Shown: in pieces, positions 1-64,000 of the stretch
Layout: each line of letters begins with the position of its first letter
Position numbering within the stretch: the stretch's first letter is position 1
NCBI RefSeq assembly: GCF_022352215.1
Contig: NZ_JAKRWF010000007.1
Location: forward strand, 24,291-88,290
Source of the DNA: Flavihumibacter cheonanensis
GTDB taxonomy: Bacteria; Bacteroidota; Bacteroidia; Chitinophagales; Chitinophagaceae
Reading direction: 5' to 3'
Length of the DNA: 64,000 nucleotides
The notes under the pieces: generated by a model
Told to the model about the DNA's origin: nothing
Seen by the model: only the letters and a program-made list of their open reading frames with translations
Databases searched by the model: none
Translations under genes and position numbers: made by a program

Positions 1-1
1 C

Positions 2-508
2 AAGCGGCAAAAGGAAGCAGTCATGTTCATCAAGCAAAAAATTGATGCCGCCAAGTGGTTTATTGATGCCATCAAACAACGGCAGCAAACCCTCATGATG
101 ACCATGCAAACTATACTGGATTACCAGTATGAATTTTTTCTAACGGGCGATGAAACCACCCTCCGCCCGATGATTCTCAAGGATATTGCGGAAAGAACCG
201 GGCTTGACATCTCTACGGTAAGCCGGGTTGCCAACAGTAAGTTTGTTCAAACCGAATTTGGAACTTACCGGTTAAAATTCTTTTTCAGTGAAAGTCTCAG
301 TACAGATAGTGGCGAAGAAGTAAGTACCCGAGAAGTTAAAAAGATCCTGAGTGACCTGGTGGCAGGGGAACACAAAAGAAAACCACTGAGTGATGAACGT
401 TTAACCGAACTTTTACAGGAAAAAGGTTATAACATTGCACGCAGAACAGTGGCGAAATACCGGGAACAACTAAACATTCCTGTTGCCCGATTAAGAAAGG
501 AATTATAA
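2..508 (+). CDS. rpoN: RNA polymerase sigma-54 factor, C-terminal part (5' end outside window)
   Basis: This is the last ~169 residues of the alternative sigma factor RpoN, open through the left window edge. Visible features are the HTH-like segment of the core-binding/DNA-binding region (LKDIAERTGLDISTVSRV) and, near the C-terminus, the RpoN box ARRTVAKYRE, which reads the -24 promoter element. Sigma-54 directs core polymerase to -24/-12 promoters and needs AAA+ activators. The stop overlaps the start of the next gene by one base (TAATG), so the two are probably translationally coupled. Confidence 0.95.
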   Translation, partial: KRQKEAVMFIKQKIDAAKWFIDAIKQRQQTLMMTMQTILDYQYEFFLTGDETTLRPMILKDIAERTGLDISTVSRVANSKFVQTEFGTYRLKFFFSESLSTDSGEEVSTREVKKILSDLVAGEHKRKPLSDERLTELLQEKGYNIARRTVAKYREQLNIPVARLRKEL

Positions 509-1170
509 TGAATCAAGCCAATATGGATCTGGGATCAGGCAGCAGGCAGGGTTGGCTCGCGCGTGCCTTTGCTCATGTGGTATCGATTGTTTTTCATCCC
601 CTTTTTATTCCCAGTTATATAGCGGCATTCCTGCTTTTTTTACATCCATTTGCATTTGCAGGCGACTCAGACCTATATAAAAAAATCAAACTGGCTTCGG
701 TTTTTGTAAGTACAGCATTCTTTCCTGCGTTTACGGTTTTCCTCCTCAAGCAACTAGGTTTTGCCACCAGTATCCGGCTGAAAACACAGAAGGAGCGAAT
801 TATCCCGATCATCGCGTCCATGGTGTTTTATTTCTGGATTTTCTATGTGGCTAAAAACCAGGGCGATAATCCGACAGAATTGGTACAGGTGTTATGTGCG
901 GTTTTTGTATCCAGCATCATAGCACTCACTGCCAATAATTTTATAAAAATCAGTCTGCATGGAATTGCGATGGGCGTCCTGTCCGGCTTTTTTCTTTACC
1001 AGGCCTGGATAAGTTTTATTCCGATGGGCTTACCGCTGATGGTAGCCATTCTCATCTCCGGTATGGTTGGTACTGCGAGACTTATATTGGGTGAACATGA
1101 TTACAAGGAGTTAATTGCCGGATACCTAACCGGTCTTGTTTCACTTGCGATAGCTTTGATAGTTATCTGA
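508..1170 (+). CDS. Conserved polytopic membrane protein, PAP2-like remnant
   Basis: This 220-residue protein has six or seven predicted membrane helices (about residues 20-50, 60-85, 95-117, 127-148, 150-172, 175-195 and 203-220). The segment ISLHGIAMG and the later GEHDYKELIAGYLTG resemble the His-containing C-terminal motifs of PAP2 phosphatases. The N-terminal KxxxxxxRP motif is not evident, so catalytic activity is doubtful. The ATG overlaps the rpoN stop codon, which fixes the start and suggests one operon. Its role is unknown. It converges with the DUF3667 gene across a 13-base gap. Confidence 0.8.
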   Translation: MNQANMDLGSGSRQGWLARAFAHVVSIVFHPLFIPSYIAAFLLFLHPFAFAGDSDLYKKIKLASVFVSTAFFPAFTVFLLKQLGFATSIRLKTQKERIIPIIASMVFYFWIFYVAKNQGDNPTELVQVLCAVFVSSIIALTANNFIKISLHGIAMGVLSGFFLYQAWISFIPMGLPLMVAILISGMVGTARLILGEHDYKELIAGYLTGLVSLAIALIVI

Positions 1171-1183
1171 TTTTGATGGCTTT

Positions 1184-1981
1184 CTAAAATCCACGAATAT
1201 ACAATCCGATCAGTAAGCGTGTGAGGGAAGACCAAAGCAAAACAGCCAGCACACTTACCAGAAAAACGCGGGCCCAGGCCACCCATCCCTTTGCCTGGAG
1301 AAGTTGTCCATAGGCAAGGGTATAGTATAGAACATGACTGAACAACATTGGAATCAATACCCAGTATACAGCAGGGGGCTGACGGAAAAATGCCAGTAAC
1401 GGATAAAAAATAACAGAGCTGAATAAGATCACGAAGGCATTAAAAAAAACATTGGCAACCAGGTGCTCGGCATAATACAAACCCATTTTTTTGTATGCCA
1501 GGAAATACACCAGGGCAATGAAAGGTACAGCGATAAGCATTACCAGGTTCTGTCGTTTATTCATGAATTCACCTACCTGTTTCGCCCGCTTCCTGATTTC
1601 CATTGTTTGCGGATCTAACGCTACCCGGGATTCAGAGGGACGAACCGATTCGGATGGAGAAGGAGACGAATGCAGTTTCCCAGCCCAACTTAAAACCAAT
1701 ATGGAAAAGGCAGCTACCAGTAATAAAAAAGTAAAGGGATTAAAATATTTTTTCCGTTTTCCACCAAGGTATTCCCGAACCAGTACACCCGGCCGAACAG
1801 CTAAGCCGGAAATCAGCCCAAAAACCGTTTTGTCAGTATGTGTAAAGGCGTGAAAAAATTCATGAAAGATATGACCGAAGTTGAATCGATGCGTGTGCAG
1901 CGCCTGCCCGCAGTAAATGCAGTAAGCTGCACCTTCTATAGAATCCCGATTACAGTTCAGGCAGGTAGATTGGCTAGACAC
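1184..1981 (-). CDS. DUF3667 zinc-ribbon membrane protein
   Basis: The N-terminus carries a zinc-ribbon (CLNC then CIYC, residues 8-25) followed by the DUF3667 signature (FHAFTHTDKTVF, then a GKRKKYFNPFTFL segment). Several hydrophobic helices follow up to residue 260. Families of this kind are common in Bacteroidota and have no assigned function. The start is a GTG at 1981; no ATG would keep the zinc-ribbon. Residues about 105-130 form a Ser/Pro-rich linker between the first and second membrane segments. Confidence 0.85.
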   Translation of the reverse strand: MSSQSTCLNCNRDSIEGAAYCIYCGQALHTHRFNFGHIFHEFFHAFTHTDKTVFGLISGLAVRPGVLVREYLGGKRKKYFNPFTFLLLVAAFSILVLSWAGKLHSSPSPSESVRPSESRVALDPQTMEIRKRAKQVGEFMNKRQNLVMLIAVPFIALVYFLAYKKMGLYYAEHLVANVFFNAFVILFSSVIFYPLLAFFRQPPAVYWVLIPMLFSHVLYYTLAYGQLLQAKGWVAWARVFLVSVLAVLLWSSLTRLLIGLYIRGF

Positions 1982-2005
1982 TAGTTACTAGATTGTTATA
2001 TTGAA

Positions 2006-2041
2006 TATAAAAAGAAAAGCCCAATCTACGGATTGAGCTCT
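2006..2041 (-). terminator. Rho-independent terminator after the L,D-transpeptidase gene
   Basis: On the minus strand an 8-9 bp stem with one mismatch (AGCTCAATC / GATTGGGCT, arms 2031-2039 and 2018-2026) with a CGTA loop is followed by TTTTCTTTTTAT. It lies 40 bases after the L,D-transpeptidase stop codon and just before the DUF3667 start. Confidence 0.75.
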
Positions 2042-2081
2042 TGCCTAGGGGTGTCCAAACCAGCCTTTGTCTATGTCCAAG

Positions 2082-2864
2082 CTAAACGTTCAAAATCTTT
2101 GATGAATTCAGGTATTTCTTTGATGGGTGATAGATAAACAAACAGGAACCCTGCTTAATCGTTTCTATAATTTTTGGTGCATGTTCCCGGGGAACTGCCG
2201 GACATCCATAACTTCTTCCGGTCATTTTGTTCGACTTGAGAAAATCCTTGCCAACATAATCTGATCCATGTACAACGATATGACGTGCCAGGGCCTTATC
2301 GTTAATTCCTCTTTCCAGTCCGTCAATTTTTAATGACAATCCATGCTCACCGTAATAAGTTGAACGGGTTACATAAAATCCAAGGCTGCTTTGGTGAGAT
2401 TCCGGGCGATTGGAAAAACTACGGGCAAACTCAGAACCTGAGTTACGTCCATGTGCTACAAACGTATGCATCAGTAGTTTTTGCGTTTCCACATCAATGA
2501 TATACAATCTCCTGCGTTTAGAAGACTGACTGAAATCACAAATGGACAACACGTCATCCCGCCGGATTTTTCCTTTGGAAAGTAGGTTCTTATATCCTTT
2601 CCAGGCAAATTGAAAAGCTTGTCGCGATAGTCCCTTGCGTGCCAGTCCCAGGTTGGTATAAATTGAATCCGCTGCAAGCAGCACTGTATCTTTTGCAGGC
2701 AATTCAAGTTTGGGGATAGAAGGTTTTAGTGTGTCTTCAATCGGAAGAGGCCTATAATTAGCGGCCATACTGGTGGTCACATTGCTAGGAACCATCAGAT
2801 GAATTGACAACAGGACAAAAAACACTGTTGCCCTTAGGGTACGTTTGGATATTGTGTAATTCAT
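2082..2864 (-). CDS. Murein L,D-transpeptidase catalytic domain family protein
   Basis: This exported protein matches the YkuD_2-type L,D-transpeptidase family, which acts on peptidoglycan in the periplasm. The ATG at 2864 gives an N-terminal hydrophobic segment (LRATVFFVLLSIHLM); an upstream TTG at 2924 would put 20 polar residues before it and was not chosen. The catalytic region is seen as HGRNSG, then HIVVHGSDYV and the active-site motif SYGCPAVP, where the Cys is the expected nucleophile and the preceding His its partner. A strong terminator follows the stop. Confidence 0.9.
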   Translation of the reverse strand: MNYTISKRTLRATVFFVLLSIHLMVPSNVTTSMAANYRPLPIEDTLKPSIPKLELPAKDTVLLAADSIYTNLGLARKGLSRQAFQFAWKGYKNLLSKGKIRRDDVLSICDFSQSSKRRRLYIIDVETQKLLMHTFVAHGRNSGSEFARSFSNRPESHQSSLGFYVTRSTYYGEHGLSLKIDGLERGINDKALARHIVVHGSDYVGKDFLKSNKMTGRSYGCPAVPREHAPKIIETIKQGSCLFIYHPSKKYLNSSKILNV

Positions 2865-2965
2865 GGACAATTGGATTGTAATAACGGGCGCTATTCTGCA
2901 AATAGTGTGCGTGTTTTTACGCAAAATCCAAAAGAAATCAAAAAACTCAGTTGAAGCGCTGCTTA

Positions 2966-4009
2966 TTAAATTGATTCATTCTCCGTGAACTCTGGAATCT
3001 GCTCAGTTTCAGTAAACTCTAACTGATAAATCCGAATGAGCAGAATAAAAACAGAAATCAGCAGCGGACCAAAAACCAGCCCGATAAAGCCAAATAAATT
3101 AATACCCAGGATTACTCCGAATACGGTGATTAACGGATGTACATCCCCGATTTTCTTTTGTAACCAGAATCGGAAGATATTATCCGAAGTGCCGATCACA
3201 CCAAAGCCAAATATCAACATTGCTACCCCCATCCATGTATTACCATCTACAAAAAATATAATTGCCAGTGGGATATAAGCGATGGCTGCTCCAATGATCG
3301 GGATCATCGAGCCGATGCAGGTAATCGCAAACCATAAAAAAGGCTCTTTGACTCCCATCAGCAAATAACCTCCTAATCCGATTATCCCCTGGATGATAGC
3401 AATCAGCGGAATCCCAATTGCATTGGAAAACACAAGAGAGTTAATCTGTTGCTGCAATTGATGCTGATTTTTACGCGACATAGGTAGCCATTGAAAAATA
3501 TTGTACTCTGCATTACGCCCCCCCATCAGCATGAAGTACAATATGAAATACATAACCACCAGGGTTGTCAGCGTATTGAAAGTGGCTCCCAGCAGGATTG
3601 GAAGTTCCTGTGCAGCAAGTCCTCCCAGTTTGGACATGGATTGTTCACTGATTAACTGGAAGCCAACTTTTTGTTCGAGGTTTTCAATGAATTTTCCAAT
3701 AGCCTCCACAGCTTGCTGCAATTGGATACCTGACCCTTTCAGGCGGTTAACCAGCATACTTATAACTCCTGCTATGGGAAGCACAATAATCATAAATGAA
3801 AGCAGCATCAAAGAAGCTGCTGCCAGCGAAGGTTTCCAGCCTCTGATGACGAGTATGCGCATCCAGCGGTTCATCAGAATAAATAAAGTAAAAGCTCCCA
3901 GAACTGCAGGCAAAAAGGCTCTAAGCTCCAAATAAAGGATGCCGCCCAGCAAGAGCAGCATCAATAAAAAAATAACCTGGCGGAGTTTGTCAGCGTTTAA
4001 ATAACTCAT
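2966..4009 (-). CDS. AI-2E family transporter (PerM-like permease)
   Basis: This 347-residue polytopic inner-membrane protein has about eight helices and a polar central loop (residues 85-130), the layout of the AI-2 exporter-like family. Typical stretches are LPILLGATFNTLTTLVVMYFILYFML and the C-terminal GVILGINLFGFIGLVFGPLL. Members export autoinducer-2 or other small solutes, or act as Na+/H+ antiporters, so the substrate cannot be told here. The start is an ATG preceded at short distance by TAAATTAG, a near match to the Bacteroidota -7 element. Confidence 0.9.
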   Translation of the reverse strand: MSYLNADKLRQVIFLLMLLLLGGILYLELRAFLPAVLGAFTLFILMNRWMRILVIRGWKPSLAAASLMLLSFMIIVLPIAGVISMLVNRLKGSGIQLQQAVEAIGKFIENLEQKVGFQLISEQSMSKLGGLAAQELPILLGATFNTLTTLVVMYFILYFMLMGGRNAEYNIFQWLPMSRKNQHQLQQQINSLVFSNAIGIPLIAIIQGIIGLGGYLLMGVKEPFLWFAITCIGSMIPIIGAAIAYIPLAIIFFVDGNTWMGVAMLIFGFGVIGTSDNIFRFWLQKKIGDVHPLITVFGVILGINLFGFIGLVFGPLLISVFILLIRIYQLEFTETEQIPEFTENESI

Positions 4010-4023
4010 GTTCTAATTTACCA

Positions 4024-5448
4024 TTATATGACAACATCTTTCCATCGCCCTTTCAAAAAAAGTAACCAGGCGGCGATGGTAATAGAGGTTTCAGCCACGG
4101 GTATGGCGATAAAAACGCCAAGTGGGCCAAGTCCTAGTGGTTTGGAAAGGATGTAAGCCAGGGGAATCTGGAAAAACCAGAAACCGACCAGGTTGATACG
4201 CGTTGGAGTTTTGGTGTCTCCTGCACCATTGAACGCATTGGCCATTACCATTCCGATACCGTAAAAAATAAATCCGGCACTCATGATTTGCAACGCCTGG
4301 GTTCCAATTCTTTTCACTTCAGGTTCATGGGTAAAAAAGCCAACAACCCATTCTGCAGCGGCAAAAAACACCAGCATAACTACTCCCATAAAAATGGCAT
4401 TGTAGCGGGCGGTAGCATAAACCGACTGAATCGCACGATCCGGTTTTCTGGCACCGAGGTTTTGTCCCACCAGTGTGGCGGCTGCATTGGACATTCCCCA
4501 GGCAGGCAGAATAAAAAACACCATAATCCGAATGGCGGTCTGGTATCCTGCGGAAGCAGCAGAATGGCCGGTTTCAGCAACCAGCTTAGCCAGGAATATC
4601 CAGGAACAGGATCCGATAATGAATTGCGCCGTACCCGGAGCTGCAACTTTGAAAAGAGAACGGATTACTTTCCAATCGGGAAGCCAGCTTGCCAGCCTTA
4701 GATTTACCATCGTATTTCCCCGGAACAGATAATACAACTGGTAGCAAACGCCAATTCCCCGGCCAATTGTGGTAGCCAGAGCAGCCCCAATCAACCCCAT
4801 TCCTGGTATTGGCCCCCATCCGAGGATAAGGATTGGGCAGAGAAGGATATTCGCAATATTGGCAATCATCAGGCTTTTCATTGCCATGGACGCATCTCCG
4901 GCACCCCGGAAAATTCCATTGATAAGAAAGAGCAAAGTAATCACCAGGCTGGTGCCCATCATCAACCTGGTATAAGGCGTGCCGATCCGAACTGTTTCCG
5001 GTTCAGCACCCATCCAGCGCAGGATATCAGGGGCCAGTACAAGTCCGATTAAACTAACTGCTACTGCAATACCAATTCCAACGAGGAGAGATTGCATCGC
5101 TGCGTGAGCCGCCCCTTTTTTATCTTTTTCACCTACTCTTCTGGCTACCATAGCAGTTGCTGCCATACTTACACCAATTGCCATGGCATAAACCAGTGAT
5201 AATACCGATTCGGTTAAACCAACTGTTTGGATATTGTGCTGACTGTCGGGCAGTTGGCCGACAAAATAAAGATCAACGATGGCAAAAACACTCTCCATGC
5301 CCATTTCGATAACCATGGGAATGGCCAATAAGAATACCGCCCGGCGAATGCTGCCGTTGGTGTAGTCCTGTTCTTCGCCCCGAAGAGCAGTTTTGATAAT
5401 GGTCCAGATGCTACCCAATTTTAAGGTAGCAGAATTATTATTTCGCAT
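4024..5448 (-). CDS. MATE family multidrug/cation efflux transporter
   Basis: This 474-residue protein has twelve predicted membrane helices in two homologous halves, as expected for a MATE (NorM/DinF-like) exporter driven by Na+ or H+. It begins after an amphipathic N-terminus (GSIRRAVFLLAIPMVIEMGMESVFAIVDLYFVGQL). The second half repeats the pattern (LFKVAAPGTAQFIIGSCSWIF, AAATLVGQNLGARKPDRA). I chose the ATG at 5448 over a TTG at 5472. A short structured segment lies upstream (5500-5557). Its transported substrate is unknown. Confidence 0.92.
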   Translation of the reverse strand: MRNNNSATLKLGSIWTIIKTALRGEEQDYTNGSIRRAVFLLAIPMVIEMGMESVFAIVDLYFVGQLPDSQHNIQTVGLTESVLSLVYAMAIGVSMAATAMVARRVGEKDKKGAAHAAMQSLLVGIGIAVAVSLIGLVLAPDILRWMGAEPETVRIGTPYTRLMMGTSLVITLLFLINGIFRGAGDASMAMKSLMIANIANILLCPILILGWGPIPGMGLIGAALATTIGRGIGVCYQLYYLFRGNTMVNLRLASWLPDWKVIRSLFKVAAPGTAQFIIGSCSWIFLAKLVAETGHSAASAGYQTAIRIMVFFILPAWGMSNAAATLVGQNLGARKPDRAIQSVYATARYNAIFMGVVMLVFFAAAEWVVGFFTHEPEVKRIGTQALQIMSAGFIFYGIGMVMANAFNGAGDTKTPTRINLVGFWFFQIPLAYILSKPLGLGPLGVFIAIPVAETSITIAAWLLFLKGRWKDVVI

Positions 5449-5496
5449 TGTATATGTACTATAGAATAACAAATAGCCCGGGAAGGCCAGTTTGAG

Positions 5497-5557
5497 AAAA
5501 GAACCTGAGGGTTCTGTACAGTTGTGATCCGAAAGGATCAGTGCCGGAAGTGCCGGC
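5497..5557 (-). terminator. Three tandem hairpins between DNA glycosylase and MATE genes
   Basis: Three short perfect stems follow each other: GCCGG/CCGGC (5543-5557), TGATCC/GGATCA with a four-base loop (5525-5540) and AGAACC/GGTTCT (5500-5515). On the minus strand the last is followed by TTTTC. The simplest reading is termination of the kinase-regulator-glycosylase operon. The same RNA is also the leader of the MATE gene, so attenuation is possible. Confidence 0.5.
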
Positions 5558-5602
5558 TAATTAGAAAATCATAAAACAATCAATAAGAATGCGAAGCTAG
5601 TA

Positions 5603-6283
5603 TTATTTTTTAATGCAATACAAGAGTTCATCCAAATATTGTTGAACGTATGATTGTTTTGCTGAACGGCGATATTGCTGGATAAATCGTGGATGAGGCA
5701 CCACTCTAAGCTCATTAAACAGGTTATGCTCATCGTTCAGAGTCTGTAGGAATTTAAGGTTTTTATCGCCCCCAATGCAGATGGCTACCGTCCTGCGGAT
5801 ACCAAAATCAAGCTGGGCTTTTAACTGTTTAAGCGCATAGGGCCTAATCCTTACCTGCAGCAGCAGATCATCATAATAGTTCAGGTTTTTCCCATCGCGG
5901 ATAAATCCAATCGGGCTGACGGAGCCCAGGTAAAATTGGCTGAAAAATGCAGTAGGGCCACCATATGCGGACACTACCTCATAAATAAATTCAGCGGAAA
6001 GTTCGGATGAATCTGCCCAGGGATGAGGTATACCAAGCATCTGGGTAAGTTGGCGGGGAGCTGTAAAATTTACACCGGTTATACCAGCCCCCATCCGTCC
6101 TGGATTTATCCCGATCAGCATAGTTCGCTGGTGCTCATCGGCATAATACCTGCTAAAAAAATCCCTGATTACAGCCTGAACAGCCGGGTCTTTATGCGGA
6201 TAAAGGGGCTGTACACCGGGTGGTAATCTACCCGGAGGTTTGAACCTGGCAAAGTATGCTATCGCTTTATCAGCGAAGGTCAA
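5603..6283 (-). CDS. SMUG2-type uracil-DNA glycosylase family protein (DUF4918)
   Basis: The sequence MLIGINPGRMGAGITGVNF matches the active-site loop of uracil-DNA glycosylase superfamily proteins, and VVPHPRF near the C-terminus resembles the second catalytic (HPS/HPR-like) motif. The surrounding segments (IPHPWADSSELSAEFIY, YLGSVSPIGF) fit the DUF4918/SMUG2 family, which removes damaged pyrimidines from DNA. The start appears to be TTG at 6283, two bases after the stop of the response regulator gene, suggesting translational coupling. A repair enzyme in a two-component operon is unexpected. Confidence 0.85.
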   Translation of the reverse strand: MTFADKAIAYFARFKPPGRLPPGVQPLYPHKDPAVQAVIRDFFSRYYADEHQRTMLIGINPGRMGAGITGVNFTAPRQLTQMLGIPHPWADSSELSAEFIYEVVSAYGGPTAFFSQFYLGSVSPIGFIRDGKNLNYYDDLLLQVRIRPYALKQLKAQLDFGIRRTVAICIGGDKNLKFLQTLNDEHNLFNELRVVPHPRFIQQYRRSAKQSYVQQYLDELLYCIKK

Positions 6284-6284
6284 A

Positions 6285-6926
6285 TCAGTATAAGCTTGGG
6301 TTACTATTGATGAAATTAACCAGGGCTGCCGTATTCTTTAACTTTAGTTTTTTCAGAATATTATGGCGATGAACTTCCACTGTTTTAAGTGAAATATCGA
6401 GTTCGGCAGCAATCTCCCGGGAAGAATGTCCTTTTTTGATAAACCCGATAATCTGGATTTCGCGGTCGGTCAAACTCTGGATATCCGGCCCCTGTGGTTC
6501 TGTTTCGGTTAATTGCTCTGAGATAATATTGCGGATTTCGTCGCAGATGTATTTATTTCCCTTATCTACTTCCAGGATGGCTTTTACCATTTCCTCGCGA
6601 CTGCTGTTTTTGGTTACATAACCATGCGCTCCAACCTGAAGCATTTTTCGTGCATAGGCTGGTTGAGAATGCATGGAAACACCTATGATACGAGTTTCAG
6701 GACTCACTTTCTTAATTTGTTCTGTAGCATCGAAGCCGCTCATGGGAATCATGTTGATATCCATCAACACCACATTGGGTTTCTTTTCGGCGGCCACTTT
6801 GATGGCTTCATCCGGGTCACCACAATCGGCAATAACTTCAAAACGGTCATCACTTCCAAGGATAAAGCTCCAGGTTTCACGGATAAGTTTGTGGTCGTCA
6901 ACAATCAGGATTGAGACTTTTTTCAT
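6285..6926 (-). CDS. NarL/FixJ-family response regulator
   Basis: A receiver domain (residues 1-120; acidic pair D10-D11, phospho-acceptor D56 in VLMDINM, K105 in VTKN) is followed by a LuxR-type helix-turn-helix (about residues 147-206, with SREIAAELDISLKTVEVHRH). It is a cytoplasmic DNA-binding regulator. Its ATG overlaps the stop of the upstream histidine kinase gene by four bases (ATGA), so the pair is almost certainly cognate. Target genes are unknown; the glycosylase gene directly downstream is co-transcribed. Confidence 0.95.
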   Translation of the reverse strand: MKKVSILIVDDHKLIRETWSFILGSDDRFEVIADCGDPDEAIKVAAEKKPNVVLMDINMIPMSGFDATEQIKKVSPETRIIGVSMHSQPAYARKMLQVGAHGYVTKNSSREEMVKAILEVDKGNKYICDEIRNIISEQLTETEPQGPDIQSLTDREIQIIGFIKKGHSSREIAAELDISLKTVEVHRHNILKKLKLKNTAALVNFINSNPSLY

Positions 6927-9900
6927 TCTGGTATTGTTTTTTTAGAGGAATAAGGCAAATCTATAACTAAATGACATCCTTTTCCGGGTGCCGTTATAAT
7001 TTCTACTTTGGCATTAAAGATAGCAGCGCGGCTCATAATATTCAACATACCGATTCCTTCTTTTTTCCGGGCCACCTCCGGATCAAAGCCTTTCCCATTG
7101 TCTTTGATCTCCAAACGGGTTAATTGCCGGTGATTGGTAATACTGATCAGCAGGTGGCTGGCATCCGCGTGTTTGAGTACATTATTAGCTTGTTCCTGTA
7201 TGATCCGAAAGAACATCAACTTTTCTTTGGCCCTCAAACGTTTTTCTATGTTCTTATCGTATTTGAACTCGGCATGTAATTGTCGCGACAGGGTTATATT
7301 TTCGATCAGATCGTTAATTGAGGAGATAAGTCCGAGATCGCTCAGGCTTGCCGGCATCAGGGAACGGCTGATTTTCCGGATCTCATTAATTGCATTCATA
7401 ATGGTATCCGAACTTCTTTTCAGCATGCTTTCCTGCATGGACGCATCGTTTCGGGCAAGCTCAAGAAAAAGTTTTGCCGTGGTTAACAGCTGATTCACGT
7501 TATCATGCAATTCCTTTCCGATTTCTGCCCGTTCATTTTCCTGAACATCTACCACTGCTTGTGCAATCTGTTGCTGTTTGTGAATTTCCTGTTGAAGTAG
7601 TTTCTCTTCAAGGAGCTTGCGTTCAGTAATGTCTTCGGTTGATCCAATCATACGGATGACCTTCCCCTTCTCATCATAGAGGCAATAACCTTTATCGATC
7701 ACAAGCGCATAGGTTCCATCTGCTTTCAAAAATCGATATTCTGTCTTGTACAGACCCTTTTTTTCACCGTCCAGGTATTTTTGAATCAGCTTTAAAACAC
7801 GCTCGCGATCTTCCGGATGTATTTTATTCTCCCAGTTCAGCGAAGCTCCGGTGTAAAACATTGATGGATAACCAAACAGGGTATTAAAGCCTTCTCCCCA
7901 AAAAGAAACCTGCTCTACTGCATCCCAGTCCCAGATGGCTTCATTGCTGGCTTTGGTGGCAAGCAGATAACGTTCATTACTGATCCATAATTTTTCTGCT
8001 GCCTGTTTATTTTCAATAATCATGGTCAGCAGATGCGTAAGTCTTCTCAGTACCTCTGTTTCTTCCGTTGATGCGCTGCGGGCATCCAGGAAATAAACGG
8101 CGAAGGTTCCCAGAATTTCGTTTCTAGTACTGATCATTGGAATGGACAGTGTAGCCCGAATGCCCAGGGATTCCGCGCCCTGCCTGGTTGTATCTGCAAG
8201 ATCGGATGCAGCAACATCAGGAATGGATACAGGTTTCCTATTAAGTATGGCTCTACCACAGGTAGTCAGTTCTGGTTCCAGGGGTGTATTGTTGGTAAAA
8301 TCCCAGAATAATTTCGGAAGGCTTGGTGCGGCAAGCAGTTCAGCATCTCTCAGGTTGTTTTTAACGATACATACGGCACAGTAAAACCGGTTGCTGATTG
8401 TCTCCACACCCCGGAGTAGGTGATCGGCTATTTTCTGCAAACTGGCCAGTGATCCGGTATGCATCTCAAGCACTTCTTTTTCCAACTGTACCAGCTTCTC
8501 CTGTTTTTTACGATTGGTTACATCTTTAAAGTAGATAAATAATCCTTCATCATAAGGGAATGCACTTACATCAAACCATTTTTGCAAGGAGTCAATGTGT
8601 TGCTCATACCGAATGGTGGAGTTTTCATTCATGGCAATCTGCAACGACTGAAAACTAAGTGAATCCAGCGCTTCTGGGAAAAGGCTCCACAAATTGGCTC
8701 CAACCACCAGGTTGTTGTTATGCAGCAGTGCTTCCTGGGCAACCGCATTGAACATGGTTATATTAAAGTTCCGGTCTACTGCAATAAAACCATCTGTAAT
8801 ACTGTGCAGCATACCAGTAATGCGGTCTGAATAATGCTGCAGGGTTTTTTCGATTTCAATGTATTCAGAAATATTACGCAGACTCACAATGATTCCCTGG
8901 ATGGTTGGAGTGGCTATTGCGGAGGCAGCCTTTAATTCCATCCATATCCACTGCTGATCCTTATTTTTAAATTGAATACGAAGTACGAGATCAGAATCTT
9001 TCCGATGGAGTATGGTTTCAATCGCTTTATTAAATACAGCAACCTGTTCCGGATGCACGAGTTCCTTTACTGGCTTACCAATCCAATCCGACACAGTGTA
9101 ACCCAATTGCTTTTCGAAACTGGGTGTGGCATTTTCAAGCATCCCGTATTCAGAGATAATCAATACAACATCGAGTGAGTTTTGAAAAAGCGCTTTAAAA
9201 CGTTCCTCACTTAAGCGCAGTTTTTCTTCAGAATGCCTGCGTTCGGTAATATCCCGGCTATTGGTCTGAATAAAAATAAGTTCTCCGTCCTCCATAATTG
9301 GTTTGGAAACCGACTCCAGCCAAACATAGTCGCCATTCTTTTTTCGTAACCGGAATTGTACCGATGGAGATTCAATACCTTTTGCATTATTATTATGCGC
9401 ATCCTGAACAACTGTTTCAGTTTCTTCGGGATGAATAAAATCATAGGGAGATTTTCCAATTAGTTCTTCCCGGTCGTATCCCAGAATAGATTGTATGGAA
9501 GGAGAAATATAGATATAGTCGCCATTGGGGCGGTGCAGGCAAATCAGATCGCGGGAATGTTCGGCCAGGAACCTATATTTGGCTTCACTTTTAGCCAGCT
9601 CTAGTGCTGCCTGTTTCTGAAGTCGGATATCCTTAGCCGTTACATGAATCCCGATTGGTCGGCCATTCCGGATTATTACTCTTGAATTTATCTCTACCGG
9701 AATTCGTTTCCCGGATTTGGATATGAATTCAGATTCATAAAATGTATCGGTTGTAACCCCCTCTCTTTTCAGCTTACCCTGTTCAACCGCCTGTTCCAAT
9801 CTTTCGGGGGAAAAGAAAATATGTGACCGCTGTCCATGAATTTCCTGCTTATCATATTCCAGCAGGTTTTCTGCCTGTCGGTTAAACGATTGCACCATTC

Positions 9901-10696
9901 CATCAAAATCGATGGTATAGATAATATCATGAGCGTTTTCAAACAGATCCCGATATTGTAGTTCACTTTCCCGGAGATTGTTTTCAAGTTTTTTCGGCTG
10001 TGTGATATCTGTAATCACAATGATCATTCCGCCGTAAGAATTGTCTGCATACCGAACTGGCATGAAGCGACACATATACCAGGAATCATCGTGCCAGGAA
10101 GGATATTCCACTGAGAATTTCTCCTGACTGATTCTGGCAGTTTTATATGCGTGTAATAGTTTTTCAGAAACCGGTGAAGGGAAACCATTTATAACTTCTT
10201 CCAAATCTTTTCCGAGAAATACTGCAGGTGGCAGAAAAAGTTTATTGATATCGTCAACCCAAAAATTGGCAAATATTCCGTTTTCATCTATTTCAAATAC
10301 GATATCATGCAAGGAGGATAAGGTCCTTTCAATTTCATGCAAGCGGTTTTCAGATTCATTTTTTTCATGGGGTGGAAAGCCATACCATCTGTAGCCATCA
10401 TTTAAAGATTGTGGTATTATGGTCCAGTAAGCCGGCAATAAGACGCCTGCTTCTTTTCGGATGGAAGCTCTGAAATGAACCGGTTGCCTGGTCTGAGTTG
10501 CATGCCGGAGTAAAGCACTTGAATTGGCATCAAGATGCAACAATTCATCGAGCCGGTTTCTACCGGATTCCATTGCAAAGGAAAGATGCGGCACTAATGA
10601 ATCGGAAATATTCAGGACCCTGGACTCTTCATCGGAATACAACTGGTATGTCAGCTGATTCTGTACAACGGGATGAATGGCAGCGAGGGTGTGCAT
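6923..10696 (-). CDS. Multi-PAS/GAF sensor histidine kinase (NarX-type)
   Basis: This is a 1257-residue kinase without an obvious membrane segment, so probably cytoplasmic. After an N-terminal ~100 residues come five PAS modules (about 105-225, 240-365, 370-490, 495-610 and 620-735), a GAF domain (about 755-895) and a sixth PAS (about 905-1030). A HisKA_3-like dimerisation domain has the phospho-accepting His in ELHDNVNQLL (about residue 1063), and the HATPase domain has N-box NNVLKHA (about 1170) and G-box KDNGKGFD. Several PAS modules end in the PAC-type DITERR motif. It should phosphorylate the adjacent regulator. The signal sensed is not evident. Confidence 0.95.
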   Translation of the reverse strand: MHTLAAIHPVVQNQLTYQLYSDEESRVLNISDSLVPHLSFAMESGRNRLDELLHLDANSSALLRHATQTRQPVHFRASIRKEAGVLLPAYWTIIPQSLNDGYRWYGFPPHEKNESENRLHEIERTLSSLHDIVFEIDENGIFANFWVDDINKLFLPPAVFLGKDLEEVINGFPSPVSEKLLHAYKTARISQEKFSVEYPSWHDDSWYMCRFMPVRYADNSYGGMIIVITDITQPKKLENNLRESELQYRDLFENAHDIIYTIDFDGMVQSFNRQAENLLEYDKQEIHGQRSHIFFSPERLEQAVEQGKLKREGVTTDTFYESEFISKSGKRIPVEINSRVIIRNGRPIGIHVTAKDIRLQKQAALELAKSEAKYRFLAEHSRDLICLHRPNGDYIYISPSIQSILGYDREELIGKSPYDFIHPEETETVVQDAHNNNAKGIESPSVQFRLRKKNGDYVWLESVSKPIMEDGELIFIQTNSRDITERRHSEEKLRLSEERFKALFQNSLDVVLIISEYGMLENATPSFEKQLGYTVSDWIGKPVKELVHPEQVAVFNKAIETILHRKDSDLVLRIQFKNKDQQWIWMELKAASAIATPTIQGIIVSLRNISEYIEIEKTLQHYSDRITGMLHSITDGFIAVDRNFNITMFNAVAQEALLHNNNLVVGANLWSLFPEALDSLSFQSLQIAMNENSTIRYEQHIDSLQKWFDVSAFPYDEGLFIYFKDVTNRKKQEKLVQLEKEVLEMHTGSLASLQKIADHLLRGVETISNRFYCAVCIVKNNLRDAELLAAPSLPKLFWDFTNNTPLEPELTTCGRAILNRKPVSIPDVAASDLADTTRQGAESLGIRATLSIPMISTRNEILGTFAVYFLDARSASTEETEVLRRLTHLLTMIIENKQAAEKLWISNERYLLATKASNEAIWDWDAVEQVSFWGEGFNTLFGYPSMFYTGASLNWENKIHPEDRERVLKLIQKYLDGEKKGLYKTEYRFLKADGTYALVIDKGYCLYDEKGKVIRMIGSTEDITERKLLEEKLLQQEIHKQQQIAQAVVDVQENERAEIGKELHDNVNQLLTTAKLFLELARNDASMQESMLKRSSDTIMNAINEIRKISRSLMPASLSDLGLISSINDLIENITLSRQLHAEFKYDKNIEKRLRAKEKLMFFRIIQEQANNVLKHADASHLLISITNHRQLTRLEIKDNGKGFDPEVARKKEGIGMLNIMSRAAIFNAKVEIITAPGKGCHLVIDLPYSSKKTIPE

Positions 10697-10711
10697 ATTT
10701 TAAAATTACAC

Positions 10712-10738
10712 AAAAAAGGTCTGCCCGAGGGCAGACCA
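10712..10738 (-). terminator. Rho-independent terminator after the parvulin gene
   Basis: A perfect 9-bp stem (GGTCTGCCC / GGGCAGACC, 10719-10738, two-base loop) is followed on the minus strand by TTTTTTG. It lies 26 bases after the parvulin stop and only 15 bases before the kinase ATG, so the kinase must use a promoter of its own or read-through. Confidence 0.9.
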
Positions 10739-10764
10739 TCCGCTGATTTCATTAGAATATTGTA

Positions 10765-12123
10765 TTACTGGTTCTTCGTGATGCTTTGCATCCAGATTCC
10801 AAGTTGGTTACAACTTGCAAATTGTGGATCTATAACCAGGTGAAAGGTCGGGATCTTGCTTTTGAACCATTTGTCTACTGTTTCCATTTTCTTAATTTCC
10901 AAAGCGCGATCCGCCACTTTATTATAATCGTCTTTCAGGTTTTCTCTATGTGGTTCCGTACGTGTTTTCAAGAATATCAGCCGAACACCCTTTTTGCCTC
11001 TTTCATCCGTATAAACCAGTGGTTTACTAATGTCGCCGGGGTTCAATCCTTTAAGTGCAACAACAAGGTCTTTGTCCAACTGATCAATAGTACAATAAGA
11101 ACCTGGACCACATTGCTTCATTCCCCCCGTGAATTTTGATTCTTCTGATTCACTGAATTTGGAAACGGCTGCTCCAAAATCGTATTTATTAGCCAGCAGG
11201 TCACTGCGAACAGAATCCAATTTTTCTACTGATGCATTAACCTCTGTATCCGTAATGGCGGGGATCCGAAGGATATGCCGAACAGTGGCATCATCACCGG
11301 CGCGGTTTACCATCTGAATGATATGATAACCGAATTTTGATTTGAAAACTGGCGAAATCTGTCCTTCCCGCAGGCGAAACGCATTGCTGATGAAGGCAGG
11401 ATCCATCTGTTTTTCAACACGGTTGATCTGGTACATCCCTCCGGTATTTTTACTACCCGGATCATCTGTATATAAACTTGCAAGGGTTTCAAATTTGGCT
11501 TTGCCAGATTCCACCTGTTGTTTATAATCATTCAGCTCTTCAATGGCATATAGTTCAAGATCACGGCTGGCTTTTGGATACATAACAATCTCGCCAATCT
11601 CAAGTTCGCTTTCATAGAACATAAGGCTATCGGTCGGGATCTTATCAAAATATTCCTTCACTTCGGTAGGGGTAATCTTAATATTGGCAACGATCTTATT
11701 CCTCATTAATTCTGCGAGCCGACGTTCCCGGAAATTCTGGCGAAAATCTTCCTTGATCTGGTAAACGGTTCTGCCGGCAATTTGTTCCAGGGCTTCCTTG
11801 GAACCATACATGGCGATGAACTGACGAACCTGGTTATCCAGCATTCCATCAATTTCTTCTTCGCTTACCACCAGGGAGTCTTTTTCGGCCTGTAATACCA
11901 GGGCCTTCTGTGCCAGCGCCTGTTCCATTACAAAGCATTCCGCATTCTCCGGAACCTGCTGTCCCTGGCGTTGGGCGTCCAGGATGGAATTTTTGATATC
12001 CGATTGCAATATGATCTTATCACCTACAACCCCGATTATTTTATCCGCCACCACTTTTCGGGTTTGCGCCTGGCTGTTCTGAAAAAACAGAAAAGCCACC
12101 AGCATTGAACAGAAAATCCTCAT
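10765..12123 (-). CDS. Periplasmic SurA-like peptidylprolyl isomerase (parvulin)
   Basis: The protein starts with a signal peptide (MRIFCSMLVAFLFFQNSQAQ) and a SurA-like chaperone segment (VVADKIIGVVGDKIILQSDI). Two parvulin-type PpiC domains follow (about residues 170-265 and 275-385), each with the FGYHIIQM or GG-containing pattern of the fold (SKNTGGMYQI, SKFTGGMKQC). It should assist folding of outer-membrane proteins in the periplasm, useful for a cell with SusC-type barrels. Length 452 is normal for the Bacteroidota type. An internal Cys pair (CGPGSYC) in the second domain may form a disulfide. Confidence 0.92.
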   Translation of the reverse strand: MRIFCSMLVAFLFFQNSQAQTRKVVADKIIGVVGDKIILQSDIKNSILDAQRQGQQVPENAECFVMEQALAQKALVLQAEKDSLVVSEEEIDGMLDNQVRQFIAMYGSKEALEQIAGRTVYQIKEDFRQNFRERRLAELMRNKIVANIKITPTEVKEYFDKIPTDSLMFYESELEIGEIVMYPKASRDLELYAIEELNDYKQQVESGKAKFETLASLYTDDPGSKNTGGMYQINRVEKQMDPAFISNAFRLREGQISPVFKSKFGYHIIQMVNRAGDDATVRHILRIPAITDTEVNASVEKLDSVRSDLLANKYDFGAAVSKFSESEESKFTGGMKQCGPGSYCTIDQLDKDLVVALKGLNPGDISKPLVYTDERGKKGVRLIFLKTRTEPHRENLKDDYNKVADRALEIKKMETVDKWFKSKIPTFHLVIDPQFASCNQLGIWMQSITKNQ

Positions 12124-12147
12124 AATTTAATTAATCATATTAAAGAT

Positions 12148-12172
12148 AACACAGGAGACCAGCTCCTGTGTT
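12148..12172 (-). terminator. Perfect 10-bp hairpin upstream of the parvulin gene
   Basis: AACACAGGAG (12148-12157) pairs perfectly with CTCCTGTGTT (12163-12172) over a five-base loop. On the minus strand it is followed by TATCTTTAATA, a weak T tract. It sits 25 bases before the parvulin ATG and after another hairpin, so it is either a second terminator of infB or a leader structure of the parvulin mRNA. Confidence 0.55.
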
Positions 12173-12191
12173 AGGTGATTCGTTTTTTAAC

Positions 12192-12257
12192 AAAAAAAGT
12201 GAAACGTGAGAAGTGAGAAGTGTTTTTCTTTTCACATCTCACGTCTCACATCTCACT
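12192..12257 (-). terminator. Long terminator hairpin after infB built from GTGAGA-type repeats
   Basis: Twenty-five bases at 12233-12257 are complementary (21 of 25) to 12198-12222 across a ten-base loop. On the minus strand the stem is followed by seven T (12192-12198). Both arms are made of repeated words (GTGAGA, TCTCAC). It lies 5 bases after the infB stop and should terminate the rimP-nusA-infB transcript. Confidence 0.75.
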
Positions 12258-12261
12258 TTCT

Positions 12262-15200
12262 TTAGAGCGTACGTTTTACTTCCTCTTCCTCAATGGCCAC
12301 GATGGTATCACCCACCTGAACATCGCTGAAGTTTTTAAGTGTTAAACCGCACTCGTAGTTATTGTTTACTTCTTTTACGTCGTCTTTAAAGCGTTTCAGG
12401 CTGCCCAGTTCTCCAAAGGCTCCTTCCGTTCTTGGGTAAATAAGTACCCCATCTCGGTAGAGACGCACTTTGCTGTCGCGTTTGATCTTTCCTTCAGTAA
12501 CAAAACATCCCGCAACGGTAGCCTTGTCGAACTTGTACACTTCGCGCACTTCCACGGTAGCCACTTCTTTCTCCTGCACCTTGGGTTCCAACATACCCTC
12601 CATCGCGCTCTTGATTTCTTCAATCGCGTTGTAGATGATCGAGTAGGTCTTGATTTCAACCCCTTCGTTTTCTGCCAAGCGAGCTGCCTGTGAAGATGCC
12701 CGAACGTTAAATCCAATCAGGATCGCATCCGAAGCAGTTGCCAGCAATACATCACTTTCGGTAATCGCACCAACTGCTTTGTGTACCACGTTCACGGCAA
12801 TTTCTTCCGTACTCAGTTTGATCAGGGAGTCGGAAAGGGCTTCTACGGAACCATCCACATCACCTTTGATAATCAGGTTGAGCTGCTTAAAGTTGCCCAG
12901 TGCCAGACGGCGACCGATTTCATCCAGGGTAATATGTTTCTTCGTACGGATGCCCTGTTCGCGCAGGATTTGCGCCCTGCGGTTGGCCACTTCCTTGGCT
13001 TCTGATTCATCTTCAAATACGCGGAAGGTTTCACCGGCCTGAGGCGCTCCGTTCAAGCCGAGTATGAGAACCGGCGTGGAAGGAGGTGCAACCTCGAGTT
13101 TTTTGTTCCGCTCATTGAACATGGCTTTGATTCGGCCATAGAATTGACCGGACACCACCAGATCACCCTGTTTCAGGGTACCGTTCTGCACGAGTACGGT
13201 AGCCACAAAGCCTCTTCCCTTATCCAGGGAGGCTTCGATCACACTACCATTCGCTTCCCGGTCGGGGTTTGCTTTCAGATCCAGCAATTCCGCTTCCAGC
13301 AGTACTTTTTCCAGCAGGAGATCCACATTCAAGCCACTTTTCGCACTCAGTTCCTGGCTCTGGAATTTACCACCCCATTCTTCTACCAGGATGTTCATAC
13401 CTGCCAGCTGTTCGTATATTTTCTGCGGATTGGCTCCGTCTTTATCTATTTTGTTGATCGCAAAGATCATTGGCACCCCTGCAGCTTGCGCGTGGGAGAT
13501 AGCTTCCCTGGTTTGGGGCATCACCGCATCATCTGCCGCAATCACAATAATTGCGATATCTGTTACCTTGGCACCGCGGGCACGCATAGCAGTAAAGGCT
13601 TCGTGACCAGGCGTATCCAGGAAAGCGATTTTTTTATCATTTGGAAGGTCTACTGTGTACGCACCGATGTGCTGGGTGATTCCACCGGCTTCACCACCTA
13701 CTACGTTGGCACTACGGATATAGTCGAGCAGGGAGGTTTTACCATGGTCAACGTGCCCCATGATGGTAACAATCGGCGGACGAGGTTTCATATCTTCCGG
13801 ATCGTCTACAATTTCTTCTTCGTCCATTGAGTCCGCATCATCCACACCAATGAATTCCACGTTGAAACCGAATTCGCTTGCCACGAGTTCAATCACTTCC
13901 GCATCCAGGCGCTGGTTGATGGACACCATCATACCCAGTCCCATACATTTACCGATCACTTCCGCATAACTTACATCCATCAGCGAAGCAAGCTCACTTA
14001 CGCTGATAAACTCAGTCACCTGCAGGGTCATGTCTTGTGCATCTGCACCTTCCATTTCCGCCATGCCGGCGCGTTTTTCACGGAGGCGGCGAGTTTTCAT
14101 ACCGCGACCACCTTTCTGGGAACCACCGCTCCCAGCCATTTTGGCCTGGGTCTGGCGGATTTTTTCCTGTATTTCTTTCTGATCGATTTCTTTTACCTCA
14201 CGTGGCTGGTTGCGTTGCTGACCTCCACGGCCACCTTGCTGTCCACCTCTGCCACCCTGCTGGCCGCCCTGGCCGGGTCGCTGGAAGCGATTACCGCCCT
14301 GTTGACCACCCTGGCCGCCACGGAAACCACCACCCTGCTGCTGACCACTGGCCTGCTGACGGGTGATATTTTCTCCTTTTTTATCGATCGGGATGCGTTT
14401 GCGCTTGCGCTTTTCATCATGACCCGCACCTGCACCAGCAGCAGGACCAGCTGCTTTTGGACGGGTATCGCTGTCCACGGGTAGCTGAATCTTACCCAGG
14501 ATCTTCGGTCCGGTCAGGCGCTCAGCCTGAATATTTTCAATAGCTGGTGGCAGTTCATTTTCCTCTTCCTGGGTTGCTGGAGCAATTTCAGGGTTTTTAA
14601 CCTCAGCCGGTTCCTCTGTTTTCACCGCTTCGGGTTTAACTGGTTCTTTAACCGGTTCAGGAGCAGGTTTTTCCGCTACCGGGGCTTTCTCTACCTGCTT
14701 TTTAATTGTTTTTTTCGGGCGAGTTGAAGAATCAATGGCAGACAGATCAATCTTGTCAACAATTTTTGGCCCTTCGATAGCCGGACCGCTTGCCTTTGCA
14801 GGCTCTTCTTCCACAACCTCAGGCTTTTCAGGCTGAGGTTCCTCTTTGGGACTAACCGGCTCAGGTTGAGCAGCTACTGGTTCCGGAGCAGTTTCTTCTT
14901 TTACCTTTTCCTTCGCAGGAGCAGCCACTTCAGGTGCAGGCTCAGGTTCAGCTACAACAGGCTTTTCTGCTGCAGGTTCTGTTTTCTTGGAATCCTTACG
15001 AAAAACGAGTTCTTCCTCTTCTTTTTTCTTTTTTTCCTGCACATTGCCTTTGGGCAGGTCGATCTGGTCGCTTTTGATCTTTGCCACTTTATCGCTCTGG
15101 AACTCACGCTGGAGGGCATTGTACATGTCTTCCGTGAGTTTGGAAGTGGGCTTCAGTTCATCACGATCAAATCCTTTGCTCACCAGGAAATCCACAAGGG

Positions 15201-15264
15201 TGTCCTTGCCGATGTTGAATTCCTTGGCGGCGGCCATCAATCTAGGTGTTGTTGTTTCTGCCAT
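12262..15264 (-). CDS. infB: Translation initiation factor IF-2
   Basis: IF-2 is the GTPase that places initiator tRNA on the 30S subunit and promotes subunit joining. At 1000 residues it has a long N-terminal extension: an IF2_N-like domain at 1-60, an E/P/A/K-rich linker to about 290, and a Gly/Gln-rich stretch near 310-355. The G domain begins near residue 490 with GHVDHGKT (G1), DTPGHEAF (G3) and NKID (G4), followed by domains II-IV. The ATG is at 15264. It is the last gene of rimP-nusA-infB, a widely conserved order. Confidence 0.98.
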
Positions 15265-15314
15265 TCGTTCTTTTTGCGTCTGCCCCTGCAGACCTTATTT
15301 TTCTTGTTCGAAAC

Positions 15315-16562
15315 TTATTCTTTTTCGAACTCAGCCTCGAGGACTTTCTTCACATCTTCGATCGTTTCACGCTCAAGGTCGGTTCTTCTCTCTAATTCGT
15401 CAACAGTCAGGTCCAAAACGCTGCGTGCGGTATCACAGCCAATGCGTTTTAATTCATCAATAACCCAAGTTTCAATTTCATCGCTGAATTCATCCAGGTC
15501 AATATCGTATTCTTCAGGTTCTCCTTCATTATCCCGGAACACATCGATGGTTAGGCTGGTCAGTTCCTGAGCCAGTTTAATATTAACACCCTTACGTCCG
15601 ATAGCCAGGGATACCTGGTCGGGTTTCAGGAAAACATTCACATGGTGCTTTTCGTTGTCCAGCTCCATACTGGTGATCTTTGCCGGCGTCAATGCCCGCT
15701 GGATCAGGAGTTGCATGTTGGTAGTGTAGTTGATCACATCGATGTTCTCATTCTTGAGTTCGCGAACGATTCCGTGAATCCGGCTGCCCTTCATACCTAC
15801 GCAGGCACCCACCGGGTCAATGCGATCATCGTAAGACTCAACCGCCACTTTGGCTCTTTCGCCCGGTTCACGGACGATTTTCTTAATAACGATCAAACCA
15901 TCAAAGATCTCCGGCACTTCAATTTCAAGCAATTTAGCTAAGAAAGACGGACTGGTACGTGATAAAATGATTACGGGTGAATTATTTTTTAATTCCACCT
16001 TCTTAACCACGGCCCGGATAGTCTCCCCTTTTTTGAAATAATCCTGAGGGATTTGCTCGCTTTTAGGCAGGATCAGTTCGTTTCCTTCCTCATCCAGGAG
16101 CAGGATTTCCTTTTTCCAAACCTGGTAAACTTCCGCATTGATGATCTCTCCAACACGGTCGCCGTATTTTTTAACCAGGACGTTCTTTTTGAGATCGCTG
16201 ATCCGGCTGGCAAGTGTTTGTTTGGCGGCCAGGATAGCCCGGCGGCCGAAGTCCAGGATTTCGACTGTTTCATACAGCTCTTCCCCAACTTCATAATCTG
16301 GTTCAATCTTTACGGCATCGCTGTAGGCGATTTCAGCCAGTGGATCTTCCACTGCGCCATCTTCTACGATCGTCCTTCTCCGAAAAATTTCAAGATCACC
16401 CTTTTCTGCGTTTACGATTACATCGAAGTTGTCATCACTTCCGTATTTTTTTCGCAAAAGGGTTTTAAACACATCTTCCACCACTTTCATCATCGTAGGA
16501 CGATCGATATTCTCCGCCTCTTTAAAATCCTGGAATGCTTCAATCAAATTGATACTTGCCAT
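15315..16562 (-). CDS. nusA: Transcription termination/antitermination factor NusA
   Basis: This 415-residue protein has the NusA N-terminal polymerase-binding domain (about 1-125), an S1 domain (about 130-200) and two KH domains (about 210-345, with VGACVGMKGSRIHGIVREL and LAIGRKGVNIKLAQEL). A short acidic C-terminal segment contains a helix-hairpin-helix-like stretch (IGCDTARSVLDLTVDELERRTDL). It binds RNA polymerase and modulates pausing and termination. It lies 11 bases after rimP and 50 bases before infB. Confidence 0.98.
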   Translation of the reverse strand: MASINLIEAFQDFKEAENIDRPTMMKVVEDVFKTLLRKKYGSDDNFDVIVNAEKGDLEIFRRRTIVEDGAVEDPLAEIAYSDAVKIEPDYEVGEELYETVEILDFGRRAILAAKQTLASRISDLKKNVLVKKYGDRVGEIINAEVYQVWKKEILLLDEEGNELILPKSEQIPQDYFKKGETIRAVVKKVELKNNSPVIILSRTSPSFLAKLLEIEVPEIFDGLIVIKKIVREPGERAKVAVESYDDRIDPVGACVGMKGSRIHGIVRELKNENIDVINYTTNMQLLIQRALTPAKITSMELDNEKHHVNVFLKPDQVSLAIGRKGVNIKLAQELTSLTIDVFRDNEGEPEEYDIDLDEFSDEIETWVIDELKRIGCDTARSVLDLTVDELERRTDLERETIEDVKKVLEAEFEKE

Positions 16563-16573
16563 AGTAGTGTTAT

Positions 16574-17044
16574 TTAGAATACTACCTGAATTTTGGTTTG
16601 TTTTATATTGTCAAATAAGAGGGAGTGAGTGATCACTTCCTTTTTTTTGTTTTTCCCTTTTTTTTCTTCCACCACGCAACCATCTTCGGTTACATCCAGC
16701 AGTTTACCATTCAACTGGCTGCCATCCTGAAAAGTAATATCTACCATCCGGCCGATATTTTTCCTGTACTGGCGCCAGAGTTTCAGCGGCTCATCCAATC
16801 CGGGGGAGGAAACCTCCAGGGAGAAATCGCCTTCCGGAAACCATCCTGCTTCTTCAATTTTCTTATACAGTGCGCGGTTAAAATTCACACAGCGGGCGAT
16901 GGACATTCCTGAATCTGCATCCAGGAAAACCTTGAAATTGTTGGTGGGCTTGATTCGAACCTCCACCAAAAAACAGTCGGAGTCTCCTTCCAGCAATTCA
17001 TTCATGAATTGCCCAACCGCCTGTATATATGTTTCATTTGCCAC
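16574..17044 (-). CDS. rimP: Ribosome maturation factor RimP
   Basis: RimP assists 30S subunit maturation in the cytoplasm. The two-domain fold is evident: an N-terminal alpha/beta domain (with CFLVEVRIKPTNNFKVFLDAD and FSLEVSSPGLDEPL) and a C-terminal SH3-like domain (IGRMVDITFQDG, LLDVTEDGCVVEE). I chose the GTG at 17044, which gives 156 residues, the normal length. An open frame extends 34 codons further to a TTG at 17146, but that stretch overlaps the leader hairpin and promoter and is basic and low in conservation signals. Confidence 0.93.
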   Translation of the reverse strand: MANETYIQAVGQFMNELLEGDSDCFLVEVRIKPTNNFKVFLDADSGMSIARCVNFNRALYKKIEEAGWFPEGDFSLEVSSPGLDEPLKLWRQYRKNIGRMVDITFQDGSQLNGKLLDVTEDGCVVEEKKGKNKKKEVITHSLLFDNIKQTKIQVVF

Positions 17045-17075
17045 GCTGCCTGGTTTGTGAATTTCGAAAATAGAA

Positions 17076-17099
17076 GAAGGGAACGCTTCCGTTCCCTTC
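17076..17099 (-). promoter_or_regulatory. Perfect hairpin in the rimP-nusA-infB leader
   Basis: GAAGGGAACG (17076-17085) and CGTTCCCTTC (17090-17099) form a perfect 10-bp stem. Read on the minus strand the loop is GAAG. It lies between the predicted promoter (17120-17152) and the rimP start (17044), inside the 5' untranslated leader. A partially T-rich stretch (TTCTATTTTC) follows on the minus strand, compatible with attenuation or autoregulation. Confidence 0.6.
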
Positions 17100-17119
17100 C
17101 TTTGTTTCTTTTTCCGATG

Positions 17120-17152
17120 CAAATGTACGGTAAAAGGCCTATACAATCCAAA
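17120..17152 (-). promoter_or_regulatory. Predicted promoter of rimP-nusA-infB
   Basis: On the minus strand TTTG (17152-17149) is followed after 21 bases by TACATTTG (17127-17120), matching the Bacteroidota primary sigma consensus TTTG / TAnnTTTG. The transcript would start near 17114 with a leader of about 70 bases containing the hairpin at 17076-17099. Confidence 0.6.
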
Positions 17153-17209
17153 TGTGTGGTTCAGGCTGTTGACCGGGGAAGATTAACAAATAAAAACGGC
17201 CTGAGATCG

Positions 17210-17217
17210 TACCTTTG
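17210..17217 (+). promoter_or_regulatory. Predicted -7 element of the DUF4834 gene
   Basis: TACCTTTG matches TAnnTTTG and ends only seven bases before the ATG at 17225. Transcription would therefore start at or next to the start codon, giving a nearly leaderless mRNA. No clear TTTG -33 box is seen. Confidence 0.45.
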
Positions 17218-17224
17218 ACAGGCT

Positions 17225-17491
17225 ATGTTAAAAACTGTATTATTACTGTTATTGGCGTACATCGCGTATAAGTTTATTTTCGGATTTGTAATTCCTGTTA
17301 CCCGGGCTACCCGGAATGTGCGTCGCCAATTCAAGGCCGCCCAGGAAGAAATGGCTGCCCGCATGCAGGAGCAGCAGGGCTTTGGTCCTTATGGTGCAAA
17401 TCCGCAGGGCGCAACTTCTGCCAATCCACGCACGGATGCCGGGAAACCCGCTTCCAAAGGTGACTATATTGAGTTTGAGGAGGTGAAGTAG
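17225..17491 (+). CDS. Small membrane-anchored protein, DUF4834-like
   Basis: This 88-residue protein has one N-terminal membrane helix (LKTVLLLLLAYIAYKFIFGFVIPV), then a basic stretch (RATRNVRRQFKAAQEEMAARMQEQQG) and a short acidic tail ending DYIEFEEVK. The layout matches the small Bacteroidota DUF4834 family, whose function is unknown. The start is fixed by the promoter-like TACCTTTG just upstream. It is divergent from rimP and is followed by a low-complexity polypurine spacer. Confidence 0.75.
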   Translation: MLKTVLLLLLAYIAYKFIFGFVIPVTRATRNVRRQFKAAQEEMAARMQEQQGFGPYGANPQGATSANPRTDAGKPASKGDYIEFEEVK

Positions 17492-17575
17492 GGAAAAGGA
17501 GACAACGGAAACTGGTGACAAAGGAGACGGGAGGAATGGAAGAGGGGACAAGGGAAACTGGAGACTCACTCTCCC
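17492..17575. repeat. Polypurine low-complexity spacer
   Basis: This A/G-rich stretch follows the DUF4834 stop. Bases 17530-17555 match 42346-42371 at 24 of 26 positions (core GGAGGAATGGAAGA), which marks a dispersed simple repeat rather than chance composition. No gene is seen in it. Confidence 0.6.
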
Positions 17576-17645
17576 AACTACCGTAAAAAGGCCAATATGT
17601 GACGATACAAGAGTGTATGGAAGGGTTGGGAATTCCTTCGCAGGG

Positions 17646-17690
17646 TCAGACGTCTCACGTCTGACGTCTGACATTTCACTTTTCACCTTT
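17646..17690. repeat. GTCTGAC/TTTCAC repeat with perfect inverted core
   Basis: TCAGACGT (17646-17653) and ACGTCTGA (17657-17664) form an 8-bp inverted repeat with a CTC loop, continued by degenerate GTCTGAC and TTTCAC units. The word set resembles that of the infB terminator. It lies just after the HAD gene stop (minus strand) and could serve as its terminator, though no T tract follows. Confidence 0.4.
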
Positions 17691-17697
17691 CACTTCC

Positions 17698-18312
17698 TCA
17701 TATCCCCAGATCCAGCACTGTTTCCCCGTTTGTCAGGAAAATTCCTTTCATACCCACCTGTTGAGCGCCTTCGATGTTGGTTTTGGTATCATCGATAAAG
17801 ATGGCAGTTGCCGGATTGATATTGGCATCTCTGATCAGTGCCTCAAAAGCATCTACATAAGGTTTTCGTTTACCCAGCAGATGAGAATAATAGGCTTTTT
17901 CAAAATGCAGATCGAAGGGTTTGCCGGGAAATTCGGCACTGAATTTTAATTGGAAAGCTTCGTGGTGGATGCTATTCGTATTACTGAACAAAAATACACG
18001 GTACCGGTTTTCCAGGCTACGGAGCCACTCAATTCTCTCGGGTGGGAAATCCAGCAACATGGCATTCCAGGCAGTTGTAATCGTTTCATCATCCACATCC
18101 AGACCGGTTTCTTTACGGAAATAGGTGAAAAATTCCTGCTCCGAAACGACTCCCGTTTCCAATTGCTCAAACAGAGGAGAAGCCTTATACTGTGAAAAAT
18201 ATTGATGAAAATTAGTGAGCCCGATGGATTCGAATGCTTTTTCTGTGGCTTCAAAACTGATATTCAATAACACGCCACCCAAATCCAGGATAATGGTTTC
18301 TATCTTTTCCAT
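17698..18312 (-). CDS. HAD-superfamily phosphatase (subfamily IA, YihX-like)
   Basis: The protein has the HAD motifs in order: IILDLGGVLL (motif I, residues 6-16), FLFSNTNS (motif II), a Lys in LLGKRKPYVDAF (motif III) and FIDDTKTNIEGAQQVGM (motif IV). The four-helix cap lies between motifs I and II, as in subfamily IA. Such enzymes dephosphorylate small phosphorylated metabolites; the substrate is not predictable. A TACCTTTA element four bases before the ATG resembles the -7 box. Confidence 0.9.
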   Translation of the reverse strand: MEKIETIILDLGGVLLNISFEATEKAFESIGLTNFHQYFSQYKASPLFEQLETGVVSEQEFFTYFRKETGLDVDDETITTAWNAMLLDFPPERIEWLRSLENRYRVFLFSNTNSIHHEAFQLKFSAEFPGKPFDLHFEKAYYSHLLGKRKPYVDAFEALIRDANINPATAIFIDDTKTNIEGAQQVGMKGIFLTNGETVLDLGI

Positions 18313-18345
18313 AGCCTAAAGGTACAACATATGAGTTAGGTACTG

Positions 18346-19140
18346 TTAGCGCCGAAGGATTCGGATCGCAACGCGACGAAAATCAATCTCCTGGCCTTCC
18401 GACTGAAGTGCGATAAATCCTTTTTTCAGGGGAGTTCCATCAATTTTGATGGCGGGGTTGAAATTATTTACCACACCCCCACCGATTTGCGGTTTAGAAT
18501 ACTGCAGAACGGTATCACCATTAATGATGTGTTTAATAAGGCTATCTCCCAAAACAATAGCTTCCGCAGTTACCCATTGATCTCCATCAAAGGTTTTCGA
18601 CCTGGAGTCAATACAATGCCGGGTATCCAGCTTGCCTTCGTATTCCACATTGGTGCCGGGCGTACAGAGGTTACCGGTAGTACGGGGCTTACCATCACCC
18701 AACCCGCCCAGGAATTGCATTTCGATGGAGATGGGCCAATCCTGGTCTTTCAACATGGTGCGGGGGTCCTGGGAATGCAGCATTACCCCACTGTTACGAT
18801 AGGTATAACCCGGTGCATCTTCCTTGAATTTTCCAGTAAATCTATATTCAACCAGCAAGTGATAGTGCGAAAAAGGACGTTTGAAATACAAATGCGCAAA
18901 CTGGTCATTATAAGCACCATACTGATCATACCGAACCTTAATAAGACCATCCTCCACCCGGAAAGTATTTCCAAAATTCACTCCCACATCGTGATGATTC
19001 ACCTTTACGATCCAGTTGCGGATATGCTTGCCATTGAAGAGTTCTATCCACTTCTTTTCATCAGAGCCATGCTGTGAAAAGGAGCAGACGAAGACCAGCA
19101 ACGCAATCGGTGCTACCGAAAAAAGCCTGTAACGGTTCAT
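18346..19140 (-). CDS. DUF1080 family secreted protein (3-keto-disaccharide hydrolase type)
   Basis: After an N-terminal signal segment (FSVAPIALLVFVCSFS) the protein begins KKWIELFNGKHIRNWIVK, the typical opening of the DUF1080 concanavalin-like fold. Later motifs GVMLHSQDPRTM and WPISIEMQFLGG also fit, and the protein ends in the family's usual EGQEIDFRRVAI. Members of this family hydrolyse or process 3-keto-glycosides, or bind glycans. It is the 3'-most gene of the locus that also carries a GMC oxidoreductase and a Gfo/Idh enzyme, which supports the 3-keto-sugar reading. A TAGCTTTG element four bases before the ATG suggests it can also be transcribed alone. Confidence 0.85.
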   Translation of the reverse strand: MNRYRLFSVAPIALLVFVCSFSQHGSDEKKWIELFNGKHIRNWIVKVNHHDVGVNFGNTFRVEDGLIKVRYDQYGAYNDQFAHLYFKRPFSHYHLLVEYRFTGKFKEDAPGYTYRNSGVMLHSQDPRTMLKDQDWPISIEMQFLGGLGDGKPRTTGNLCTPGTNVEYEGKLDTRHCIDSRSKTFDGDQWVTAEAIVLGDSLIKHIINGDTVLQYSKPQIGGGVVNNFNPAIKIDGTPLKKGFIALQSEGQEIDFRRVAIRILRR

Positions 19141-19144
19141 GCGT

Positions 19145-19152
19145 CAAAGCTA
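19145..19152 (-). promoter_or_regulatory. Predicted -7 element of the DUF1080 gene
   Basis: Minus-strand TAGCTTTG matches TAnnTTTG and ends four bases before the ATG at 19140, so a transcript from here would be leaderless or nearly so. No -33 TTTG is obvious. Confidence 0.4.
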
Positions 19153-19161
19153 ACTATTTTA

Positions 19162-19214
19162 CTCCGCTTTGGCAGATGGCACCGGACAAGTGGCATCCGC
19201 CGAGGCGGAGTGGA
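19162..19214. repeat. Dispersed palindromic repeat unit, degenerate copy
   Basis: Contains CACCGGACAAGTGG (19180-19193), a one-unit variant of the 14-bp unit at 54016 and 26165. It is followed by the hairpin TCCGCC-GA-GGCGGA and the shared tail GGAGTGGAG. The outer ends ACTCCGC and GCGGAGT are inverted. It fills the gap between the GH3 stop and DUF1080 start. Confidence 0.55.
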
Positions 19215-19218
19215 GGGA

Positions 19219-21507
19219 TCAGCGGGACCAGCGGAAGTTGGCAGACTGGGTATCGCGGGAATTGGCACCAATGAATACAGTAAACTCCCCCGGCTCCCAA
19301 TCATAGCGAAGGTTATGATCGTAGAACTTCAGAAGATCATTTGTTATTTCAAAGCTGATCTCTTTTGATTCACCCGGCTGCAACAGGATCTTCTTAAATC
19401 CTTTTAATTCCTTGAGCGGACGGGTATTGCTGGCTACGATATCACGGATATAGAGTTGAACCACTTCTTCCCCAGCGAATTTTCCACTATTGGTTACGGT
19501 TACCCGGGCAATTAATTTTTCTGCACCTTTCAGGGATGACTTACTTAGTGCAACCGGACTGTAATCAAACTTCGTATAACTAAGTCCGTAACCAAATGGA
19601 TACAGTGGCGTATTGGAAACATCCAGGTAATTTGAACGGAACTTCTGGAACTCATCGCCCACCAAGGGACGTCCGGTATTCTTGTAACTGTAGTAAATCG
19701 GAATTTGTCCCACATTTCGTGGAAAGGTAACCGGTAGTTTGCCAGATGGATTCACATCGCCAAATAATACATCACTGATTGCATATCCTGCTTCCGAACC
19801 ACCAAACCATACATTCAAAATGGCGGGAAGCTTTTTATCTTCTTCTACAATCGTGAGCGGGCGGCCAGTAAAGAGCACCATTACAACAGGTTTGCCGGTT
19901 GCCATCAACGCATCCAGTAGTTTTTTCTGGCTGTTTGGCAGGTTGAGATCGGTTCTGCTGGAAGCTTCACCCGTGAATTCGGCCAACTCTCCCATTGCAG
20001 CTACCACTACGTCAGACTGCAGGGCCAAACGCACTGCTTCAGCAATCAGTGTATCCGGATGTCTTGAATCCCGTTGCCAGGGTTTTCCAAATACGCTGGT
20101 ACGTGCCTCCAAAGCAGAATCCTCCGTAACATTCGCACCTTTCGCATACCGAACATTCACACCTGAGCCTGCAACTTCTTTTAGTCCGGCCAGCAGCGAG
20201 GTAGCTTTGGAAACATCTGCTGAAACCGACCAGGTTCCCACCATGTTTTCTTTCGCATCTGCAAGTGGGCCAACCAATGCAATGGACCCCTTTTTTGCAA
20301 GCGGCAATACACCCTGGTTCTTCAGCAGGACGAAAGAACGAGCAGCTGTTTCTCGCGCAACTTTTCTATGAGTTGCTGAAAATATTTCCGAAGCGGCTCT
20401 CTGCTCATTGCAATACCGAAATGGATCTTCAAAGAGTCCTAGTTTGTACTTGGCTTCCAGTACCATCCTGCAAGCGCGATCAATATCCGTCATTGTAATT
20501 TTACCTTCTTTCAAGGAAGCTTCGAGCGTAGTTAAAAACCCTTCCCCCACCATATCCATATCGAGTCCGGCTTTAACAGCCAGAGCAGATACCTGCTTAA
20601 GATCACCCAGCCCATGGTCGATCATTTCATTAATCGATGTGTAATCCGAAACAACCATTCCTTTGAAACCCCATTGTTTACGCAACAGGTCAGTCAGCAA
20701 CCATTTGTTCGCACTGGCGGGAATACCATCAACATCATTAAAAGAACTCATAACCGTACCAACACCAGCATCAATGGCGGCTTTATAAGGCGGTAAATAA
20801 TCGTTGAACATTTTAATGCGGCTCATATCAACAGAGTGATAATCGCGGCCCGCTTCAGCTGCACCATAAAGGGCAAAATGTTTCACGCAGGCAAGCAGGG
20901 TATTATCTGCAGCTAAATCCTTGCCCTGGTAACCCTTTACCATAGCTGCCGCGATGGCTGAACCGAGAAAGGGATCTTCTCCTGAACCTTCCGAAATCCT
21001 TCCCCAGCGCGGATCACGTGATATATCAACCATGGGGGAAAAGGTCCAGTTCAGTCCGTCTGCCGTAGCTTCCTGTGCGGCGATCCGGGCTGATTGCTCA
21101 ATTCGTTGCATATCCCAGGAAGCTGCCAATCCCAATGGAATAGGAAAAATGGTGCGGTACCCATGAATAACATCCATTCCAAAAATGATGGGAATTTTCA
21201 ACCGGCTTTGCTGAACAGCCAATTCCTGGATGCTGCGAATGCGCTGTGGAGAGGAAACACTAAAGATGCCACCCACTTTACCCTGTTTGATTTTTTCTTC
21301 CACACCCGTACTAACAACCGAGCCGGTTGTTGCTTCACCTCCAACAACCAGATTCAGTTGTCCGATTTTTTCCTGGACTGTCATTTTAGCCATTAGCCCG
21401 GATACAAACTGATTCATTTTAGTTTGAGCAGTTTGGGAATGAACCGAACCAGGCAGCAAGAATGCCAGGACAATCAAGATGCGAAAAAGGGGTGCATTGT
21501 ATTTCAT
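19219..21507 (-). CDS. bglX: GH3 family beta-glucosidase (BglX-like)
   Basis: This secreted 762-residue enzyme starts at the ATG at 21507 with the signal peptide ending SVHSQ. It has the GH3 N-terminal barrel (KHFALYGAAEAGRDYHSVDM; nucleophile Asp in GMVVSDYTSI, about residue 286), the C-terminal alpha/beta domain (SFVLLKNQGVLPL, LFTGRPLTIVEE) and a fibronectin-III-like domain (about 660-750). It releases terminal beta-linked glucose, in the periplasm. In the locus it would finish degradation of oligosaccharides made by the GH144-like and GH30 enzymes. GH3 enzymes vary in linkage preference. Confidence 0.93.
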   Translation of the reverse strand: MKYNAPLFRILIVLAFLLPGSVHSQTAQTKMNQFVSGLMAKMTVQEKIGQLNLVVGGEATTGSVVSTGVEEKIKQGKVGGIFSVSSPQRIRSIQELAVQQSRLKIPIIFGMDVIHGYRTIFPIPLGLAASWDMQRIEQSARIAAQEATADGLNWTFSPMVDISRDPRWGRISEGSGEDPFLGSAIAAAMVKGYQGKDLAADNTLLACVKHFALYGAAEAGRDYHSVDMSRIKMFNDYLPPYKAAIDAGVGTVMSSFNDVDGIPASANKWLLTDLLRKQWGFKGMVVSDYTSINEMIDHGLGDLKQVSALAVKAGLDMDMVGEGFLTTLEASLKEGKITMTDIDRACRMVLEAKYKLGLFEDPFRYCNEQRAASEIFSATHRKVARETAARSFVLLKNQGVLPLAKKGSIALVGPLADAKENMVGTWSVSADVSKATSLLAGLKEVAGSGVNVRYAKGANVTEDSALEARTSVFGKPWQRDSRHPDTLIAEAVRLALQSDVVVAAMGELAEFTGEASSRTDLNLPNSQKKLLDALMATGKPVVMVLFTGRPLTIVEEDKKLPAILNVWFGGSEAGYAISDVLFGDVNPSGKLPVTFPRNVGQIPIYYSYKNTGRPLVGDEFQKFRSNYLDVSNTPLYPFGYGLSYTKFDYSPVALSKSSLKGAEKLIARVTVTNSGKFAGEEVVQLYIRDIVASNTRPLKELKGFKKILLQPGESKEISFEITNDLLKFYDHNLRYDWEPGEFTVFIGANSRDTQSANFRWSR

Positions 21508-21522
21508 GGTAGTCAATTTTGA

Positions 21523-22263
21523 TCAATTTGTTTTTTTCAGATGGTACCTGATCTGTTTTTGCCAGATCAGGTACCCTTTAGGATTCATATGAAGACTGTC
21601 ACTGGTAAAGATCTCCCCAATTGGGCGACCATCCGATTGTAGCATTGCCTGGTAAACATCAATGTAGGTAGTTCCTTTCTGTGTGGCGAGGAAGGCTTTG
21701 ATTTGCTGATTAGCCTCCTTGAATTTTGGAAGTAGTGCAGCGCGACTCGGACTTGGTTTCATTGAAATATAACTGATAGGAACACGAGGTAAACGGACAC
21801 GTATATCCCAGAATAATTGTTTAAACCGATTTACCACTGTTGTAACAGTTACCGTATCTGCTGCAGCAAAATCGTTCTCTCCGCAATAGATCAGGATCTG
21901 TTTTGGATCATAGGGATAGATGATATAATCCTGGTACCTAATGAGGTCGGGAAGTGAAGAGCCTCCAAAGCCGCGATTAACAATCCGGTAACCAGGAAAA
22001 TAAGTAGCCACATCTTTCCAATAGGTGAAGGAAGAACTGCCGATCAGCAAAATTGATTTGGAAGCCGGCATTCGTATACTGTCTTCCTGTTGAAATTTTC
22101 GAATCGCCTCATAAAAGGGTTTACCCTGATAAAACGCCAGGGAGGGAGCTTTCGCATCATCTACTGATGGCACCTGTTGTTGAGCCAATACGGGCAACAT
22201 TGCCGTTGAAAAAAGAGCGATCAAAAGCGTACTTATCAAGATTTTTTTTGACGGAATTTGCAT
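21523..22263 (-). CDS. SGNH/GDSL-family hydrolase, secreted
   Basis: A signal peptide (ILISTLLIALFSTAMLPVLAQQ) precedes an SGNH hydrolase domain. Block I is ILLIGSSSFTYW with the nucleophilic Ser, block II has GFGGS, block III is YCGENDFAA, and the C-terminal catalytic Asp/His pair is in SDSLHMNPKGY. Such enzymes are usually carbohydrate or lipid esterases (for example removing acetyl groups). Its place between GH3 and GH43 genes suggests deacylation of the glycan substrate. It lies 16 bases before the GH3 start. Confidence 0.88.
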   Translation of the reverse strand: MQIPSKKILISTLLIALFSTAMLPVLAQQQVPSVDDAKAPSLAFYQGKPFYEAIRKFQQEDSIRMPASKSILLIGSSSFTYWKDVATYFPGYRIVNRGFGGSSLPDLIRYQDYIIYPYDPKQILIYCGENDFAAADTVTVTTVVNRFKQLFWDIRVRLPRVPISYISMKPSPSRAALLPKFKEANQQIKAFLATQKGTTYIDVYQAMLQSDGRPIGEIFTSDSLHMNPKGYLIWQKQIRYHLKKTN

Positions 22264-22274
22264 GTCCAGTTTAT

Positions 22275-24437
22275 TTAGTTTACCTGTTGTACGGGAGTTT
22301 TATCTGAAACGCCGTTTTCATTCACCGCTTCGATGGTGTAATAGTAAACCTTCTCTTTGTCCATTCCTTTAAAATAATACTCGTTTACATCATGCACCAT
22401 GATGCAATTGTACAACTTATCAGGAGCTGTTCCATAATAAATATTGTATGCATAAGCCTGATCAACCGGCGACCATTTGATATAGGCACTGCGTTTATCC
22501 TTCTCTGTTCTAAGTACCAGAAAAGTCTTCACAGCAGGGGGCCTGGATCCATTTCCCATTCCGAATACCCTGAAACCAGACAAGGCAAATTTTCCGGTTG
22601 GCATATGAATATTCTCCATTTTAAGGTAACGGGTTTTAATGGGATTTTTTAATTCAATGTAATCATGCGGAACATCTTTTTTGTTCTGACTTTTATCTAT
22701 GAGCAGGTTCCATTTTTTCCCATCCTGCGAATGAAAAATTTTATACTGATGATAGATATCAGTTTGTTTACCAAGAAATTCCGCATCCTGATCTGCATAG
22801 TTGAGTTGAATGGCATGTACTGTTGAGATTTCACCCAGGTCGGTCTGAATCCATTCGCCTTTATTGCCTGATGCCGCACTCCAATAGGTTTTAATAGACT
22901 CATCTACTGCGTTGTTAGCGGTATAACTGCCAAGGGTGGACGAAACCTGAACCGGTTTTTTAAAGTTGAGTAACATCCAGCCGGTAAAGCGGCTTTTACG
23001 ATGATCAGCCGGGCCATTGGGCAGGTAATGTGGATAGTCACCAAATGCGGTATTGGCATACATAATTCCATCTTCATCAAAACCTGCGGGCCAAATGCCA
23101 TTGCGACGTTCAAAGGTGTTTTTTACATTGACACCCATGGTTGAAACATGCCAGTAATTATTCCATGGATCCTGGTAAGTGGCACCATGTCCTGCTCCTC
23201 TTGCAAAACCTCCGGGTTTGAAGCTGACCGGATCGGATTGTGCAGTAAAAGGGCCCAGAGGTGAATCGCCCACTACAACGCCATCTGCATAGCCACTCAT
23301 TTCAGTACCAGGACCTCCCCACTGCAGATAATATTTTCCCTTGTGTTTGGTCATCCATGCACCTTCAATAAATCCATCCAAAAAAGTATTATCCATGTAT
23401 TCACCAAAGCGATGCCAGCCATAGCGCCAGTCTTCCAGGAAATACATTTCTTTCCTGGTTCCAATTGGCTGAAAGGTTTTGCGGTTTAATTCTATTCCGT
23501 ATAAAGGATAACGATTGCTACTGCCATTGTACATATAAAAGCGGCCGTCGTCGTCGAGGAAAAATGCAGGATCCCAACCACCGATCTCGAGTGAATCCAA
23601 TGCTTCCTTCCAATCATTCTCCTTAGGATTGGTACTCATCCAAAGTGGAAAATTGCTGGAATAGGTAGAACCAAAAACCAACATGGTATCACCAATAACA
23701 ACAGCTGCCGGTGCACATAATTCATCATACACTTTGTGATAAGGCTTGAGAAATTTCCGGGAAATAAAATTCCAGTTCAGCATATCGGAACTCCACCAGT
23801 ATCCCCATTGGTTAGTGGAGAAAAGATAATAATCTCCTTTATAGGTTACAATCACCGGGTCAGCAGTTGCGCGGTGCCGGCCCCATTCACTAAAATTAGG
23901 AATCGGGGTATAACCGTAATCGAGGTTGATGGGATTGCAATAAGTTGTTTGAGCTGTTGCTACTGATTTACCTGATTGTGCAAAGCACACATTCGAAGCG
24001 AAAACTAATACTAAAATGGAAAGTTTAGGGGAGAAAAAATGTTGGTCCAGGCTGTATTTGCCGGCACCCCTAAAGAAAAACAGCAATCCGATTAAAACAA
24101 ACATAAAGGGGTGTTGATCTCCATACCAGATCTTACCATTTCCAAGAATAAAAGTGATAAATAACATCGTTGCGATCATGGGCCATACTGCTAGCCGGGT
24201 AAAGAGCCCAATCGTTAGCAGGATACCGGAAATTAACTCCGAAGCTTTTCCAAGATATGCCATCGTGGTAGCTGTCTCTACAGAGAAGTATGGCATCCAG
24301 CCGGCATATTCTTTAATTTTTGCCCCATCAAACACTTCCCAACCGTGATAGGTCATCAACAATCCTGTAATGATTCTTACTAGGGCCCAACCGGGTTCCA
24401 GCCAGATTGTTTTTTGTGTAGCGTTGAAAGAGGCCAT
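22275..24437 (-). CDS. DoxX membrane domain fused to GH43-like hydrolase, F5/8 type C and FN3 domains
   Basis: Residues 1-138 are a complete DoxX-type four-helix protein (WALVRIITGLLMTYHGWEVF, GKASELISGILLTIGLFTR, GKYSLDQHFF). A second hydrophobic segment (LSILVLVFASNVCFAQ) reads like a signal peptide, then a GH43-like five-bladed propeller (about 165-475, starting ATADPVIVTYKGDYYLFS), a discoidin-like F5/8 type C domain (about 505-640) and a fibronectin-III domain (about 650-715). No ATG, GTG or TTG precedes the hydrophobic core in frame at the junction, so the second part cannot easily start alone. The fusion would anchor the hydrolase to the inner membrane, facing the periplasm. Confidence 0.82.
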   Translation of the reverse strand: MASFNATQKTIWLEPGWALVRIITGLLMTYHGWEVFDGAKIKEYAGWMPYFSVETATTMAYLGKASELISGILLTIGLFTRLAVWPMIATMLFITFILGNGKIWYGDQHPFMFVLIGLLFFFRGAGKYSLDQHFFSPKLSILVLVFASNVCFAQSGKSVATAQTTYCNPINLDYGYTPIPNFSEWGRHRATADPVIVTYKGDYYLFSTNQWGYWWSSDMLNWNFISRKFLKPYHKVYDELCAPAAVVIGDTMLVFGSTYSSNFPLWMSTNPKENDWKEALDSLEIGGWDPAFFLDDDGRFYMYNGSSNRYPLYGIELNRKTFQPIGTRKEMYFLEDWRYGWHRFGEYMDNTFLDGFIEGAWMTKHKGKYYLQWGGPGTEMSGYADGVVVGDSPLGPFTAQSDPVSFKPGGFARGAGHGATYQDPWNNYWHVSTMGVNVKNTFERRNGIWPAGFDEDGIMYANTAFGDYPHYLPNGPADHRKSRFTGWMLLNFKKPVQVSSTLGSYTANNAVDESIKTYWSAASGNKGEWIQTDLGEISTVHAIQLNYADQDAEFLGKQTDIYHQYKIFHSQDGKKWNLLIDKSQNKKDVPHDYIELKNPIKTRYLKMENIHMPTGKFALSGFRVFGMGNGSRPPAVKTFLVLRTEKDKRSAYIKWSPVDQAYAYNIYYGTAPDKLYNCIMVHDVNEYYFKGMDKEKVYYYTIEAVNENGVSDKTPVQQVN

Positions 24438-24448
24438 GTTGTCTGATT

Positions 24449-26140
24449 TTAGAGATTTCCATTTTTCATTTCAGCGGCAGCAAATTGCGCGGCCCTGGCA
24501 GCGAAAGCCATATACAAAATAGAGGGACTCTGATTACCGGTACTGGTCATGCAGGCGCCATCCGTTACAAAAACATTTTTACAGAGATGCAGTTGATTCC
24601 ATTCGTTGAGCAGGGAATTGGAAGGATCCGTACCCATGCGTACACCACCCATTTCATGAATATCGAGTCCGGGTGGTTGTTTCGAATCGTTTACGACAAT
24701 ATTAAAAGCACCACAGGCCTCCAGCATTTTTTCGCCTTCTGAAAGAAAATCCTGCAGCATTTTTTCATCGTTTTCATCATAATCGACAGCTGTTACCAGC
24801 AAGGGTATTCCCCATTGATCTTTTTCAGTTGGGTGCAGATAAACACGATTGCTTGCCTTTGGAATGGTTTCACCCTGCATATACATGTAGATCCTCCAGG
24901 GGCCAGGTTCGGTCAGCGCTTCCTTCAACTCTGAACCCATTTTATCCGGATGGCGATCTGCGTTTATCCATTCGCGATAGGCACCTGAAAAAATAGTGTA
25001 GCCCCCAATAAAATCCATTTCCTGTTTGCCGAGGTTACGGAAATTCGGAATCACGCATTCCGCTGGACGCCGGCCTTTGTAATAGCCATCTTCATGGCCT
25101 TTGATTTCCCCATTCATATAACCACGATAGTTGTGGAAACAGATATAACGACCAAGCAGATCATGGTCATTACCCAGGCCATTGGGGAAACGTTCTGATT
25201 TGCTATTGAGTAAGATCAGGTTGGTATTAAGCGCCGAAGCATTTACAAAAATGATGCGGGCAAAATAATCGGTGACAGCTTTTGTTTGGCTGTCTATCAC
25301 GCGCACCCCTGTTGCTTTTTGTTTGGCATCATCATAGAGAATGGAATGCACTACCGAATAGGGCCGAATGGTCAGGTTCCCTGTTTTTTCAGCCCAGGGA
25401 AGAGTACTGCTGTTGGAACTGAAATAGCCGCCAAATGGGCAACCACGCATGCAGAGGTTACGATTCTGGCAGGTGCCTCTGCCCTGCTCCAGGTGAATGG
25501 GTTCCGGTTGGGTAAGATGTGCCCAGCGACCCGAGATATAGTGCCGTTGAAATTTTCGCCACAAGGTTTCTCTGATGTCTGCTTCCACACAATTGAGTTC
25601 ATAGGCAGGGAGGAATTCACCATCGGGCATTGCCGGAATATTTTCCTTACTGCCACAAACACCAATAAATTTTTCAACATGACTGTACCAGGGTGCGATA
25701 TCCTTGTACCGGATTGGCCAATCGGTAGCAAAGCCATATTGTTTAGGAGCATTGAATTCAAAATCACTCCAACGTTGGCAGCTTCTGCCCCAGGTAAGGG
25801 ATTTTCCTCCAACCTGGTAACCGCGAATCCAGTCGAAGGGCTTTTCCTGTACATAGGGATGATCAGCATCTTCAATGAAAAAATGCTGTGTATCTTCTGA
25901 ATAACCGGCTGCTTTGGAAATGAGCGGATTGTTCTGACGTTGCTGTTGGGTGATATAGCCCCGGTGTTTGAATTCCCATGGATGTTTGTTCATACCGGGG
26001 TAATCCTTCAGATGTTCCACCATCCGGCCGCGCTCCAGCACCAGGGTTTTCAAGCCCTGCTCGCAGAGTTCTTTGGCAGCCCAGCCTCCGCTGATTCCAC
26101 TGCCTATTACAATTGCGTCGTATGTATGTTGATCACTCAT
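24449..26140 (-). CDS. GMC-family flavin oxidoreductase
   Basis: An FAD-binding Rossmann motif opens the protein (DAIVIGSGISGGWAAKELCE), followed by GGKSLTWGRSC and a Cys-rich segment (CQNRNLCMRGCPFGGY). The C-terminal GMC signature reads VTDGACMTSTGNQSPSILYMAF. Enzymes of this type in Bacteroidota oxidise sugars, often at C3 of glucosides, and usually pair with a small 'gluconate dehydrogenase subunit 3' protein. No such gene is adjacent here. No signal peptide is visible in this reading. It lies 11 bases before the DoxX-GH43 gene in the same operon. Confidence 0.9.
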   Translation of the reverse strand: MSDQHTYDAIVIGSGISGGWAAKELCEQGLKTLVLERGRMVEHLKDYPGMNKHPWEFKHRGYITQQQRQNNPLISKAAGYSEDTQHFFIEDADHPYVQEKPFDWIRGYQVGGKSLTWGRSCQRWSDFEFNAPKQYGFATDWPIRYKDIAPWYSHVEKFIGVCGSKENIPAMPDGEFLPAYELNCVEADIRETLWRKFQRHYISGRWAHLTQPEPIHLEQGRGTCQNRNLCMRGCPFGGYFSSNSSTLPWAEKTGNLTIRPYSVVHSILYDDAKQKATGVRVIDSQTKAVTDYFARIIFVNASALNTNLILLNSKSERFPNGLGNDHDLLGRYICFHNYRGYMNGEIKGHEDGYYKGRRPAECVIPNFRNLGKQEMDFIGGYTIFSGAYREWINADRHPDKMGSELKEALTEPGPWRIYMYMQGETIPKASNRVYLHPTEKDQWGIPLLVTAVDYDENDEKMLQDFLSEGEKMLEACGAFNIVVNDSKQPPGLDIHEMGGVRMGTDPSNSLLNEWNQLHLCKNVFVTDGACMTSTGNQSPSILYMAFAARAAQFAAAEMKNGNL

Positions 26141-26151
26141 ATTTTACTTTT

Positions 26152-26176
26152 ACCCGTCCGGTGCCACCGGACGGGT
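26152..26176. repeat. Dispersed palindromic repeat unit, perfect copy
   Basis: ACCCGTCCGGT (26152-26162) and ACCGGACGGGT (26166-26176) form a perfect 11-bp inverted repeat with a GCC loop, then the shared tail GGAGTG. The right arm is identical to the 14-bp unit repeated inside the GT39 gene at 54016. No T tract follows, so it is not a standard terminator. Confidence 0.7.
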
Positions 26177-26185
26177 GGAGTGAAG

Positions 26186-27346
26186 TTAGACAATAGGCCA
26201 GCGGAAGCTGGATTGAAGGCTGATTTTCTGGCCGGTTTGCGAAGAGGCGCGGGCGGACTCAATAATATCCAGCACGTGCAAGGCATGCTCGGGAGAAATC
26301 AGCGGTTCGTTTTTGTCGAGCAGGGATTTTGAAATCACGGTAGCTCCTTCCTGCCAGACATAGGTTCCAGGATCCGGAATGTGGCGCACAGGAGTTGGAG
26401 AATCCATGGTTGCAAGATCTACACCAAAAGGAGCCCAGTCATATCCTACCAATCCCATATTGCCCTTTGTACCCCAGATGGAAATCGTGTGCCTGTCCTG
26501 TCCCTTACCACCATGACCATACGGATCAAAATAATTAAACCCGCTCTGCACATGAGACAATACGCCACCTTCATGTTCCATGATGATCATCGCATTGTCT
26601 TCGGCCTCCACTTTTATTTTGCCCTTGTTATCGACAGTACGTTCAGGCGTAACAATGGTTGTCATGGCGATCACAGATTTCGCAGGACCCAACAGCCCTG
26701 TTAAGGTAGCAAGATTATAAACACCCAGATCAGGAAGACTGCCACCGCCTTTTTCATAGAAGAAAGCCGACCAGTGCGGTCCTTCATGGCCATAATGAGC
26801 ATGTGCCGCAGAAACCTTACCCAATTTACCTTCCTGAATGGCTTTGCTCATAAAGGCAAATTGCGGACTGTTTACCACTGCAGGTGCTCCCCAGATACGG
26901 AGCTTTTTTTCTCGGGCCATATCCAACAATGCTTTGCCTTCCTTATAGGTATTTGCCATCGGTTTTTCACTCCATACATGTTTGCCGGAAGCAAGGGCCA
27001 TTTTATTGAGCCGGCCATGCTCCTGCATATCAGTCAGATTCACAAGCAGATCAAAGGGTGCACCAGCAAGCTGCTGGTAGATATGTTCATACACATGCGG
27101 AACATTAAATTCTTTTGCCCGGTTCTTTGCTCTTTCCAGCACGATATCGCAAACACTCACCAGCTCCACATGCGCCGATTTGGAAAGATGTGGCAGGTAC
27201 TGTCCGGATACACTACCACAACCAACAATTCCGATTTTGATTTTTTTATTTTCCGTAAAAGCTACCGCTTCCAATGAGGAAAGCAGCAGGGCAGCACCTG
27301 CCATAGCAGACTGCTGGAGAAATTCTTTGCGGGATTGATTTTTCAT
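26186..27346 (-). CDS. Gfo/Idh/MocA-family oxidoreductase with Tat-like signal
   Basis: The ATG at 27346 gives an N-terminus with a twin-arginine-like motif (SRKEFLQQSAMAGAALLLSSLEAVA), common for exported members in Bacteroidota. The NAD(P)-binding site is IKIGIVGCGSVSGQYLPHL and the catalytic Lys lies in WSEKPMANTY. These enzymes oxidise or epimerise sugars; with the GMC and DUF1080 proteins it could act in 3-keto-glucoside metabolism. The Arg-Lys pair instead of Arg-Arg makes Tat export likely but not certain. Confidence 0.9.
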   Translation of the reverse strand: MKNQSRKEFLQQSAMAGAALLLSSLEAVAFTENKKIKIGIVGCGSVSGQYLPHLSKSAHVELVSVCDIVLERAKNRAKEFNVPHVYEHIYQQLAGAPFDLLVNLTDMQEHGRLNKMALASGKHVWSEKPMANTYKEGKALLDMAREKKLRIWGAPAVVNSPQFAFMSKAIQEGKLGKVSAAHAHYGHEGPHWSAFFYEKGGGSLPDLGVYNLATLTGLLGPAKSVIAMTTIVTPERTVDNKGKIKVEAEDNAMIIMEHEGGVLSHVQSGFNYFDPYGHGGKGQDRHTISIWGTKGNMGLVGYDWAPFGVDLATMDSPTPVRHIPDPGTYVWQEGATVISKSLLDKNEPLISPEHALHVLDIIESARASSQTGQKISLQSSFRWPIV

Positions 27347-27375
27347 ATGCAAGGTTTTAGCAATTGCTGTAACTA

Positions 27376-28728
27376 TTATTTAAGGTGAGGGCTTTGAAAG
27401 CCCAGTTTTTTAAGGCCTTTTTGCACTTCAGGGCAGGACATGAACAGTTTCCAAAGCAAGCCAGTCCGGTGATTTTCGATCATAACTATGATCGGTCCCT
27501 GGTCAATGGCAAGGTGGCTGGAAGCGTACCAGTTTTGTGTTTCATTGAAGGCATCTACAAAACCGTATTCTGACCAGATCTTATCACCCAATTGTTCATA
27601 AAAATGGCGAAGCGCCTGCATAGAATATTCGGATGTATAGGGAAATGCAGAAAGTGCTGCGGTAGGAGTGATCGTACCCTTATCATTGGTTGGTGAATGG
27701 GCATCATATCCATTGTATGTATCACTGGCGGTGAGACCCCAGGATTGTGGGCCATATCCTTTGAACTGATTGGGATTACGCACACAATGTTCCCGGTTGA
27801 TCAGGGTATGATTGCGATTTTGAATCCAGTAGTCTGCATAGCGATCCTTCAATCCACGTGGATCTAAACCCAGGAAGGAATAATGAGAAAAGAAAAGTGG
27901 TCCGCCAAAGTCAAACCCCAGGGGCAGTTCTATCCCATAAAACTCTTTGCCATTTTTAAAGAAATTGCTCTGAGCCCATCCATTGTGATAAACCGCGGGA
28001 GAAACCGGATAGCGATCTGCTGAGGCAGCCAGCACATACATGATCAGGCATTCATTAAAACCACGAACCGGAAAATTCATTGCCCATCCGTTATTAGGGC
28101 TCCAGTGCCAGTAGAGTACCTCCTGGTTATTGGTAAACCAGTTCCATTCGATATCATTCCAGAGCCAATTGATCCGGTTTCGGAGTTCCCCTTCAACCGG
28201 ATTATCTGCATTGAAGTATTGTCGTGCTGTCAACAGACCCTGGAACAGAAAAGAAGACTCTACCAGGTCGGCACCATCATCTTTGCGACTAAAGGGAATG
28301 GTTTTCCCTGTTTCACCATTCAGCCAGTGAGGGAAAACACCGTGATAGGAATCTGCTTTAGAAAGAAAGCGAACCATCTTAAGGAGGAATTTAGCAGCCG
28401 TATCACGTTGAATCCATTTTCTTTCAGTTGCCACAATCACTGCCATAATTCCGAAGCCCGTACCACCGGTTGTAACTACTTCACCACCATAATTAAACGA
28501 TTCGTTGCTGCGTTCCCGTGATAGTCCGGAAACCGGATGCGCAAAATCCCAGAAATAGCGAAAGGTTTGTTGCTGAACCAGATCGAGTAAAGCAGAATCG
28601 GAAAGATTCCGGGGTCGATCTGTTGCAGAAAAAGCTAGCGGTTTCGGTTGCTTTTTCTTTTGCGCATAGGCAACACTGTTGAAGGCGCCAATCAGGCAGC
28701 AGAAAAAAACAAAATGGCGGATTTTCAT
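27376..28728 (-). CDS. Glucoamylase-family protein, GH144-like (endo-beta-1,2-glucanase type), copy 1
   Basis: A signal peptide (FVFFCCLIGAFNSVAYAQ) is followed by the glycoamylase-type (alpha/alpha)6 domain. Landmarks are FRYFWDFAHPVSGLSRERSN, GGTGFGIMAVIVATER, FSRKDDGADLVESSFLFQGLLTA cut here as two stretches, and IDQGPIIVMIENHRTGL. GH144 was founded on an endo-beta-1,2-glucanase from Chitinophaga pinensis, the closest characterised type I know. It shares all these landmarks with the gene directly upstream, so the two are tandem paralogues. This copy has no extra domain. Confidence 0.85.
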   Translation of the reverse strand: MKIRHFVFFCCLIGAFNSVAYAQKKKQPKPLAFSATDRPRNLSDSALLDLVQQQTFRYFWDFAHPVSGLSRERSNESFNYGGEVVTTGGTGFGIMAVIVATERKWIQRDTAAKFLLKMVRFLSKADSYHGVFPHWLNGETGKTIPFSRKDDGADLVESSFLFQGLLTARQYFNADNPVEGELRNRINWLWNDIEWNWFTNNQEVLYWHWSPNNGWAMNFPVRGFNECLIMYVLAASADRYPVSPAVYHNGWAQSNFFKNGKEFYGIELPLGFDFGGPLFFSHYSFLGLDPRGLKDRYADYWIQNRNHTLINREHCVRNPNQFKGYGPQSWGLTASDTYNGYDAHSPTNDKGTITPTAALSAFPYTSEYSMQALRHFYEQLGDKIWSEYGFVDAFNETQNWYASSHLAIDQGPIIVMIENHRTGLLWKLFMSCPEVQKGLKKLGFQSPHLK

Positions 28729-28743
28729 CGCTGTTGTTTTAGG

Positions 28744-30408
28744 TTATAGATAGGGTGCAGTAAATCCCAGTTTACGCAGTGCGGCTTTTACTTCAGGTGC
28801 AGCTGAAAAAAGGTCCCAGCACAAACCGGTCCGATGGTTTTCAATCATCACAATTATCGGGGCCTGGTCAATGGCCAGGAAACTATCAGCAAACCAGGCA
28901 TTGTGAAGGGAGAATGCATCAATAAAACCGTACTCTTTAAAAAGTTTATCGCCAAGGACATAATAGTAAAACTTCAGAGCAGCCATTGATTCATCCGGCG
29001 TATAGGGAAAGGATGCGAGTGCTGCTGTTGGAGCAATTACACCCCGGTCGTTCTGTGGAGAACTGGCCGTATATCCATTTGGGATATCGCTGGCTGTTAG
29101 TCCCCATACACTGCCGCTGTATCCAAAAAACCGGTTCGGGTTTTGTATACTGTGCTGGTAATTAATTTTTGCATGCTGACGGTTCTGCACCTCATAATCA
29201 GCGTAGGCATCTTTAAGGCCTATCGGATTGATCCCCAAAAAGGAATAATGAGATAAAAACAGCGGACCACCATAAGGCTCACCCAGCGGCAAATTAATAC
29301 CATAATAGGATGCACCATTCTTCATGGCACCTTCCCTGGCCCATCCCTTATCATATACCTCTTTTGAGACCGGATGAGTTGGAGAACCGGCAGCCATCAC
29401 ATAGGTAACCAGGCATTCGTTCCAACCTCTGATGGGCAGGTTCATATCCCAGCCAAAATCAGGACTCCAGTGCCAGAAGAGAACATTTCCATTATTGCGC
29501 AGGAACCAGTCCCACTCAACTGCTTCATAGATTTCGGTTATACGCGACCGTAACTCAATTGCAGCCGGGGCGTTATCATCAAAGTATTCACGCGCGGTGA
29601 GCAGGCCCATGATAAGAAAAGAAGTTTCAACCAGGTCGGCACCATTGTCTTTCTGACTAAAGGGGATAGTTACCCCGGTTGCACCATTCATCCAATGTGC
29701 GAAAGCTCCATGATAGCGGGTGGCTTTGGTGCGTAAAAATTCAGTAATGGTTTGAATTCTTTCCAGCCCTTGTTGGCGTGTAATAAATCCGCGTTCTATC
29801 CCAACCAGCAGGGCCATAATGCCAAAGCCTGTACCACCGCTGGTTACCAGGTCTCCGGAACTGTTTCTTTCCCGGGCCATCCCACTAACGGGGTGACCAA
29901 AATCCCAGAAATACCGGAAGGTTTGTTCCTGAACTTTGGTAAGCAGTGCATCATCCGTAAGAGCTGGGAATTTGGAGGAGGAATCCAGCTTCGTTACAAA
30001 CTGCTGATCCACTGATGAAATAAAGTTTCCCCCGGATGCTGATTTCAAAGTAGTTGCCAGTTGAAGGCGGTGGAAAGTCAGGAAATCCAAATTGCCGGTT
30101 GGCTGGATTTTCAGGACTGAATCTTTTTGTTCAAGCACCACATTTGCAGCGATTGTCTGACCTGCTTTATTGGTCAGACTAACCGCGTTGGTTACACTGG
30201 AAGGCAGTACAGGTTCTGAAAAAACAATCCGGATCACCGGATTACGGCCCAGGTTATACCGGACCGAATTCCATTCCTCGCCGTCCAGCAGCAGCCGGTT
30301 TACCTTTAGTTGTTTGGGCACAACCGGTTCCGGCTTTTCTTCTTCAGACTTGGAGCAGGCTGTAAAAAGAACACCGAGGCAAACAGCATATAAAACAAAA
30401 AATCTCAT
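28744..30408 (-). CDS. Glucoamylase-family lipoprotein, GH144-like, with N-terminal Ig-like domain, copy 2
   Basis: A lipoprotein signal (VCLGVLFTACSKSEEE, lipobox Cys about residue 19) leads into a Big_5-like Ig domain (about 35-145, with NPVIRIVFSEPVLPSSV). The same catalytic domain as the neighbouring copy follows (FRYFWDFGHPVSGMARER, GGTGFGIMALLVGIER, LAIDQAPIIVMIENHRTGL). The lipid anchor suggests a surface or periplasm-facing membrane location, while the neighbour is soluble, so the pair may cut polymer outside and oligomers inside. The spacing of 15 bases indicates one operon. Confidence 0.87.
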   Translation of the reverse strand: MRFFVLYAVCLGVLFTACSKSEEEKPEPVVPKQLKVNRLLLDGEEWNSVRYNLGRNPVIRIVFSEPVLPSSVTNAVSLTNKAGQTIAANVVLEQKDSVLKIQPTGNLDFLTFHRLQLATTLKSASGGNFISSVDQQFVTKLDSSSKFPALTDDALLTKVQEQTFRYFWDFGHPVSGMARERNSSGDLVTSGGTGFGIMALLVGIERGFITRQQGLERIQTITEFLRTKATRYHGAFAHWMNGATGVTIPFSQKDNGADLVETSFLIMGLLTAREYFDDNAPAAIELRSRITEIYEAVEWDWFLRNNGNVLFWHWSPDFGWDMNLPIRGWNECLVTYVMAAGSPTHPVSKEVYDKGWAREGAMKNGASYYGINLPLGEPYGGPLFLSHYSFLGINPIGLKDAYADYEVQNRQHAKINYQHSIQNPNRFFGYSGSVWGLTASDIPNGYTASSPQNDRGVIAPTAALASFPYTPDESMAALKFYYYVLGDKLFKEYGFIDAFSLHNAWFADSFLAIDQAPIIVMIENHRTGLCWDLFSAAPEVKAALRKLGFTAPYL

Positions 30409-30420
30409 TCGTTTTCCAGA

Positions 30421-31866
30421 TTAATCCCACACAAAAGTTGTAACAGATCCGCCCTGTAAATTCACGGTTGCCAATTGTCCTTTGTATTTGATCGCGAAGG
30501 TTGAATTGCCGGGAGCTTCTCTCAGGAGGATCAATACTTTTTTCCCTTCGGGTGTAAGGAAAGCAACATTGTCCAGTCCGGGTGGAACATTACTATGAAT
30601 TCGCACGGATCCTGCAGGAACAAATTTGGCAGCATGACCTATAATATAATAGGAAACATTTTTCTGAACTGCTCCATTCTGAATAGTAAGTGCGCCTTTA
30701 CATTCTGTACAGCCACCGGGAGTATGAGGACCGAAACTGGCATCGTTTGCCAGGTTCCATTCGAGTGCCACTTTACTGTAATTGCGGGTGGTACCAATGA
30801 TCACATTTTTAATATGCCAGAAAAGATCGCCCTGGAACTCTCCTTTTGCACCGGTCCATTGTTCAGTAAAATAGAGGTTCTTATCCGGATGTGCATCACG
30901 TACGGTTTTCATTGCAGAAACCTCCCCGGCGTAGAGATGAAAGGCAGAACCATCTACATACTGTTTGGCCCCGGCATCATTCAGAATAGTAATCGGATAA
31001 TCCGGGCGATCCAGGTTATGGTCGTATATCACAATTTTAGTTGAAATATTCGCAGCTTTGAAAGCAGGACCAAGAGCATCCCGGATGAAATCACGTTGTT
31101 GTTCTGCCGACATAAAGAGGCTGGGATTATTACCCGGATGAAGCGGTTCATTTTGTGGCGTGATGGCATCGATGGTGATACCATGTGCTTTCATAGCCTG
31201 GATATACTTCACAAAATACTGCGCATAAACCTGGTGGTATTTGGTAAGCAGGCTGCCTCCTTTGGAATTGTTATTGTCTTTCATCCAGGTTGGAGGACTC
31301 CAGGGAGAACCCATGATTTTAATAGCCGGATTGATTGCCAGAATTTCTTTGAGAACCGGAATCAGGTTTTGTTCATCCCTGGCGGTAGAGAAAGAAGAAA
31401 GGTCTTCATCTGTTTCTCCTGCAGGGAGATCGCTGTAACTGAAAACCTCCGCATCCAGGTCAGATGCACCGATACTAATTCTCAGGTAGCTGACAGAAAT
31501 ACTGTTTTCATTTTTGCCAAACAGTTCCTGTAAAAGGGATGTGCGCTGCGCCTGTGGCAATTGCATCAGCAGATAAGCACTGCCACCGGTTAATGAATAA
31601 CCGAAACCATCCATGGTTTGAAACTGAACCGTACTGTCCACTTCTATGGTAGTAAGGTTATTATTGGTTGCAGAACTAAACTTTACCGAAGTGGGGAATT
31701 TTGCTAGCAGAGACAATTGATCTCCGCGCGTAACCCAATACGAAACTGTGGCGCCATCTGCAGGTTTAGGTTGCTCTTCCGGTGCTTTTTCTCCGGAGCA
31801 GTTTGACAGGGAACAGCTCATTAAAGAAACTAATAGTGCCAGAACAGTGAAATTCTTTTTTACCAT
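30421..31866 (-). CDS. GH30-family glycoside hydrolase, lipoprotein
   Basis: The N-terminus is a lipoprotein signal (TVLALLVSLMSCSLSNC) and the body is a GH30 (beta/alpha)8 barrel with a beta side domain. FQTMDGFGYSLTGGSAYLL opens the domain, the acid/base Glu is in ITPQNEPLH (about residue 240) and the nucleophile Glu in LYFTEQW (about 335). Family members include glucosylceramidases, xylanases and endo-beta-1,6-glucanases; the Bacteroidota type beside SusC/D and GH3 is most often a beta-1,6-glucanase. It would work with the GH144-like enzymes on a beta-glucan. Confidence 0.9.
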   Translation of the reverse strand: MVKKNFTVLALLVSLMSCSLSNCSGEKAPEEQPKPADGATVSYWVTRGDQLSLLAKFPTSVKFSSATNNNLTTIEVDSTVQFQTMDGFGYSLTGGSAYLLMQLPQAQRTSLLQELFGKNENSISVSYLRISIGASDLDAEVFSYSDLPAGETDEDLSSFSTARDEQNLIPVLKEILAINPAIKIMGSPWSPPTWMKDNNNSKGGSLLTKYHQVYAQYFVKYIQAMKAHGITIDAITPQNEPLHPGNNPSLFMSAEQQRDFIRDALGPAFKAANISTKIVIYDHNLDRPDYPITILNDAGAKQYVDGSAFHLYAGEVSAMKTVRDAHPDKNLYFTEQWTGAKGEFQGDLFWHIKNVIIGTTRNYSKVALEWNLANDASFGPHTPGGCTECKGALTIQNGAVQKNVSYYIIGHAAKFVPAGSVRIHSNVPPGLDNVAFLTPEGKKVLILLREAPGNSTFAIKYKGQLATVNLQGGSVTTFVWD

Positions 31867-31871
31867 CGCAT

Positions 31872-34800
31872 TTAATTTGAAAAGTCAAAAATTAATGGGG
31901 ACTGGTTATTTCTTACCACAACCAGTCTTTTTTTATTTCCGGGTGATCGAAGCCATTGAAGATCGCGCACTTCACCAGGAAAATGTGTAATCGGGAGCGA
32001 AGTACCATCCATTGCAAAAATGATGGGGTTAAGCGCATCATATCGACCTTCATAGGGTGTGACATTGTAAAAATTTCCGGCAGCGATAAAATTTTTTCCC
32101 GACCCCTCCATTTGTGCAAATGCAAAAATTGGTGCCAGTTGAAGAGAAGCGGGCAAATCAGATCGGGTAAACGCACCTTTGCCATTTGAGATAAAAACAG
32201 AGTTGCCAAGCACCTCCGCCTTCTGTTCTATATAATCAGTGAACAGGTCGTAGAGTATGAAGTCTACTGTTTTACCCGCCACTTCGCCATAGGTCAGATA
32301 GGCTTTCTTAAGGACTGGTAAAGCCCGCTCCAATTCATCTTTGGCGAGAAAAGGATATTCTTTTCCATCCATGGTATAGGCCATCACCTGTTCAATGCTT
32401 CCATTTTTATCAAAGTCTTTTATGTAAAGCTTTAGAGGACCATTTTTCCCAGCATACAACTTGGAATTATGTCCCCAGTTACCAGCGAGAATATCCGTTT
32501 GACCGTCTCCGTTAGTATCAGTAAGGAAAATGGATTGCCATAAACCCGTAGACCCTGGAATAGGTTCGCGGGTAAGTTTGCCGGAATTATTTTTCGCGAT
32601 AATCACCGGCATCCACTCACCAGCTACAATCAATTCCGGGTAGCCATCTTTATTCAGATCAGCAAAGGAAGCAGAGGTAACCATGCCGATGTTCTCACCA
32701 TCAAAAATGGATTTATTGGCGATGGAAAATTTTCCCTTACCATCATTCAATAACAGATAGGAATGATGTGGAACTCCGTACTGGCGGGCATTGGCCAGTA
32801 CACCAACAAAAATATCCTGGTCGCCATCTTTATCAATATCAGCAGCAGTAACAGCGCCTTTATTAAATCGTACGGGAGGAAGTGCAGTAGTATCCAGTTT
32901 GAAAACACCTTTGCCCTGGTTGATATACAAGCGATCCTGCAAACCCGGGTTATTGTCTTCCAGTTCATTACCACCAATTGCGATATAGAGATCCGGTTGT
33001 CCGTCGGTGTTAGCATCAAAAAAAATCGCATCCACTTCTTCCTGGGCAGCAAAGGGCTGAAAGAGATCTGCCTGTCTTGATTCAAATCCACCAGTTGCTG
33101 TTTGCATGAGAAGGGCACCTGGCTGTCCGGCTGCTCCGGTTATATATGCATCATCCAGGCCATCGCCATTCAGATCTGCAATTGCCATTTTAGGTCCGCG
33201 TGTGGAGAGCCCATGTGGTATCAGGTATTGTACATTATGATCTACAAATGCGTTCTCCCTGTGCTGGAAAGGAATGCTTGAAGTGGCTGGCTGAAACGGA
33301 TCAACTGCAGGATTAAAGTAAGTTGTATAGTCAAATTTTCCGGAAGCATTTAACTGATCCAGCTCGATGGTTTGGTTAGCAGTGAACGCCGTTAGTACCT
33401 GGAATTGCTGATCTGGCCATATCACCAGTAAGCTATCGATTTTTCCAATGGAGTCAAGACCAACAACCCAGCGGGTATCGGAGGAGGATTGAAAGCCACG
33501 GGTAGGTATAATTTCCTGCAACTGGAGCTTGCCGGAATGGAATGCATACAAGCGGGCACCAATACCTTTGGAATTCAGTCCCTCTCCTCTTGTTTTGAAT
33601 CGCAGGTATTGTTTAGGTTGCTGATTGTTTTTGAGCAGGACTGCCTTTTCATTTATGGCATTGATAAGGATATCCAGATCACCATCATTATCCAGATCTG
33701 CATAAGCTGCTCCGGTATAATATCCTTTCAGATTCGATGTGCCCCAGGTTTTTGAAACCTCTTCAAATAAACCGGAGCCGGAATTGCGGAAGAAGAAAGG
33801 ATGGGTAGCACCATCGGGCATCGCTTTGATGACTTCATCATCGTAGGCATCTGTACCACTGAGATTTTGGTTGCGCTCCATGGCACTAACAAAACGTACA
33901 TAGTCAAGATCAACCGGGCGTTTCAGGATGCCGCTGCTGATAAAAAGATCTTTATTGCCATCCCCATTGAAGTCGGCCAGCAAGGGGCTCCAGCTCCAGT
34001 CAGTAGCAAACACGCCGGCCTGTAGTGCCTGATCGCTGAAACTTTTTCCAGCTCCATTATTAATTTGTAAAACATTTCTGGAGAATTGGTGCTGGTAGCC
34101 ATTGCGTTCGAGCTTCAGTTTATAGATATCCGGATTTTCATCACTGCCATAGGTTTTGAGCGTTTTTTCATCGGGAGGCAGCATATCAACCGTAACCAGA
34201 TCTACCTGGCCGTCATTGTTCAGATCTGCAGCATCATTGCCCATACTGAAGCGGCTGTAGTGTCGAAAATGTTCAGCACCTGCTTCTGTAAAACCACCCT
34301 GCTGGTTGTTGAGGTAGTAGTAATCGTTTTCATGAAAATCGTTTCCAACATAAATATCCGGCCAGCCATCATTATTAAAATCGGAGATAGCTAACCCCAA
34401 TCCATAACCGAGTTTGCTTTGATAGATGCCTACGCTTGCAGAAACATCTGTGAAGGAATGTTTGCCTTCGCTGAGCTCATTACGATAAAGGCGGTCGCCG
34501 GCAAGGGGATCAGGTTTTCTTCTGTTGGAGGTATCGATTATATTACTATGAGGTTGTTTGGAATGATTCAGGAGATAACAATCGAGATCGCCATCGCGGT
34601 CATAATCAAAAAAGGCGGCCTGTGTGGAGAGGCCGGAAAAATCCAGGCCATAGGCAGCTGCGGATTCCTGGAACTGATTGTTTCCTTTATTGATGTAAAG
34701 CTGATTTTTACCGGTAAGCTGAAAAGATCCGGCAACTGCACAAACATAGATATCGAGAAAACCATCGCCATTGACATCTGCCATAGTAACACCTGAGTGC

Positions 34801-35162
34801 CAGTCGCCGGTACCAGCCACACCAGCGCTTTCGGTAATATCTTCAAACTGCAGGTTACCCTTGTTCAGGTAAAGGCGATTGCCCCCCTTTTTATTGGCAG
34901 TGAAATAAATATCGGGCAGGTCATCGTTGTTGATGTCACCAATTGCCACCCCACCACCATTGTAGTAATAGAGATAATAGAGAATATTAAGCCGTTCTCT
35001 TTTTTCCAGGTTGTTAGCAAAATCAATATTGGAGTCAGCGGCGGACAGGATGGAGAACTGGGTTGATTCCTGCTTACATCCGGACAGCAAGCTGAGAGAA
35101 AACAGGCCAGCAAGCAAAGCAGAAAAACATCGGGAAGAAATAATATGGCGAGCGGAATTCAT
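31872..35162 (-). CDS. FG-GAP/VCBS-repeat lipoprotein with ASPIC/UnbV domain (CRTAC1-like)
   Basis: The ATG at 35162 gives a lipoprotein signal ending SLSLLSGCK; an upstream TTG at 35192 lies inside a hairpin. The 1096-residue protein has many FG-GAP-type repeats with Ca-binding motifs (DINNDDLPDIYF, DVNGDGFLDIYV, DFNGDGNKDLFI, DLDNDGDLDILI). An ASPIC/UnbV segment lies in the middle (about 505-590, KGIGARLYAF) and a second propeller follows. Such surface proteins are frequent in Bacteroidota SusC/D loci and are thought to bind glycans or form a scaffold. No catalytic site is seen. Confidence 0.87.
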   Translation of the reverse strand: MNSARHIISSRCFSALLAGLFSLSLLSGCKQESTQFSILSAADSNIDFANNLEKRERLNILYYLYYYNGGGVAIGDINNDDLPDIYFTANKKGGNRLYLNKGNLQFEDITESAGVAGTGDWHSGVTMADVNGDGFLDIYVCAVAGSFQLTGKNQLYINKGNNQFQESAAAYGLDFSGLSTQAAFFDYDRDGDLDCYLLNHSKQPHSNIIDTSNRRKPDPLAGDRLYRNELSEGKHSFTDVSASVGIYQSKLGYGLGLAISDFNNDGWPDIYVGNDFHENDYYYLNNQQGGFTEAGAEHFRHYSRFSMGNDAADLNNDGQVDLVTVDMLPPDEKTLKTYGSDENPDIYKLKLERNGYQHQFSRNVLQINNGAGKSFSDQALQAGVFATDWSWSPLLADFNGDGNKDLFISSGILKRPVDLDYVRFVSAMERNQNLSGTDAYDDEVIKAMPDGATHPFFFRNSGSGLFEEVSKTWGTSNLKGYYTGAAYADLDNDGDLDILINAINEKAVLLKNNQQPKQYLRFKTRGEGLNSKGIGARLYAFHSGKLQLQEIIPTRGFQSSSDTRWVVGLDSIGKIDSLLVIWPDQQFQVLTAFTANQTIELDQLNASGKFDYTTYFNPAVDPFQPATSSIPFQHRENAFVDHNVQYLIPHGLSTRGPKMAIADLNGDGLDDAYITGAAGQPGALLMQTATGGFESRQADLFQPFAAQEEVDAIFFDANTDGQPDLYIAIGGNELEDNNPGLQDRLYINQGKGVFKLDTTALPPVRFNKGAVTAADIDKDGDQDIFVGVLANARQYGVPHHSYLLLNDGKGKFSIANKSIFDGENIGMVTSASFADLNKDGYPELIVAGEWMPVIIAKNNSGKLTREPIPGSTGLWQSIFLTDTNGDGQTDILAGNWGHNSKLYAGKNGPLKLYIKDFDKNGSIEQVMAYTMDGKEYPFLAKDELERALPVLKKAYLTYGEVAGKTVDFILYDLFTDYIEQKAEVLGNSVFISNGKGAFTRSDLPASLQLAPIFAFAQMEGSGKNFIAAGNFYNVTPYEGRYDALNPIIFAMDGTSLPITHFPGEVRDLQWLRSPGNKKRLVVVRNNQSPLIFDFSN

Positions 35163-35175
35163 GAGCTTTATGATA

Positions 35176-35212
35176 AAGAGGGGCTGAAACAATTCCTTGA
35201 TCAGCCCCTCTT
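35176..35212 (-). terminator. Internal terminator or attenuator of the polysaccharide locus
   Basis: A perfect 12-bp stem (AAGAGGGGCTGA 35176-35187 with TCAGCCCCTCTT 35201-35212) with a 13-base loop lies between the LamG gene and the FG-GAP gene. On the minus strand it is followed by TATCATAAAG, a short weak tail. It could lower expression of the downstream enzymes relative to SusC/SusD. Confidence 0.6.
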
Positions 35213-35242
35213 ATATGCGAATACAAAGCCTTAACTACTGTA

Positions 35243-36112
35243 TTATTTTTTAGAATTGAAAAGGGCCTGCACTTCTGCTGCTGAAATAGCATCACCATAC
35301 AGCCTTACCTGGTCAAGTTCACCTTTCCAGGAAGAAGAGAGCCAGTCATCGGAATCCAGGTTATTACCCGGACCATTACCAATTCTCATTTCTGTGATAT
35401 GGTCATTTGCAAAATTGATGGCACCATGGTTATTCCAGGTGCGAACTTTTGGATTCGCAACTCCATCCAGGTAGAGGGTCATGCCACTGGTAGCCTGGTC
35501 ATATACCAAAGCAATATGATGCCATTGGTTATCCAGCATACCGGGAATAACATCCGCATTTTCCCAGGTGAACCAATTGTCTGCCTTGTTTTTGTCGGCA
35601 GTCATCACTTTAACAGCACAACCGGCATTGTTGCCTTCGATGATAACAAACATGCTCGCAACAGACCAGTGTGCGTTAGCTACATCTGCCCGGAAACTAA
35701 TCGGGTATTCAGGACCGTTACCACCTTTGTTGTTTTTCGTTTGTCCATCGCGTTTATACCAGAAAGAGATGGTGAAACTTTTAGCGGTTTGAGCAAAGTC
35801 GTTGGGCTTGGCGTATTTGATAAATTTCATCGCCTCCCCCTTAACACCTTTACCACTAACGCCATCCACTGCAGTAAGGGGATTATCTGCCGCAAAGTTG
35901 GCACGAATGCTATCCACTGCATTCATCAGGGGATTATCGGTTGTGCCATCAAAAGCTGCATAAAACTTAAGCGGGCCACCCGGAGGGTTGGAATCCTCGG
36001 GGTATTCACGCCATGCGGGTTCGGTACTTTTCTGGCAGGATGCCAGGATCACCGCAGACCCGGCAATAGCCAGGCTGCGACGAAACCATTTATTTAAAAG
36101 TATTGTAGTCAT
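35243..36112 (-). CDS. LamG/concanavalin A-like surface lipoprotein
   Basis: A lipoprotein signal (SLAIAGSAVILASCQKS) is followed by a LamG-type jelly-roll domain from about residue 45. Its landmarks are LKFYAAFDGTTDNPL, AKSFTISFWYKRDG, WHHIALVYDQATSGMTLYLDG and the closing GELDQVRLYGDAISAAEVQALF. These domains bind glycans. Directly after SusD it probably is the surface glycan-binding protein of the locus (SusE/SGBP position). It is 289 residues, a single-domain size. Confidence 0.87.
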   Translation of the reverse strand: MTTILLNKWFRRSLAIAGSAVILASCQKSTEPAWREYPEDSNPPGGPLKFYAAFDGTTDNPLMNAVDSIRANFAADNPLTAVDGVSGKGVKGEAMKFIKYAKPNDFAQTAKSFTISFWYKRDGQTKNNKGGNGPEYPISFRADVANAHWSVASMFVIIEGNNAGCAVKVMTADKNKADNWFTWENADVIPGMLDNQWHHIALVYDQATSGMTLYLDGVANPKVRTWNNHGAINFANDHITEMRIGNGPGNNLDSDDWLSSSWKGELDQVRLYGDAISAAEVQALFNSKK

Positions 36113-36141
36113 ACTTCAGGTTTTAAATCGGTGAAAACAAA

Positions 36142-37650
36142 TCAATAATTCGGGTTCTGGATCAGGATGCCACCAGAAAAATCGATCGCAGATTGAGGAA
36201 TCGGGTAGTATTGATGTCTTGGCTGATAACCTTGCGGGCCAAGCACCTGTTCTGCCAATCCCCAGCGAACCAGGTCGTAGAAGCGTTCTCCTTCCATGGC
36301 CAGCTCAACCCTTCTTTCCTGCTGGATCGCTGTACGCATCTGGTTTTTGCTGGTGAAAGCAATATTGGGCAGCACTGCCGCATTATTACCTCTTGCCCTG
36401 GCCCTGATCTGGTTTACATACTGCACCGCTTTTGCTTCATTCGCTGCGCCACCAATTTCATTGGCAGCTTCTGCAGCCATCAGCAGTACATCCGCGTAAC
36501 GAAGGATGGGCTGGTTAAGCCAACCATTTTGTCTGTTACTGGTTGCCAATTGTACATCTGGTTCCGGATATACTTTTTTATTCCAATACAAACGTGGAAT
36601 AGAAGGAAATGCCGGAACAGTTTTTCCATACAATCCATCATCCTGACCGGAAAACAGGATGGTAGCGTTCTTACGTGGATCTCCTGCTTCATATGCATTT
36701 ACCAGGTTTTCAGTAGGTGTATTCCAACCCCATCCGAGATCCCATTCAGCAGCGCCACGAACACCCTGGGCAATACCGTACCAGGAGAAATAATTATCTG
36801 TATTATTCGCACCAATGGAGGATTGAATTTCCCAGATGGATTCCTTACTGTTTTCTCCTCTGGTTGTAAATAATTGCTGGTAATTGGGGAAGAGTTCGTA
36901 TCTGCCGGAATTAATCACCTGTTCTGCATAGCTTAAAGCACCTGCCCAGTCTTTCCGGTACAACAGTGTTTTTGCAGTCAGTGCCTGCGCTGCACCCTGT
37001 GTCAAACGTCCGACAAATTGTGCAGGCCATTCAACAGGAAGATTCGCTCGTGCAAATTCCAGGTCTGAATCAATCAATGCATAAATTTCAGCAACTGAAG
37101 ATTTAGGAACTTTCGAATCTTCCGGATTATACACACGGAAATCGATCTTGGGAACTTCACCAAAAGCACGAACCAGATCAAAGTAAGCATAGGCGCGGAA
37201 CATCCTGGCTTCTGCAATATTTACCAATGATGCAGGATCATTCGCATTGAGTGAATCAGCCAATTGAAGGGCTGTATTCGCCTGACCAATCAGTACATAG
37301 TGCTGATCCCAATAGGTTGTGGAAGACCAGTGGTCTTTTGCATATTGGAATTGGTCATAAATCACACCCCAGTCGGCACCATCGGAAGGGCTACTTCCTT
37401 TTTCAGAATCATCTGACCTGAAGTTATTCATACCCAGCCAGGGAATGCCACCGAATCCTTGTCCGGCTACATCTCCATTTCGAATGGCACCATACAGGCC
37501 ATAGATCTGGCCTTCTATACCACCTTGTGTAAGGTCATCGAGGGTGGCTGTAAGTGGTTTTCTGTCCAGGAATTTTGAACAGCCAGCCAGTATTAGCAGG
37601 ATTGGTAAACCAACCAGTACAGCCCTCATTGCATTCTTTTTATATGTCAT
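36142..37650 (-). CDS. susD: SusD/RagB family outer-membrane nutrient-binding lipoprotein
   Basis: The N-terminus has a lipoprotein signal (VGLPILLILAGCSKFLDRKPL). The SusD fold with TPR-like helices follows (ALQLADSLNANDPASLVNIAEARMFRAYAYFDLVRAFG is the classical segment, read here in parts), as does the C-terminal LQERR-type region (RRVELAMEGERFYDLVRWG). SusD caps the SusC barrel and captures oligosaccharides at the cell surface. It follows SusC by 18 bases. The substrate is inferred only from the hydrolases. Confidence 0.96.
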   Translation of the reverse strand: MTYKKNAMRAVLVGLPILLILAGCSKFLDRKPLTATLDDLTQGGIEGQIYGLYGAIRNGDVAGQGFGGIPWLGMNNFRSDDSEKGSSPSDGADWGVIYDQFQYAKDHWSSTTYWDQHYVLIGQANTALQLADSLNANDPASLVNIAEARMFRAYAYFDLVRAFGEVPKIDFRVYNPEDSKVPKSSVAEIYALIDSDLEFARANLPVEWPAQFVGRLTQGAAQALTAKTLLYRKDWAGALSYAEQVINSGRYELFPNYQQLFTTRGENSKESIWEIQSSIGANNTDNYFSWYGIAQGVRGAAEWDLGWGWNTPTENLVNAYEAGDPRKNATILFSGQDDGLYGKTVPAFPSIPRLYWNKKVYPEPDVQLATSNRQNGWLNQPILRYADVLLMAAEAANEIGGAANEAKAVQYVNQIRARARGNNAAVLPNIAFTSKNQMRTAIQQERRVELAMEGERFYDLVRWGLAEQVLGPQGYQPRHQYYPIPQSAIDFSGGILIQNPNY

Positions 37651-37668
37651 AGCTGTAAGATTTTTTGA

Positions 37669-40600
37669 TTAGAAAGTAACATTAATACCACCTGTGATAA
37701 CCATAGGCAATGGACCATTACCATTGTCAATACCAAAGGAAGTAGCAATACCACCGAACTCAGGTGTATAACCGGAATTACGCTTGAAAGTTTTCAGGTT
37801 CTGCACATTGGCAAAAATTCTTGCGCTCTTCATTGCAGCTCTTTGAATCAGTTTAGAGCTGAAGTTGTAACCGATTTGTACGTTCCGAATGCGGATATAA
37901 CTACCATCTTCAATACCATAAGTAGAAGGCAGGCGGTTGATGGCACGGTTGTCACCCAGGATCGGATCCCAGTTAGAAGTACCCGGACCATTCCAGCGAT
38001 TCAACTTGAAAGCCGGATAGTTGAATTTGGTAAATGGCAGTTCTGAACTACCCCAGTAGCGATAGATTTCATTTCCGTAAACACCATTGAAGTCGATACC
38101 GAAATCAAAACCCTTGAAGTTTGCACCCAGGGAGAAACCATAGGCAAAATCAGGAGTAGGATTACCAATCATTGTGCGGTCATCAGAATTGATAACACCA
38201 TCACCATTGATATCGCGGTATTTGAAATCACCCGGACCATACTCATAACCCTGTACAGGAGGAGAAGCCAGTTTATCAGCATAACTCTGATACAGACCAT
38301 CCACCACATAACCATAGAAATAACCAATCGGATAACCAGCTTCGGTTACGTTTGGTCTTTCTTCGCTGGGGGGAAGGCGATCACCACCAAGAGAAATCAC
38401 CTTGTTATTGAAAGTGGTAATGTTACCATTAAAAGTCAGGGTGAAATCATTGGTGATTTTCTGAGTCCAGCCAGCTGCAACTTCAATACCATTGTTTTTC
38501 ACGCGGCCCACGTTATCCAAACGGCTGCCCGCACCAGAACCTACCCGAACCAGGGTCATTACATCGCGGGTATCTTTATGATAGTAAGCAGCTTCAACAC
38601 GCAGGCGATTGTTCAGCAAATAGGCTTCAAATCCAGCTTCTTTGGAATCCACCACTTCCCAGGTCAGATTCTGGTTAGGAATATATGCCTGAGAATAAGC
38701 AGGGATGATATTATTTCCAAACACCGCTGTATTACCTGTTTGCAGGCCAGGGTAGAATGGATAATCATAACCATAGGTGTTCTGCACACCGAGAAGACCC
38801 CAGGAAGCTTTGATTTTCAGATAATCAAACAGGTTCTGGCGGGCCATGAAATTTTCGCGGGTAACTTCCCACGCAGCACCTACTGAGTAGAAGTTTTTCC
38901 AGCGGTTTTCAGGAGAAATCTGGGATGAACCATCTCTTCTGAAAGAAGCATTCAACATGTATTTGCCCTGGTAATTATACAAGAGGCGGAACAATCCGGA
39001 TGCTGTAGCTTTCTCCCATTGAGCAGAAGAAGAACGACGTGTTGTCTGATCTACAAATCCATTATCAATATACCAGAACCGGGGATCATCAGGAATTGCA
39101 TCACCCGGATCTTTTTGACGTGCTGTAGCAAAAAGACCGCTGTAGGTATTAAAGTAAGTTGTGAAACCAGCAAGGGCAGTCAGGCCATGATCACCAAAAT
39201 CCTTTTTAAAGGTCAGGATGTGATCTTGCTGGAACTTTCTCCATTCCTGCTTATTCTGGCTAACGGAAGTAATCCTGTTATTGGGATCAACAAAAACCTG
39301 TTCGCCTGATGGGAGTGTCGGGTTGAAAACCTCGATGATTGGATTGTAGGTGCGGTCGTCGCCCCATGACATATCACCATAGAGGGTAGAACGCCAGTTG
39401 AAGTTTCTCAGGAAATTTACATCAAAATAAACGCTACCTACCAGCCGGTATTCCATCCTCTTTTCCTTATCCCATTTTGTTTCCAGGTTCATCAGCGGGT
39501 TGCTGATCTGGGCTTGCTGAAGAGCTAGCTGAGAATATCTTCCACTAGCTTCATCAAAAGGATCTGTGATAGGCAATACGCGGCGGGCATCAAACAACAA
39601 ACCATCTGCCTGGCTGAATGGAAGGCGCTGGCGGAAACCATTCATATTAAACCCAAGCTTGATGTTTTTATTTACTTTGTATTCATCATTAATTGTCAGG
39701 AGGATTTTCTCCAGTCTTTCATTTTTAACAACACCCTCATCGGTAATATAACCGATGCCCATGTAAAACTTATTCTTTTCAGAACTACCGGTAATGCTCA
39801 GGTTATTGTTATTGAAAATACCTGTACGGGTCATGACATCTACCCAATCTGTATTACCGGTCCAGGGAGTATAGTCGAATAAATCGCTGCCGGTAATGCC
39901 CAGGTTTGCCTGTTCTTCATTGAACAGTTCTTTAAACTGCTGCGCATTTACCATGTCGATTTTATCAACCAGTCTTTTAGCACCCAGGCTGCTGTTGAAG
40001 TTGATCAGCAGTTGTCCGGCTTTTGCTTTTTTGGTTGTGATGGCAATTACACCGGAAGCTCCGCGGATACCGAAGATCGCCAGAGATGAAGGGTCTTTCA
40101 AAATTTCGATCGACTCAATATCATTGGGGTTGAGGTAATCGATGTTGTCATTGAAAATCCCATCTACCACATATAAAGGCTTCACAGCACCGATACTAAC
40201 AGTACCGCGTATCCGAATATCCGGTTCACGACCGGGTGTACCGGAGTTCACGATACTCAGACCGGCAACCTTACCCTGGAGAGAAGCCACCGGGTTGGTG
40301 TTGGGTTTATCAGCCACTTCCTTACCCATCACTTTTGTGATACTACCTGTAAGATCGCGTTTGGCGGCGGTACCATAACCAATTACCACCACTTCGTCCT
40401 GGATTTGGGTAGATTCTTTCAGCGCCACATTCAGGATGGTGCGATCACCAACTTTAATTTCCTGGTCTTCAAACCCGATGCTGGAGATGATCAGGGTTGC
40501 ATTTGCAGGAACGGAGATGGTGAAATTACCATTTGCATCAGCCGAAGTACCTCCGGTAGTTCCTTTGATTTTGATAGAGGCGCCGGGTAAGGGTTCACCT

Positions 40601-41013
40601 GCGGCATTGGTAATGCGACCGGTAACCTGTTGTTGCTGGAATTCAACTCCCTTGAATTTGATAACTACCAGGTAATTGTCGAGCACTTCGTAGGTCAGGT
40701 CAGTATTTTCCAGCAGACGATCCACCACTTTCAACACTTCCTCATTGGAAGAAGAGATGTCCACCTTGTCATTTTCATTAAACAAAGCAAGGTTGTAGAG
40801 GAACCGGTAACTGGATTTACGTTCGATGGTAGAAAGGGCTTTTTTGATATTCACCCCTTCCATTTTAAGACTTACCCTGGTTTGGGAATAAACCCCAGCC
40901 GAAACCTGGAGGGCACATACCAGCATAAACAGAGCAGTCAATTTCATAATTCGGAAAAACTTTAGCAGCAATGGTTGACACAATAGCGTGCCACCATATG
41001 AAGTTTTTTTCAT
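37669..41013 (-). CDS. susC: SusC/RagA family TonB-dependent outer-membrane transporter with STN domain
   Basis: After a signal region (LTALFMLVCALQVSAGVYSQ) come an STN domain (about 48-118), a carboxypeptidase-D-like beta sandwich (about 131-215, TGRITNAAGEPLPGASI), a plug (about 220-340, GTAAKRDLTGSIT, with YVVDGIFND) and a 22-strand barrel. The STN domain marks transporters that signal to a FecR anti-sigma factor, and the genes for FecR and sigma lie directly upstream. It imports oligosaccharides using TonB energy. At 1114 residues it is of typical length and has no visible frameshift. Confidence 0.97.
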   Translation of the reverse strand: MKKTSYGGTLLCQPLLLKFFRIMKLTALFMLVCALQVSAGVYSQTRVSLKMEGVNIKKALSTIERKSSYRFLYNLALFNENDKVDISSSNEEVLKVVDRLLENTDLTYEVLDNYLVVIKFKGVEFQQQQVTGRITNAAGEPLPGASIKIKGTTGGTSADANGNFTISVPANATLIISSIGFEDQEIKVGDRTILNVALKESTQIQDEVVVIGYGTAAKRDLTGSITKVMGKEVADKPNTNPVASLQGKVAGLSIVNSGTPGREPDIRIRGTVSIGAVKPLYVVDGIFNDNIDYLNPNDIESIEILKDPSSLAIFGIRGASGVIAITTKKAKAGQLLINFNSSLGAKRLVDKIDMVNAQQFKELFNEEQANLGITGSDLFDYTPWTGNTDWVDVMTRTGIFNNNNLSITGSSEKNKFYMGIGYITDEGVVKNERLEKILLTINDEYKVNKNIKLGFNMNGFRQRLPFSQADGLLFDARRVLPITDPFDEASGRYSQLALQQAQISNPLMNLETKWDKEKRMEYRLVGSVYFDVNFLRNFNWRSTLYGDMSWGDDRTYNPIIEVFNPTLPSGEQVFVDPNNRITSVSQNKQEWRKFQQDHILTFKKDFGDHGLTALAGFTTYFNTYSGLFATARQKDPGDAIPDDPRFWYIDNGFVDQTTRRSSSAQWEKATASGLFRLLYNYQGKYMLNASFRRDGSSQISPENRWKNFYSVGAAWEVTRENFMARQNLFDYLKIKASWGLLGVQNTYGYDYPFYPGLQTGNTAVFGNNIIPAYSQAYIPNQNLTWEVVDSKEAGFEAYLLNNRLRVEAAYYHKDTRDVMTLVRVGSGAGSRLDNVGRVKNNGIEVAAGWTQKITNDFTLTFNGNITTFNNKVISLGGDRLPPSEERPNVTEAGYPIGYFYGYVVDGLYQSYADKLASPPVQGYEYGPGDFKYRDINGDGVINSDDRTMIGNPTPDFAYGFSLGANFKGFDFGIDFNGVYGNEIYRYWGSSELPFTKFNYPAFKLNRWNGPGTSNWDPILGDNRAINRLPSTYGIEDGSYIRIRNVQIGYNFSSKLIQRAAMKSARIFANVQNLKTFKRNSGYTPEFGGIATSFGIDNGNGPLPMVITGGINVTF

Positions 41014-41045
41014 ACTTTGAGCAATTAGGGTTACATAAACAGGTT

Positions 41046-41117
41046 TATCAACATTGCGAGCGTTGATAGCATCTTAAGTATCCTGCGGGAAATGTTGGCG
41101 CATTTCCCGTTTTTATT
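41046..41117. promoter_or_regulatory. Two hairpins in the fecR-susC intergenic region
   Basis: CGGGAAATG (41086-41094) pairs perfectly with CATTTCCCG (41101-41109). The T tract TTTTTATT follows on the plus strand, that is, antisense to the genes. A weaker hairpin (ATCAAC / GTTGAT, about 41047-41067) lies nearer susC. They could be a susC leader structure or the terminator of an antisense RNA. Confidence 0.45.
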
Positions 41118-41157
41118 AGGAGGAGTTTGGCGTCATATGCAATCGAGTTTTATATGT

Positions 41158-42261
41158 TTAAGGTGAGATAATCACGGTATCGTTTTTTATGGTGTAATTG
41201 AAATTGGCAGTTATTTTCAATCCTTTAAGCGCTGTTTGAAGAGATTCGCCCTTAAAAGAACCAGTAAGCCGGATTTTTTGAATATCCTGAGAAGTAAAAA
41301 TTATTTTCACACCGTACCAGCGTTCCAGTTTCGGAGCCAGTTCAGCAAAGGTTTCGGCATCGAAGATCAGGATATTGTCCACCCAGGAAGTTTCAACAAT
41401 TACCTGTTCTTTTTCATGATAGTTTACCTGGTCGAGGACAACCTGGGGTGCAGTCCTTACGGCCCTTGCTACCTGCGGCTGACTGGGTTTGGCAACTATA
41501 CTGTCCAGCTCGGAATTAACAACCAGCTTTTCATTGGGCTTCAGGATGATTTTTTCCTTGGGCCTGTTTTTGATGCTCACTTCCACGCTACCGCGGATGA
41601 GGCTGGTTTCGGTAGTTTTATCACCAGGGTAAGATTTCACATTGAAGGCGGTACCTAATACCCGGATATCAACATTGCGGGCATGGATTAAAAAAGGCCT
41701 GGCAGAATCTTTCACCACATCAAAATAGGCTTCCCCGGTCAGGGTTACTTCCCTCAAGCGGTTTCCAAATTCTTTTCCATAGGTCAGTTTGGAACCGGCA
41801 TTGAGCCAAACCTGGGTTCCATCGGGCAACATGATCTTGGAGCGGGATCCATTTTTGGTAGAGACTTCACTATTAAGGGCAAGAGAGGGGGCCGAATCGC
41901 TGCCGGCGGAGGAGGAATCTCTTAATAAAAAATACCATCCGGCGATAACAACAACCAGTGCAGCTGCCATCCATTTCAGCCATACGAACCGGCTCGATTT
42001 TTCCTCAAACTCTATTACTTCCTGATTATCAGCCGGTTCCATTTCAATTCCCTGGGCTTTCATTCTTTCGAGATGCCGTTCGAATGCCTGGCTGGCATCT
42101 TCTGTAACGGGTACGGAATGAAACCAGAGATCGGAAATGGTTTGAAGAGGATAATGCAATTCAGGGCTCTTCCGCAGCGCTTCTTCCAGCTCTTCCAATT
42201 CATGGACGCTGGCTTCTCCTGCGAGTTTTTTGGCAACAATTTCCCAAATCCTGTCTTGCAT
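41158..42261 (-). CDS. FecR family anti-sigma factor
   Basis: A cytoplasmic N-terminal part (1-90, sigma-binding type) precedes one membrane helix (VWLKWMAAALVVVIAGWYFLL, about 92-112), a periplasmic FecR domain (about 130-230, LPDGTQVWLNAGSKLTYGKEF) and a DUF4974/STN-like C-terminal domain (about 295-365, LAPKLERWYGVKIIF). It holds the ECF sigma factor inactive until the SusC STN domain signals substrate binding. It sits between the sigma factor and susC genes, the standard order for this regulation. Confidence 0.95.
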   Translation of the reverse strand: MQDRIWEIVAKKLAGEASVHELEELEEALRKSPELHYPLQTISDLWFHSVPVTEDASQAFERHLERMKAQGIEMEPADNQEVIEFEEKSSRFVWLKWMAAALVVVIAGWYFLLRDSSSAGSDSAPSLALNSEVSTKNGSRSKIMLPDGTQVWLNAGSKLTYGKEFGNRLREVTLTGEAYFDVVKDSARPFLIHARNVDIRVLGTAFNVKSYPGDKTTETSLIRGSVEVSIKNRPKEKIILKPNEKLVVNSELDSIVAKPSQPQVARAVRTAPQVVLDQVNYHEKEQVIVETSWVDNILIFDAETFAELAPKLERWYGVKIIFTSQDIQKIRLTGSFKGESLQTALKGLKITANFNYTIKNDTVIISP

Positions 42262-42310
42262 GTGTAGATTGTTAAAGTATAAGACAAGGAAAATGGGTGG
42301 TTACCCTGAA

Positions 42311-42379
42311 AGCAGGGAAGAAAAAATAATGGAGGAAAGGAAGAAGGAGGAATGGAAGAAGGGACAAAGGAGGCGGGGG
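42311..42379. repeat. Polypurine spacer between sigma factor and fecR
   Basis: This A/G-rich low-complexity stretch (plus strand) contains the 26-base unit at 42346-42371 that matches 17530-17555 at 24 positions. It follows the sigma gene stop. On the transcript it is pyrimidine-rich. Confidence 0.6.
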
Positions 42380-42381
42380 GC

Positions 42382-42963
42382 CTAACGTTTACCGGTGGGC
42401 AGGGTTTTGCGGGGGTCAAAACGGATGGCTTCCCCGATGCGCTTGAGCGCAATGCTCATCTGGGTTTCAACTGTTTTGATGGATACTTTCAGCAATTCAG
42501 CTACTTCCCGGTATTTGAGTTCATCCTCTTTTACCAGTTTGAAGATCAGTTTGCAGCGGGCAGGCAGACTGTTGATCGCTTCCGCAATCATTTTTTTCAT
42601 CTCGGAGGTAATCAGCATGCGCTCCGGATCATACTGCAGGGACTGCAACTCAACGGGCAACTCACTCAGATCAGTCACCATCACTTTATTGTGACGGGTT
42701 ATATAATTAATGGCTGTATTGCGGGTGGCGGTATACAGATACAGTTTAAGATTGCTGACATGTTCCAGGCGATTGCGTTTCTCCCAGATGGTAATAAATA
42801 CATCAGACACTATTTCTTCGGCCGACTGCCGGGATTTAATAAAACCACTGGCGAACTGAAGAAGGGGAGGGAAAAATGCCATATACAACTCCCGATAGGC
42901 CTGTTGGTCGTTAAAACGCGCAATGCGTTCCTTCAGGTATTGTATTCTGGCAGGAGCAATCAT
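42382..42963 (-). CDS. RNA polymerase sigma-70 factor, ECF (FecI-like)
   Basis: Region 2 (about residues 20-90, FASGFIKSRQSAEEIVSDVFITIWEKR) and region 4 (about 125-180, LPARCKLIFKLVKEDELKYREVAELLKV, read in parts, with SIKTVETQMSIALKRI) are clear. The ATG at 42963 was chosen over a TTG five codons upstream. It should direct transcription of the SusC/SusD locus when freed by FecR. A TACATTTA element upstream (about 42998-43005) may be its promoter. Confidence 0.95.
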   Translation of the reverse strand: MIAPARIQYLKERIARFNDQQAYRELYMAFFPPLLQFASGFIKSRQSAEEIVSDVFITIWEKRNRLEHVSNLKLYLYTATRNTAINYITRHNKVMVTDLSELPVELQSLQYDPERMLITSEMKKMIAEAINSLPARCKLIFKLVKEDELKYREVAELLKVSIKTVETQMSIALKRIGEAIRFDPRKTLPTGKR

Positions 42964-43067
42964 GTGTATCAGCAGCAATTAAAAAGCAAAATCGAGGTAT
43001 AAATGTACAATATTGAATCAGTTGCGGAATATTTTTTTCAGGCAGGCGCAAATCGCCGGGGTTTTTA

Positions 43068-43075
43068 TATTTTTG
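43068..43075 (+). promoter_or_regulatory. Predicted -7 element of tRNA-Met
   Basis: TATTTTTG matches TAnnTTTG and lies 45 bases before the tRNA. The same eight bases precede tRNA-Asn at 56366. No clear -33 TTTG is seen. Confidence 0.5.
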
Positions 43076-43119
43076 CGGCCTGCCAAACCATTTTTTGGGA
43101 TGGCGCCTCGAAAGAGGAA

Positions 43120-43193
43120 GGGCCCTTAGCTCAGTCGGTTAGAGCATCTGACTCATAATCAGAGGGTCGCTGGTTCGAGCCCGGCAGGGCCCA
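43120..43193 (+). tRNA. tRNA-Met (anticodon CAT)
   Basis: A full 74-base cloverleaf can be folded: 7-bp acceptor GGGCCCT/AGGGCCC, D arm GCTC/GAGC, anticodon arm TCTGA-CTCATAA-TCAGA with CAT, T arm GCTGG-TTCGAGC-CCGGC and discriminator A. CCA is not encoded. CAT could also mark a lysidine-modified tRNA-Ile2; I judge elongator Met more likely, since the first acceptor pair is G-C and the anticodon stem is Met-like. Confidence 0.9.
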
Positions 43194-43197
43194 CAAG

Positions 43198-43231
43198 AAA
43201 GAGAGGCTGCATGTTAAATGCAGCCTCTTTA
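43198..43231. terminator. Bidirectional terminator between tRNA-Met and GHL10 gene
   Basis: A perfect 11-bp stem (AGAGGCTGCAT 43202-43212 with ATGCAGCCTCT 43218-43228) is flanked by A-rich sequence on the left and TTTATTT on the right. It serves the tRNA on the plus strand and the converging GHL10 gene (stop at 43236) on the minus strand. Confidence 0.8.
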
Positions 43232-43235
43232 TTTA

Positions 43236-45602
43236 TTATTGTTTGATCAGCTTCAGCACCAATCTTTCTTTTCCTCGTTGGATTTCGACAAAATAATTAC
43301 CGGGACGATAATTACCACCGAATTGCAGGGTTGCATTATCGGCTATGCCTGCACGTGATTCGATTACACGGCCAGTCAGATCCAGCATGCGAAGTTTCAC
43401 CTGCTCTCTACCGGTTCCGAGTAAGCGAAGTGTAAAGCTGGTGGTAGTTGGGTTGGGCAGCAGTTTCACCCAGTTGCCAACTGGCTGACTGTTTTCCATC
43501 AGTGCTGCTTCGGAGGAAGCAACACTTGCTGCTGAATGTGGAACGCGTACTTCAGTGGTGGCGCTTGATTGATTACCAGCTGCATCAGTTGCAATCACCG
43601 TAATGGTATAAATTCTACCTGTGCCATTGCCGGAACGTTCCGCCCTTAGTTTAACCAGGTTATTGTTGATAATTTCCCAATCGGGTGCTGTATTTCCATC
43701 TCCTGTTCCATTCACTGGTTCATTGCTGGAAACCTCCAGCGTTACAGTAACTGGTCCGCAGTTATCAGTTGCTGTATAATTCACTGCCACTTCATTCATT
43801 TTATGATTGGGCACCCGCAATACTGTTTTATCAGTTTGCAATCCGGTAATTACAGGAGCCGTTTGATCTACTCTGGTCCATTCGAAACTACAGTTGCTGA
43901 AATTGCCTCCAATATCTGTAGCACGTAAGGTAACAGTAGTAGTTCCGGCGCCCGAAATAATAGTGCCAGCCAATGGTTCCTGAGAGTAGGTGATATCTTC
44001 CTGGGCAGGCAGACTGGCGGTGAAATCGGGCACTGCTACACTGCAGTTTTCATCCAACACAGACTGCTGGTTATCCGGACATTCAATTGTCGGCAACTGG
44101 AAGGTCGCGGTATTGGAAGGCGCACTTTCATTGTGCAGGCGATCCAGAGAAGTAACCAGGTAATAATAGGTTTGATCCGGTGCTATAGTACGATCTTCAA
44201 AAGAAGTTTCATCCTGGTTGGTGATGGCAATCAGGTTGTCTGCTGATTCTATATCAATGCCGGAGTTGGTTGACCGGTAGATGGCAAACTGCCGCACGCG
44301 ATTCAACTCATCCCCTGTTGCAGCAGGCTTTTTCCATTTCAGCAGATTATGGGTTGTACCAAATTTGATCACTTTCAAATCTGTAGCAGCATCCGGGGCC
44401 ACCGCATCAATCCAGGGCATGGTAGGTTGCAGGGCCGGCCTGCTGTAAAAATCAAGTCGCAGTGAATCCCTGAAACCCAGTCTGGTAGTGCTTCTCAAAC
44501 TCGCTGTATTGTAGATGGCTTGTCCGGATATATTTTCCAAACTGCGATTTAATCTAACCTGGTTAGGGATCTGAGAAGGATTGGCCCAGTTCACGCCCTG
44601 AGCAGGATCATTTACTTTGTAACCGGCCAAACCGATATACATTCTTCTTCCAAAACTGTTGTTATTCCACCAGGGAGTAACGATGCCATAGTTGGCACCA
44701 GGCTGACCGATATACCAGTATACCTGTGGTGCGAGGTAATCGATCCATCCTTCCTGCAGCCATTTTTTGCTATCTGCATAAAGTTGGGAGTAGTGTTGCA
44801 AGCCGGAGGTTGCAGTGCCTATAGAAGGATCCGGACTGTTGCGGTAAATGCCAGAAGGTGAAATACCAAATTCAACCCAGGGCTTGAGTTGTTTGATGGT
44901 TTGATTGATCCGGGCAACAAGCAGGTTTACATTATCCCTACGCCAGTCGGCCCGATCAGCAATACCACGTGGGTCTGCTGCATAGGTAGCATCATCATTG
45001 AAGGCGGCATTGGGATAAAAATAATCATCGAAATGAATACCATCCACATCATAACGGGTAACGATATCCGCAATTACGGAATTGATATAATCCCGAACAC
45101 CCGGGATACCGGGATCCAGGGTTCTCAGCACCCCGGTACTGATCAGCCATTCCGGGTGGCGCTTCGCGATGTGATTTTCCGCGAAGTTGGGCAGGTTGGC
45201 AGCATTGCCGACCGCCCGGTAGGGATTGATCCAGGCATGTAATTCCATACCTCTTTTGTGTGCTTCCTCAATGGCGAAAGCCAGGGGATCCCAGAGGGGA
45301 TTGGGTGCACGGCCCTGCAGACCTGTCAGGTCGCTGGACCAGGGTTCCAGTTCACTCGGGTAGAGGGCATCGGACTGACTTCTGATCTGGAGGAAAATGG
45401 TCGTAATACCGGTTGCTTTGTGGTGATCGAGAATTGAAATCAGGGCAGCCTGCTGTTGGGCAGGCGTCTGGTTCCGGTTAGGCCAGTCGATTCCAAAATA
45501 ACTGGCAATCCAGGCGCCCCGGAATTCTCTCTTAGGTGTTTGTGCATTTAGGCCAAGCATCGCCCAAATACATACTGAAAAAAGAAGTAGCGTTTTTTTC
45601 AT
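43236..45602 (-). CDS. GHL10-family glycosyl hydrolase with T9SS type A sorting domain
   Basis: The ATG at 45602 opens a signal peptide (TLLLFSVCIWAMLGLNAQ). A GHL10-like TIM barrel (DUF187 type) follows (FRGAWIASYFGIDWP, IFLQIRSQSDALYPSE, RGMELHAWINPYRA, DVDGIHFDDYFYP), then a fibronectin-III-like domain (about 425-530), an HYR/bacterial Ig region and a C-terminal T9SS type A sorting domain (LLPNPTTTSFTLRL, RPGNYFVEI). It is therefore secreted by the type IX system and held at or released from the surface. GHL10 proteins probably act on peptidoglycan or glycans. Confidence 0.93.
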   Translation of the reverse strand: MKKTLLLFSVCIWAMLGLNAQTPKREFRGAWIASYFGIDWPNRNQTPAQQQAALISILDHHKATGITTIFLQIRSQSDALYPSELEPWSSDLTGLQGRAPNPLWDPLAFAIEEAHKRGMELHAWINPYRAVGNAANLPNFAENHIAKRHPEWLISTGVLRTLDPGIPGVRDYINSVIADIVTRYDVDGIHFDDYFYPNAAFNDDATYAADPRGIADRADWRRDNVNLLVARINQTIKQLKPWVEFGISPSGIYRNSPDPSIGTATSGLQHYSQLYADSKKWLQEGWIDYLAPQVYWYIGQPGANYGIVTPWWNNNSFGRRMYIGLAGYKVNDPAQGVNWANPSQIPNQVRLNRSLENISGQAIYNTASLRSTTRLGFRDSLRLDFYSRPALQPTMPWIDAVAPDAATDLKVIKFGTTHNLLKWKKPAATGDELNRVRQFAIYRSTNSGIDIESADNLIAITNQDETSFEDRTIAPDQTYYYLVTSLDRLHNESAPSNTATFQLPTIECPDNQQSVLDENCSVAVPDFTASLPAQEDITYSQEPLAGTIISGAGTTTVTLRATDIGGNFSNCSFEWTRVDQTAPVITGLQTDKTVLRVPNHKMNEVAVNYTATDNCGPVTVTLEVSSNEPVNGTGDGNTAPDWEIINNNLVKLRAERSGNGTGRIYTITVIATDAAGNQSSATTEVRVPHSAASVASSEAALMENSQPVGNWVKLLPNPTTTSFTLRLLGTGREQVKLRMLDLTGRVIESRAGIADNATLQFGGNYRPGNYFVEIQRGKERLVLKLIKQ

Positions 45603-45783
45603 AATGCAGTATTTATCTGGTTTATGCAGGAAAATACGGAAACTGAAAGAGAAGGAACCGCATTTAGCTTGAAATAAATACCGCAAATAGCCGCATTTCT
45701 ATAAATTATACCCAAGATTTTTTCGCGTATAAAAAATCTACCATATATTTTTCTGCTTAAAAAAATCAGGACCTTCATTCCCT

Positions 45784-46521
45784 ATGTTTAAACATCGCGG
45801 CAAGACCCGCACTTTTCAACATAACCTGGCAATCGCCTCCCTGTTATCTTTTGTGGCGGGAATGGTGAACGTGGTAGGATTCTTATCCATCCAGCAATTA
45901 ACCACCAATGTAACCGGGCATTTTGCCTTCTTCATGGAAGAGGTTCTGCAATGGAAGCTCTGGGCGGGATTTGCTTATTTCCTGTACATCCTGTTTTTCC
46001 TGGCAGGCTCTTTTTTTTCCAACCTGCTGGTGGAAGCGGGACTTCGGCACAGTGAGAAAAAAGCCTTTCTGCGGCCCGTGCTGATTGAAGCCGGACTCCT
46101 GCTGATTGCTGCGCTGGCCGGGCCGAGGATTATTGAAAGTCAACCTAACCTGCTCGCCTATATCCTGCTCTTCAGTATGGGCATGCAAAACTCCCTGGTG
46201 ACCAGTTTGTCCAATGCAACTGTACGCACGACGCACCTGACCGGTTTGTTTACTGACCTCGGAATTGAACTGTCGCAGTTGTTCTTTTACAAGAAGGAGG
46301 AGCAGCAGGAAAGACTGCGATCCTCTATTCGCCTCCGACTGACCATCATCGGGTTTTTCTTCCTGGGAGGGATAGCAGGTGGATTACCCTTTAGCAGGGT
46401 TGGATTGCATATCCTGTTAGTTGCTGTATTTCTTTTGCTGGCTGGCTTATTATACGATGCCATTAAATTACGCGTGCTGGTGGTGCAACGAAAAATGAAA
46501 GCAGTCCGTCAATCAAAATAA
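45784..46521 (+). CDS. YoaK/DUF1275 family membrane protein
   Basis: This 245-residue protein has six or so membrane helices and the family opening LLSFVAGMVNVVGFLSIQQLTTNVTGHF (read in parts), followed by FSMGMQNSLVTSLSNATVRTTHLTGLFTDL cut at the same conserved points. The family is widespread and its function is unknown; transport has been suggested. The first ATG was used. The 180-base spacer to the divergent GHL10 gene is AT-rich. The two downstream genes lie close behind and may be co-transcribed. Confidence 0.9.
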   Translation: MFKHRGKTRTFQHNLAIASLLSFVAGMVNVVGFLSIQQLTTNVTGHFAFFMEEVLQWKLWAGFAYFLYILFFLAGSFFSNLLVEAGLRHSEKKAFLRPVLIEAGLLLIAALAGPRIIESQPNLLAYILLFSMGMQNSLVTSLSNATVRTTHLTGLFTDLGIELSQLFFYKKEEQQERLRSSIRLRLTIIGFFFLGGIAGGLPFSRVGLHILLVAVFLLLAGLLYDAIKLRVLVVQRKMKAVRQSK

Positions 46522-46540
46522 TTTTGAGCAACTCAATACT

Positions 46541-47167
46541 ATGTCGAACGTTTCATCTGCCTATAACCAATGGGCTGAAATTTATGATAGCAATAAAAAC
46601 CGCACGCGGGATCTGGAAGCGATCAGCTTAAGAACTCTGCTGGCCGGTCGCCATTTCAGGAACTGCCTGGAGATTGGCTGCGGTACCGGCAAGAATACCG
46701 AATGGTTGCTGACCATTGCGGATCAGATCACTGCAGTTGATTTGTCGGAAGGCATGCTGACCAAGGCAAGAGAAAAAATCAACTCGCCGCAGGTGGCATT
46801 CATAGAAGCTGATATCACGCAGGATTGGCAATTTGCCAGAGGACCTTATGACCTCGCTACCTTTAGCCTGGTATTGGAACATATTGAAAACCTCGACAGC
46901 ATCTTTGCAAAATTGAAAGCCGTGATGCAACCTAACGGCTATGTATATGTGGGAGAACTACACCCCTTTAAACAATATACCGGAACCAAGGCAAGGTTCG
47001 AAACAGCAGAAGGCCAGCAGGTGGTAACCTGTTTCAATCACCATTTAGGCGAATTTTATGCCGCAGCCAAAGCACAGGGATTTGAATTGGTGGAACTGAA
47101 AGAATGGTTTGATGAAGACAACCGCGACATGCCCCGCATCCTCAGTCTGCTGTTTCGTGTAAGCTAA
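46541..47167 (+). CDS. Class I SAM-dependent methyltransferase
   Basis: Motif I (CLEIGCGTGKNTEWLL, residues 43-58), motif II (ITAVDLSEGML) and motif III-IV (YDLATFSLVLEHIENLD) of the seven-strand Rossmann methyltransferase fold are present. The nature of the methyl acceptor cannot be told from the sequence; the Methyltransf_11/25-type core is used on small molecules. It begins 19 bases after the YoaK gene and ends five bases before the acetyltransferase gene, which suggests an operon. Confidence 0.9.
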   Translation: MSNVSSAYNQWAEIYDSNKNRTRDLEAISLRTLLAGRHFRNCLEIGCGTGKNTEWLLTIADQITAVDLSEGMLTKAREKINSPQVAFIEADITQDWQFARGPYDLATFSLVLEHIENLDSIFAKLKAVMQPNGYVYVGELHPFKQYTGTKARFETAEGQQVVTCFNHHLGEFYAAAKAQGFELVELKEWFDEDNRDMPRILSLLFRVS

Positions 47168-47172
47168 CAATT

Positions 47173-47700
47173 ATGTATACACGAATCGCCACCGCCGCTG
47201 ATGTTGACATCATTGTAAATTTTTATCAGCAGTTGCAGGAAGCAACCCGCCGATTGTATGCTCCGCATTCGATGGATCGGGAAAGCCTGCAGCAGCAGAT
47301 AGCTGACCCTGCGCACCTGATGCTCCTAACCTTTGTGGAAGAGGAGCTGGCGGGTTACCAGGTTTTTCTCAAAGGTGCTTTTCCCTGGGAGCGCGATCGC
47401 TATATGCAATATGGAATGGCGATTCACCAGGAGACAGCTTCCTATGCCCCTGTATTGGGAGATGGATACCAGGGCAGAGGAGCAGGTACTCTCATGTTAA
47501 CGCAAGCCCTTCCCTACCTTAAAGATGCAGGGATCACGCGATTGATCCTATGGGGTGGCGTTCAGTGTGCCAATATCCGCGCAGTGAATTTCTATCTGAA
47601 AAATGGATTCCGGATTGTCGGGTATTTCGAATGGGAGGGCGCCAACTATGATATGATCAGTACAATTGATGGTTCCCATAATCGCCCCGCTTCTCAGTGA
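47173..47700 (+). CDS. GNAT family N-acetyltransferase
   Basis: A single GNAT domain spans the protein. The acetyl-CoA-binding motif A reads VLGDGYQGRGAGTLMLTQAL (about residues 95-115), preceded by a beta-strand with AGYQVFLKGAF and followed by AVNFYLKNGFRIVGYFEWEG, the usual end. The substrate is unknown. The 3' end overlaps the converging sulfatase gene by 44 bases. It starts five bases after the methyltransferase gene. Confidence 0.9.
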   Translation: MYTRIATAADVDIIVNFYQQLQEATRRLYAPHSMDRESLQQQIADPAHLMLLTFVEEELAGYQVFLKGAFPWERDRYMQYGMAIHQETASYAPVLGDGYQGRGAGTLMLTQALPYLKDAGITRLILWGGVQCANIRAVNFYLKNGFRIVGYFEWEGANYDMISTIDGSHNRPASQ

Positions 47701-49165
47701 TGCGTTTCAAGGGAATCTGCATCCCGCCTGTTTTTTCCAGCCAGTCCCAGAGTTCATTACGGAGTCTGAGTGCGGTTTCCTGGTGTTCCGGATGACGCCA
47801 GAGATTGCGCTTTTCTTCAGGATCTGCTTCCAGGTCGTACAGCTCACTGATATCCCAGACTCCGGGGTAATAAATGAATTTATATTTTCCATCGCGCACA
47901 CCAAAAGTAGTAGGTGTTTGCGGGAAAGAATATTCCCAATAGTATTCATAAAAAGCTTTGCTGCGCCAGGCGATTTTGGCGCCTTTCAGCAAAGGAAGAA
48001 AAGAATTGCCCTGCATTTGCGAAGGCTTTTCAACACGCGCAATGTCCAACACTGTGGGCGCGATATCAATGTTCTGGATCACGGCATCGAGAATTTGTCC
48101 GCCTTTTATATGTGCCGGTGCATAGACCAGCAAGGGCACTTTCTGGCTCTCTTCATACATGTTGCGTTTGTCAATCAGGCCATGTTCCCCCATAAGGAAA
48201 CCATTATCCCCCATATATACGAGGATAGTATTTTTATCCTGGCCGTTTTCTTTGAGTGTTTGCAAAATGCGACCGATGCTTTCATCCACTGCCAGCAGGG
48301 TTTCACAATAGCGGCGATAAAATTCATCAAACCAAACGCGGCCATTGTACATGAAGTCCACGCCATGCCAGCTGTTGCGTTGCGCCCAAACCCAGGCCGG
48401 AATGTCTTTCACATTATAAGCAGGATCTGAAGCCGCGCGATGGGCTATCGGTAACAGGGTTGTATCACCGAAGATCTTGCTGTTAGGTTTAGCTGTGAGG
48501 TTAATGGTAGAAGGATAGGGAATCGGCTTATTGGCATAACGCCCCTTGTGCCGGGGAGCGGGCATGAATTCATCGTGTACCCCTTTGTGTGAGATATAGG
48601 CGAAGAAAGGTTGCCCCTTTTTCTGTTTGCGAATCCAATCCACCGCATGATCTGTCAGCAGGTCGGTGATGTAGGTACTGTCCTTGTATTGAATGCGTTC
48701 GCCATTGATATTGAGCCGGGGATTGAAATAAACTCCCTGTCCCGTGAAACTCTCCCAATGATGAAAGCCTTTTTGTGGCTGATCGCCCTGGTGGCCCATA
48801 TGCCATTTGCCAAAGAAGCCGGTTTGGTATCCTGCTTTCTGCAGGTATTCCGGGAAGAAACGAAGATTGGGAGGCAGGGGAGAAAAATTATCGACAACTG
48901 TATGCGTATGTGCATATTGTCCGGTTAAAATAGAAGCACGCGAAGGAGAACAAAGCGCGGTGGTAACAGTTGCATTTTTCACCCAAACCCCTTCTTTGGC
49001 CATTTTATCCATATAGGGAGTTTCGAGCCAGGGAATGCGGCCAGTGAAGCCCATGGCATCGTGCCGGTGATCATCTGTAAGGATGAACACCACATTCAGC
49101 TTTTCCTGGGCCTGTGAAGTAGTAAAAAAAGTCCCGAACAGGAAGGCTGCAAGCAACTGTTTCAT
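47657..49165 (-). CDS. Secreted sulfatase (formylglycine-dependent)
   Basis: The ATG at 49165 gives a signal peptide (LLAAFLFGTFFTTSQAQ). The metal-binding pair is in FILTDDHRHD (residues 31-32) and the sulfatase motif C-S-P-S-R has Cys72, which must be converted to formylglycine by an anaerobic or FGE-type maturase not seen in the window. Later motifs GKWHMG, YMGDNGF and HGLIDKRNMYEES fit family S1 sulfatases. It likely removes sulfate from glycans in the periplasm. The gene shares 44 bases with the converging acetyltransferase gene. Confidence 0.92.
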   Translation of the reverse strand: MKQLLAAFLFGTFFTTSQAQEKLNVVFILTDDHRHDAMGFTGRIPWLETPYMDKMAKEGVWVKNATVTTALCSPSRASILTGQYAHTHTVVDNFSPLPPNLRFFPEYLQKAGYQTGFFGKWHMGHQGDQPQKGFHHWESFTGQGVYFNPRLNINGERIQYKDSTYITDLLTDHAVDWIRKQKKGQPFFAYISHKGVHDEFMPAPRHKGRYANKPIPYPSTINLTAKPNSKIFGDTTLLPIAHRAASDPAYNVKDIPAWVWAQRNSWHGVDFMYNGRVWFDEFYRRYCETLLAVDESIGRILQTLKENGQDKNTILVYMGDNGFLMGEHGLIDKRNMYEESQKVPLLVYAPAHIKGGQILDAVIQNIDIAPTVLDIARVEKPSQMQGNSFLPLLKGAKIAWRSKAFYEYYWEYSFPQTPTTFGVRDGKYKFIYYPGVWDISELYDLEADPEEKRNLWRHPEHQETALRLRNELWDWLEKTGGMQIPLKRITEKRGDYGNHQLY

Positions 49166-49244
49166 GTCAAAAGTTTGGTGAAAAAGATAGCCATTAATTC
49201 CGAAAATGCGATCTCTTTCGGTTGAAGGGTGTATTTTAGAGGGT

Positions 49245-50288
49245 ATGAGAATCATCAATACCGGCATCTGTTCTTACGGCATGAGTGGCAAATTGTTTCA
49301 TGCGCCATTTGTAGACAATCATCCAGGCTATGAACTAACGGCGATCGTTGAACGCCATAACCAGGAATCACGCTCCAGGTATCCGCATAGCAAGCTGGCG
49401 CGTTCAGTAGAAGACTTACTGGCGGATGATACCATCGAGCTCATCATTGTCAACACACCAACGCAAACGCATTTTGATTTTGCCAAACAGGCCTTGCAGG
49501 CAGGTAAGCATGTAATTGTAGAGAAGCCGGTAACTACCAATGCGGCAGAAGCTGCGGAACTGGATCAACTGGCAAAGGAGAAGAACCTGCATTTGATCGT
49601 GTATCAGAATCGCCGGTACGATGGAGATTATCATGCGATTAAAGAGGTAGTGGATAAGGGCTGGCTGGGCGAGATAAGGGAAGTTGAATTCAGGTATGAC
49701 CGATATCGTACTGAACCCAGTGGCAAGGCCCATAAAGAGAAGAACCTGCCGGGAGCAGGAGTGCTGCATGATCTGGGATCGCATCTGACGGATCAGACTT
49801 TACAATTGTTTGGCTGGCCGCAGGCTGTATTTGCAGATATCATGACCCTGCGGGATAGCGTGGAAAGCAATGATTATTTTGAGTTGCTGCTGTTTTATCC
49901 GCGTATGCGGGTGCGCCTCAAAGCAACAGTAGTGGCACGTGAAACCGTACCTGCCTTTGTATTGCAGGGCATGAACGGGACCTTTATCCAGGAGCGATCT
50001 GATCTGCAGGAAACAGAATTACTCAAAGGAACCATTCCTTCCCTGGAACCCTGGTGCCCGGCGCCGGAAAAGGCAGATGGCTTGTTACATAGCATAATTG
50101 ATGGCCAACTGGTTCGGAAAGAAACCAAGTCAACACCGGGTAATTATATGGGATTCTTTGAGGATGTGTACCAGACCCTGGTAAACGGGGCTCCAAATCC
50201 TGTACCTGTGGCAGATGCCATCAAAACCATGACCGTATTGGATGCAGCTCAGCAAAGCCATCGTGAAAAACGTGTGATCAGCCTCTAA
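49245..50288 (+). CDS. Gfo/Idh/MocA-family oxidoreductase
   Basis: The NAD(P)-binding region reads INTGICSYGMSGKLFHAPFV, then the catalytic Lys in VIVEKPVTTN and a C-terminal GFO_IDH_MocA_C-type domain. I chose the ATG at 49245, preceded by GAGGGT as a possible ribosome-binding site; an upstream ATG at 49206 adds 13 residues that do not match the family opening. No export signal is present, so it is cytoplasmic. It is divergent from the sulfatase gene, and the substrate, probably a sugar or inositol, is unknown. Confidence 0.92.
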   Translation: MRIINTGICSYGMSGKLFHAPFVDNHPGYELTAIVERHNQESRSRYPHSKLARSVEDLLADDTIELIIVNTPTQTHFDFAKQALQAGKHVIVEKPVTTNAAEAAELDQLAKEKNLHLIVYQNRRYDGDYHAIKEVVDKGWLGEIREVEFRYDRYRTEPSGKAHKEKNLPGAGVLHDLGSHLTDQTLQLFGWPQAVFADIMTLRDSVESNDYFELLLFYPRMRVRLKATVVARETVPAFVLQGMNGTFIQERSDLQETELLKGTIPSLEPWCPAPEKADGLLHSIIDGQLVRKETKSTPGNYMGFFEDVYQTLVNGAPNPVPVADAIKTMTVLDAAQQSHREKRVISL

Positions 50289-50313
50289 ACGCGCTGGTCA
50301 GCCGGAAAAGCCC

Positions 50314-50321
50314 TATTTTTG
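50314..50321 (+). promoter_or_regulatory. Predicted -7 element upstream of the outer-membrane protein gene
   Basis: TATTTTTG lies in the word CCCTATTTTTGCGCTC, which recurs almost identically (CCCTATTTTTGCACTC) before tRNA-Asn. It would give a 5' leader of about 100 bases for the gene at 50431. Confidence 0.45.
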
Positions 50322-50406
50322 CGCTCGCTTCAGCTGGAACCCATTGCCGGCTGTGGTTTTTAATAACATTAACAACGTGAAGGGAGGACCCTGGCAGTCC
50401 AACCGA

Positions 50407-50414
50407 TAGATTTG
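50407..50414 (+). promoter_or_regulatory. Alternative -7 element close to the outer-membrane protein gene
   Basis: TAGATTTG matches TAnnTTTG and lies 16 bases before the ATG at 50431, so a transcript from here would have a very short leader. Confidence 0.35.
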
Positions 50415-50430
50415 CGCTTTATCAACTAGT

Positions 50431-51210
50431 ATGAGAAAAATTTCAGCCGTTTTGTCTGCCCTCCTGCTGACCCTGGCAGTTCAGGCTCAGACGGATTCCA
50501 CAGTAAAAAATCCAGCTGCCCCCATACCTGCCATCAAGGAAAAAGTATCCAAACCGAAAAAAGACTGGAGCAAGGTAAAAATAGCCAACCGTGCGAATGA
50601 TCATTTCATGTTCCAGTTTGGTTATGATACCTGGACCCAGGTGCCCGATTCGATCCGGCTGACCGGCATAGGCAGACACCTGAATATTTACCTGATGATG
50701 GATTTCCCCTTTAAGGTGGATCCCCGCTTCAGTGTTGGAATTGGTGTAGGCATAGGATCCAGCAATATTTTCTTTGACAAACACGATGTGCAGATTGCGG
50801 GGAATAGTCCGACACTGGCCTTCCGCAACCTGGCAGATACCAACCATTTTAAAAAGTACAAACTGGTAAATGTTTGGGCAGAAGTACCGGTAGAACTGCG
50901 TTTTGCAGCTAACCCGGAGAACACCAACAAGAGCTGGAAATTTGCGGTGGGTGCGAAAGTGGGAACCATGCTGAATGCCCACACCAAGGGAAAGAACTTC
51001 CAGACCAAATCCGGAAGCGCCATCAACAATTACACAGAGAAGATCAATTCCAGGCGTTATTTCAATGCGTTGCGGATAGCAGCTACCGCCAGGATCAGCT
51101 ATGGACCATTCGGGATCTTTGGCTCCTACCAGGTGAATACCCTGATCAAGGACAACCAGGGACCGCCTGTGCACCCGATGTCGGTGGGATTAACGATCAG
51201 CGGACTCTGA
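50431..51210 (+). CDS. Outer-membrane beta-barrel protein (porin-family type)
   Basis: The signal peptide (ISAVLSALLLTLAVQAQT) is followed by a Pro/Lys-rich linker (residues 25-50), then alternating amphipathic strands with aromatic residues (FMFQFGYDTWTQVPDS, FSVGIGVGIGSSNIFF, WKFAVGAKVGTML) and a C-terminal strand ending SVGLTISGL. This matches small eight- to ten-strand outer-membrane barrels of Bacteroidota. No enzymatic motif is seen, and its role is unknown. A strong terminator follows the stop within 25 bases. Confidence 0.8.
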   Translation: MRKISAVLSALLLTLAVQAQTDSTVKNPAAPIPAIKEKVSKPKKDWSKVKIANRANDHFMFQFGYDTWTQVPDSIRLTGIGRHLNIYLMMDFPFKVDPRFSVGIGVGIGSSNIFFDKHDVQIAGNSPTLAFRNLADTNHFKKYKLVNVWAEVPVELRFAANPENTNKSWKFAVGAKVGTMLNAHTKGKNFQTKSGSAINNYTEKINSRRYFNALRIAATARISYGPFGIFGSYQVNTLIKDNQGPPVHPMSVGLTISGL

Positions 51211-51231
51211 TATAAATAGATTCATAAGAAC

Positions 51232-51257
51232 GCGGGCCCCCTGGCCCGCTTTTTTTG
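51232..51257 (+). terminator. Rho-independent terminator
   Basis: A perfect 7-bp GC-rich stem (GCGGGCC 51232-51238 with GGCCCGC 51243-51249) with loop CCCT is followed by eight T. It ends the outer-membrane protein transcript. Confidence 0.92.
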
Positions 51258-51260
51258 TGC

Positions 51261-51268
51261 TAATTTTG
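51261..51268 (+). promoter_or_regulatory. Predicted -7 element of hflX
   Basis: TAATTTTG matches TAnnTTTG and lies just after the terminator and 31 bases before the hflX start. No -33 TTTG at the usual distance is evident because the terminator occupies that region. Confidence 0.45.
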
Positions 51269-51299
51269 CCGACCTGAGCAACATCTTAATAAAAGCGAA

Positions 51300-52511
51300 T
51301 TGATAGAAAAAAAGCAGATAGCAGAAAATGAACGCACCGTACTGGTGGGAGTGGTACAGAAAGATCAGAATGAGCAGCAGGTCACGGAGTACCTGGATGA
51401 ACTGGCTTTCCTGGCCGAAACAGCAGGTGCGGAAGCTGTGAAACGATTTACACAGAAACTGGCGCATCCCGACAGCAAAACCTTTGTAGGTAAAGGAAAG
51501 CTGGAAGAGATTAAAGATTATATCACCGGAAGGGATATCAACCTGGTCATATTTGATGATGAGCTGACCGGCTCGCAGATCCTCAATATTGAAAAAGCAT
51601 TAGGGGTGAAAACCATTGACCGCTCGGATCTGATCCTGGACATATTTGCGCGGCGTGCGAAAACTGCGCAGGCCAAAACCCAGGTGGAGCTGGCGCAGTA
51701 CCAGTACCTCTTACCCCGCCTCAAAGGGATGTGGAAACACCTGGAACGCCAGGGAGGTGGAATTGGAACCAGGGGTCCGGGTGAAACTGAAATTGAAACG
51801 GACCGCCGGATTGTGAAGGAGAAAATCGCGCTCTTACGGAGGCGGTTAAGCGAAATAGACAAGCAATCCTTTACCCAGCGCAAGGATCGCGGGGAGTTTA
51901 TCCGGGTGGCCCTGGTGGGCTATACCAACGTAGGGAAAAGCACCCTGATGAATATCCTGAGCAAGAGTGAAGTATTCGCGGAGAACAAATTATTTGCAAC
52001 GCTGGATACCACCACACGAAAAGTAGTATTTGACACCACTCCCTTTTTGTTAAGTGATACTGTAGGATTTATCCGGAAGTTGCCCCACCACCTGGTAGAA
52101 AGCTTCAAAAGCACGCTGGATGAAGTGCGCGAGGCAGATATTCTGTTGCATGTGGTGGACTTATCGCATCCGCAATATGAGGATCAGTTCAATGTGGTGA
52201 ATAAAACTCTGCAGGAACTGAAGGTAACTGAGAAGCCGATGATCACGATCTTCAACAAGCTGGATCAGTATGAGAAGAATGTGTTTGATGAATGGCTGGA
52301 GCCCGAGGTGAAGACCCAGATCCTGGAAGAGTTGCGCGAGCGTTGGGAGAACAATACCCAGGGCAACTGTGTGTTTGTATCTGCGATTGAGCGCCGGAAC
52401 CTGGAGGGCTTGAGAGCCACGATTCTGAATAAAGTGAGGCAGTTGTACCGGGAGCGCTATCCTTATAAAACCGAGTTCTTCGGAACCTTCCAGGCGAATG
52501 AGGGAGAATAA
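51300..52511 (+). CDS. hflX: Ribosome-associated GTPase HflX
   Basis: The N-terminal HflX domain (about 20-190, with DSKTFVGKGKLEEI and GTRGPGETEIETDRR) is followed by the GTPase domain: G1 GYTNVGKST (about residue 207), G3 DTVGF and G4 NKLD. HflX splits stalled 70S ribosomes under stress. The only plausible start is a TTG at 51300 (IEKKQIAENE follows, as in relatives). The 3' end overlaps the Rieske protein gene by 14 bases, so the two are coupled. Confidence 0.95.
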   Translation: MIEKKQIAENERTVLVGVVQKDQNEQQVTEYLDELAFLAETAGAEAVKRFTQKLAHPDSKTFVGKGKLEEIKDYITGRDINLVIFDDELTGSQILNIEKALGVKTIDRSDLILDIFARRAKTAQAKTQVELAQYQYLLPRLKGMWKHLERQGGGIGTRGPGETEIETDRRIVKEKIALLRRRLSEIDKQSFTQRKDRGEFIRVALVGYTNVGKSTLMNILSKSEVFAENKLFATLDTTTRKVVFDTTPFLLSDTVGFIRKLPHHLVESFKSTLDEVREADILLHVVDLSHPQYEDQFNVVNKTLQELKVTEKPMITIFNKLDQYEKNVFDEWLEPEVKTQILEELRERWENNTQGNCVFVSAIERRNLEGLRATILNKVRQLYRERYPYKTEFFGTFQANEGE

Positions 52512-52821
52512 CTGGATAAAGATTGCCGAATCCGTTGAGGAGCTGCGCTTCAGTGGCAACCAGATCGCGTTAGCGGAGCTGGAAGGAAGGCCAATCTGCA
52601 TCGGGCGGTATAAGGAAAAGCTGTTTGCGTTTGCGCATAAATGTCCGCATGCCAGCGGGCTGTTTGCAGAAGGATTTATTGATGCATTAGGGAATGTCGT
52701 ATGCCCCTTACATAGGTACCGGTTTAATATGGGTACCGGTAGAAATGTTTCAGGTGAAGGGTATTACCTGAAGCACTGGCCGGTGGAGGAAAGGGAAGAT
52801 GGGGTGTATGTGTGGTGTTAG
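52498..52821 (+). CDS. Rieske [2Fe-2S] ferredoxin-like protein
   Basis: This 107-residue protein has the Rieske ligands in C49-P-H51 and C69-P-L-H72, with the fold seen from IALAELEGRPICIG to the end. It is soluble and lacks a membrane anchor, so it resembles dioxygenase-type or nitrite-reductase-small-subunit-like ferredoxins. Its redox partner is not in the window. It overlaps the end of hflX by 14 bases. Confidence 0.92.
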   Translation: MRENNWIKIAESVEELRFSGNQIALAELEGRPICIGRYKEKLFAFAHKCPHASGLFAEGFIDALGNVVCPLHRYRFNMGTGRNVSGEGYYLKHWPVEEREDGVYVWC

Positions 52822-52923
52822 CAAAATTCTAATTGTATTCTAATCGATCTTTAAAACTTTGGTAACACGCACATTGTAGTTTGTTCACATACGAAACACA
52901 TTTTCGTCGAACAAATCACACAC

Positions 52924-53529
52924 ATGAGCTGGACCGAATCTCTCATTCAACTGGATTATACCATTTTCAAATTTATACAAAGCACCGGGGTATCTAATTT
53001 CATGGATCATTTCATGCTGGGCATGCGGGAAGCCAAACTCTGGATCCCTTTTTATGCCTTCATGTTGTACTGGATCTGGAAGAATGCAAAGTCAAAAATG
53101 CTGGTATTCATCCTGTTAACAGTAGCGAGTTTTGGATTGGCTGATTTCAGCAGTGCGTCCCTGTTCAAACCTTTTTTCGCGCGTGAGCGTCCCTGTTATG
53201 AGGACGATCTCGAGGGGGTAGTGCGCTCCCTGGTAGGTTGTGGCGGCAAATATGGATTTCCTTCTTCCCATGCCAGCAATCATTTTGCATTGGCGACCTT
53301 CTGGTACTGGGCCATTTATATGATTAAGGGGCAGCGCTGGTATTGGTTGTTCCTGTGGGCTTTCCTGATCGGCTATGCGCAGATTTATGTAGGCAAACAT
53401 TATCCCATTGATATATTGGGAGGAGGATTATTGGGTATCTTTATCGGAACCGCGATGGCCAAACTCTTTGAGTACTGGGATAACCGGAAGAGAAGGATGG
53501 CCAACCCGGATACCGTACCCCTACCCTGA
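52924..53529 (+). CDS. PAP2-family membrane phosphatase
   Basis: All three PAP2 motifs are present: KPFFARERP (KxxxxxxRP, about residues 80-88), PSSHA (about 118-122) and YVGKHYPIDILGG (about 159-171) containing the catalytic His and Asp. Five or so membrane helices surround them. Such enzymes remove phosphate from lipid-linked substrates, for example undecaprenyl diphosphate or phosphatidylglycerol phosphate, at the outer face of the inner membrane. The gene lies 14 bases before the GT39 gene, another lipid-carrier enzyme. Confidence 0.93.
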   Translation: MSWTESLIQLDYTIFKFIQSTGVSNFMDHFMLGMREAKLWIPFYAFMLYWIWKNAKSKMLVFILLTVASFGLADFSSASLFKPFFARERPCYEDDLEGVVRSLVGCGGKYGFPSSHASNHFALATFWYWAIYMIKGQRWYWLFLWAFLIGYAQIYVGKHYPIDILGGGLLGIFIGTAMAKLFEYWDNRKRRMANPDTVPLP

Positions 53530-53543
53530 TTAATCTTTATTAC

Positions 53544-55232
53544 ATGACGGATTTTTTGTCGCCGGTCCGCTGGCGGTCCTGGTATATTGCCCTGGTGGTA
53601 GCAGGTATCCTGGTAAACCTGTTGGGATTACACAGTAGCATCCTGGAGCCGGATGGCGCCTTGTATGCAAGCATAGCCAAAACGATGGTATTAAAAGGGG
53701 ATTGGGTGAATTTGTATGCCCATAACCGCGACTGGCTGGACAAGCCCCATTTTCCTTTCTGGATGACGGCCATCAGTTATTCAATTTTTGGCATTAATGA
53801 GATCGCATATAAGATTCCGGCATTGGTATTCTGGGCGCTGGGGGGATGGTATACTTTTCAGATCGGCCGCAAGCTTTATTCCGAGCAGGTAGCGCAGGTA
53901 GCGTTACTGATTTATTTGACAGCCCTGCATTTGGTGATCTCCAATAATGATGTGCGGGCCGAGCCTTATCTGACGGGACTGTTGGCGGGCTGTGTGTATT
54001 ATTGGTTGCCTAGTTCACCGGACGGGTGGCACCGGACGGGTAGAGTGTTGCTGGGAGCTTTGTTTATGGCGGCGGCGATCATGACCAAGGGTATTTTTAT
54101 CCTGATACCGGTGGTGGGTGCCTTTCTCTTGCACTGGGCATTGAACGGGCAGTTGAAAGCGGAACTGAGTAAACCGAAATGGTGGATCGCGCTGGGGCTG
54201 GTGGGGGTTTTCATCTTGCCGGAATTGCTAACCTTGTATTGGCAGTTTGATCAACATCCGGAGAAAGTAGTATTTGGGAGGACGGGGGTATCGGGCTTGC
54301 GGTTTTTCTTCTGGGACAGCCAGTTTGGAAGGTTTATGAATACCGGGCCGATCAAAGGCAAGGGTGACCCAAGTTTTTTCCTGCATACCTTGTTATGGGC
54401 CTTTTTACCCTGGTCGATATTGTTGTATATCGCCATGTGGGAGAAAATAAAGGGCCTGGTGCGAAGAGAAAAAGGAGAATGGGTGTTGCCGGGGATATCG
54501 CTGATCTGTTTTTTATTGTTTTCGGCATCGCGGTTTCAGTTGCCGCATTATATGAATATCGTGTTTCCCTTCTTTGCGATAGTGACGGCGGACTGGCTCC
54601 TGCGCCAGGATGTGGAGAGTAAAAAGATCCGGGTGTTGGGAGGCATACAAGTGGGTATTTCTATATTGTTACTTGCAGGATGTATTGGATTATGGGGATT
54701 AATGTACCTGACGAATTTCAGTCCCCTGGTGTATGTATTATCCATGGCGATCATCTGGAACCTGTTAAGGAAAAAAACAGCCACTTATGGCTTTGGCTTA
54801 CCCGCGCGGATGGTATTAAGTACCAGCCTGGCGGCGATTACGCTCTATGGATTTTTGAACCTTTATTTTTATCCGGCCTTGTTGCAATATCAGTCGGGCG
54901 AGCAGGTAGCCAAACAGGTGAATCAGCAGCAACCCGGCAAACGCATTTATCAAACCAATCCACTCTCCTATTCACTGGATTTTTATTCGGATGGGCCTGT
55001 ACGTTATACCGATCGTGCGGAGGTAATCAGTGCAGCAAAAGACAGTGCGGTATTGTATTATAGTACCAGAGAGCAGCGCGATACATTGGTAACGATGGGC
55101 ATACCGGTGCAGGTGGTGGACAGCTTTCCGCATTATCATATCTCCAAATTGAAGATCGGGTTTTTAATGCCGGATAAAAGACCGAAGTATTTGCAGTATC
55201 GGTATTTGATGGAAGTAGGTCCGAAGCCTTAG
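53544..55232 (+). CDS. GT39-type (ArnT-like) membrane glycosyltransferase
   Basis: The protein has about eleven membrane helices and the GT-C signature in the first loop (LEPDGALYASIAKTMVLKGDW, cut before the conserved DWLDKPHFPFWM), typical of dolichol- or undecaprenyl-phosphate-sugar-using transferases such as ArnT. It transfers a sugar at the periplasmic side to lipid A or another acceptor. In the loop near residue 158-167 the coding sequence carries two tandem 14-bp repeat units (54016-54043) encoding SPDGWHRTGRV, a probable in-frame insertion. The 3' end overlaps the converging dehydrogenase gene by four bases. Confidence 0.88.
   Translation: MTDFLSPVRWRSWYIALVVAGILVNLLGLHSSILEPDGALYASIAKTMVLKGDWVNLYAHNRDWLDKPHFPFWMTAISYSIFGINEIAYKIPALVFWALGGWYTFQIGRKLYSEQVAQVALLIYLTALHLVISNNDVRAEPYLTGLLAGCVYYWLPSSPDGWHRTGRVLLGALFMAAAIMTKGIFILIPVVGAFLLHWALNGQLKAELSKPKWWIALGLVGVFILPELLTLYWQFDQHPEKVVFGRTGVSGLRFFFWDSQFGRFMNTGPIKGKGDPSFFLHTLLWAFLPWSILLYIAMWEKIKGLVRREKGEWVLPGISLICFLLFSASRFQLPHYMNIVFPFFAIVTADWLLRQDVESKKIRVLGGIQVGISILLLAGCIGLWGLMYLTNFSPLVYVLSMAIIWNLLRKKTATYGFGLPARMVLSTSLAAITLYGFLNLYFYPALLQYQSGEQVAKQVNQQQPGKRIYQTNPLSYSLDFYSDGPVRYTDRAEVISAAKDSAVLYYSTREQRDTLVTMGIPVQVVDSFPHYHISKLKIGFLMPDKRPKYLQYRYLMEVGPKP
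54016..54047. repeat. Tandem copy of the dispersed 14-bp unit inside the GT39 gene
   Basis: CACCGGACGGGTGG (54016-54029) is followed directly by CACCGGACGGGTAG (54030-54043) and AGTG. The unit also occurs as the right arm of the palindrome at 26166. It is read in frame in the GT39 protein. Confidence 0.75.
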
Positions 55233-56278
55233 GCCTCCATATCAACCATAGCTTTAATGACTCCGTTTGAAGGATTGGAGAGAGATTTAAACTGCTCTGC
55301 CAGTTCGGTAAACGCAATGCGGTGCGTAATATAATTAGCCGGTTGAATGAGATTCGACTGCAGCGAGCTGATCACCCAGTTGAAATCATCCCTTGTTGCA
55401 TTTCGGCTACTCATCAACGTGGATTCGCGTTTGTGAAATTCGGGGTGTGAAAAAGAGAAAGCTTGTTTCTGCAAACCAACCAGTACGAACCGTCCGCCGT
55501 GGGCGAGAAATTGCAGTCCGCCTTCAATAGCGTTAAGATTACCGGTAGCATCAAAAACCGCGGTGGCCATATCTCCCTTTGTGATATTTCTAATTGCTTC
55601 CACAGCATCCTGTTCTTTCGGGTTGATGGTATGCTGAATACCGAGCTGTTGTTTACAAAATTGGAGTCGCGCTGCGTTGACATCCATCGCGATAACAGAA
55701 GCACCTGTGAGTCGCGCCATTTCCATAAGTCCGAGCCCAATAGGACCTGCACCAATCACCAGGATATATTCACCGGCCTGGAGGCTGGCTCTTCTAACTG
55801 CGTGGGCGCCGATGGCCAGGGGTTCAACGAGGGCTAGTTGATCGGGGCTCATATTATTGCCCTTGACCAGGGCGGATACGGGAACCTGGATAAATTGGCG
55901 AAGGCCGCCATCGATATGGACACCGAAGACCTGGATGGAGGAGCAGCAATTGGGTTTATTGGATCTGCAGGCGATGCAGGAGCCGCAACTGAAATAAGGG
56001 ATCAGGGTTACCAGGTCGCCGGGTTGGAAATTATGGGGATTGACTGCCATTTGGGGAAGCTCCACAATTTCGGCGCAGATTTCGTGGCCAAGGATACGGG
56101 GGTATTGGAAGAAGGGTTGGGTACCCTCGAAAGCGTGGAGATCGGTACCACAGATACCGACCTGTTTGACCTTGAGCAGGGCGGTTGGGGTGTTAGTGGA
56201 AGGAGGTGTCGGCTCCAGTTGATCCTGCCGGTAAAGAAAGGATCCGGGTTGGTCGCAAATAAGGGAAGAGTATATCAT
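55229..56278 (-). CDS. Zinc-dependent alcohol/polyol dehydrogenase
   Basis: This is a medium-chain dehydrogenase with the catalytic zinc ligands in VGICGTDLH and GHEICAE, a structural four-Cys zinc cluster (CGSCIACRSNKPNCC) and the NAD-binding motif VIGAGPIGLGLMEM. The type resembles sorbitol/L-idonate/threonine dehydrogenases; the substrate is not evident. Position 56278 is the only ATG that keeps the N-terminus. It converges with the GT39 gene and overlaps it by four bases. Confidence 0.93.
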   Translation of the reverse strand: MIYSSLICDQPGSFLYRQDQLEPTPPSTNTPTALLKVKQVGICGTDLHAFEGTQPFFQYPRILGHEICAEIVELPQMAVNPHNFQPGDLVTLIPYFSCGSCIACRSNKPNCCSSIQVFGVHIDGGLRQFIQVPVSALVKGNNMSPDQLALVEPLAIGAHAVRRASLQAGEYILVIGAGPIGLGLMEMARLTGASVIAMDVNAARLQFCKQQLGIQHTINPKEQDAVEAIRNITKGDMATAVFDATGNLNAIEGGLQFLAHGGRFVLVGLQKQAFSFSHPEFHKRESTLMSSRNATRDDFNWVISSLQSNLIQPANYITHRIAFTELAEQFKSLSNPSNGVIKAMVDMEA

Positions 56279-56343
56279 ATAAAGTTGATATGCAAACTAC
56301 TAAGAATATGGGGGTGGGGGGCAGGAAATTTTCATTTAAAAAT

Positions 56344-56373
56344 TTTGTACCAATGCAAAAATCCCTATTTTTG
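56344..56373 (+). promoter_or_regulatory. Predicted promoter of tRNA-Asn
   Basis: TTTG (56344-56347) and TATTTTTG (56366-56373) are separated by 18 bases, close to the Bacteroidota primary sigma consensus. The tRNA starts 43 bases downstream. Confidence 0.6.
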
Positions 56374-56415
56374 CACTCCCCAAAAGGGAAACCGGCCTGG
56401 TTTAAAAAGGCAACT

Positions 56416-56489
56416 TCCTCCTTAGCTCAGTTGGTTAGAGCATCTGACTGTTAATCAGAGGGTCGCTGGTTCAAGTCCAGCAGGGGGAG
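56416..56489 (+). tRNA. tRNA-Asn (anticodon GTT)
   Basis: A 74-base cloverleaf folds cleanly: acceptor TCCTCCT/AGGGGGA with one T-G pair, D arm GCTC/GAGC, anticodon arm TCTGA-CTGTTAA-TCAGA, T arm GCTGG-TTCAAGT-CCAGC and discriminator G. CCA is not encoded. It lies 550 bases before a tyrosine recombinase, a common setting for integration sites, but no copy of its 3' end is seen later in the window. Confidence 0.95.
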
Positions 56490-56491
56490 CG

Positions 56492-56525
56492 AAAAAAGCA
56501 GCTACAACAAGTAGTTGCTTTTTTA
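56492..56525 (+). terminator. Terminator after tRNA-Asn
   Basis: GCAGCTAC and GTAGTTGC (with one mismatch) pair across a five-base loop and are followed by TTTTTT; the left side is A-rich, so it could act in both directions. Confidence 0.75.
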
Positions 56526-56594
56526 TTAGAGTACCATTCGGGTGCTATTCTACGTCCATTCGGCATAAGTTGACCGTCCATTCAGTCAACAAGT

Positions 56595-56671
56595 ACCGTT
56601 CAGGTATCGTTAGTTGATCGTTCTGCAATCGTCAGTGAACCGTCAGTGAATCGTTCAGTAATCGTTCAGAG
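56595..56671. repeat. Seven 11-bp tandem repeats upstream of the recombinase
   Basis: Seven adjoining units share the core ATCGTTCAGTA with variation: ACCGTTCAGGT, ATCGTTAGTTG, ATCGTTCTGCA, ATCGTCAGTGA, ACCGTCAGTGA, ATCGTTCAGTA, ATCGTTCAGAG. The 11-bp period is about one helical turn, so a protein bound to successive units would sit on one face of the DNA. This could be a control or accessory recombination region. Confidence 0.8.
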
Positions 56672-57003
56672 ATAGGTTTCGAAATCAATCCAAGCAACTA
56701 TTTTTCTTCTGAAACTTCCGCAAAGCAATTCAGGCCTTACGCGAATACAATCAATTCATCCAGGACAATCAGTGGAGGAAAATTCTAGTTACTGAATTTA
56801 TAAAAAACTATTGATAAAACATCTCTTAACCCTTGCAAAGTTGCCCGGAATATTTTATGTTTAGGCACTTATCCTTTGATCCCTGAAATGGGACTCAGGT
56901 GGCGAAGCATTGGCAGCCAGCCAACAACCCAAAAGCCCATCTAAAAGAAAACCGTGTTTTAGCTGAATTTTTTTGAAGTACGTACAGGAATAACCTTGAT
57001 TTA

Positions 57004-57023
57004 CTAGCTTGTTGAACAAGTAG
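57004..57023. promoter_or_regulatory. Palindrome upstream of the recombinase start
   Basis: CTTGTTGAACAAG (57008-57020) is nearly symmetric, and outer CTA and TAG extend the symmetry. It lies 15 bases before the ATG and could be an operator, possibly bound by the recombinase itself. Confidence 0.4.
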
Positions 57024-57038
57024 AGAAAATGTGGGGTT

Positions 57039-58319
57039 ATGAAAAATGCAAGTGGGCTTGGCCATGAGGAGAAATGGGAATTGGTATGGGTTCGTCAGAT
57101 TTACCTTTCGGGTATGCATCACCGGGGGGCTGATCGGATCGCCCTATATTTCCCGGATGATCGGGTACTACTAACAATCTTACGACCGTTAGGAATTCAG
57201 TGGTCCAGGACCCACAGATGTTGGTATGGGCCGATGAGTGCAGTGTGGTTCCGGCGATTAGAGGAGTTGGTAGGCGATAGGCTGGGTTTAGACCGCCAGG
57301 CATTGGATCTATTTCTGCAAAAAAAGGTAGTACCGGAGGAGTTGCAGGAAGCGATTCGTGTGGCTAGCAATGAAAAACCGGAAGGGATAGCCGAATTACC
57401 GCCACCGGCACAACAAACCAGATCGTACTTACCCAAAAGCCGGTTATCGCTAGAGAATCAGCAGGCCCTGGAAGCAACGAAAAGGGAATTGATATTAAAG
57501 GCGTATAGTCCCAGTACCATTCGGACCTATTTAAATGAACTAGGAGTTTACTACCATACATTAGGAAAGCATCGGGCAGATGAAATGACTGCCGACCGGA
57601 TCAAAGATTACCTGGCTTATTGTTTTACGGAGTTGAAGTTAAGTGAGCATACGATCCATAGCCGGATCAATGCATTGAAGTTTTATTATGAGCAGGTATT
57701 GAAGCGGGAGCGGATGTTTTTTGAGATTTCGCGGCCCAAGAAACCCTCTCAGTTACCCAAATTATTAAATGAGGATGAGTTAGCCCGCTTGTTCAATGCA
57801 TTAGAAAATCGCAAGCACAAGGCGATGTTGTTTACGATTTACAGTGCGGGGTTGCGGGTAAGTGAATTGGTACGATTGAAGTTAGGAGATATTGATGCGA
57901 ACCGGATGCAATTATTTGTGGAGCGGGCGAAAGGGAAGAAGGATCGGTATGTGAATTTGAGTCCGGTTTTGCTGGACATTTTGCGGAAGTACATTCAGCT
58001 ATTGGACAAGCGCCCGAAAGAATACTTATTTGAATCAGAGCAGACGGGAACCGCTTACTCCACCCGAACGGTTCAGGAGATCTTTCACCAGGCGAAGCAG
58101 CGGGCGGGCATCATGAAGGAGGTTGGTGTACACAGTTTGCGCCACAGCTTTGCGACACATTTGCTGGACAAAGGTGTGGATATCCGTTACATCAAAGATT
58201 TGCTGGGTCATTTCAACATCAAAACAACGGAGCGGTACTTGCATGTAAGCAAGAAGCAGTTGGTAAATATTATTAGTCCGTTTGATGATTTAATCCGTCG
58301 CGGCGGTGTGGAATGGTGA
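57039..58319 (+). CDS. Tyrosine recombinase next to cassette array, with unusual N-terminal domain
   Basis: Three parts are visible. Residues about 25-95 form a small extension (RIALYFPDDRVLLTILRPLG then WSRTHRCWYGP); about 140-225 is the SAM-like core-binding domain (AYSPSTIRTYLNELGVYYH); about 245-405 is the catalytic domain with R273 (GLRVSEL), a Lys near 298-301 (AKGKKDR), H365-S-L-R368, H391 (LLGHF) and nucleophile Y400 (ERYLHV). All catalytic residues are intact. Between the Lys and HxxR there are only about 65 residues, with no room for the patch III insert of integron integrases, so by sequence it is XerC/D-like. It lies 290 bases upstream of the first cassette, in the same orientation. 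Confidence 0.93.
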   Translation: MKNASGLGHEEKWELVWVRQIYLSGMHHRGADRIALYFPDDRVLLTILRPLGIQWSRTHRCWYGPMSAVWFRRLEELVGDRLGLDRQALDLFLQKKVVPEELQEAIRVASNEKPEGIAELPPPAQQTRSYLPKSRLSLENQQALEATKRELILKAYSPSTIRTYLNELGVYYHTLGKHRADEMTADRIKDYLAYCFTELKLSEHTIHSRINALKFYYEQVLKRERMFFEISRPKKPSQLPKLLNEDELARLFNALENRKHKAMLFTIYSAGLRVSELVRLKLGDIDANRMQLFVERAKGKKDRYVNLSPVLLDILRKYIQLLDKRPKEYLFESEQTGTAYSTRTVQEIFHQAKQRAGIMKEVGVHSLRHSFATHLLDKGVDIRYIKDLLGHFNIKTTERYLHVSKKQLVNIISPFDDLIRRGGVEW

Positions 58320-58320
58320 A

Positions 58321-58460
58321 AGGGGAAGGGAAGAATGGAGAAAAGGGGGAAAGGAGGAAAGGAAAACGGAGGAAAGGAAAACAAAAGACAAGATACGGGA
58401 AACAGGATACAGGAGGCGGGATACAGGATACGGAAAAAAGGAGACCGCAAACGGGAAACA
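58321..58460. repeat. Polypurine spacer after the recombinase gene
   Basis: A/G-rich simple sequence with repeated words (GGAGGAAAGGAAAA, then GGATACAGG and GGATACGG). It is similar in kind to 17492-17575 and 42311-42379. No coding frame is credible. Confidence 0.6.
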
Positions 58461-58481
58461 ATTAAATAGGCAAACAATTCA

Positions 58482-58612
58482 CCTCAACGCGCCCCCACCC
58501 CAAAATTGTATTGGCGCAACCACAATCCGCCTCAACGCGAAGAAGGTGATTGATAATGAGGCATTTAATTTTTAACGAACTTCGTCTAATTGCGTAAATA
58601 AACGCGTTATCG
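58482..58612 (+). other. Candidate attI-like primary recombination site
   Basis: The first cassette joins non-cassette DNA at the G|TT of GTTATCGG (58606). To its left are two direct repeats CCTCAACGCG (58482-58491 and 58530-58539, 48 bases apart) and, at the junction, the palindromic octamer AACGCGTT (58601-58608), the complement of the same word. Classical attI sites also have a junction core plus two direct repeats. No attC-type palindrome precedes the first cassette. Confidence 0.55.
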
Positions 58613-58650
58613 GTAACTCTATGACAACACATCTAACATATAGACATACA

Positions 58651-59694
58651 ATGAAATTTCACATAACAATCTTCTTAAGCATATTGACAGTTTTGACATC
58701 GTGCAACGGTCAGTCCTCTTATCAAAAAGGTAACAGTGACCAATTTTTAAAAGGTGACACGGTAAAAGAACTCGGCAGTAACATAATGGTCGTTTATCAA
58801 GACAAGAAAAATATTTATTGGTTTGGAAGTTGGGAAACAGGAGTTTATAGATATGATGGAACGAAATTGATTAATTACACAACAAAGCACGGTTTGCCAA
58901 ACAATAGAGTTGATGAAATACAACAAGATGAATCTGGCAATATATACTTCGCCAGCTTTTATCCAAAGCCGACCATTGTTAAGTTTGACGGAAACACATT
59001 TACAACATTAGCTCCAATTCCCAGCAATGATTGGCAACTTACATCCATAGATTTATGGTTTAAACATACCTACGATTTAGAAAATTACGTTTATCGGTAT
59101 GACGGCAAAACTTTACATAAATTGCAGTTGCCTGAGCCACCAAATCTGCCCAATCCTTTTGGAGTCTACAGTATTTATAAAGACATAAAAGGCAATATTT
59201 GGTTTGGCACAAACCCTGTTGGTGTTTGCCGATATGATGGAAAATCGTTTGATTGGATAACCGAAGAAGATGTGACCGAATTTCGTAACGAGGGAGCAAA
59301 CGGTGTGCGTTCTATTACGGAAGATAAAAATGGTGACTTTTGGTTCAATACCGAAAACCGTTATAGTATTTACGACAACATAACATTAAAAAGCAATAAG
59401 TTTTATACAAGACACGAAAGCATAGGCAGTTTGGATGGAATAAAGAACAGCAATTTGGACGAATATCTATCAACAGTGAGAGATGACAATGACAATTTGT
59501 GGTTTGTAACCTATCTTGATGGAGTTTGGAAATACGATGGAGCGAATGTCATACATTATCCTGTTCAAGATAATTCCAAAAACATAACTTTATTCAGCAT
59601 TTACAAAGATAATAAAGGCCACCTATGGCTTGGAACACACGAAAACGGAGCATTTAAGTTTGACGGGAAAACATTTAATAGATTCGCACTATGA
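58651..59694 (+). CDS. Cassette 1: lipoprotein with two-component-regulator-type propeller repeats
   Basis: The ATG at 58651 gives a lipoprotein signal (FLSILTVLTSCNGQ); an in-frame ATG ten codons upstream would add polar residues. The rest is a run of about six propeller-blade repeats of the Reg_prop kind, with motifs such as NIYWFGSWETGVYRYDG, NIWFGTNPVGVCRYDG, NLWFVTYLDGVWKYDG and HLWLGTHENGAFKFDG. In Bacteroidota such blades form the sensor part of hybrid two-component systems; here they stand alone on a lipid-anchored protein. No kinase or regulator part follows. The function is unknown. Confidence 0.85.
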   Translation: MKFHITIFLSILTVLTSCNGQSSYQKGNSDQFLKGDTVKELGSNIMVVYQDKKNIYWFGSWETGVYRYDGTKLINYTTKHGLPNNRVDEIQQDESGNIYFASFYPKPTIVKFDGNTFTTLAPIPSNDWQLTSIDLWFKHTYDLENYVYRYDGKTLHKLQLPEPPNLPNPFGVYSIYKDIKGNIWFGTNPVGVCRYDGKSFDWITEEDVTEFRNEGANGVRSITEDKNGDFWFNTENRYSIYDNITLKSNKFYTRHESIGSLDGIKNSNLDEYLSTVRDDNDNLWFVTYLDGVWKYDGANVIHYPVQDNSKNITLFSIYKDNKGHLWLGTHENGAFKFDGKTFNRFAL

Positions 59695-59711
59695 CTGACG
59701 AAAGAAGAGCT

Positions 59712-59847
59712 ACCGATAACATAGCATTGGCAAAATAGGGGGCAGACGTGGGGAAATGAGCATTGGCAATTCTAGTCATCATTGTATCTTTAACCAGGCA
59801 GACGTGCAAGGAATCCCCCTACTTCGCCAATGCTTTGCCCGTTAGTG
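59712..59847 (+). repeat. attC-like site 1 (between cassettes 1 and 2)
   Basis: Outer boxes ACCGATAAC (59712-59720) and GTTAGTG (59841-59847). The arm starting AGCATTGGCAAAATAGGGGG (59723-59742) pairs with CCCCCTACTTCGCCAATGCT (59816-59833 region) over about 20 positions with two mismatches. Both inner flanks carry GGCAGACGTG. Length 136. Confidence 0.9.
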
Positions 59848-59865
59848 GCAATCAGAAACCCTCCA

Positions 59866-60432
59866 ATGGAAACACCCAAAGAATTTGAAATACTCATACG
59901 TCAAAAAATACCTATAGTGAGTAGTTTTCTTTACGGCCTTATGATTTTCCTTTTTGTTTTTTTATTCATATTTTATGTGGTTATGTATCCAGCGACAAAC
60001 TCTAAGTCTTCGTCGGAGATGCAGACCGCATATTACATTTTAATAGTTCCGAATTCATTTAAAGTATTATCGTCCTTTTCGTTTATCGGACTTCTTATTG
60101 TTGTGCCTCTTTACTATCGGTCAAGACTGCACAAACCTGCCATTTTACTATTTGAGGAAAAGAGCGTTTTAATTACTGGAAAGAAAATCAGCATTGACAT
60201 TCCAAAACGACATATCAAGACGGTTTACTGCAATGATTTAAAAAATGCTTTTGGAGAGCCTAAAGAAAAATTGCAAGTCGTGATACGGCAAAATACTCAC
60301 AAAAACACCACATTTAGGCTGAAGCACTATGAACAGGGAGGTGAGTTAATTGATGTATTAAGTACCTTAGAAAATGTGGAAATTGTTGGCTATCAAAATG
60401 AAATGTTGGGTGACCACCAAGAGGACGAATGA
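59866..60432 (+). CDS. Cassette 2: two-helix membrane protein of unknown function
   Basis: The ATG at 59866 lies 19 bases after the cassette boundary; an in-frame ATG at 59830 is inside the attC site and is not credible. The 188-residue protein has two membrane helices (about residues 17-40 and 62-85) and a basic soluble C-terminal part (KPAILLFEEKSVLITGKKISIDI, read in parts) that looks like a pleckstrin-like beta sheet followed by a helix (EQGGELIDVLSTLENV). I do not recognise the family. Confidence 0.8.
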   Translation: METPKEFEILIRQKIPIVSSFLYGLMIFLFVFLFIFYVVMYPATNSKSSSEMQTAYYILIVPNSFKVLSSFSFIGLLIVVPLYYRSRLHKPAILLFEEKSVLITGKKISIDIPKRHIKTVYCNDLKNAFGEPKEKLQVVIRQNTHKNTTFRLKHYEQGGELIDVLSTLENVEIVGYQNEMLGDHQEDE

Positions 60433-60433
60433 C

Positions 60434-60630
60434 TGCCACTAACAGAGCAGTTTGGCGCTAGTGGGGCGGACGGGTCAAGGATGAGCGGCAGAAATTAAAT
60501 CGGCATCAATTTCAACGGATAGTCTCTATTAGGCTCTTTTAAGTAAAAATCAATAGTAAATCAATAATCAGCGGTAGTACAGGCGGACGAACATAAATTC
60601 CCCACCATCGCCAAGCTGCCGCCGTTAGGT
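60434..60630 (+). repeat. attC-like site 2
   Basis: Outer boxes TGCCACTAAC (60434-60443) and GTTAGGT (60624-60630). Inner arms GCAGTTTGGCGCTAGTGGGG and CCCCACCATCGCCAAGCTGC pair with few mismatches. GGCGGACG occurs in both halves. Length 197; clearly similar to site 3 over its whole length. Confidence 0.9.
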
Positions 60631-60688
60631 GCAAGTTAACCCGACCACCCGAAAATCGACCATAAACAAGTAATGACTTAAAATTAAA

Positions 60689-61183
60689 ATGAAAGACTTA
60701 AATTATTTCGTTGACAAATACAAAGAGCAACTTGAAAAAGGTGACATTCAAGAAGCATATGTTGGACTTGTTAAATATGTAACAAGACTTGGAACAAATT
60801 TATCAAACAACCTTGCAGACGCATATTCATTCGGAAGTCTTTTTCAAGGTTATATGGACTATACATATTTTTATTACACAAACGACTTTTTAAAAAAGAG
60901 AAAGCTGAAAATGGGACTTGTACTGAACCATAGAAAAATGCAGTTTGAAATTTGGCTGTTAGGACAGACAATCCCAATTCAAGAAAAATATTGGGAATAC
61001 TTTAAATCGACAAAGTGGAATAAAGAAAGAACAACAAGACCTCAATATTCAATTCTTGAAACAGTGCTAATTGACAAGCCAAACTTTAACGACTTGGATA
61101 AACTATCAAAACAAATAGAGAATAAATTAATTTCTATTACAGACGAAATAATTGAAGATATAAAAAAAAGTAAATTGACATAA
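60689..61183 (+). CDS. Cassette 3: small soluble protein of unknown function
   Basis: A 164-residue, lysine-rich, largely helical protein without signal peptide or membrane segment. Visible features are an N-terminal helix (YFVDKYKEQLEKGDIQEAY), a central aromatic segment (YMDYTYFYYTNDFLKKRK) and a C-terminal helix (ISITDEIIEDIKKSKLT). The pattern GLVKYVTRLGTNLSNN is reminiscent of small cassette-borne proteins, but I cannot assign a family. The start lies 59 bases after the cassette boundary. Confidence 0.8.
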   Translation: MKDLNYFVDKYKEQLEKGDIQEAYVGLVKYVTRLGTNLSNNLADAYSFGSLFQGYMDYTYFYYTNDFLKKRKLKMGLVLNHRKMQFEIWLLGQTIPIQEKYWEYFKSTKWNKERTTRPQYSILETVLIDKPNFNDLDKLSKQIENKLISITDEIIEDIKKSKLT

Positions 61184-61197
61184 ATAAAATAAAAACC

Positions 61198-61397
61198 TGC
61201 ACCTAACAGTGCAGTTTGGCACTAGTGGGGCGGACGTGATAAGCAACCGGCAGTAGAATATAACCAGGCATCAGTTTTAGCGGAAGAATAAAATGAACCT
61301 TAGGTAATTTAAATTCAACAACAGATGAATAATTAGCGGTAGTTATGGGCGAGCGGGTTTCAAGTTCCCCACCATCGCCAAGCTGCCGCCGTTGCCT
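61198..61397 (+). repeat. attC-like site 3
   Basis: Outer boxes TGCACCTAAC (61198-61207) and GTTGCCT (61391-61397). Arms GCAGTTTGGCACTAGTGGGG and CCCCACCATCGCCAAGCTGC pair; the right arm is identical to that of site 2. Length 200. Confidence 0.9.
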
Positions 61398-61415
61398 GCA
61401 ATCAATTCAGACACC

Positions 61416-62063
61416 TTGAAACTGCAAAGACCATTAAAAGACAAAGAGCTAAAAATCCTTGACAAGCGACTAAACCAGTTAGACAGGAACTTCAAAAGTC
61501 AAAAGCGGTTCTTGTTTTTCTGGACACTGCTTGTTTTTGTTGTTGGCACTTTCGCATACTTCAAAATGGACTCGACAAGTAAGGTGCTTCTTTTAGTTGC
61601 AACTGTGGTCATTTACATTGGAATTGGTGCTTGGGTGACCGGCAAGGAATACCTGAAACAGCAGAAAGAGAGAAAAAGTATTGCCTTTTTAAAAAACAAG
61701 AACCTTGTGACAGTCGTTGAGGTCAACTCCGACTTGTATTATGAACTGAAAGAGCATGAGGACGAAGGCGTTCATTACCTTTTTCAGCTTCCAGACAACA
61801 AAGTTTTCTCATTTGGCGGTCAAGACTTTTATCCAAATAGAAAATTTCCGTCCGACAAATTTGAAGTTGTGGAGGGGCGTGGGCTGAATAACGAAATTCT
61901 TCTATTGGAGACATTCAGCTATGGTAAGAAAATAAAGCCAACACGGGTAATTGCAGGACAAGAGAAATGGAACTTACTAAACAACTCTAACTATCCAGAC
62001 CCAGAGAAGTTGACTGTTGTTGACGGAAGGATTGAAGATTATTTACAAGTAGCTGCCACATGA
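61416..62063 (+). CDS. Cassette 4: two-helix membrane protein of unknown function
   Basis: No ATG is available near the 5' end. A TTG at 61416 (25 bases after the boundary) or one at 61392, inside the GTT box itself, would start the frame; I prefer 61416. After a basic N-terminal helix (KELKILDKRLNQLDRNFKSQ) come two membrane segments (about residues 35-55 and 62-82), then a cytoplasmic or periplasmic domain of about 120 residues with the motif GVHYLFQLPDNKVFSFGGQD. The family is not recognised. Confidence 0.75.
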   Translation: MKLQRPLKDKELKILDKRLNQLDRNFKSQKRFLFFWTLLVFVVGTFAYFKMDSTSKVLLLVATVVIYIGIGAWVTGKEYLKQQKERKSIAFLKNKNLVTVVEVNSDLYYELKEHEDEGVHYLFQLPDNKVFSFGGQDFYPNRKFPSDKFEVVEGRGLNNEILLLETFSYGKKIKPTRVIAGQEKWNLLNNSNYPDPEKLTVVDGRIEDYLQVAAT

Positions 62064-62073
62064 CGACTTTAAC

Positions 62074-62210
62074 TGCAGGCAACATGGCATTTCTGCAATA
62101 GCGGCTGAAGAATAAGTGCTGAACAATTGTAATTCTATTTAACTAACCAATAAATTTAAGCTGACGAAACATTAATTTCCGCTACTGCAGAAATGCCTGT
62201 TCCGTTGGTA
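62074..62210 (+). repeat. attC-like site 4
   Basis: Outer boxes TGCAGGCAAC (62074-62083) and GTTGGTA (62204-62210). Arms GGCATTTCTGCAATAGCGG and CCGCTACTGCAGAAATGCC pair with one mismatch. The GGCGGACG word of the other sites is weaker here (GCGGCTGAAG, CTGACGAA). Length 137. Confidence 0.9.
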
Positions 62211-62218
62211 GCAATGCT

Positions 62219-62938
62219 ATGACAGACCTCGATACTATAGCAAAACTGAACGACTACGAAGACGAAGACATCTTTGACGTCGTTGTAAAACTTGAAAAGT
62301 CATTCGGCATGAAGTTCAACAGGGACGCATTCATCCATATCAAGACATTTGGCGACCTGTGCGACGTGTTTGAAAACCACACTAACTACGAAAATCGTGA
62401 CGACTGCACTAAACAGCAAGCTTTTTATCGAGTTCGTGAAGCTATTGCTTCGACACAACAAATGAGCCGTGACAATATCCAGCTTGCCACTAAACTTTCA
62501 GACCTGTTTCCAAGTCGTGACCGTCCGCAAAAAGCAAAGAAATTCAAAAGGGCTGTTGGCATAGACATTAAAATCTTGACCTATCCAAGCTGGCTTGCAT
62601 TGACATTTGCACTTGTTTTTTTATTGTCACTTGGTGCTTTATTCTATGAATGGAAAATTGCGGTGAGTGGAATTGTACTTTTCATAACGGCTATCAAGAT
62701 TGCTGAAAATTTGGGCAACACTTTAGTAATCTCAACCGTTCATGAGTTGACAGAGAAATTAGCAAGAGAACATTACGTTGACGTTAGACGAACAAAAGGA
62801 ACATACAACAAGCAGGAACTTTTACAAACCATCATTGACACGTTTAGTAACGACCTTGCAATTGAAAAGGCTTACCTGACGAGAGACGCAACATTCAGTT
62901 GGACAAAAAGCACTGCTACCAACAAAAGTATTGGCTAA
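62219..62938 (+). CDS. Cassette 5: membrane protein with acyl-carrier-protein-like N-terminus
   Basis: The 239-residue protein starts 15 bases after the boundary. Residues about 10-55 (DEDIFDVVVKLEKSFGMKF, then IHIKTFGDLCDVFE) resemble an acyl carrier protein fold but lack the DSL motif and serine for phosphopantetheine, so it would be an inactive look-alike. Two membrane segments follow (about 125-145 and 146-165), then a soluble helical part. The stop codon lies inside the attC site, so the last residues (ATNKSIG) are encoded by it. Confidence 0.8.
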   Translation: MTDLDTIAKLNDYEDEDIFDVVVKLEKSFGMKFNRDAFIHIKTFGDLCDVFENHTNYENRDDCTKQQAFYRVREAIASTQQMSRDNIQLATKLSDLFPSRDRPQKAKKFKRAVGIDIKILTYPSWLALTFALVFLLSLGALFYEWKIAVSGIVLFITAIKIAENLGNTLVISTVHELTEKLAREHYVDVRRTKGTYNKQELLQTIIDTFSNDLAIEKAYLTRDATFSWTKSTATNKSIG

Positions 62939-63113
62939 AGCAGGGCGGGACGAGGAAACTTCAACAGTAGATCATTGATGAGCATATGTCCAGGCTGGTC
63001 ACGATTTCTATTAGGCTATTGGAATTATAAATGAACATTTGTAAATATAATATCGGTTGGCCGAGCGGGCCGTTAGTAATGCCCCTGCCTTCGCCAATAC
63101 CTGAACGTTGTAG
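62914..63113 (+). repeat. attC-like site 5
   Basis: Outer boxes TGCTACCAAC (62914-62923) and GTTGTAG (63107-63113). Arms AGTATTGGCTAAAGCAGGG and CCCCTGCCTTCGCCAATACC pair with few mismatches. The left half overlaps the end of the cassette 5 gene. Length 200. An additional CCGTTAGTAATG word lies at 63070-63081. Confidence 0.9.
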
Positions 63114-63132
63114 GCAACCTTAGATACAGACC

Positions 63133-63660
63133 ATGAATGGAATAAGCATCCTCTTTATTTTCCTGATTTTACTATTAGCAATTGTCTTCATAGTTGGGAT
63201 AATCATTTTGTTTGTAGGTCTTTTAAAAAAAGATAAAAGAAATTCAACTACAACGAAAGGGCTCATTTTTATGAGTATTCCAATAGGGATAGTTGCTATT
63301 GTTATTCTTTACGAATTTTCGCATGACAAGTTCACTAAAAAACCTACGGATAAAGACCTTGTTGGCGTTTATCATATCACTGACGCAAATAGTCTTATTT
63401 CAACTAACCAATATCATTCATATACTCTTGAATTCAAAAATGACGGGACATTTTATTTAACACCAACACCAAATATAAATGTCTGTGAAACTGGGAAATA
63501 TTTTGTTGACTGGCAATTCAAGTTTAATGAACTTTCCTTTCAGTGTGACAAAGGGTTTACAACAGCTCATATTGACAGAAATTTTTCAGGATATAGAATA
63601 GAATTTATTGTTGGCGACCCAGATAGCGGAGAAAGTATTTTTTTCAGTAAAGAAAAATAG
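63133..63660 (+). CDS. Cassette 6: two-helix protein with lipocalin-like C-terminal domain
   Basis: The 175-residue protein has two membrane segments at the N-terminus (about residues 3-30 and 40-60). A soluble beta-rich domain follows from KDLVGVYHIT to the end, with FKNDGTFYL, ETGKYFVDWQFKFNELSF and GESIFFSK, a pattern like small lipocalin-type domains in Bacteroidota. The start is 26 bases after the cassette boundary. No family was recognised with certainty. Confidence 0.8.
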   Translation: MNGISILFIFLILLLAIVFIVGIIILFVGLLKKDKRNSTTTKGLIFMSIPIGIVAIVILYEFSHDKFTKKPTDKDLVGVYHITDANSLISTNQYHSYTLEFKNDGTFYLTPTPNINVCETGKYFVDWQFKFNELSFQCDKGFTTAHIDRNFSGYRIEFIVGDPDSGESIFFSKEK

Positions 63661-63677
63661 TTCTAGCGTGAAAAGGC

Positions 63678-63881
63678 TGCCTACAACATTGGTATTTGCA
63701 AAAGCTGGGCGGACGGAAGCCTTGATTCAACTTTTTGTTTTTCAATTTGGCTTCATATCGGGCAGGCGAATAACTATTTAGCTATGTGCAAACCATCAAC
63801 TTTCATTTAAAAATTTAGCTTAAGGTAGCCGGGCCGACGGAAGTTTATTCCCCAGCCTTCGCAAATACCTGGCCGTTAGCG
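63678..63881 (+). repeat. attC-like site 6
   Basis: Outer boxes TGCCTACAAC (63678-63687) and GTTAGCG (63875-63881). Arms GGTATTTGCAAAAGCTGGG and CCCCAGCCTTCGCAAATACC pair with two or three mismatches. Direct repeats GGGCGGACGGAAG and GGGCCGACGGAAG lie in the two inner halves. Length 204. Confidence 0.9.
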
Positions 63882-63909
63882 GTAATTCAACGCCGGCTGT
63901 ACACGTGTT

Positions 63910-64000
63910 ATGGTGTCGGTGGTTGCCCTAACTTTTAAATCAAAAGGTCCTTTTAAGTTGGCCCGGAACAATTGCTTCAGCTTGCTAAGCCGGACAAAAT
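63910..64000 (+). CDS. Cassette 7: beginning of an open frame, cut by window end
   Basis: The ATG at 63910 lies 35 bases after the cassette boundary and opens a frame (MVSVVALTFKSKGPFKLARN) that runs to the window edge. Thirty codons are too few to assign a family, so this is a guess based on position in the cassette. Confidence 0.45.
   Translation, partial: MVSVVALTFKSKGPFKLARNNCFSLLSRTK

Follow-up and report, generated by a model that had tools for sequence, protein, structure and literature searches.

An integron-like cassette array beside a recombinase without the IntI-specific domain in Bacteroidota

Which enzyme moves the gene cassettes of an array whose neighbouring recombinase lacks the domain that defines integron integrases? 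The question is raised by a contig of Flavihumibacter cheonanensis (NZ_JAKRWF010000007.1), of which we analysed a 64,000-nucleotide stretch, here called the window. A sequence-only reading had described an integron-type cassette array at its end; it had placed the host in the Bacteroidota, which the nearest named relative of the locus (L084, Flavipsychrobacter sp. MAG) supports, and it had overlooked the recombinase gene next to the array (57039-58319).

The array and its neighbouring recombinase

We searched behind each of the window's 1221 GTT triplets for a reverse complement of at least 9 bases within 1600 bases downstream. Among the 15 matches are six exact 10-base own-complement pairs that chain head to tail; the nine outside the chain are dispersed, namely seven 9-mers, a 10-mer at 47107 and a 12-mer within a gene at 61508. 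The first 10 bases of each cassette are the exact reverse complement of its own left box in 6/6 cassettes, in line with the 9-10 bases claimed before, and the scan and the open reading frames bear out six palindromic sites in one orientation with one gene ahead of each. The lengths of these sites, previously put at 136-204 bp, are 140, 200, 203, 140, 203 and 207 bases when measured from R'' to R'.

Every feature described here lies on the + strand. The array opens at an attI-like core, CGTAAATAAACGC|GTT (58593..58608), which is the array-side motif and the insertion point of the first cassette, and at which homology to L084 stops. Cassette 1 (58607..59841; R-box pair 58606/59711-59720) holds a gene for a two-component regulator propeller (Reg_prop) protein at 58621-59694 (PF07494, 1.1e-24) and attC-like site 1 (59711..59850), which scores 56.3 bits with our covariance model R2. 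Cassette 2 (59842..60624; pair 59841/60434-60443) has a gene at about 59872-60432 with no Pfam match and site 2 (60434..60633, 61.4 bits). The gene of cassette 3 (60625..61391; pair 60624/61198-61207) encodes a DUF7000 protein at 60689-61183 (PF22526, 6.5e-65), followed by site 3 (61198..61400, 63.3 bits). In cassette 4 (61392..62204; pair 61391/62074-62083) the gene ends at 62063, its family matches being below cut-off or absent, and site 4 follows (62074..62213, 61.3 bits). The product of the gene in cassette 5 (62205..63107; pair 62204/62914-62923), at 62219-62938, has an N-terminus that weakly resembles acyl carrier protein, below cut-off; site 5 (62914..63116) scores 69.0 bits. Cassette 6 (63108..63875; pair 63107/63678-63687) carries a gene at 63133-63660, again with no Pfam match, and site 6 (63678..63884, 68.5 bits). 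A seventh cassette begins behind the R' box GTTAGCGGTA at 63875-63884 and is cut off at 64000 (63876..64000); base 64000, formerly read as the end of the array, is the end of the contig (C219). No defence families were found by PADLOC among the six cassette genes.

R2, which took the place of an arms-only model without a loop (R1) that failed on long-loop sites, recovers the six window sites at 56-69 bits, the same six being within its 27 training sites. Across these 27 sites the stem covariation score is 0.498 vs 0.143 when shuffled, and 0/500 shuffles scored as high. The whole genome holds about 40 such sites over eight contigs.

Upstream of the platform lies a tRNA-Asn (GTT) gene (56416..56490; ARAGORN, Rfam), and downstream of it stands the gene of a tyrosine recombinase of 426 residues (57039..58319). 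Its N-terminal ~110 residues belong to no family and are followed by a SAM-like (PF13495) and a catalytic (PF00589) domain; PF22823, listed for homologs, has no match in the domain scan. Its domain make-up is that of Xer/XerA recombinases, without the IntI-specific additional domain (I2) around patch III. The IntI profile TIGR02249 gives 187.7 bits (cut-off 265) in a two-piece match that leaves positions 183-238 unmatched, and NF040815 gives 214.1 bits, slightly below its cut-off of 220. From K box to HxxR box we count 61 residues (58-62 in the others) vs 98-101 in IntI, and the AlphaFold2 model contains no helix from 321 to 342. Archaeal XerA (4a8e, 5hxy) and Xer recombinases are the best fold matches and among the best sequence matches, alike in having no insert, although the fold-match list is filled by other domains and barely covers the N-terminal domain (about residues 18-110). 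XerA and Xer recombinases act at single dif-type sites and are not known to have cassette arrays. A second recombinase of the genome, Rec2 (C230), was considered as the array integrase and rejected, because an IS91-type transposase (Zn_Tnp_IS91, Y2_Tnp) immediately follows it within the array.

Arrays beside related recombinases

Among 80 loci with relatives of the recombinase, 35 have an adjoining array of this kind, and each of the 98 sites found in the 80 loci faces away from the recombinase. Isolates with an array include Cnuella takakiae RG1-1, Paraflavisolibacter caeni LB-8 and Pedobacter jejuensis TNB23. The array lies on its 3' side in 26 loci (A-type) and diverges from its 5' side in 9 (B-type), the two other geometries being found in none. 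The I2 insert is missing in 31/31 measurable array-linked recombinases (three were unmeasurable, and L120, L122, L135 and L140 were dropped as too short). It is likewise missing among relatives without detected sites, where 41/43 were measured and 40 gave 58-62 residues, one value of 279 being a pattern artefact. No site was detected in 45 of the 80 loci; 38 of these run into a contig end inside 2 kb on one side or both, and the other 7 have more than 3 kb on both sides.

An attI-like motif stands on the array side in 20/27 A-type loci, the window included, and in 7/9 B-type loci, where shuffling expects 1.1 and 0.3, and on the opposite side in 1/27 and 0/9; the motif was derived from the same loci on which it was counted. 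It also occurs in 22 loci without a detected site (2.6 expected). A putative attI next to the recombinase gene is seen as a sequence motif and a junction. The sites themselves share the features of attC: an R'' box ending in AAC, an R' box starting with GTT, a palindromic stem, and a cassette start complementary to the cassette's own R''. The arrays consist of one-gene cassettes in a single orientation, the longest open reading frame running in the site direction in 82/89 cassettes (median length 835 bp).

Several unit borders fall at G|TT. L084, the closest relative, matches the window in blastn blocks at 47015-56498 and 56801-58616, and is colinear up to 58616, where its first cassette begins, which differs from that of the window and has an R box of its own; the boxes, tested on this one close relative, were not refuted as break points. 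In L126 two copies of a cassette share 100% homology over 475 bp, from (C)CGTT to GTT, and in L104 three copies (96% and 93%) have the same borders. Among 11 repeat pairs in 13 stretches, the L126 pair and two pairs from L104 are the three that have GTT at either end; a pair in L271 has its 3' end at GTT, pairs in L029 and L104 start inside the similar preceding site, and five of the 11 are not whole cassettes. A gene order fixed across genera, which would have spoken against mobile cassettes, was not seen, and the 89 cassettes include a single weak pair (30% identity) common to different genomes.

Sites were found in 29/32 genomes of the family with a close relative of the recombinase vs 17/32 without one (32 of 65 recombinase-less genomes were taken, and G000 was left out); these genomes and the named loci are not independent, because they overlap (G008 is L084, G104 is L126). 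Together, these observations show that recombinase, attI-like motif and one-way single-gene cassette array co-occur across Bacteroidota.

Folded sites and the strand they may present

In the attC hairpins of integrons, the R''-L'' arm carries two or three extrahelical bases, and this is not what we found here. None of the six window sites has a 1-2 base bulge on that arm. Because the first site finder and R2 favour unbulged stems, bulges were recounted on sites located purely by their R boxes. A weak stem excluded 27 of the 120 chained sites; L126 lies inside L270/L271, and bulge and stability counts take distinct sites only. Bulges on the R''-L'' arm occur in 14/93 distinct sites vs 16/16 and 34/34 IntI-linked sites (Fisher 4.4e-26). 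Of the 50 IntI-linked sites, three phylum loci supply 16 and one Vibrio plasmid 34; the comparison within the phylum alone gives 2.4e-11. Other counts were 6/37 among the genome's own sites, 5/98 in relatives and 38/39 in Vibrio. On the opposite arm, 20/93 sites are bulged.

Strand choice may instead lie in wobble pairs. The computed bottom-strand stem is the more stable in 82/93 sites vs 21/50 IntI-linked ones, and A.C mismatches of the top strand turn into G.T in the bottom strand. A.C/C.A pairs make up only 53/122 and 156/358 of the stem mismatches, and 19/122 and 68/358 are instead G.T already in the top strand.

We consider it probable that the locus is an integron-like capture platform, in which the I2-less recombinase likely joins cassettes at the attI-like site via single-strand hairpins, the strand being chosen, as we predict, by wobble pairing and not by extrahelical bases. 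Hypothetically, the recombinase would bind the hairpin of the bottom strand, which is about 19 bp long and has G.T in place of top-strand A.C, cut at the R box and exchange one strand with attI. Either replication or a second exchange would resolve the resulting junction. Circles of one gene and its site, once excised, would re-enter at attI, and host XerC/XerD might help as partners. The unit duplications and the swapped first cassette would be traces of such excision and integration by the recombinase.

Own-complement boxes, one-way arrays beside the recombinase, the attI-like motif and breaks at G|TT are why we hold that the system most likely works like an integron, although the recombination itself is something that we infer from sequence patterns. 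The earlier integron-type reading thus survives in its layout, including the one gene per cassette and the swapped first cassette of the closest relative. The machinery is another matter: the IntI-specific insert is missing from the recombinase, most sites have no extrahelical bases, and TIGR02249 finds no IntI over cut-off either in this genome or in the 34 array-bearing genomes (35 loci). For these reasons the array is not an IntI integron, nor an integron in the published sense.

Origin, alternatives and significance

Compared with IntI integrons such as the Vibrio superintegron and class 1, the layout is the same: a recombinase beside an attI-like site, a one-way single-gene array, a GTT junction and a variable R box common to the cassette start and its own attC. 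They differ in that the recombinase here has no I2, the sites mostly have no R''-L'' extrahelical bases, polarity would sit in A.C/G.T positions, and the recombinase clade is separate from the 12 IntI rows of the tree. In Treponema integrons, which have an inverted gene order, the recombinase is transcribed toward attI, in the cassette direction (PMC3607928), as in the window; that enzyme is an IntI, whereas here both orientations occur in one I2-less clade.

Descent from ordinary integrons, through loss of the I2 insert and the extrahelical bases, is the strongest of the alternatives; it is compatible with the capture platform proposed above, and we regard it as possible, if the less probable course. 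In its favour, R-box logic and array layout are identical, as is the junction at GTT, and a grouping of IntI and the recombinase clade as sisters is neither established nor rejected (AU p 0.44; 80 rows, with four long-branched rows omitted and rows without sites thinned). In the tree, however, the 12 IntI rows cluster as a separate clade (SH-aLRT 99) with all I2-less rows outside it, in a small IntI sample without archaeal IntI; the tree took 112/131 rows, with every second viral row, and its root on IntI was chosen.

It is unlikely that host XerC/XerD perform the chemistry at the folded sites, with the neighbouring recombinase only helping or marking the locus. There is a precedent in Escudero et al. 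2016 (PMC4792948), where XerCD, recombinases without I2, integrate the CTX phage at a folded single-strand site without extrahelical bases; that case involves a phage genome and host enzymes, with no cassette array or platform. Here the recombinase keeps R, K, HxxR, H and Y (its tyrosine is Y400), invariant across 13 aligned recombinases, and adjoins the array in both gene orientations.

Slightly less likely still is an ordinary IntI elsewhere that moves the cassettes, the array being an attC cluster lacking integrases and the neighbouring recombinase incidental. Arrays without such a recombinase in the fetched stretch exist (L265, L267, L268, L269 and L274), and 84/296 genomes of the GTDB phylum have an IntI over cut-off. 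Against this stand the count of 0/34 array-bearing genomes with an IntI over cut-off, its absence over cut-off from this genome, and the adjoining of one-way geometry and attI-like motif to this I2-less recombinase. In five genomes of the phylum sample with both IntI and such sites, all sites found are on contigs other than that of IntI. Moreover, R2 gives a single weak site (L295, 26 bits) across 11 fetched IntI loci of the phylum, and IntI-linked sites of five phylum loci are bulged in 19/22 cases (22/24 sites folded). A strict canonical-site finder returned next to nothing, even at IntI loci; a loosened one worked when checked on Vibrio. Finally, dispersed palindromic repeats (REP/MITE-like elements or terminators) merely 3' of genes would also be palindromic, intergenic and multi-copy, but are very unlikely, as internal junctions in 36 loci (the 35 and the window) pair with their own left box in 58/68 cases (at most 1 mismatch) vs 5/68 for a random partner, and duplicated units comprise gene and site and end at GTT.

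The capture platform likely represents a second design of gene-capturing integron, because the recombinase lacks the domain that defines integron integrases and the hairpins mostly lack the bases which that domain grips. We hypothesize, at about even odds, that Bacteroidota evolved, or kept from pre-I2 times, a separate integron with a Xer-grade recombinase, folded single-strand cassettes and strand choice in G.T wobbles, making it either a living pre-I2 form or a second invention. Among titles and abstract openings of the literature matches listed, a set outside which preprints fall, neither an integron with an I2-less recombinase nor such arrays in Bacteroidia are reported. An IntI-based search would probably overlook the relatives, because those of the 120 listed that bear a name are called XerD, integrase or tyrosine-type recombinase and never integron integrase.

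The system is not rare: 36/148 genomes of the GTDB phylum have sites (E <= 1e-4, strict filters), and the recombinase has at least 4788 related proteins (E <= 1e-60, counted irrespective of neighbouring arrays). For Escudero et al. 2016 (PMC4792948), the linked origins of I2 domain and extrahelical bases pose a chicken-egg paradox, for which intermediary forms could account; they suggest that an I2-like domain arose first and made single-strand sites possible. A system that has cassettes, arrays and the R-box logic without I2 and with few extrahelical bases points to the opposite order. The order of origin thus becomes a question testable in E. coli, letting biologists test how integrons arose.

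Cassette junctions and traces of movement

The sequence-only reading claimed that every cassette begins with the complement of the left box of its own site, and all six matches were borne out, each an exact 10-mer, in a chain from 58606 to 63687. The palindromes measure 140-207 bases (136-204 in that reading), lie on the same strand and each stand 3' of one ORF. Because the window terminates with the end of contig C219, the array is cut there. Further sites in this genome were sought by a pattern search and then with a covariance model, R2, built on 27 of the genome's sites; R2 returned 42 sites at E <= 1, its training sites included, and 40 at E <= 0.001, spread over eight contigs and several at contig ends. 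Either the assembly was broken by one long array, or there are several arrays.

The same own-complement relation holds, with at most one mismatch, at 58/68 internal junctions, versus 5/68 when the partner is random. The locus of the closest relative, L084, whose recombinase is 91% identical, matches the window in two colinear blocks up to 58616; past the equivalent of that position its first cassette differs from the window's and has its own box. The site behind that cassette (R'' TACCGCTAAC) is a much shorter hairpin and is missed by R2, so that R2 counts are lower bounds. Duplicated cassettes are seen in L126, where two copies set in unrelated surroundings show 100% identity across 475 bp, with borders CGTTACATG and CGTT, and in L104, where copies at 96% and 93% identity are bordered by CCGTT and CCGTT; 3 of the 11 listed repeat pairs have GTT at both ends. 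The longest ORF runs in the direction of the site in 82 of 89 cassettes, whose median length is 835 bp.

The window's cassette genes (58607-63875) are mostly orphan, apart from one DUF7000 and one Reg_prop propeller, and defence families sought among them gave no match. Within a cassette array on contig C230 of this genome (L032:9019-11140, minus strand) lies an IS91-type transposase accompanied by a tyrosine recombinase of its own (311 aa). This element sits directly behind an R' box (GTTGAACTAA) and may be using or mimicking a cassette site.

The recombinase and the neighbouring arrays

We fetched 80 loci, each encoding a relative of the recombinase (window 57039-58319, plus strand), with flanks of up to 10 kb; 78 carry Bacteroidota names. 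In 35 of these loci R2 detects sites, 98 in all, and the opposite flanks provide the internal control: in 26 the sites lie 3' of the recombinase gene and on its strand, in nine they lie upstream of a divergent gene, and R2 found no other geometry in the 80 loci. Family genomes with a close recombinase relative have sites more often than those without (29/32 versus 17/32; Fisher p 0.0017), and in G104, G116 and G123 the gene is followed by a long unbroken array. The divergent, classical layout occupies one part of the recombinase tree (L134, L137, L138, L144, L147, L149, L151, L154, L158); elsewhere the gene is directed toward the array.

An attI-like motif, much alike in both layouts, precedes the first junction; the window has CGTAAATAAACGC|GTT, and several loci have CGTATATTTATGA|GTT. 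In the loci from which it was derived it occurs on the array side in 20/27 A-type (window included) and 7/9 B-type loci, and on the opposite side in 1/27 and 0/9. Independently of that derivation, it is present at 22 loci without detected sites, where 2.6 are expected.

Some fetched stretches hold arrays or sites without a detectable recombinase relative (L265 in G091, L267 in G035, L268 and L269 in G034, L274 in G088), resembling clusters of attC lacking integrases. One recombinase-and-site system, L138, comes from a record labelled Phycisphaerales (Planctomycetota), which reflects either a mislabelled bin or transfer. The recombinase's N-terminal domain of about 110 residues (window 57090-57370) shows partial conservation across 13 aligned relatives (HRG...WS.TH.CWY.P); a search for a family match to it returned none.

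Stem geometry and true IntI

In published work IntI is defined by an additional domain (PMC9668308), and its I2 helix contacts the extrahelical base G20'' (PMC3053210). With IntI1, attC x attC deletion is lost once the two sites are stripped of extrahelical bases, whereas the drop in attI x attC integration is only about six-fold (PMC2727003). The new-type sites mostly have stem arms of equal length. A bulge of 1-2 bases on the R''-L'' arm was found in none of the six window sites, and bulges occur there in 6/37 sites of this genome and 5/98 in relatives, compared with 38/39 in a Vibrio array and 19/22 for sites linked to IntI in the same GTDB phylum. As R2 is biased toward stems without bulges, the count was redone on distinct sites identified purely by their R boxes, giving 14/93 for the new type versus 16/16 (phylum) and 34/34 (Vibrio) for IntI-linked sites.

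The fixed irregularity is instead a 1x1 mismatch, with column pair 27/208 unpaired on the top strand in 24/27 sites and 24/211 in 16/27. The most frequent mismatch is A opposite C, which becomes G.T in the bottom strand; A.C and C.A together make up 53/122 mismatches in this genome's sites and 156/358 in relatives, with G.T on the top strand instead in 19 and 68. The bottom strand is more stable in 82/93 new-type sites (mean 1.82 kcal/mol), in all six window sites, and in 6/16 (phylum) and 15/34 (Vibrio) IntI-linked sites. We infer that wobbles carry polarity here, as extrahelical bases do in integrons.

IntI exceeds the cut-off in 84 of 296 phylum genomes and in 0 of 34 genomes with new-type arrays. 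Any IntI match at all occurs in 86, of which 85 are marked as other classes and one (G052) as the window's order. R2 gave a single weak match on 11 fetched IntI loci and none on the Vibrio array. Five phylum-sample genomes, all of other classes (G168, G173, G182, G184, G260), have true IntI and R2 sites, always on separate contigs. Stretches were fetched from two of them, G184 and G173 (L285, L286, L287): one from each genome carries a gene like the window's recombinase with sites, and a second G173 stretch has sites without it.

Descent and standing of the system

A tree of 112 rows places the 12 IntI in a single clade (SH-aLRT 99) and the 77 Bacteroidota-type recombinases in a second (96). 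The AU test does not reject the two as sisters (p 0.44), so the system may reflect loss, an older state that was retained, or a separate origin. For Bacteroidetes proper, IntegronFinder 2.0 lists a single complete integron, that of Salinibacter ruber, in addition to the integrons of Chlorobi and Ignavibacteriae (PMC9024848), and a review names Bacteroidota among phyla with integrons (PMC8618304). Among the journal papers listed in the literature searches, we found no description of an I2-less integron system. Judged from sequence, the system most likely works like an integron, though it departs from the IntI type in two of its defining features.
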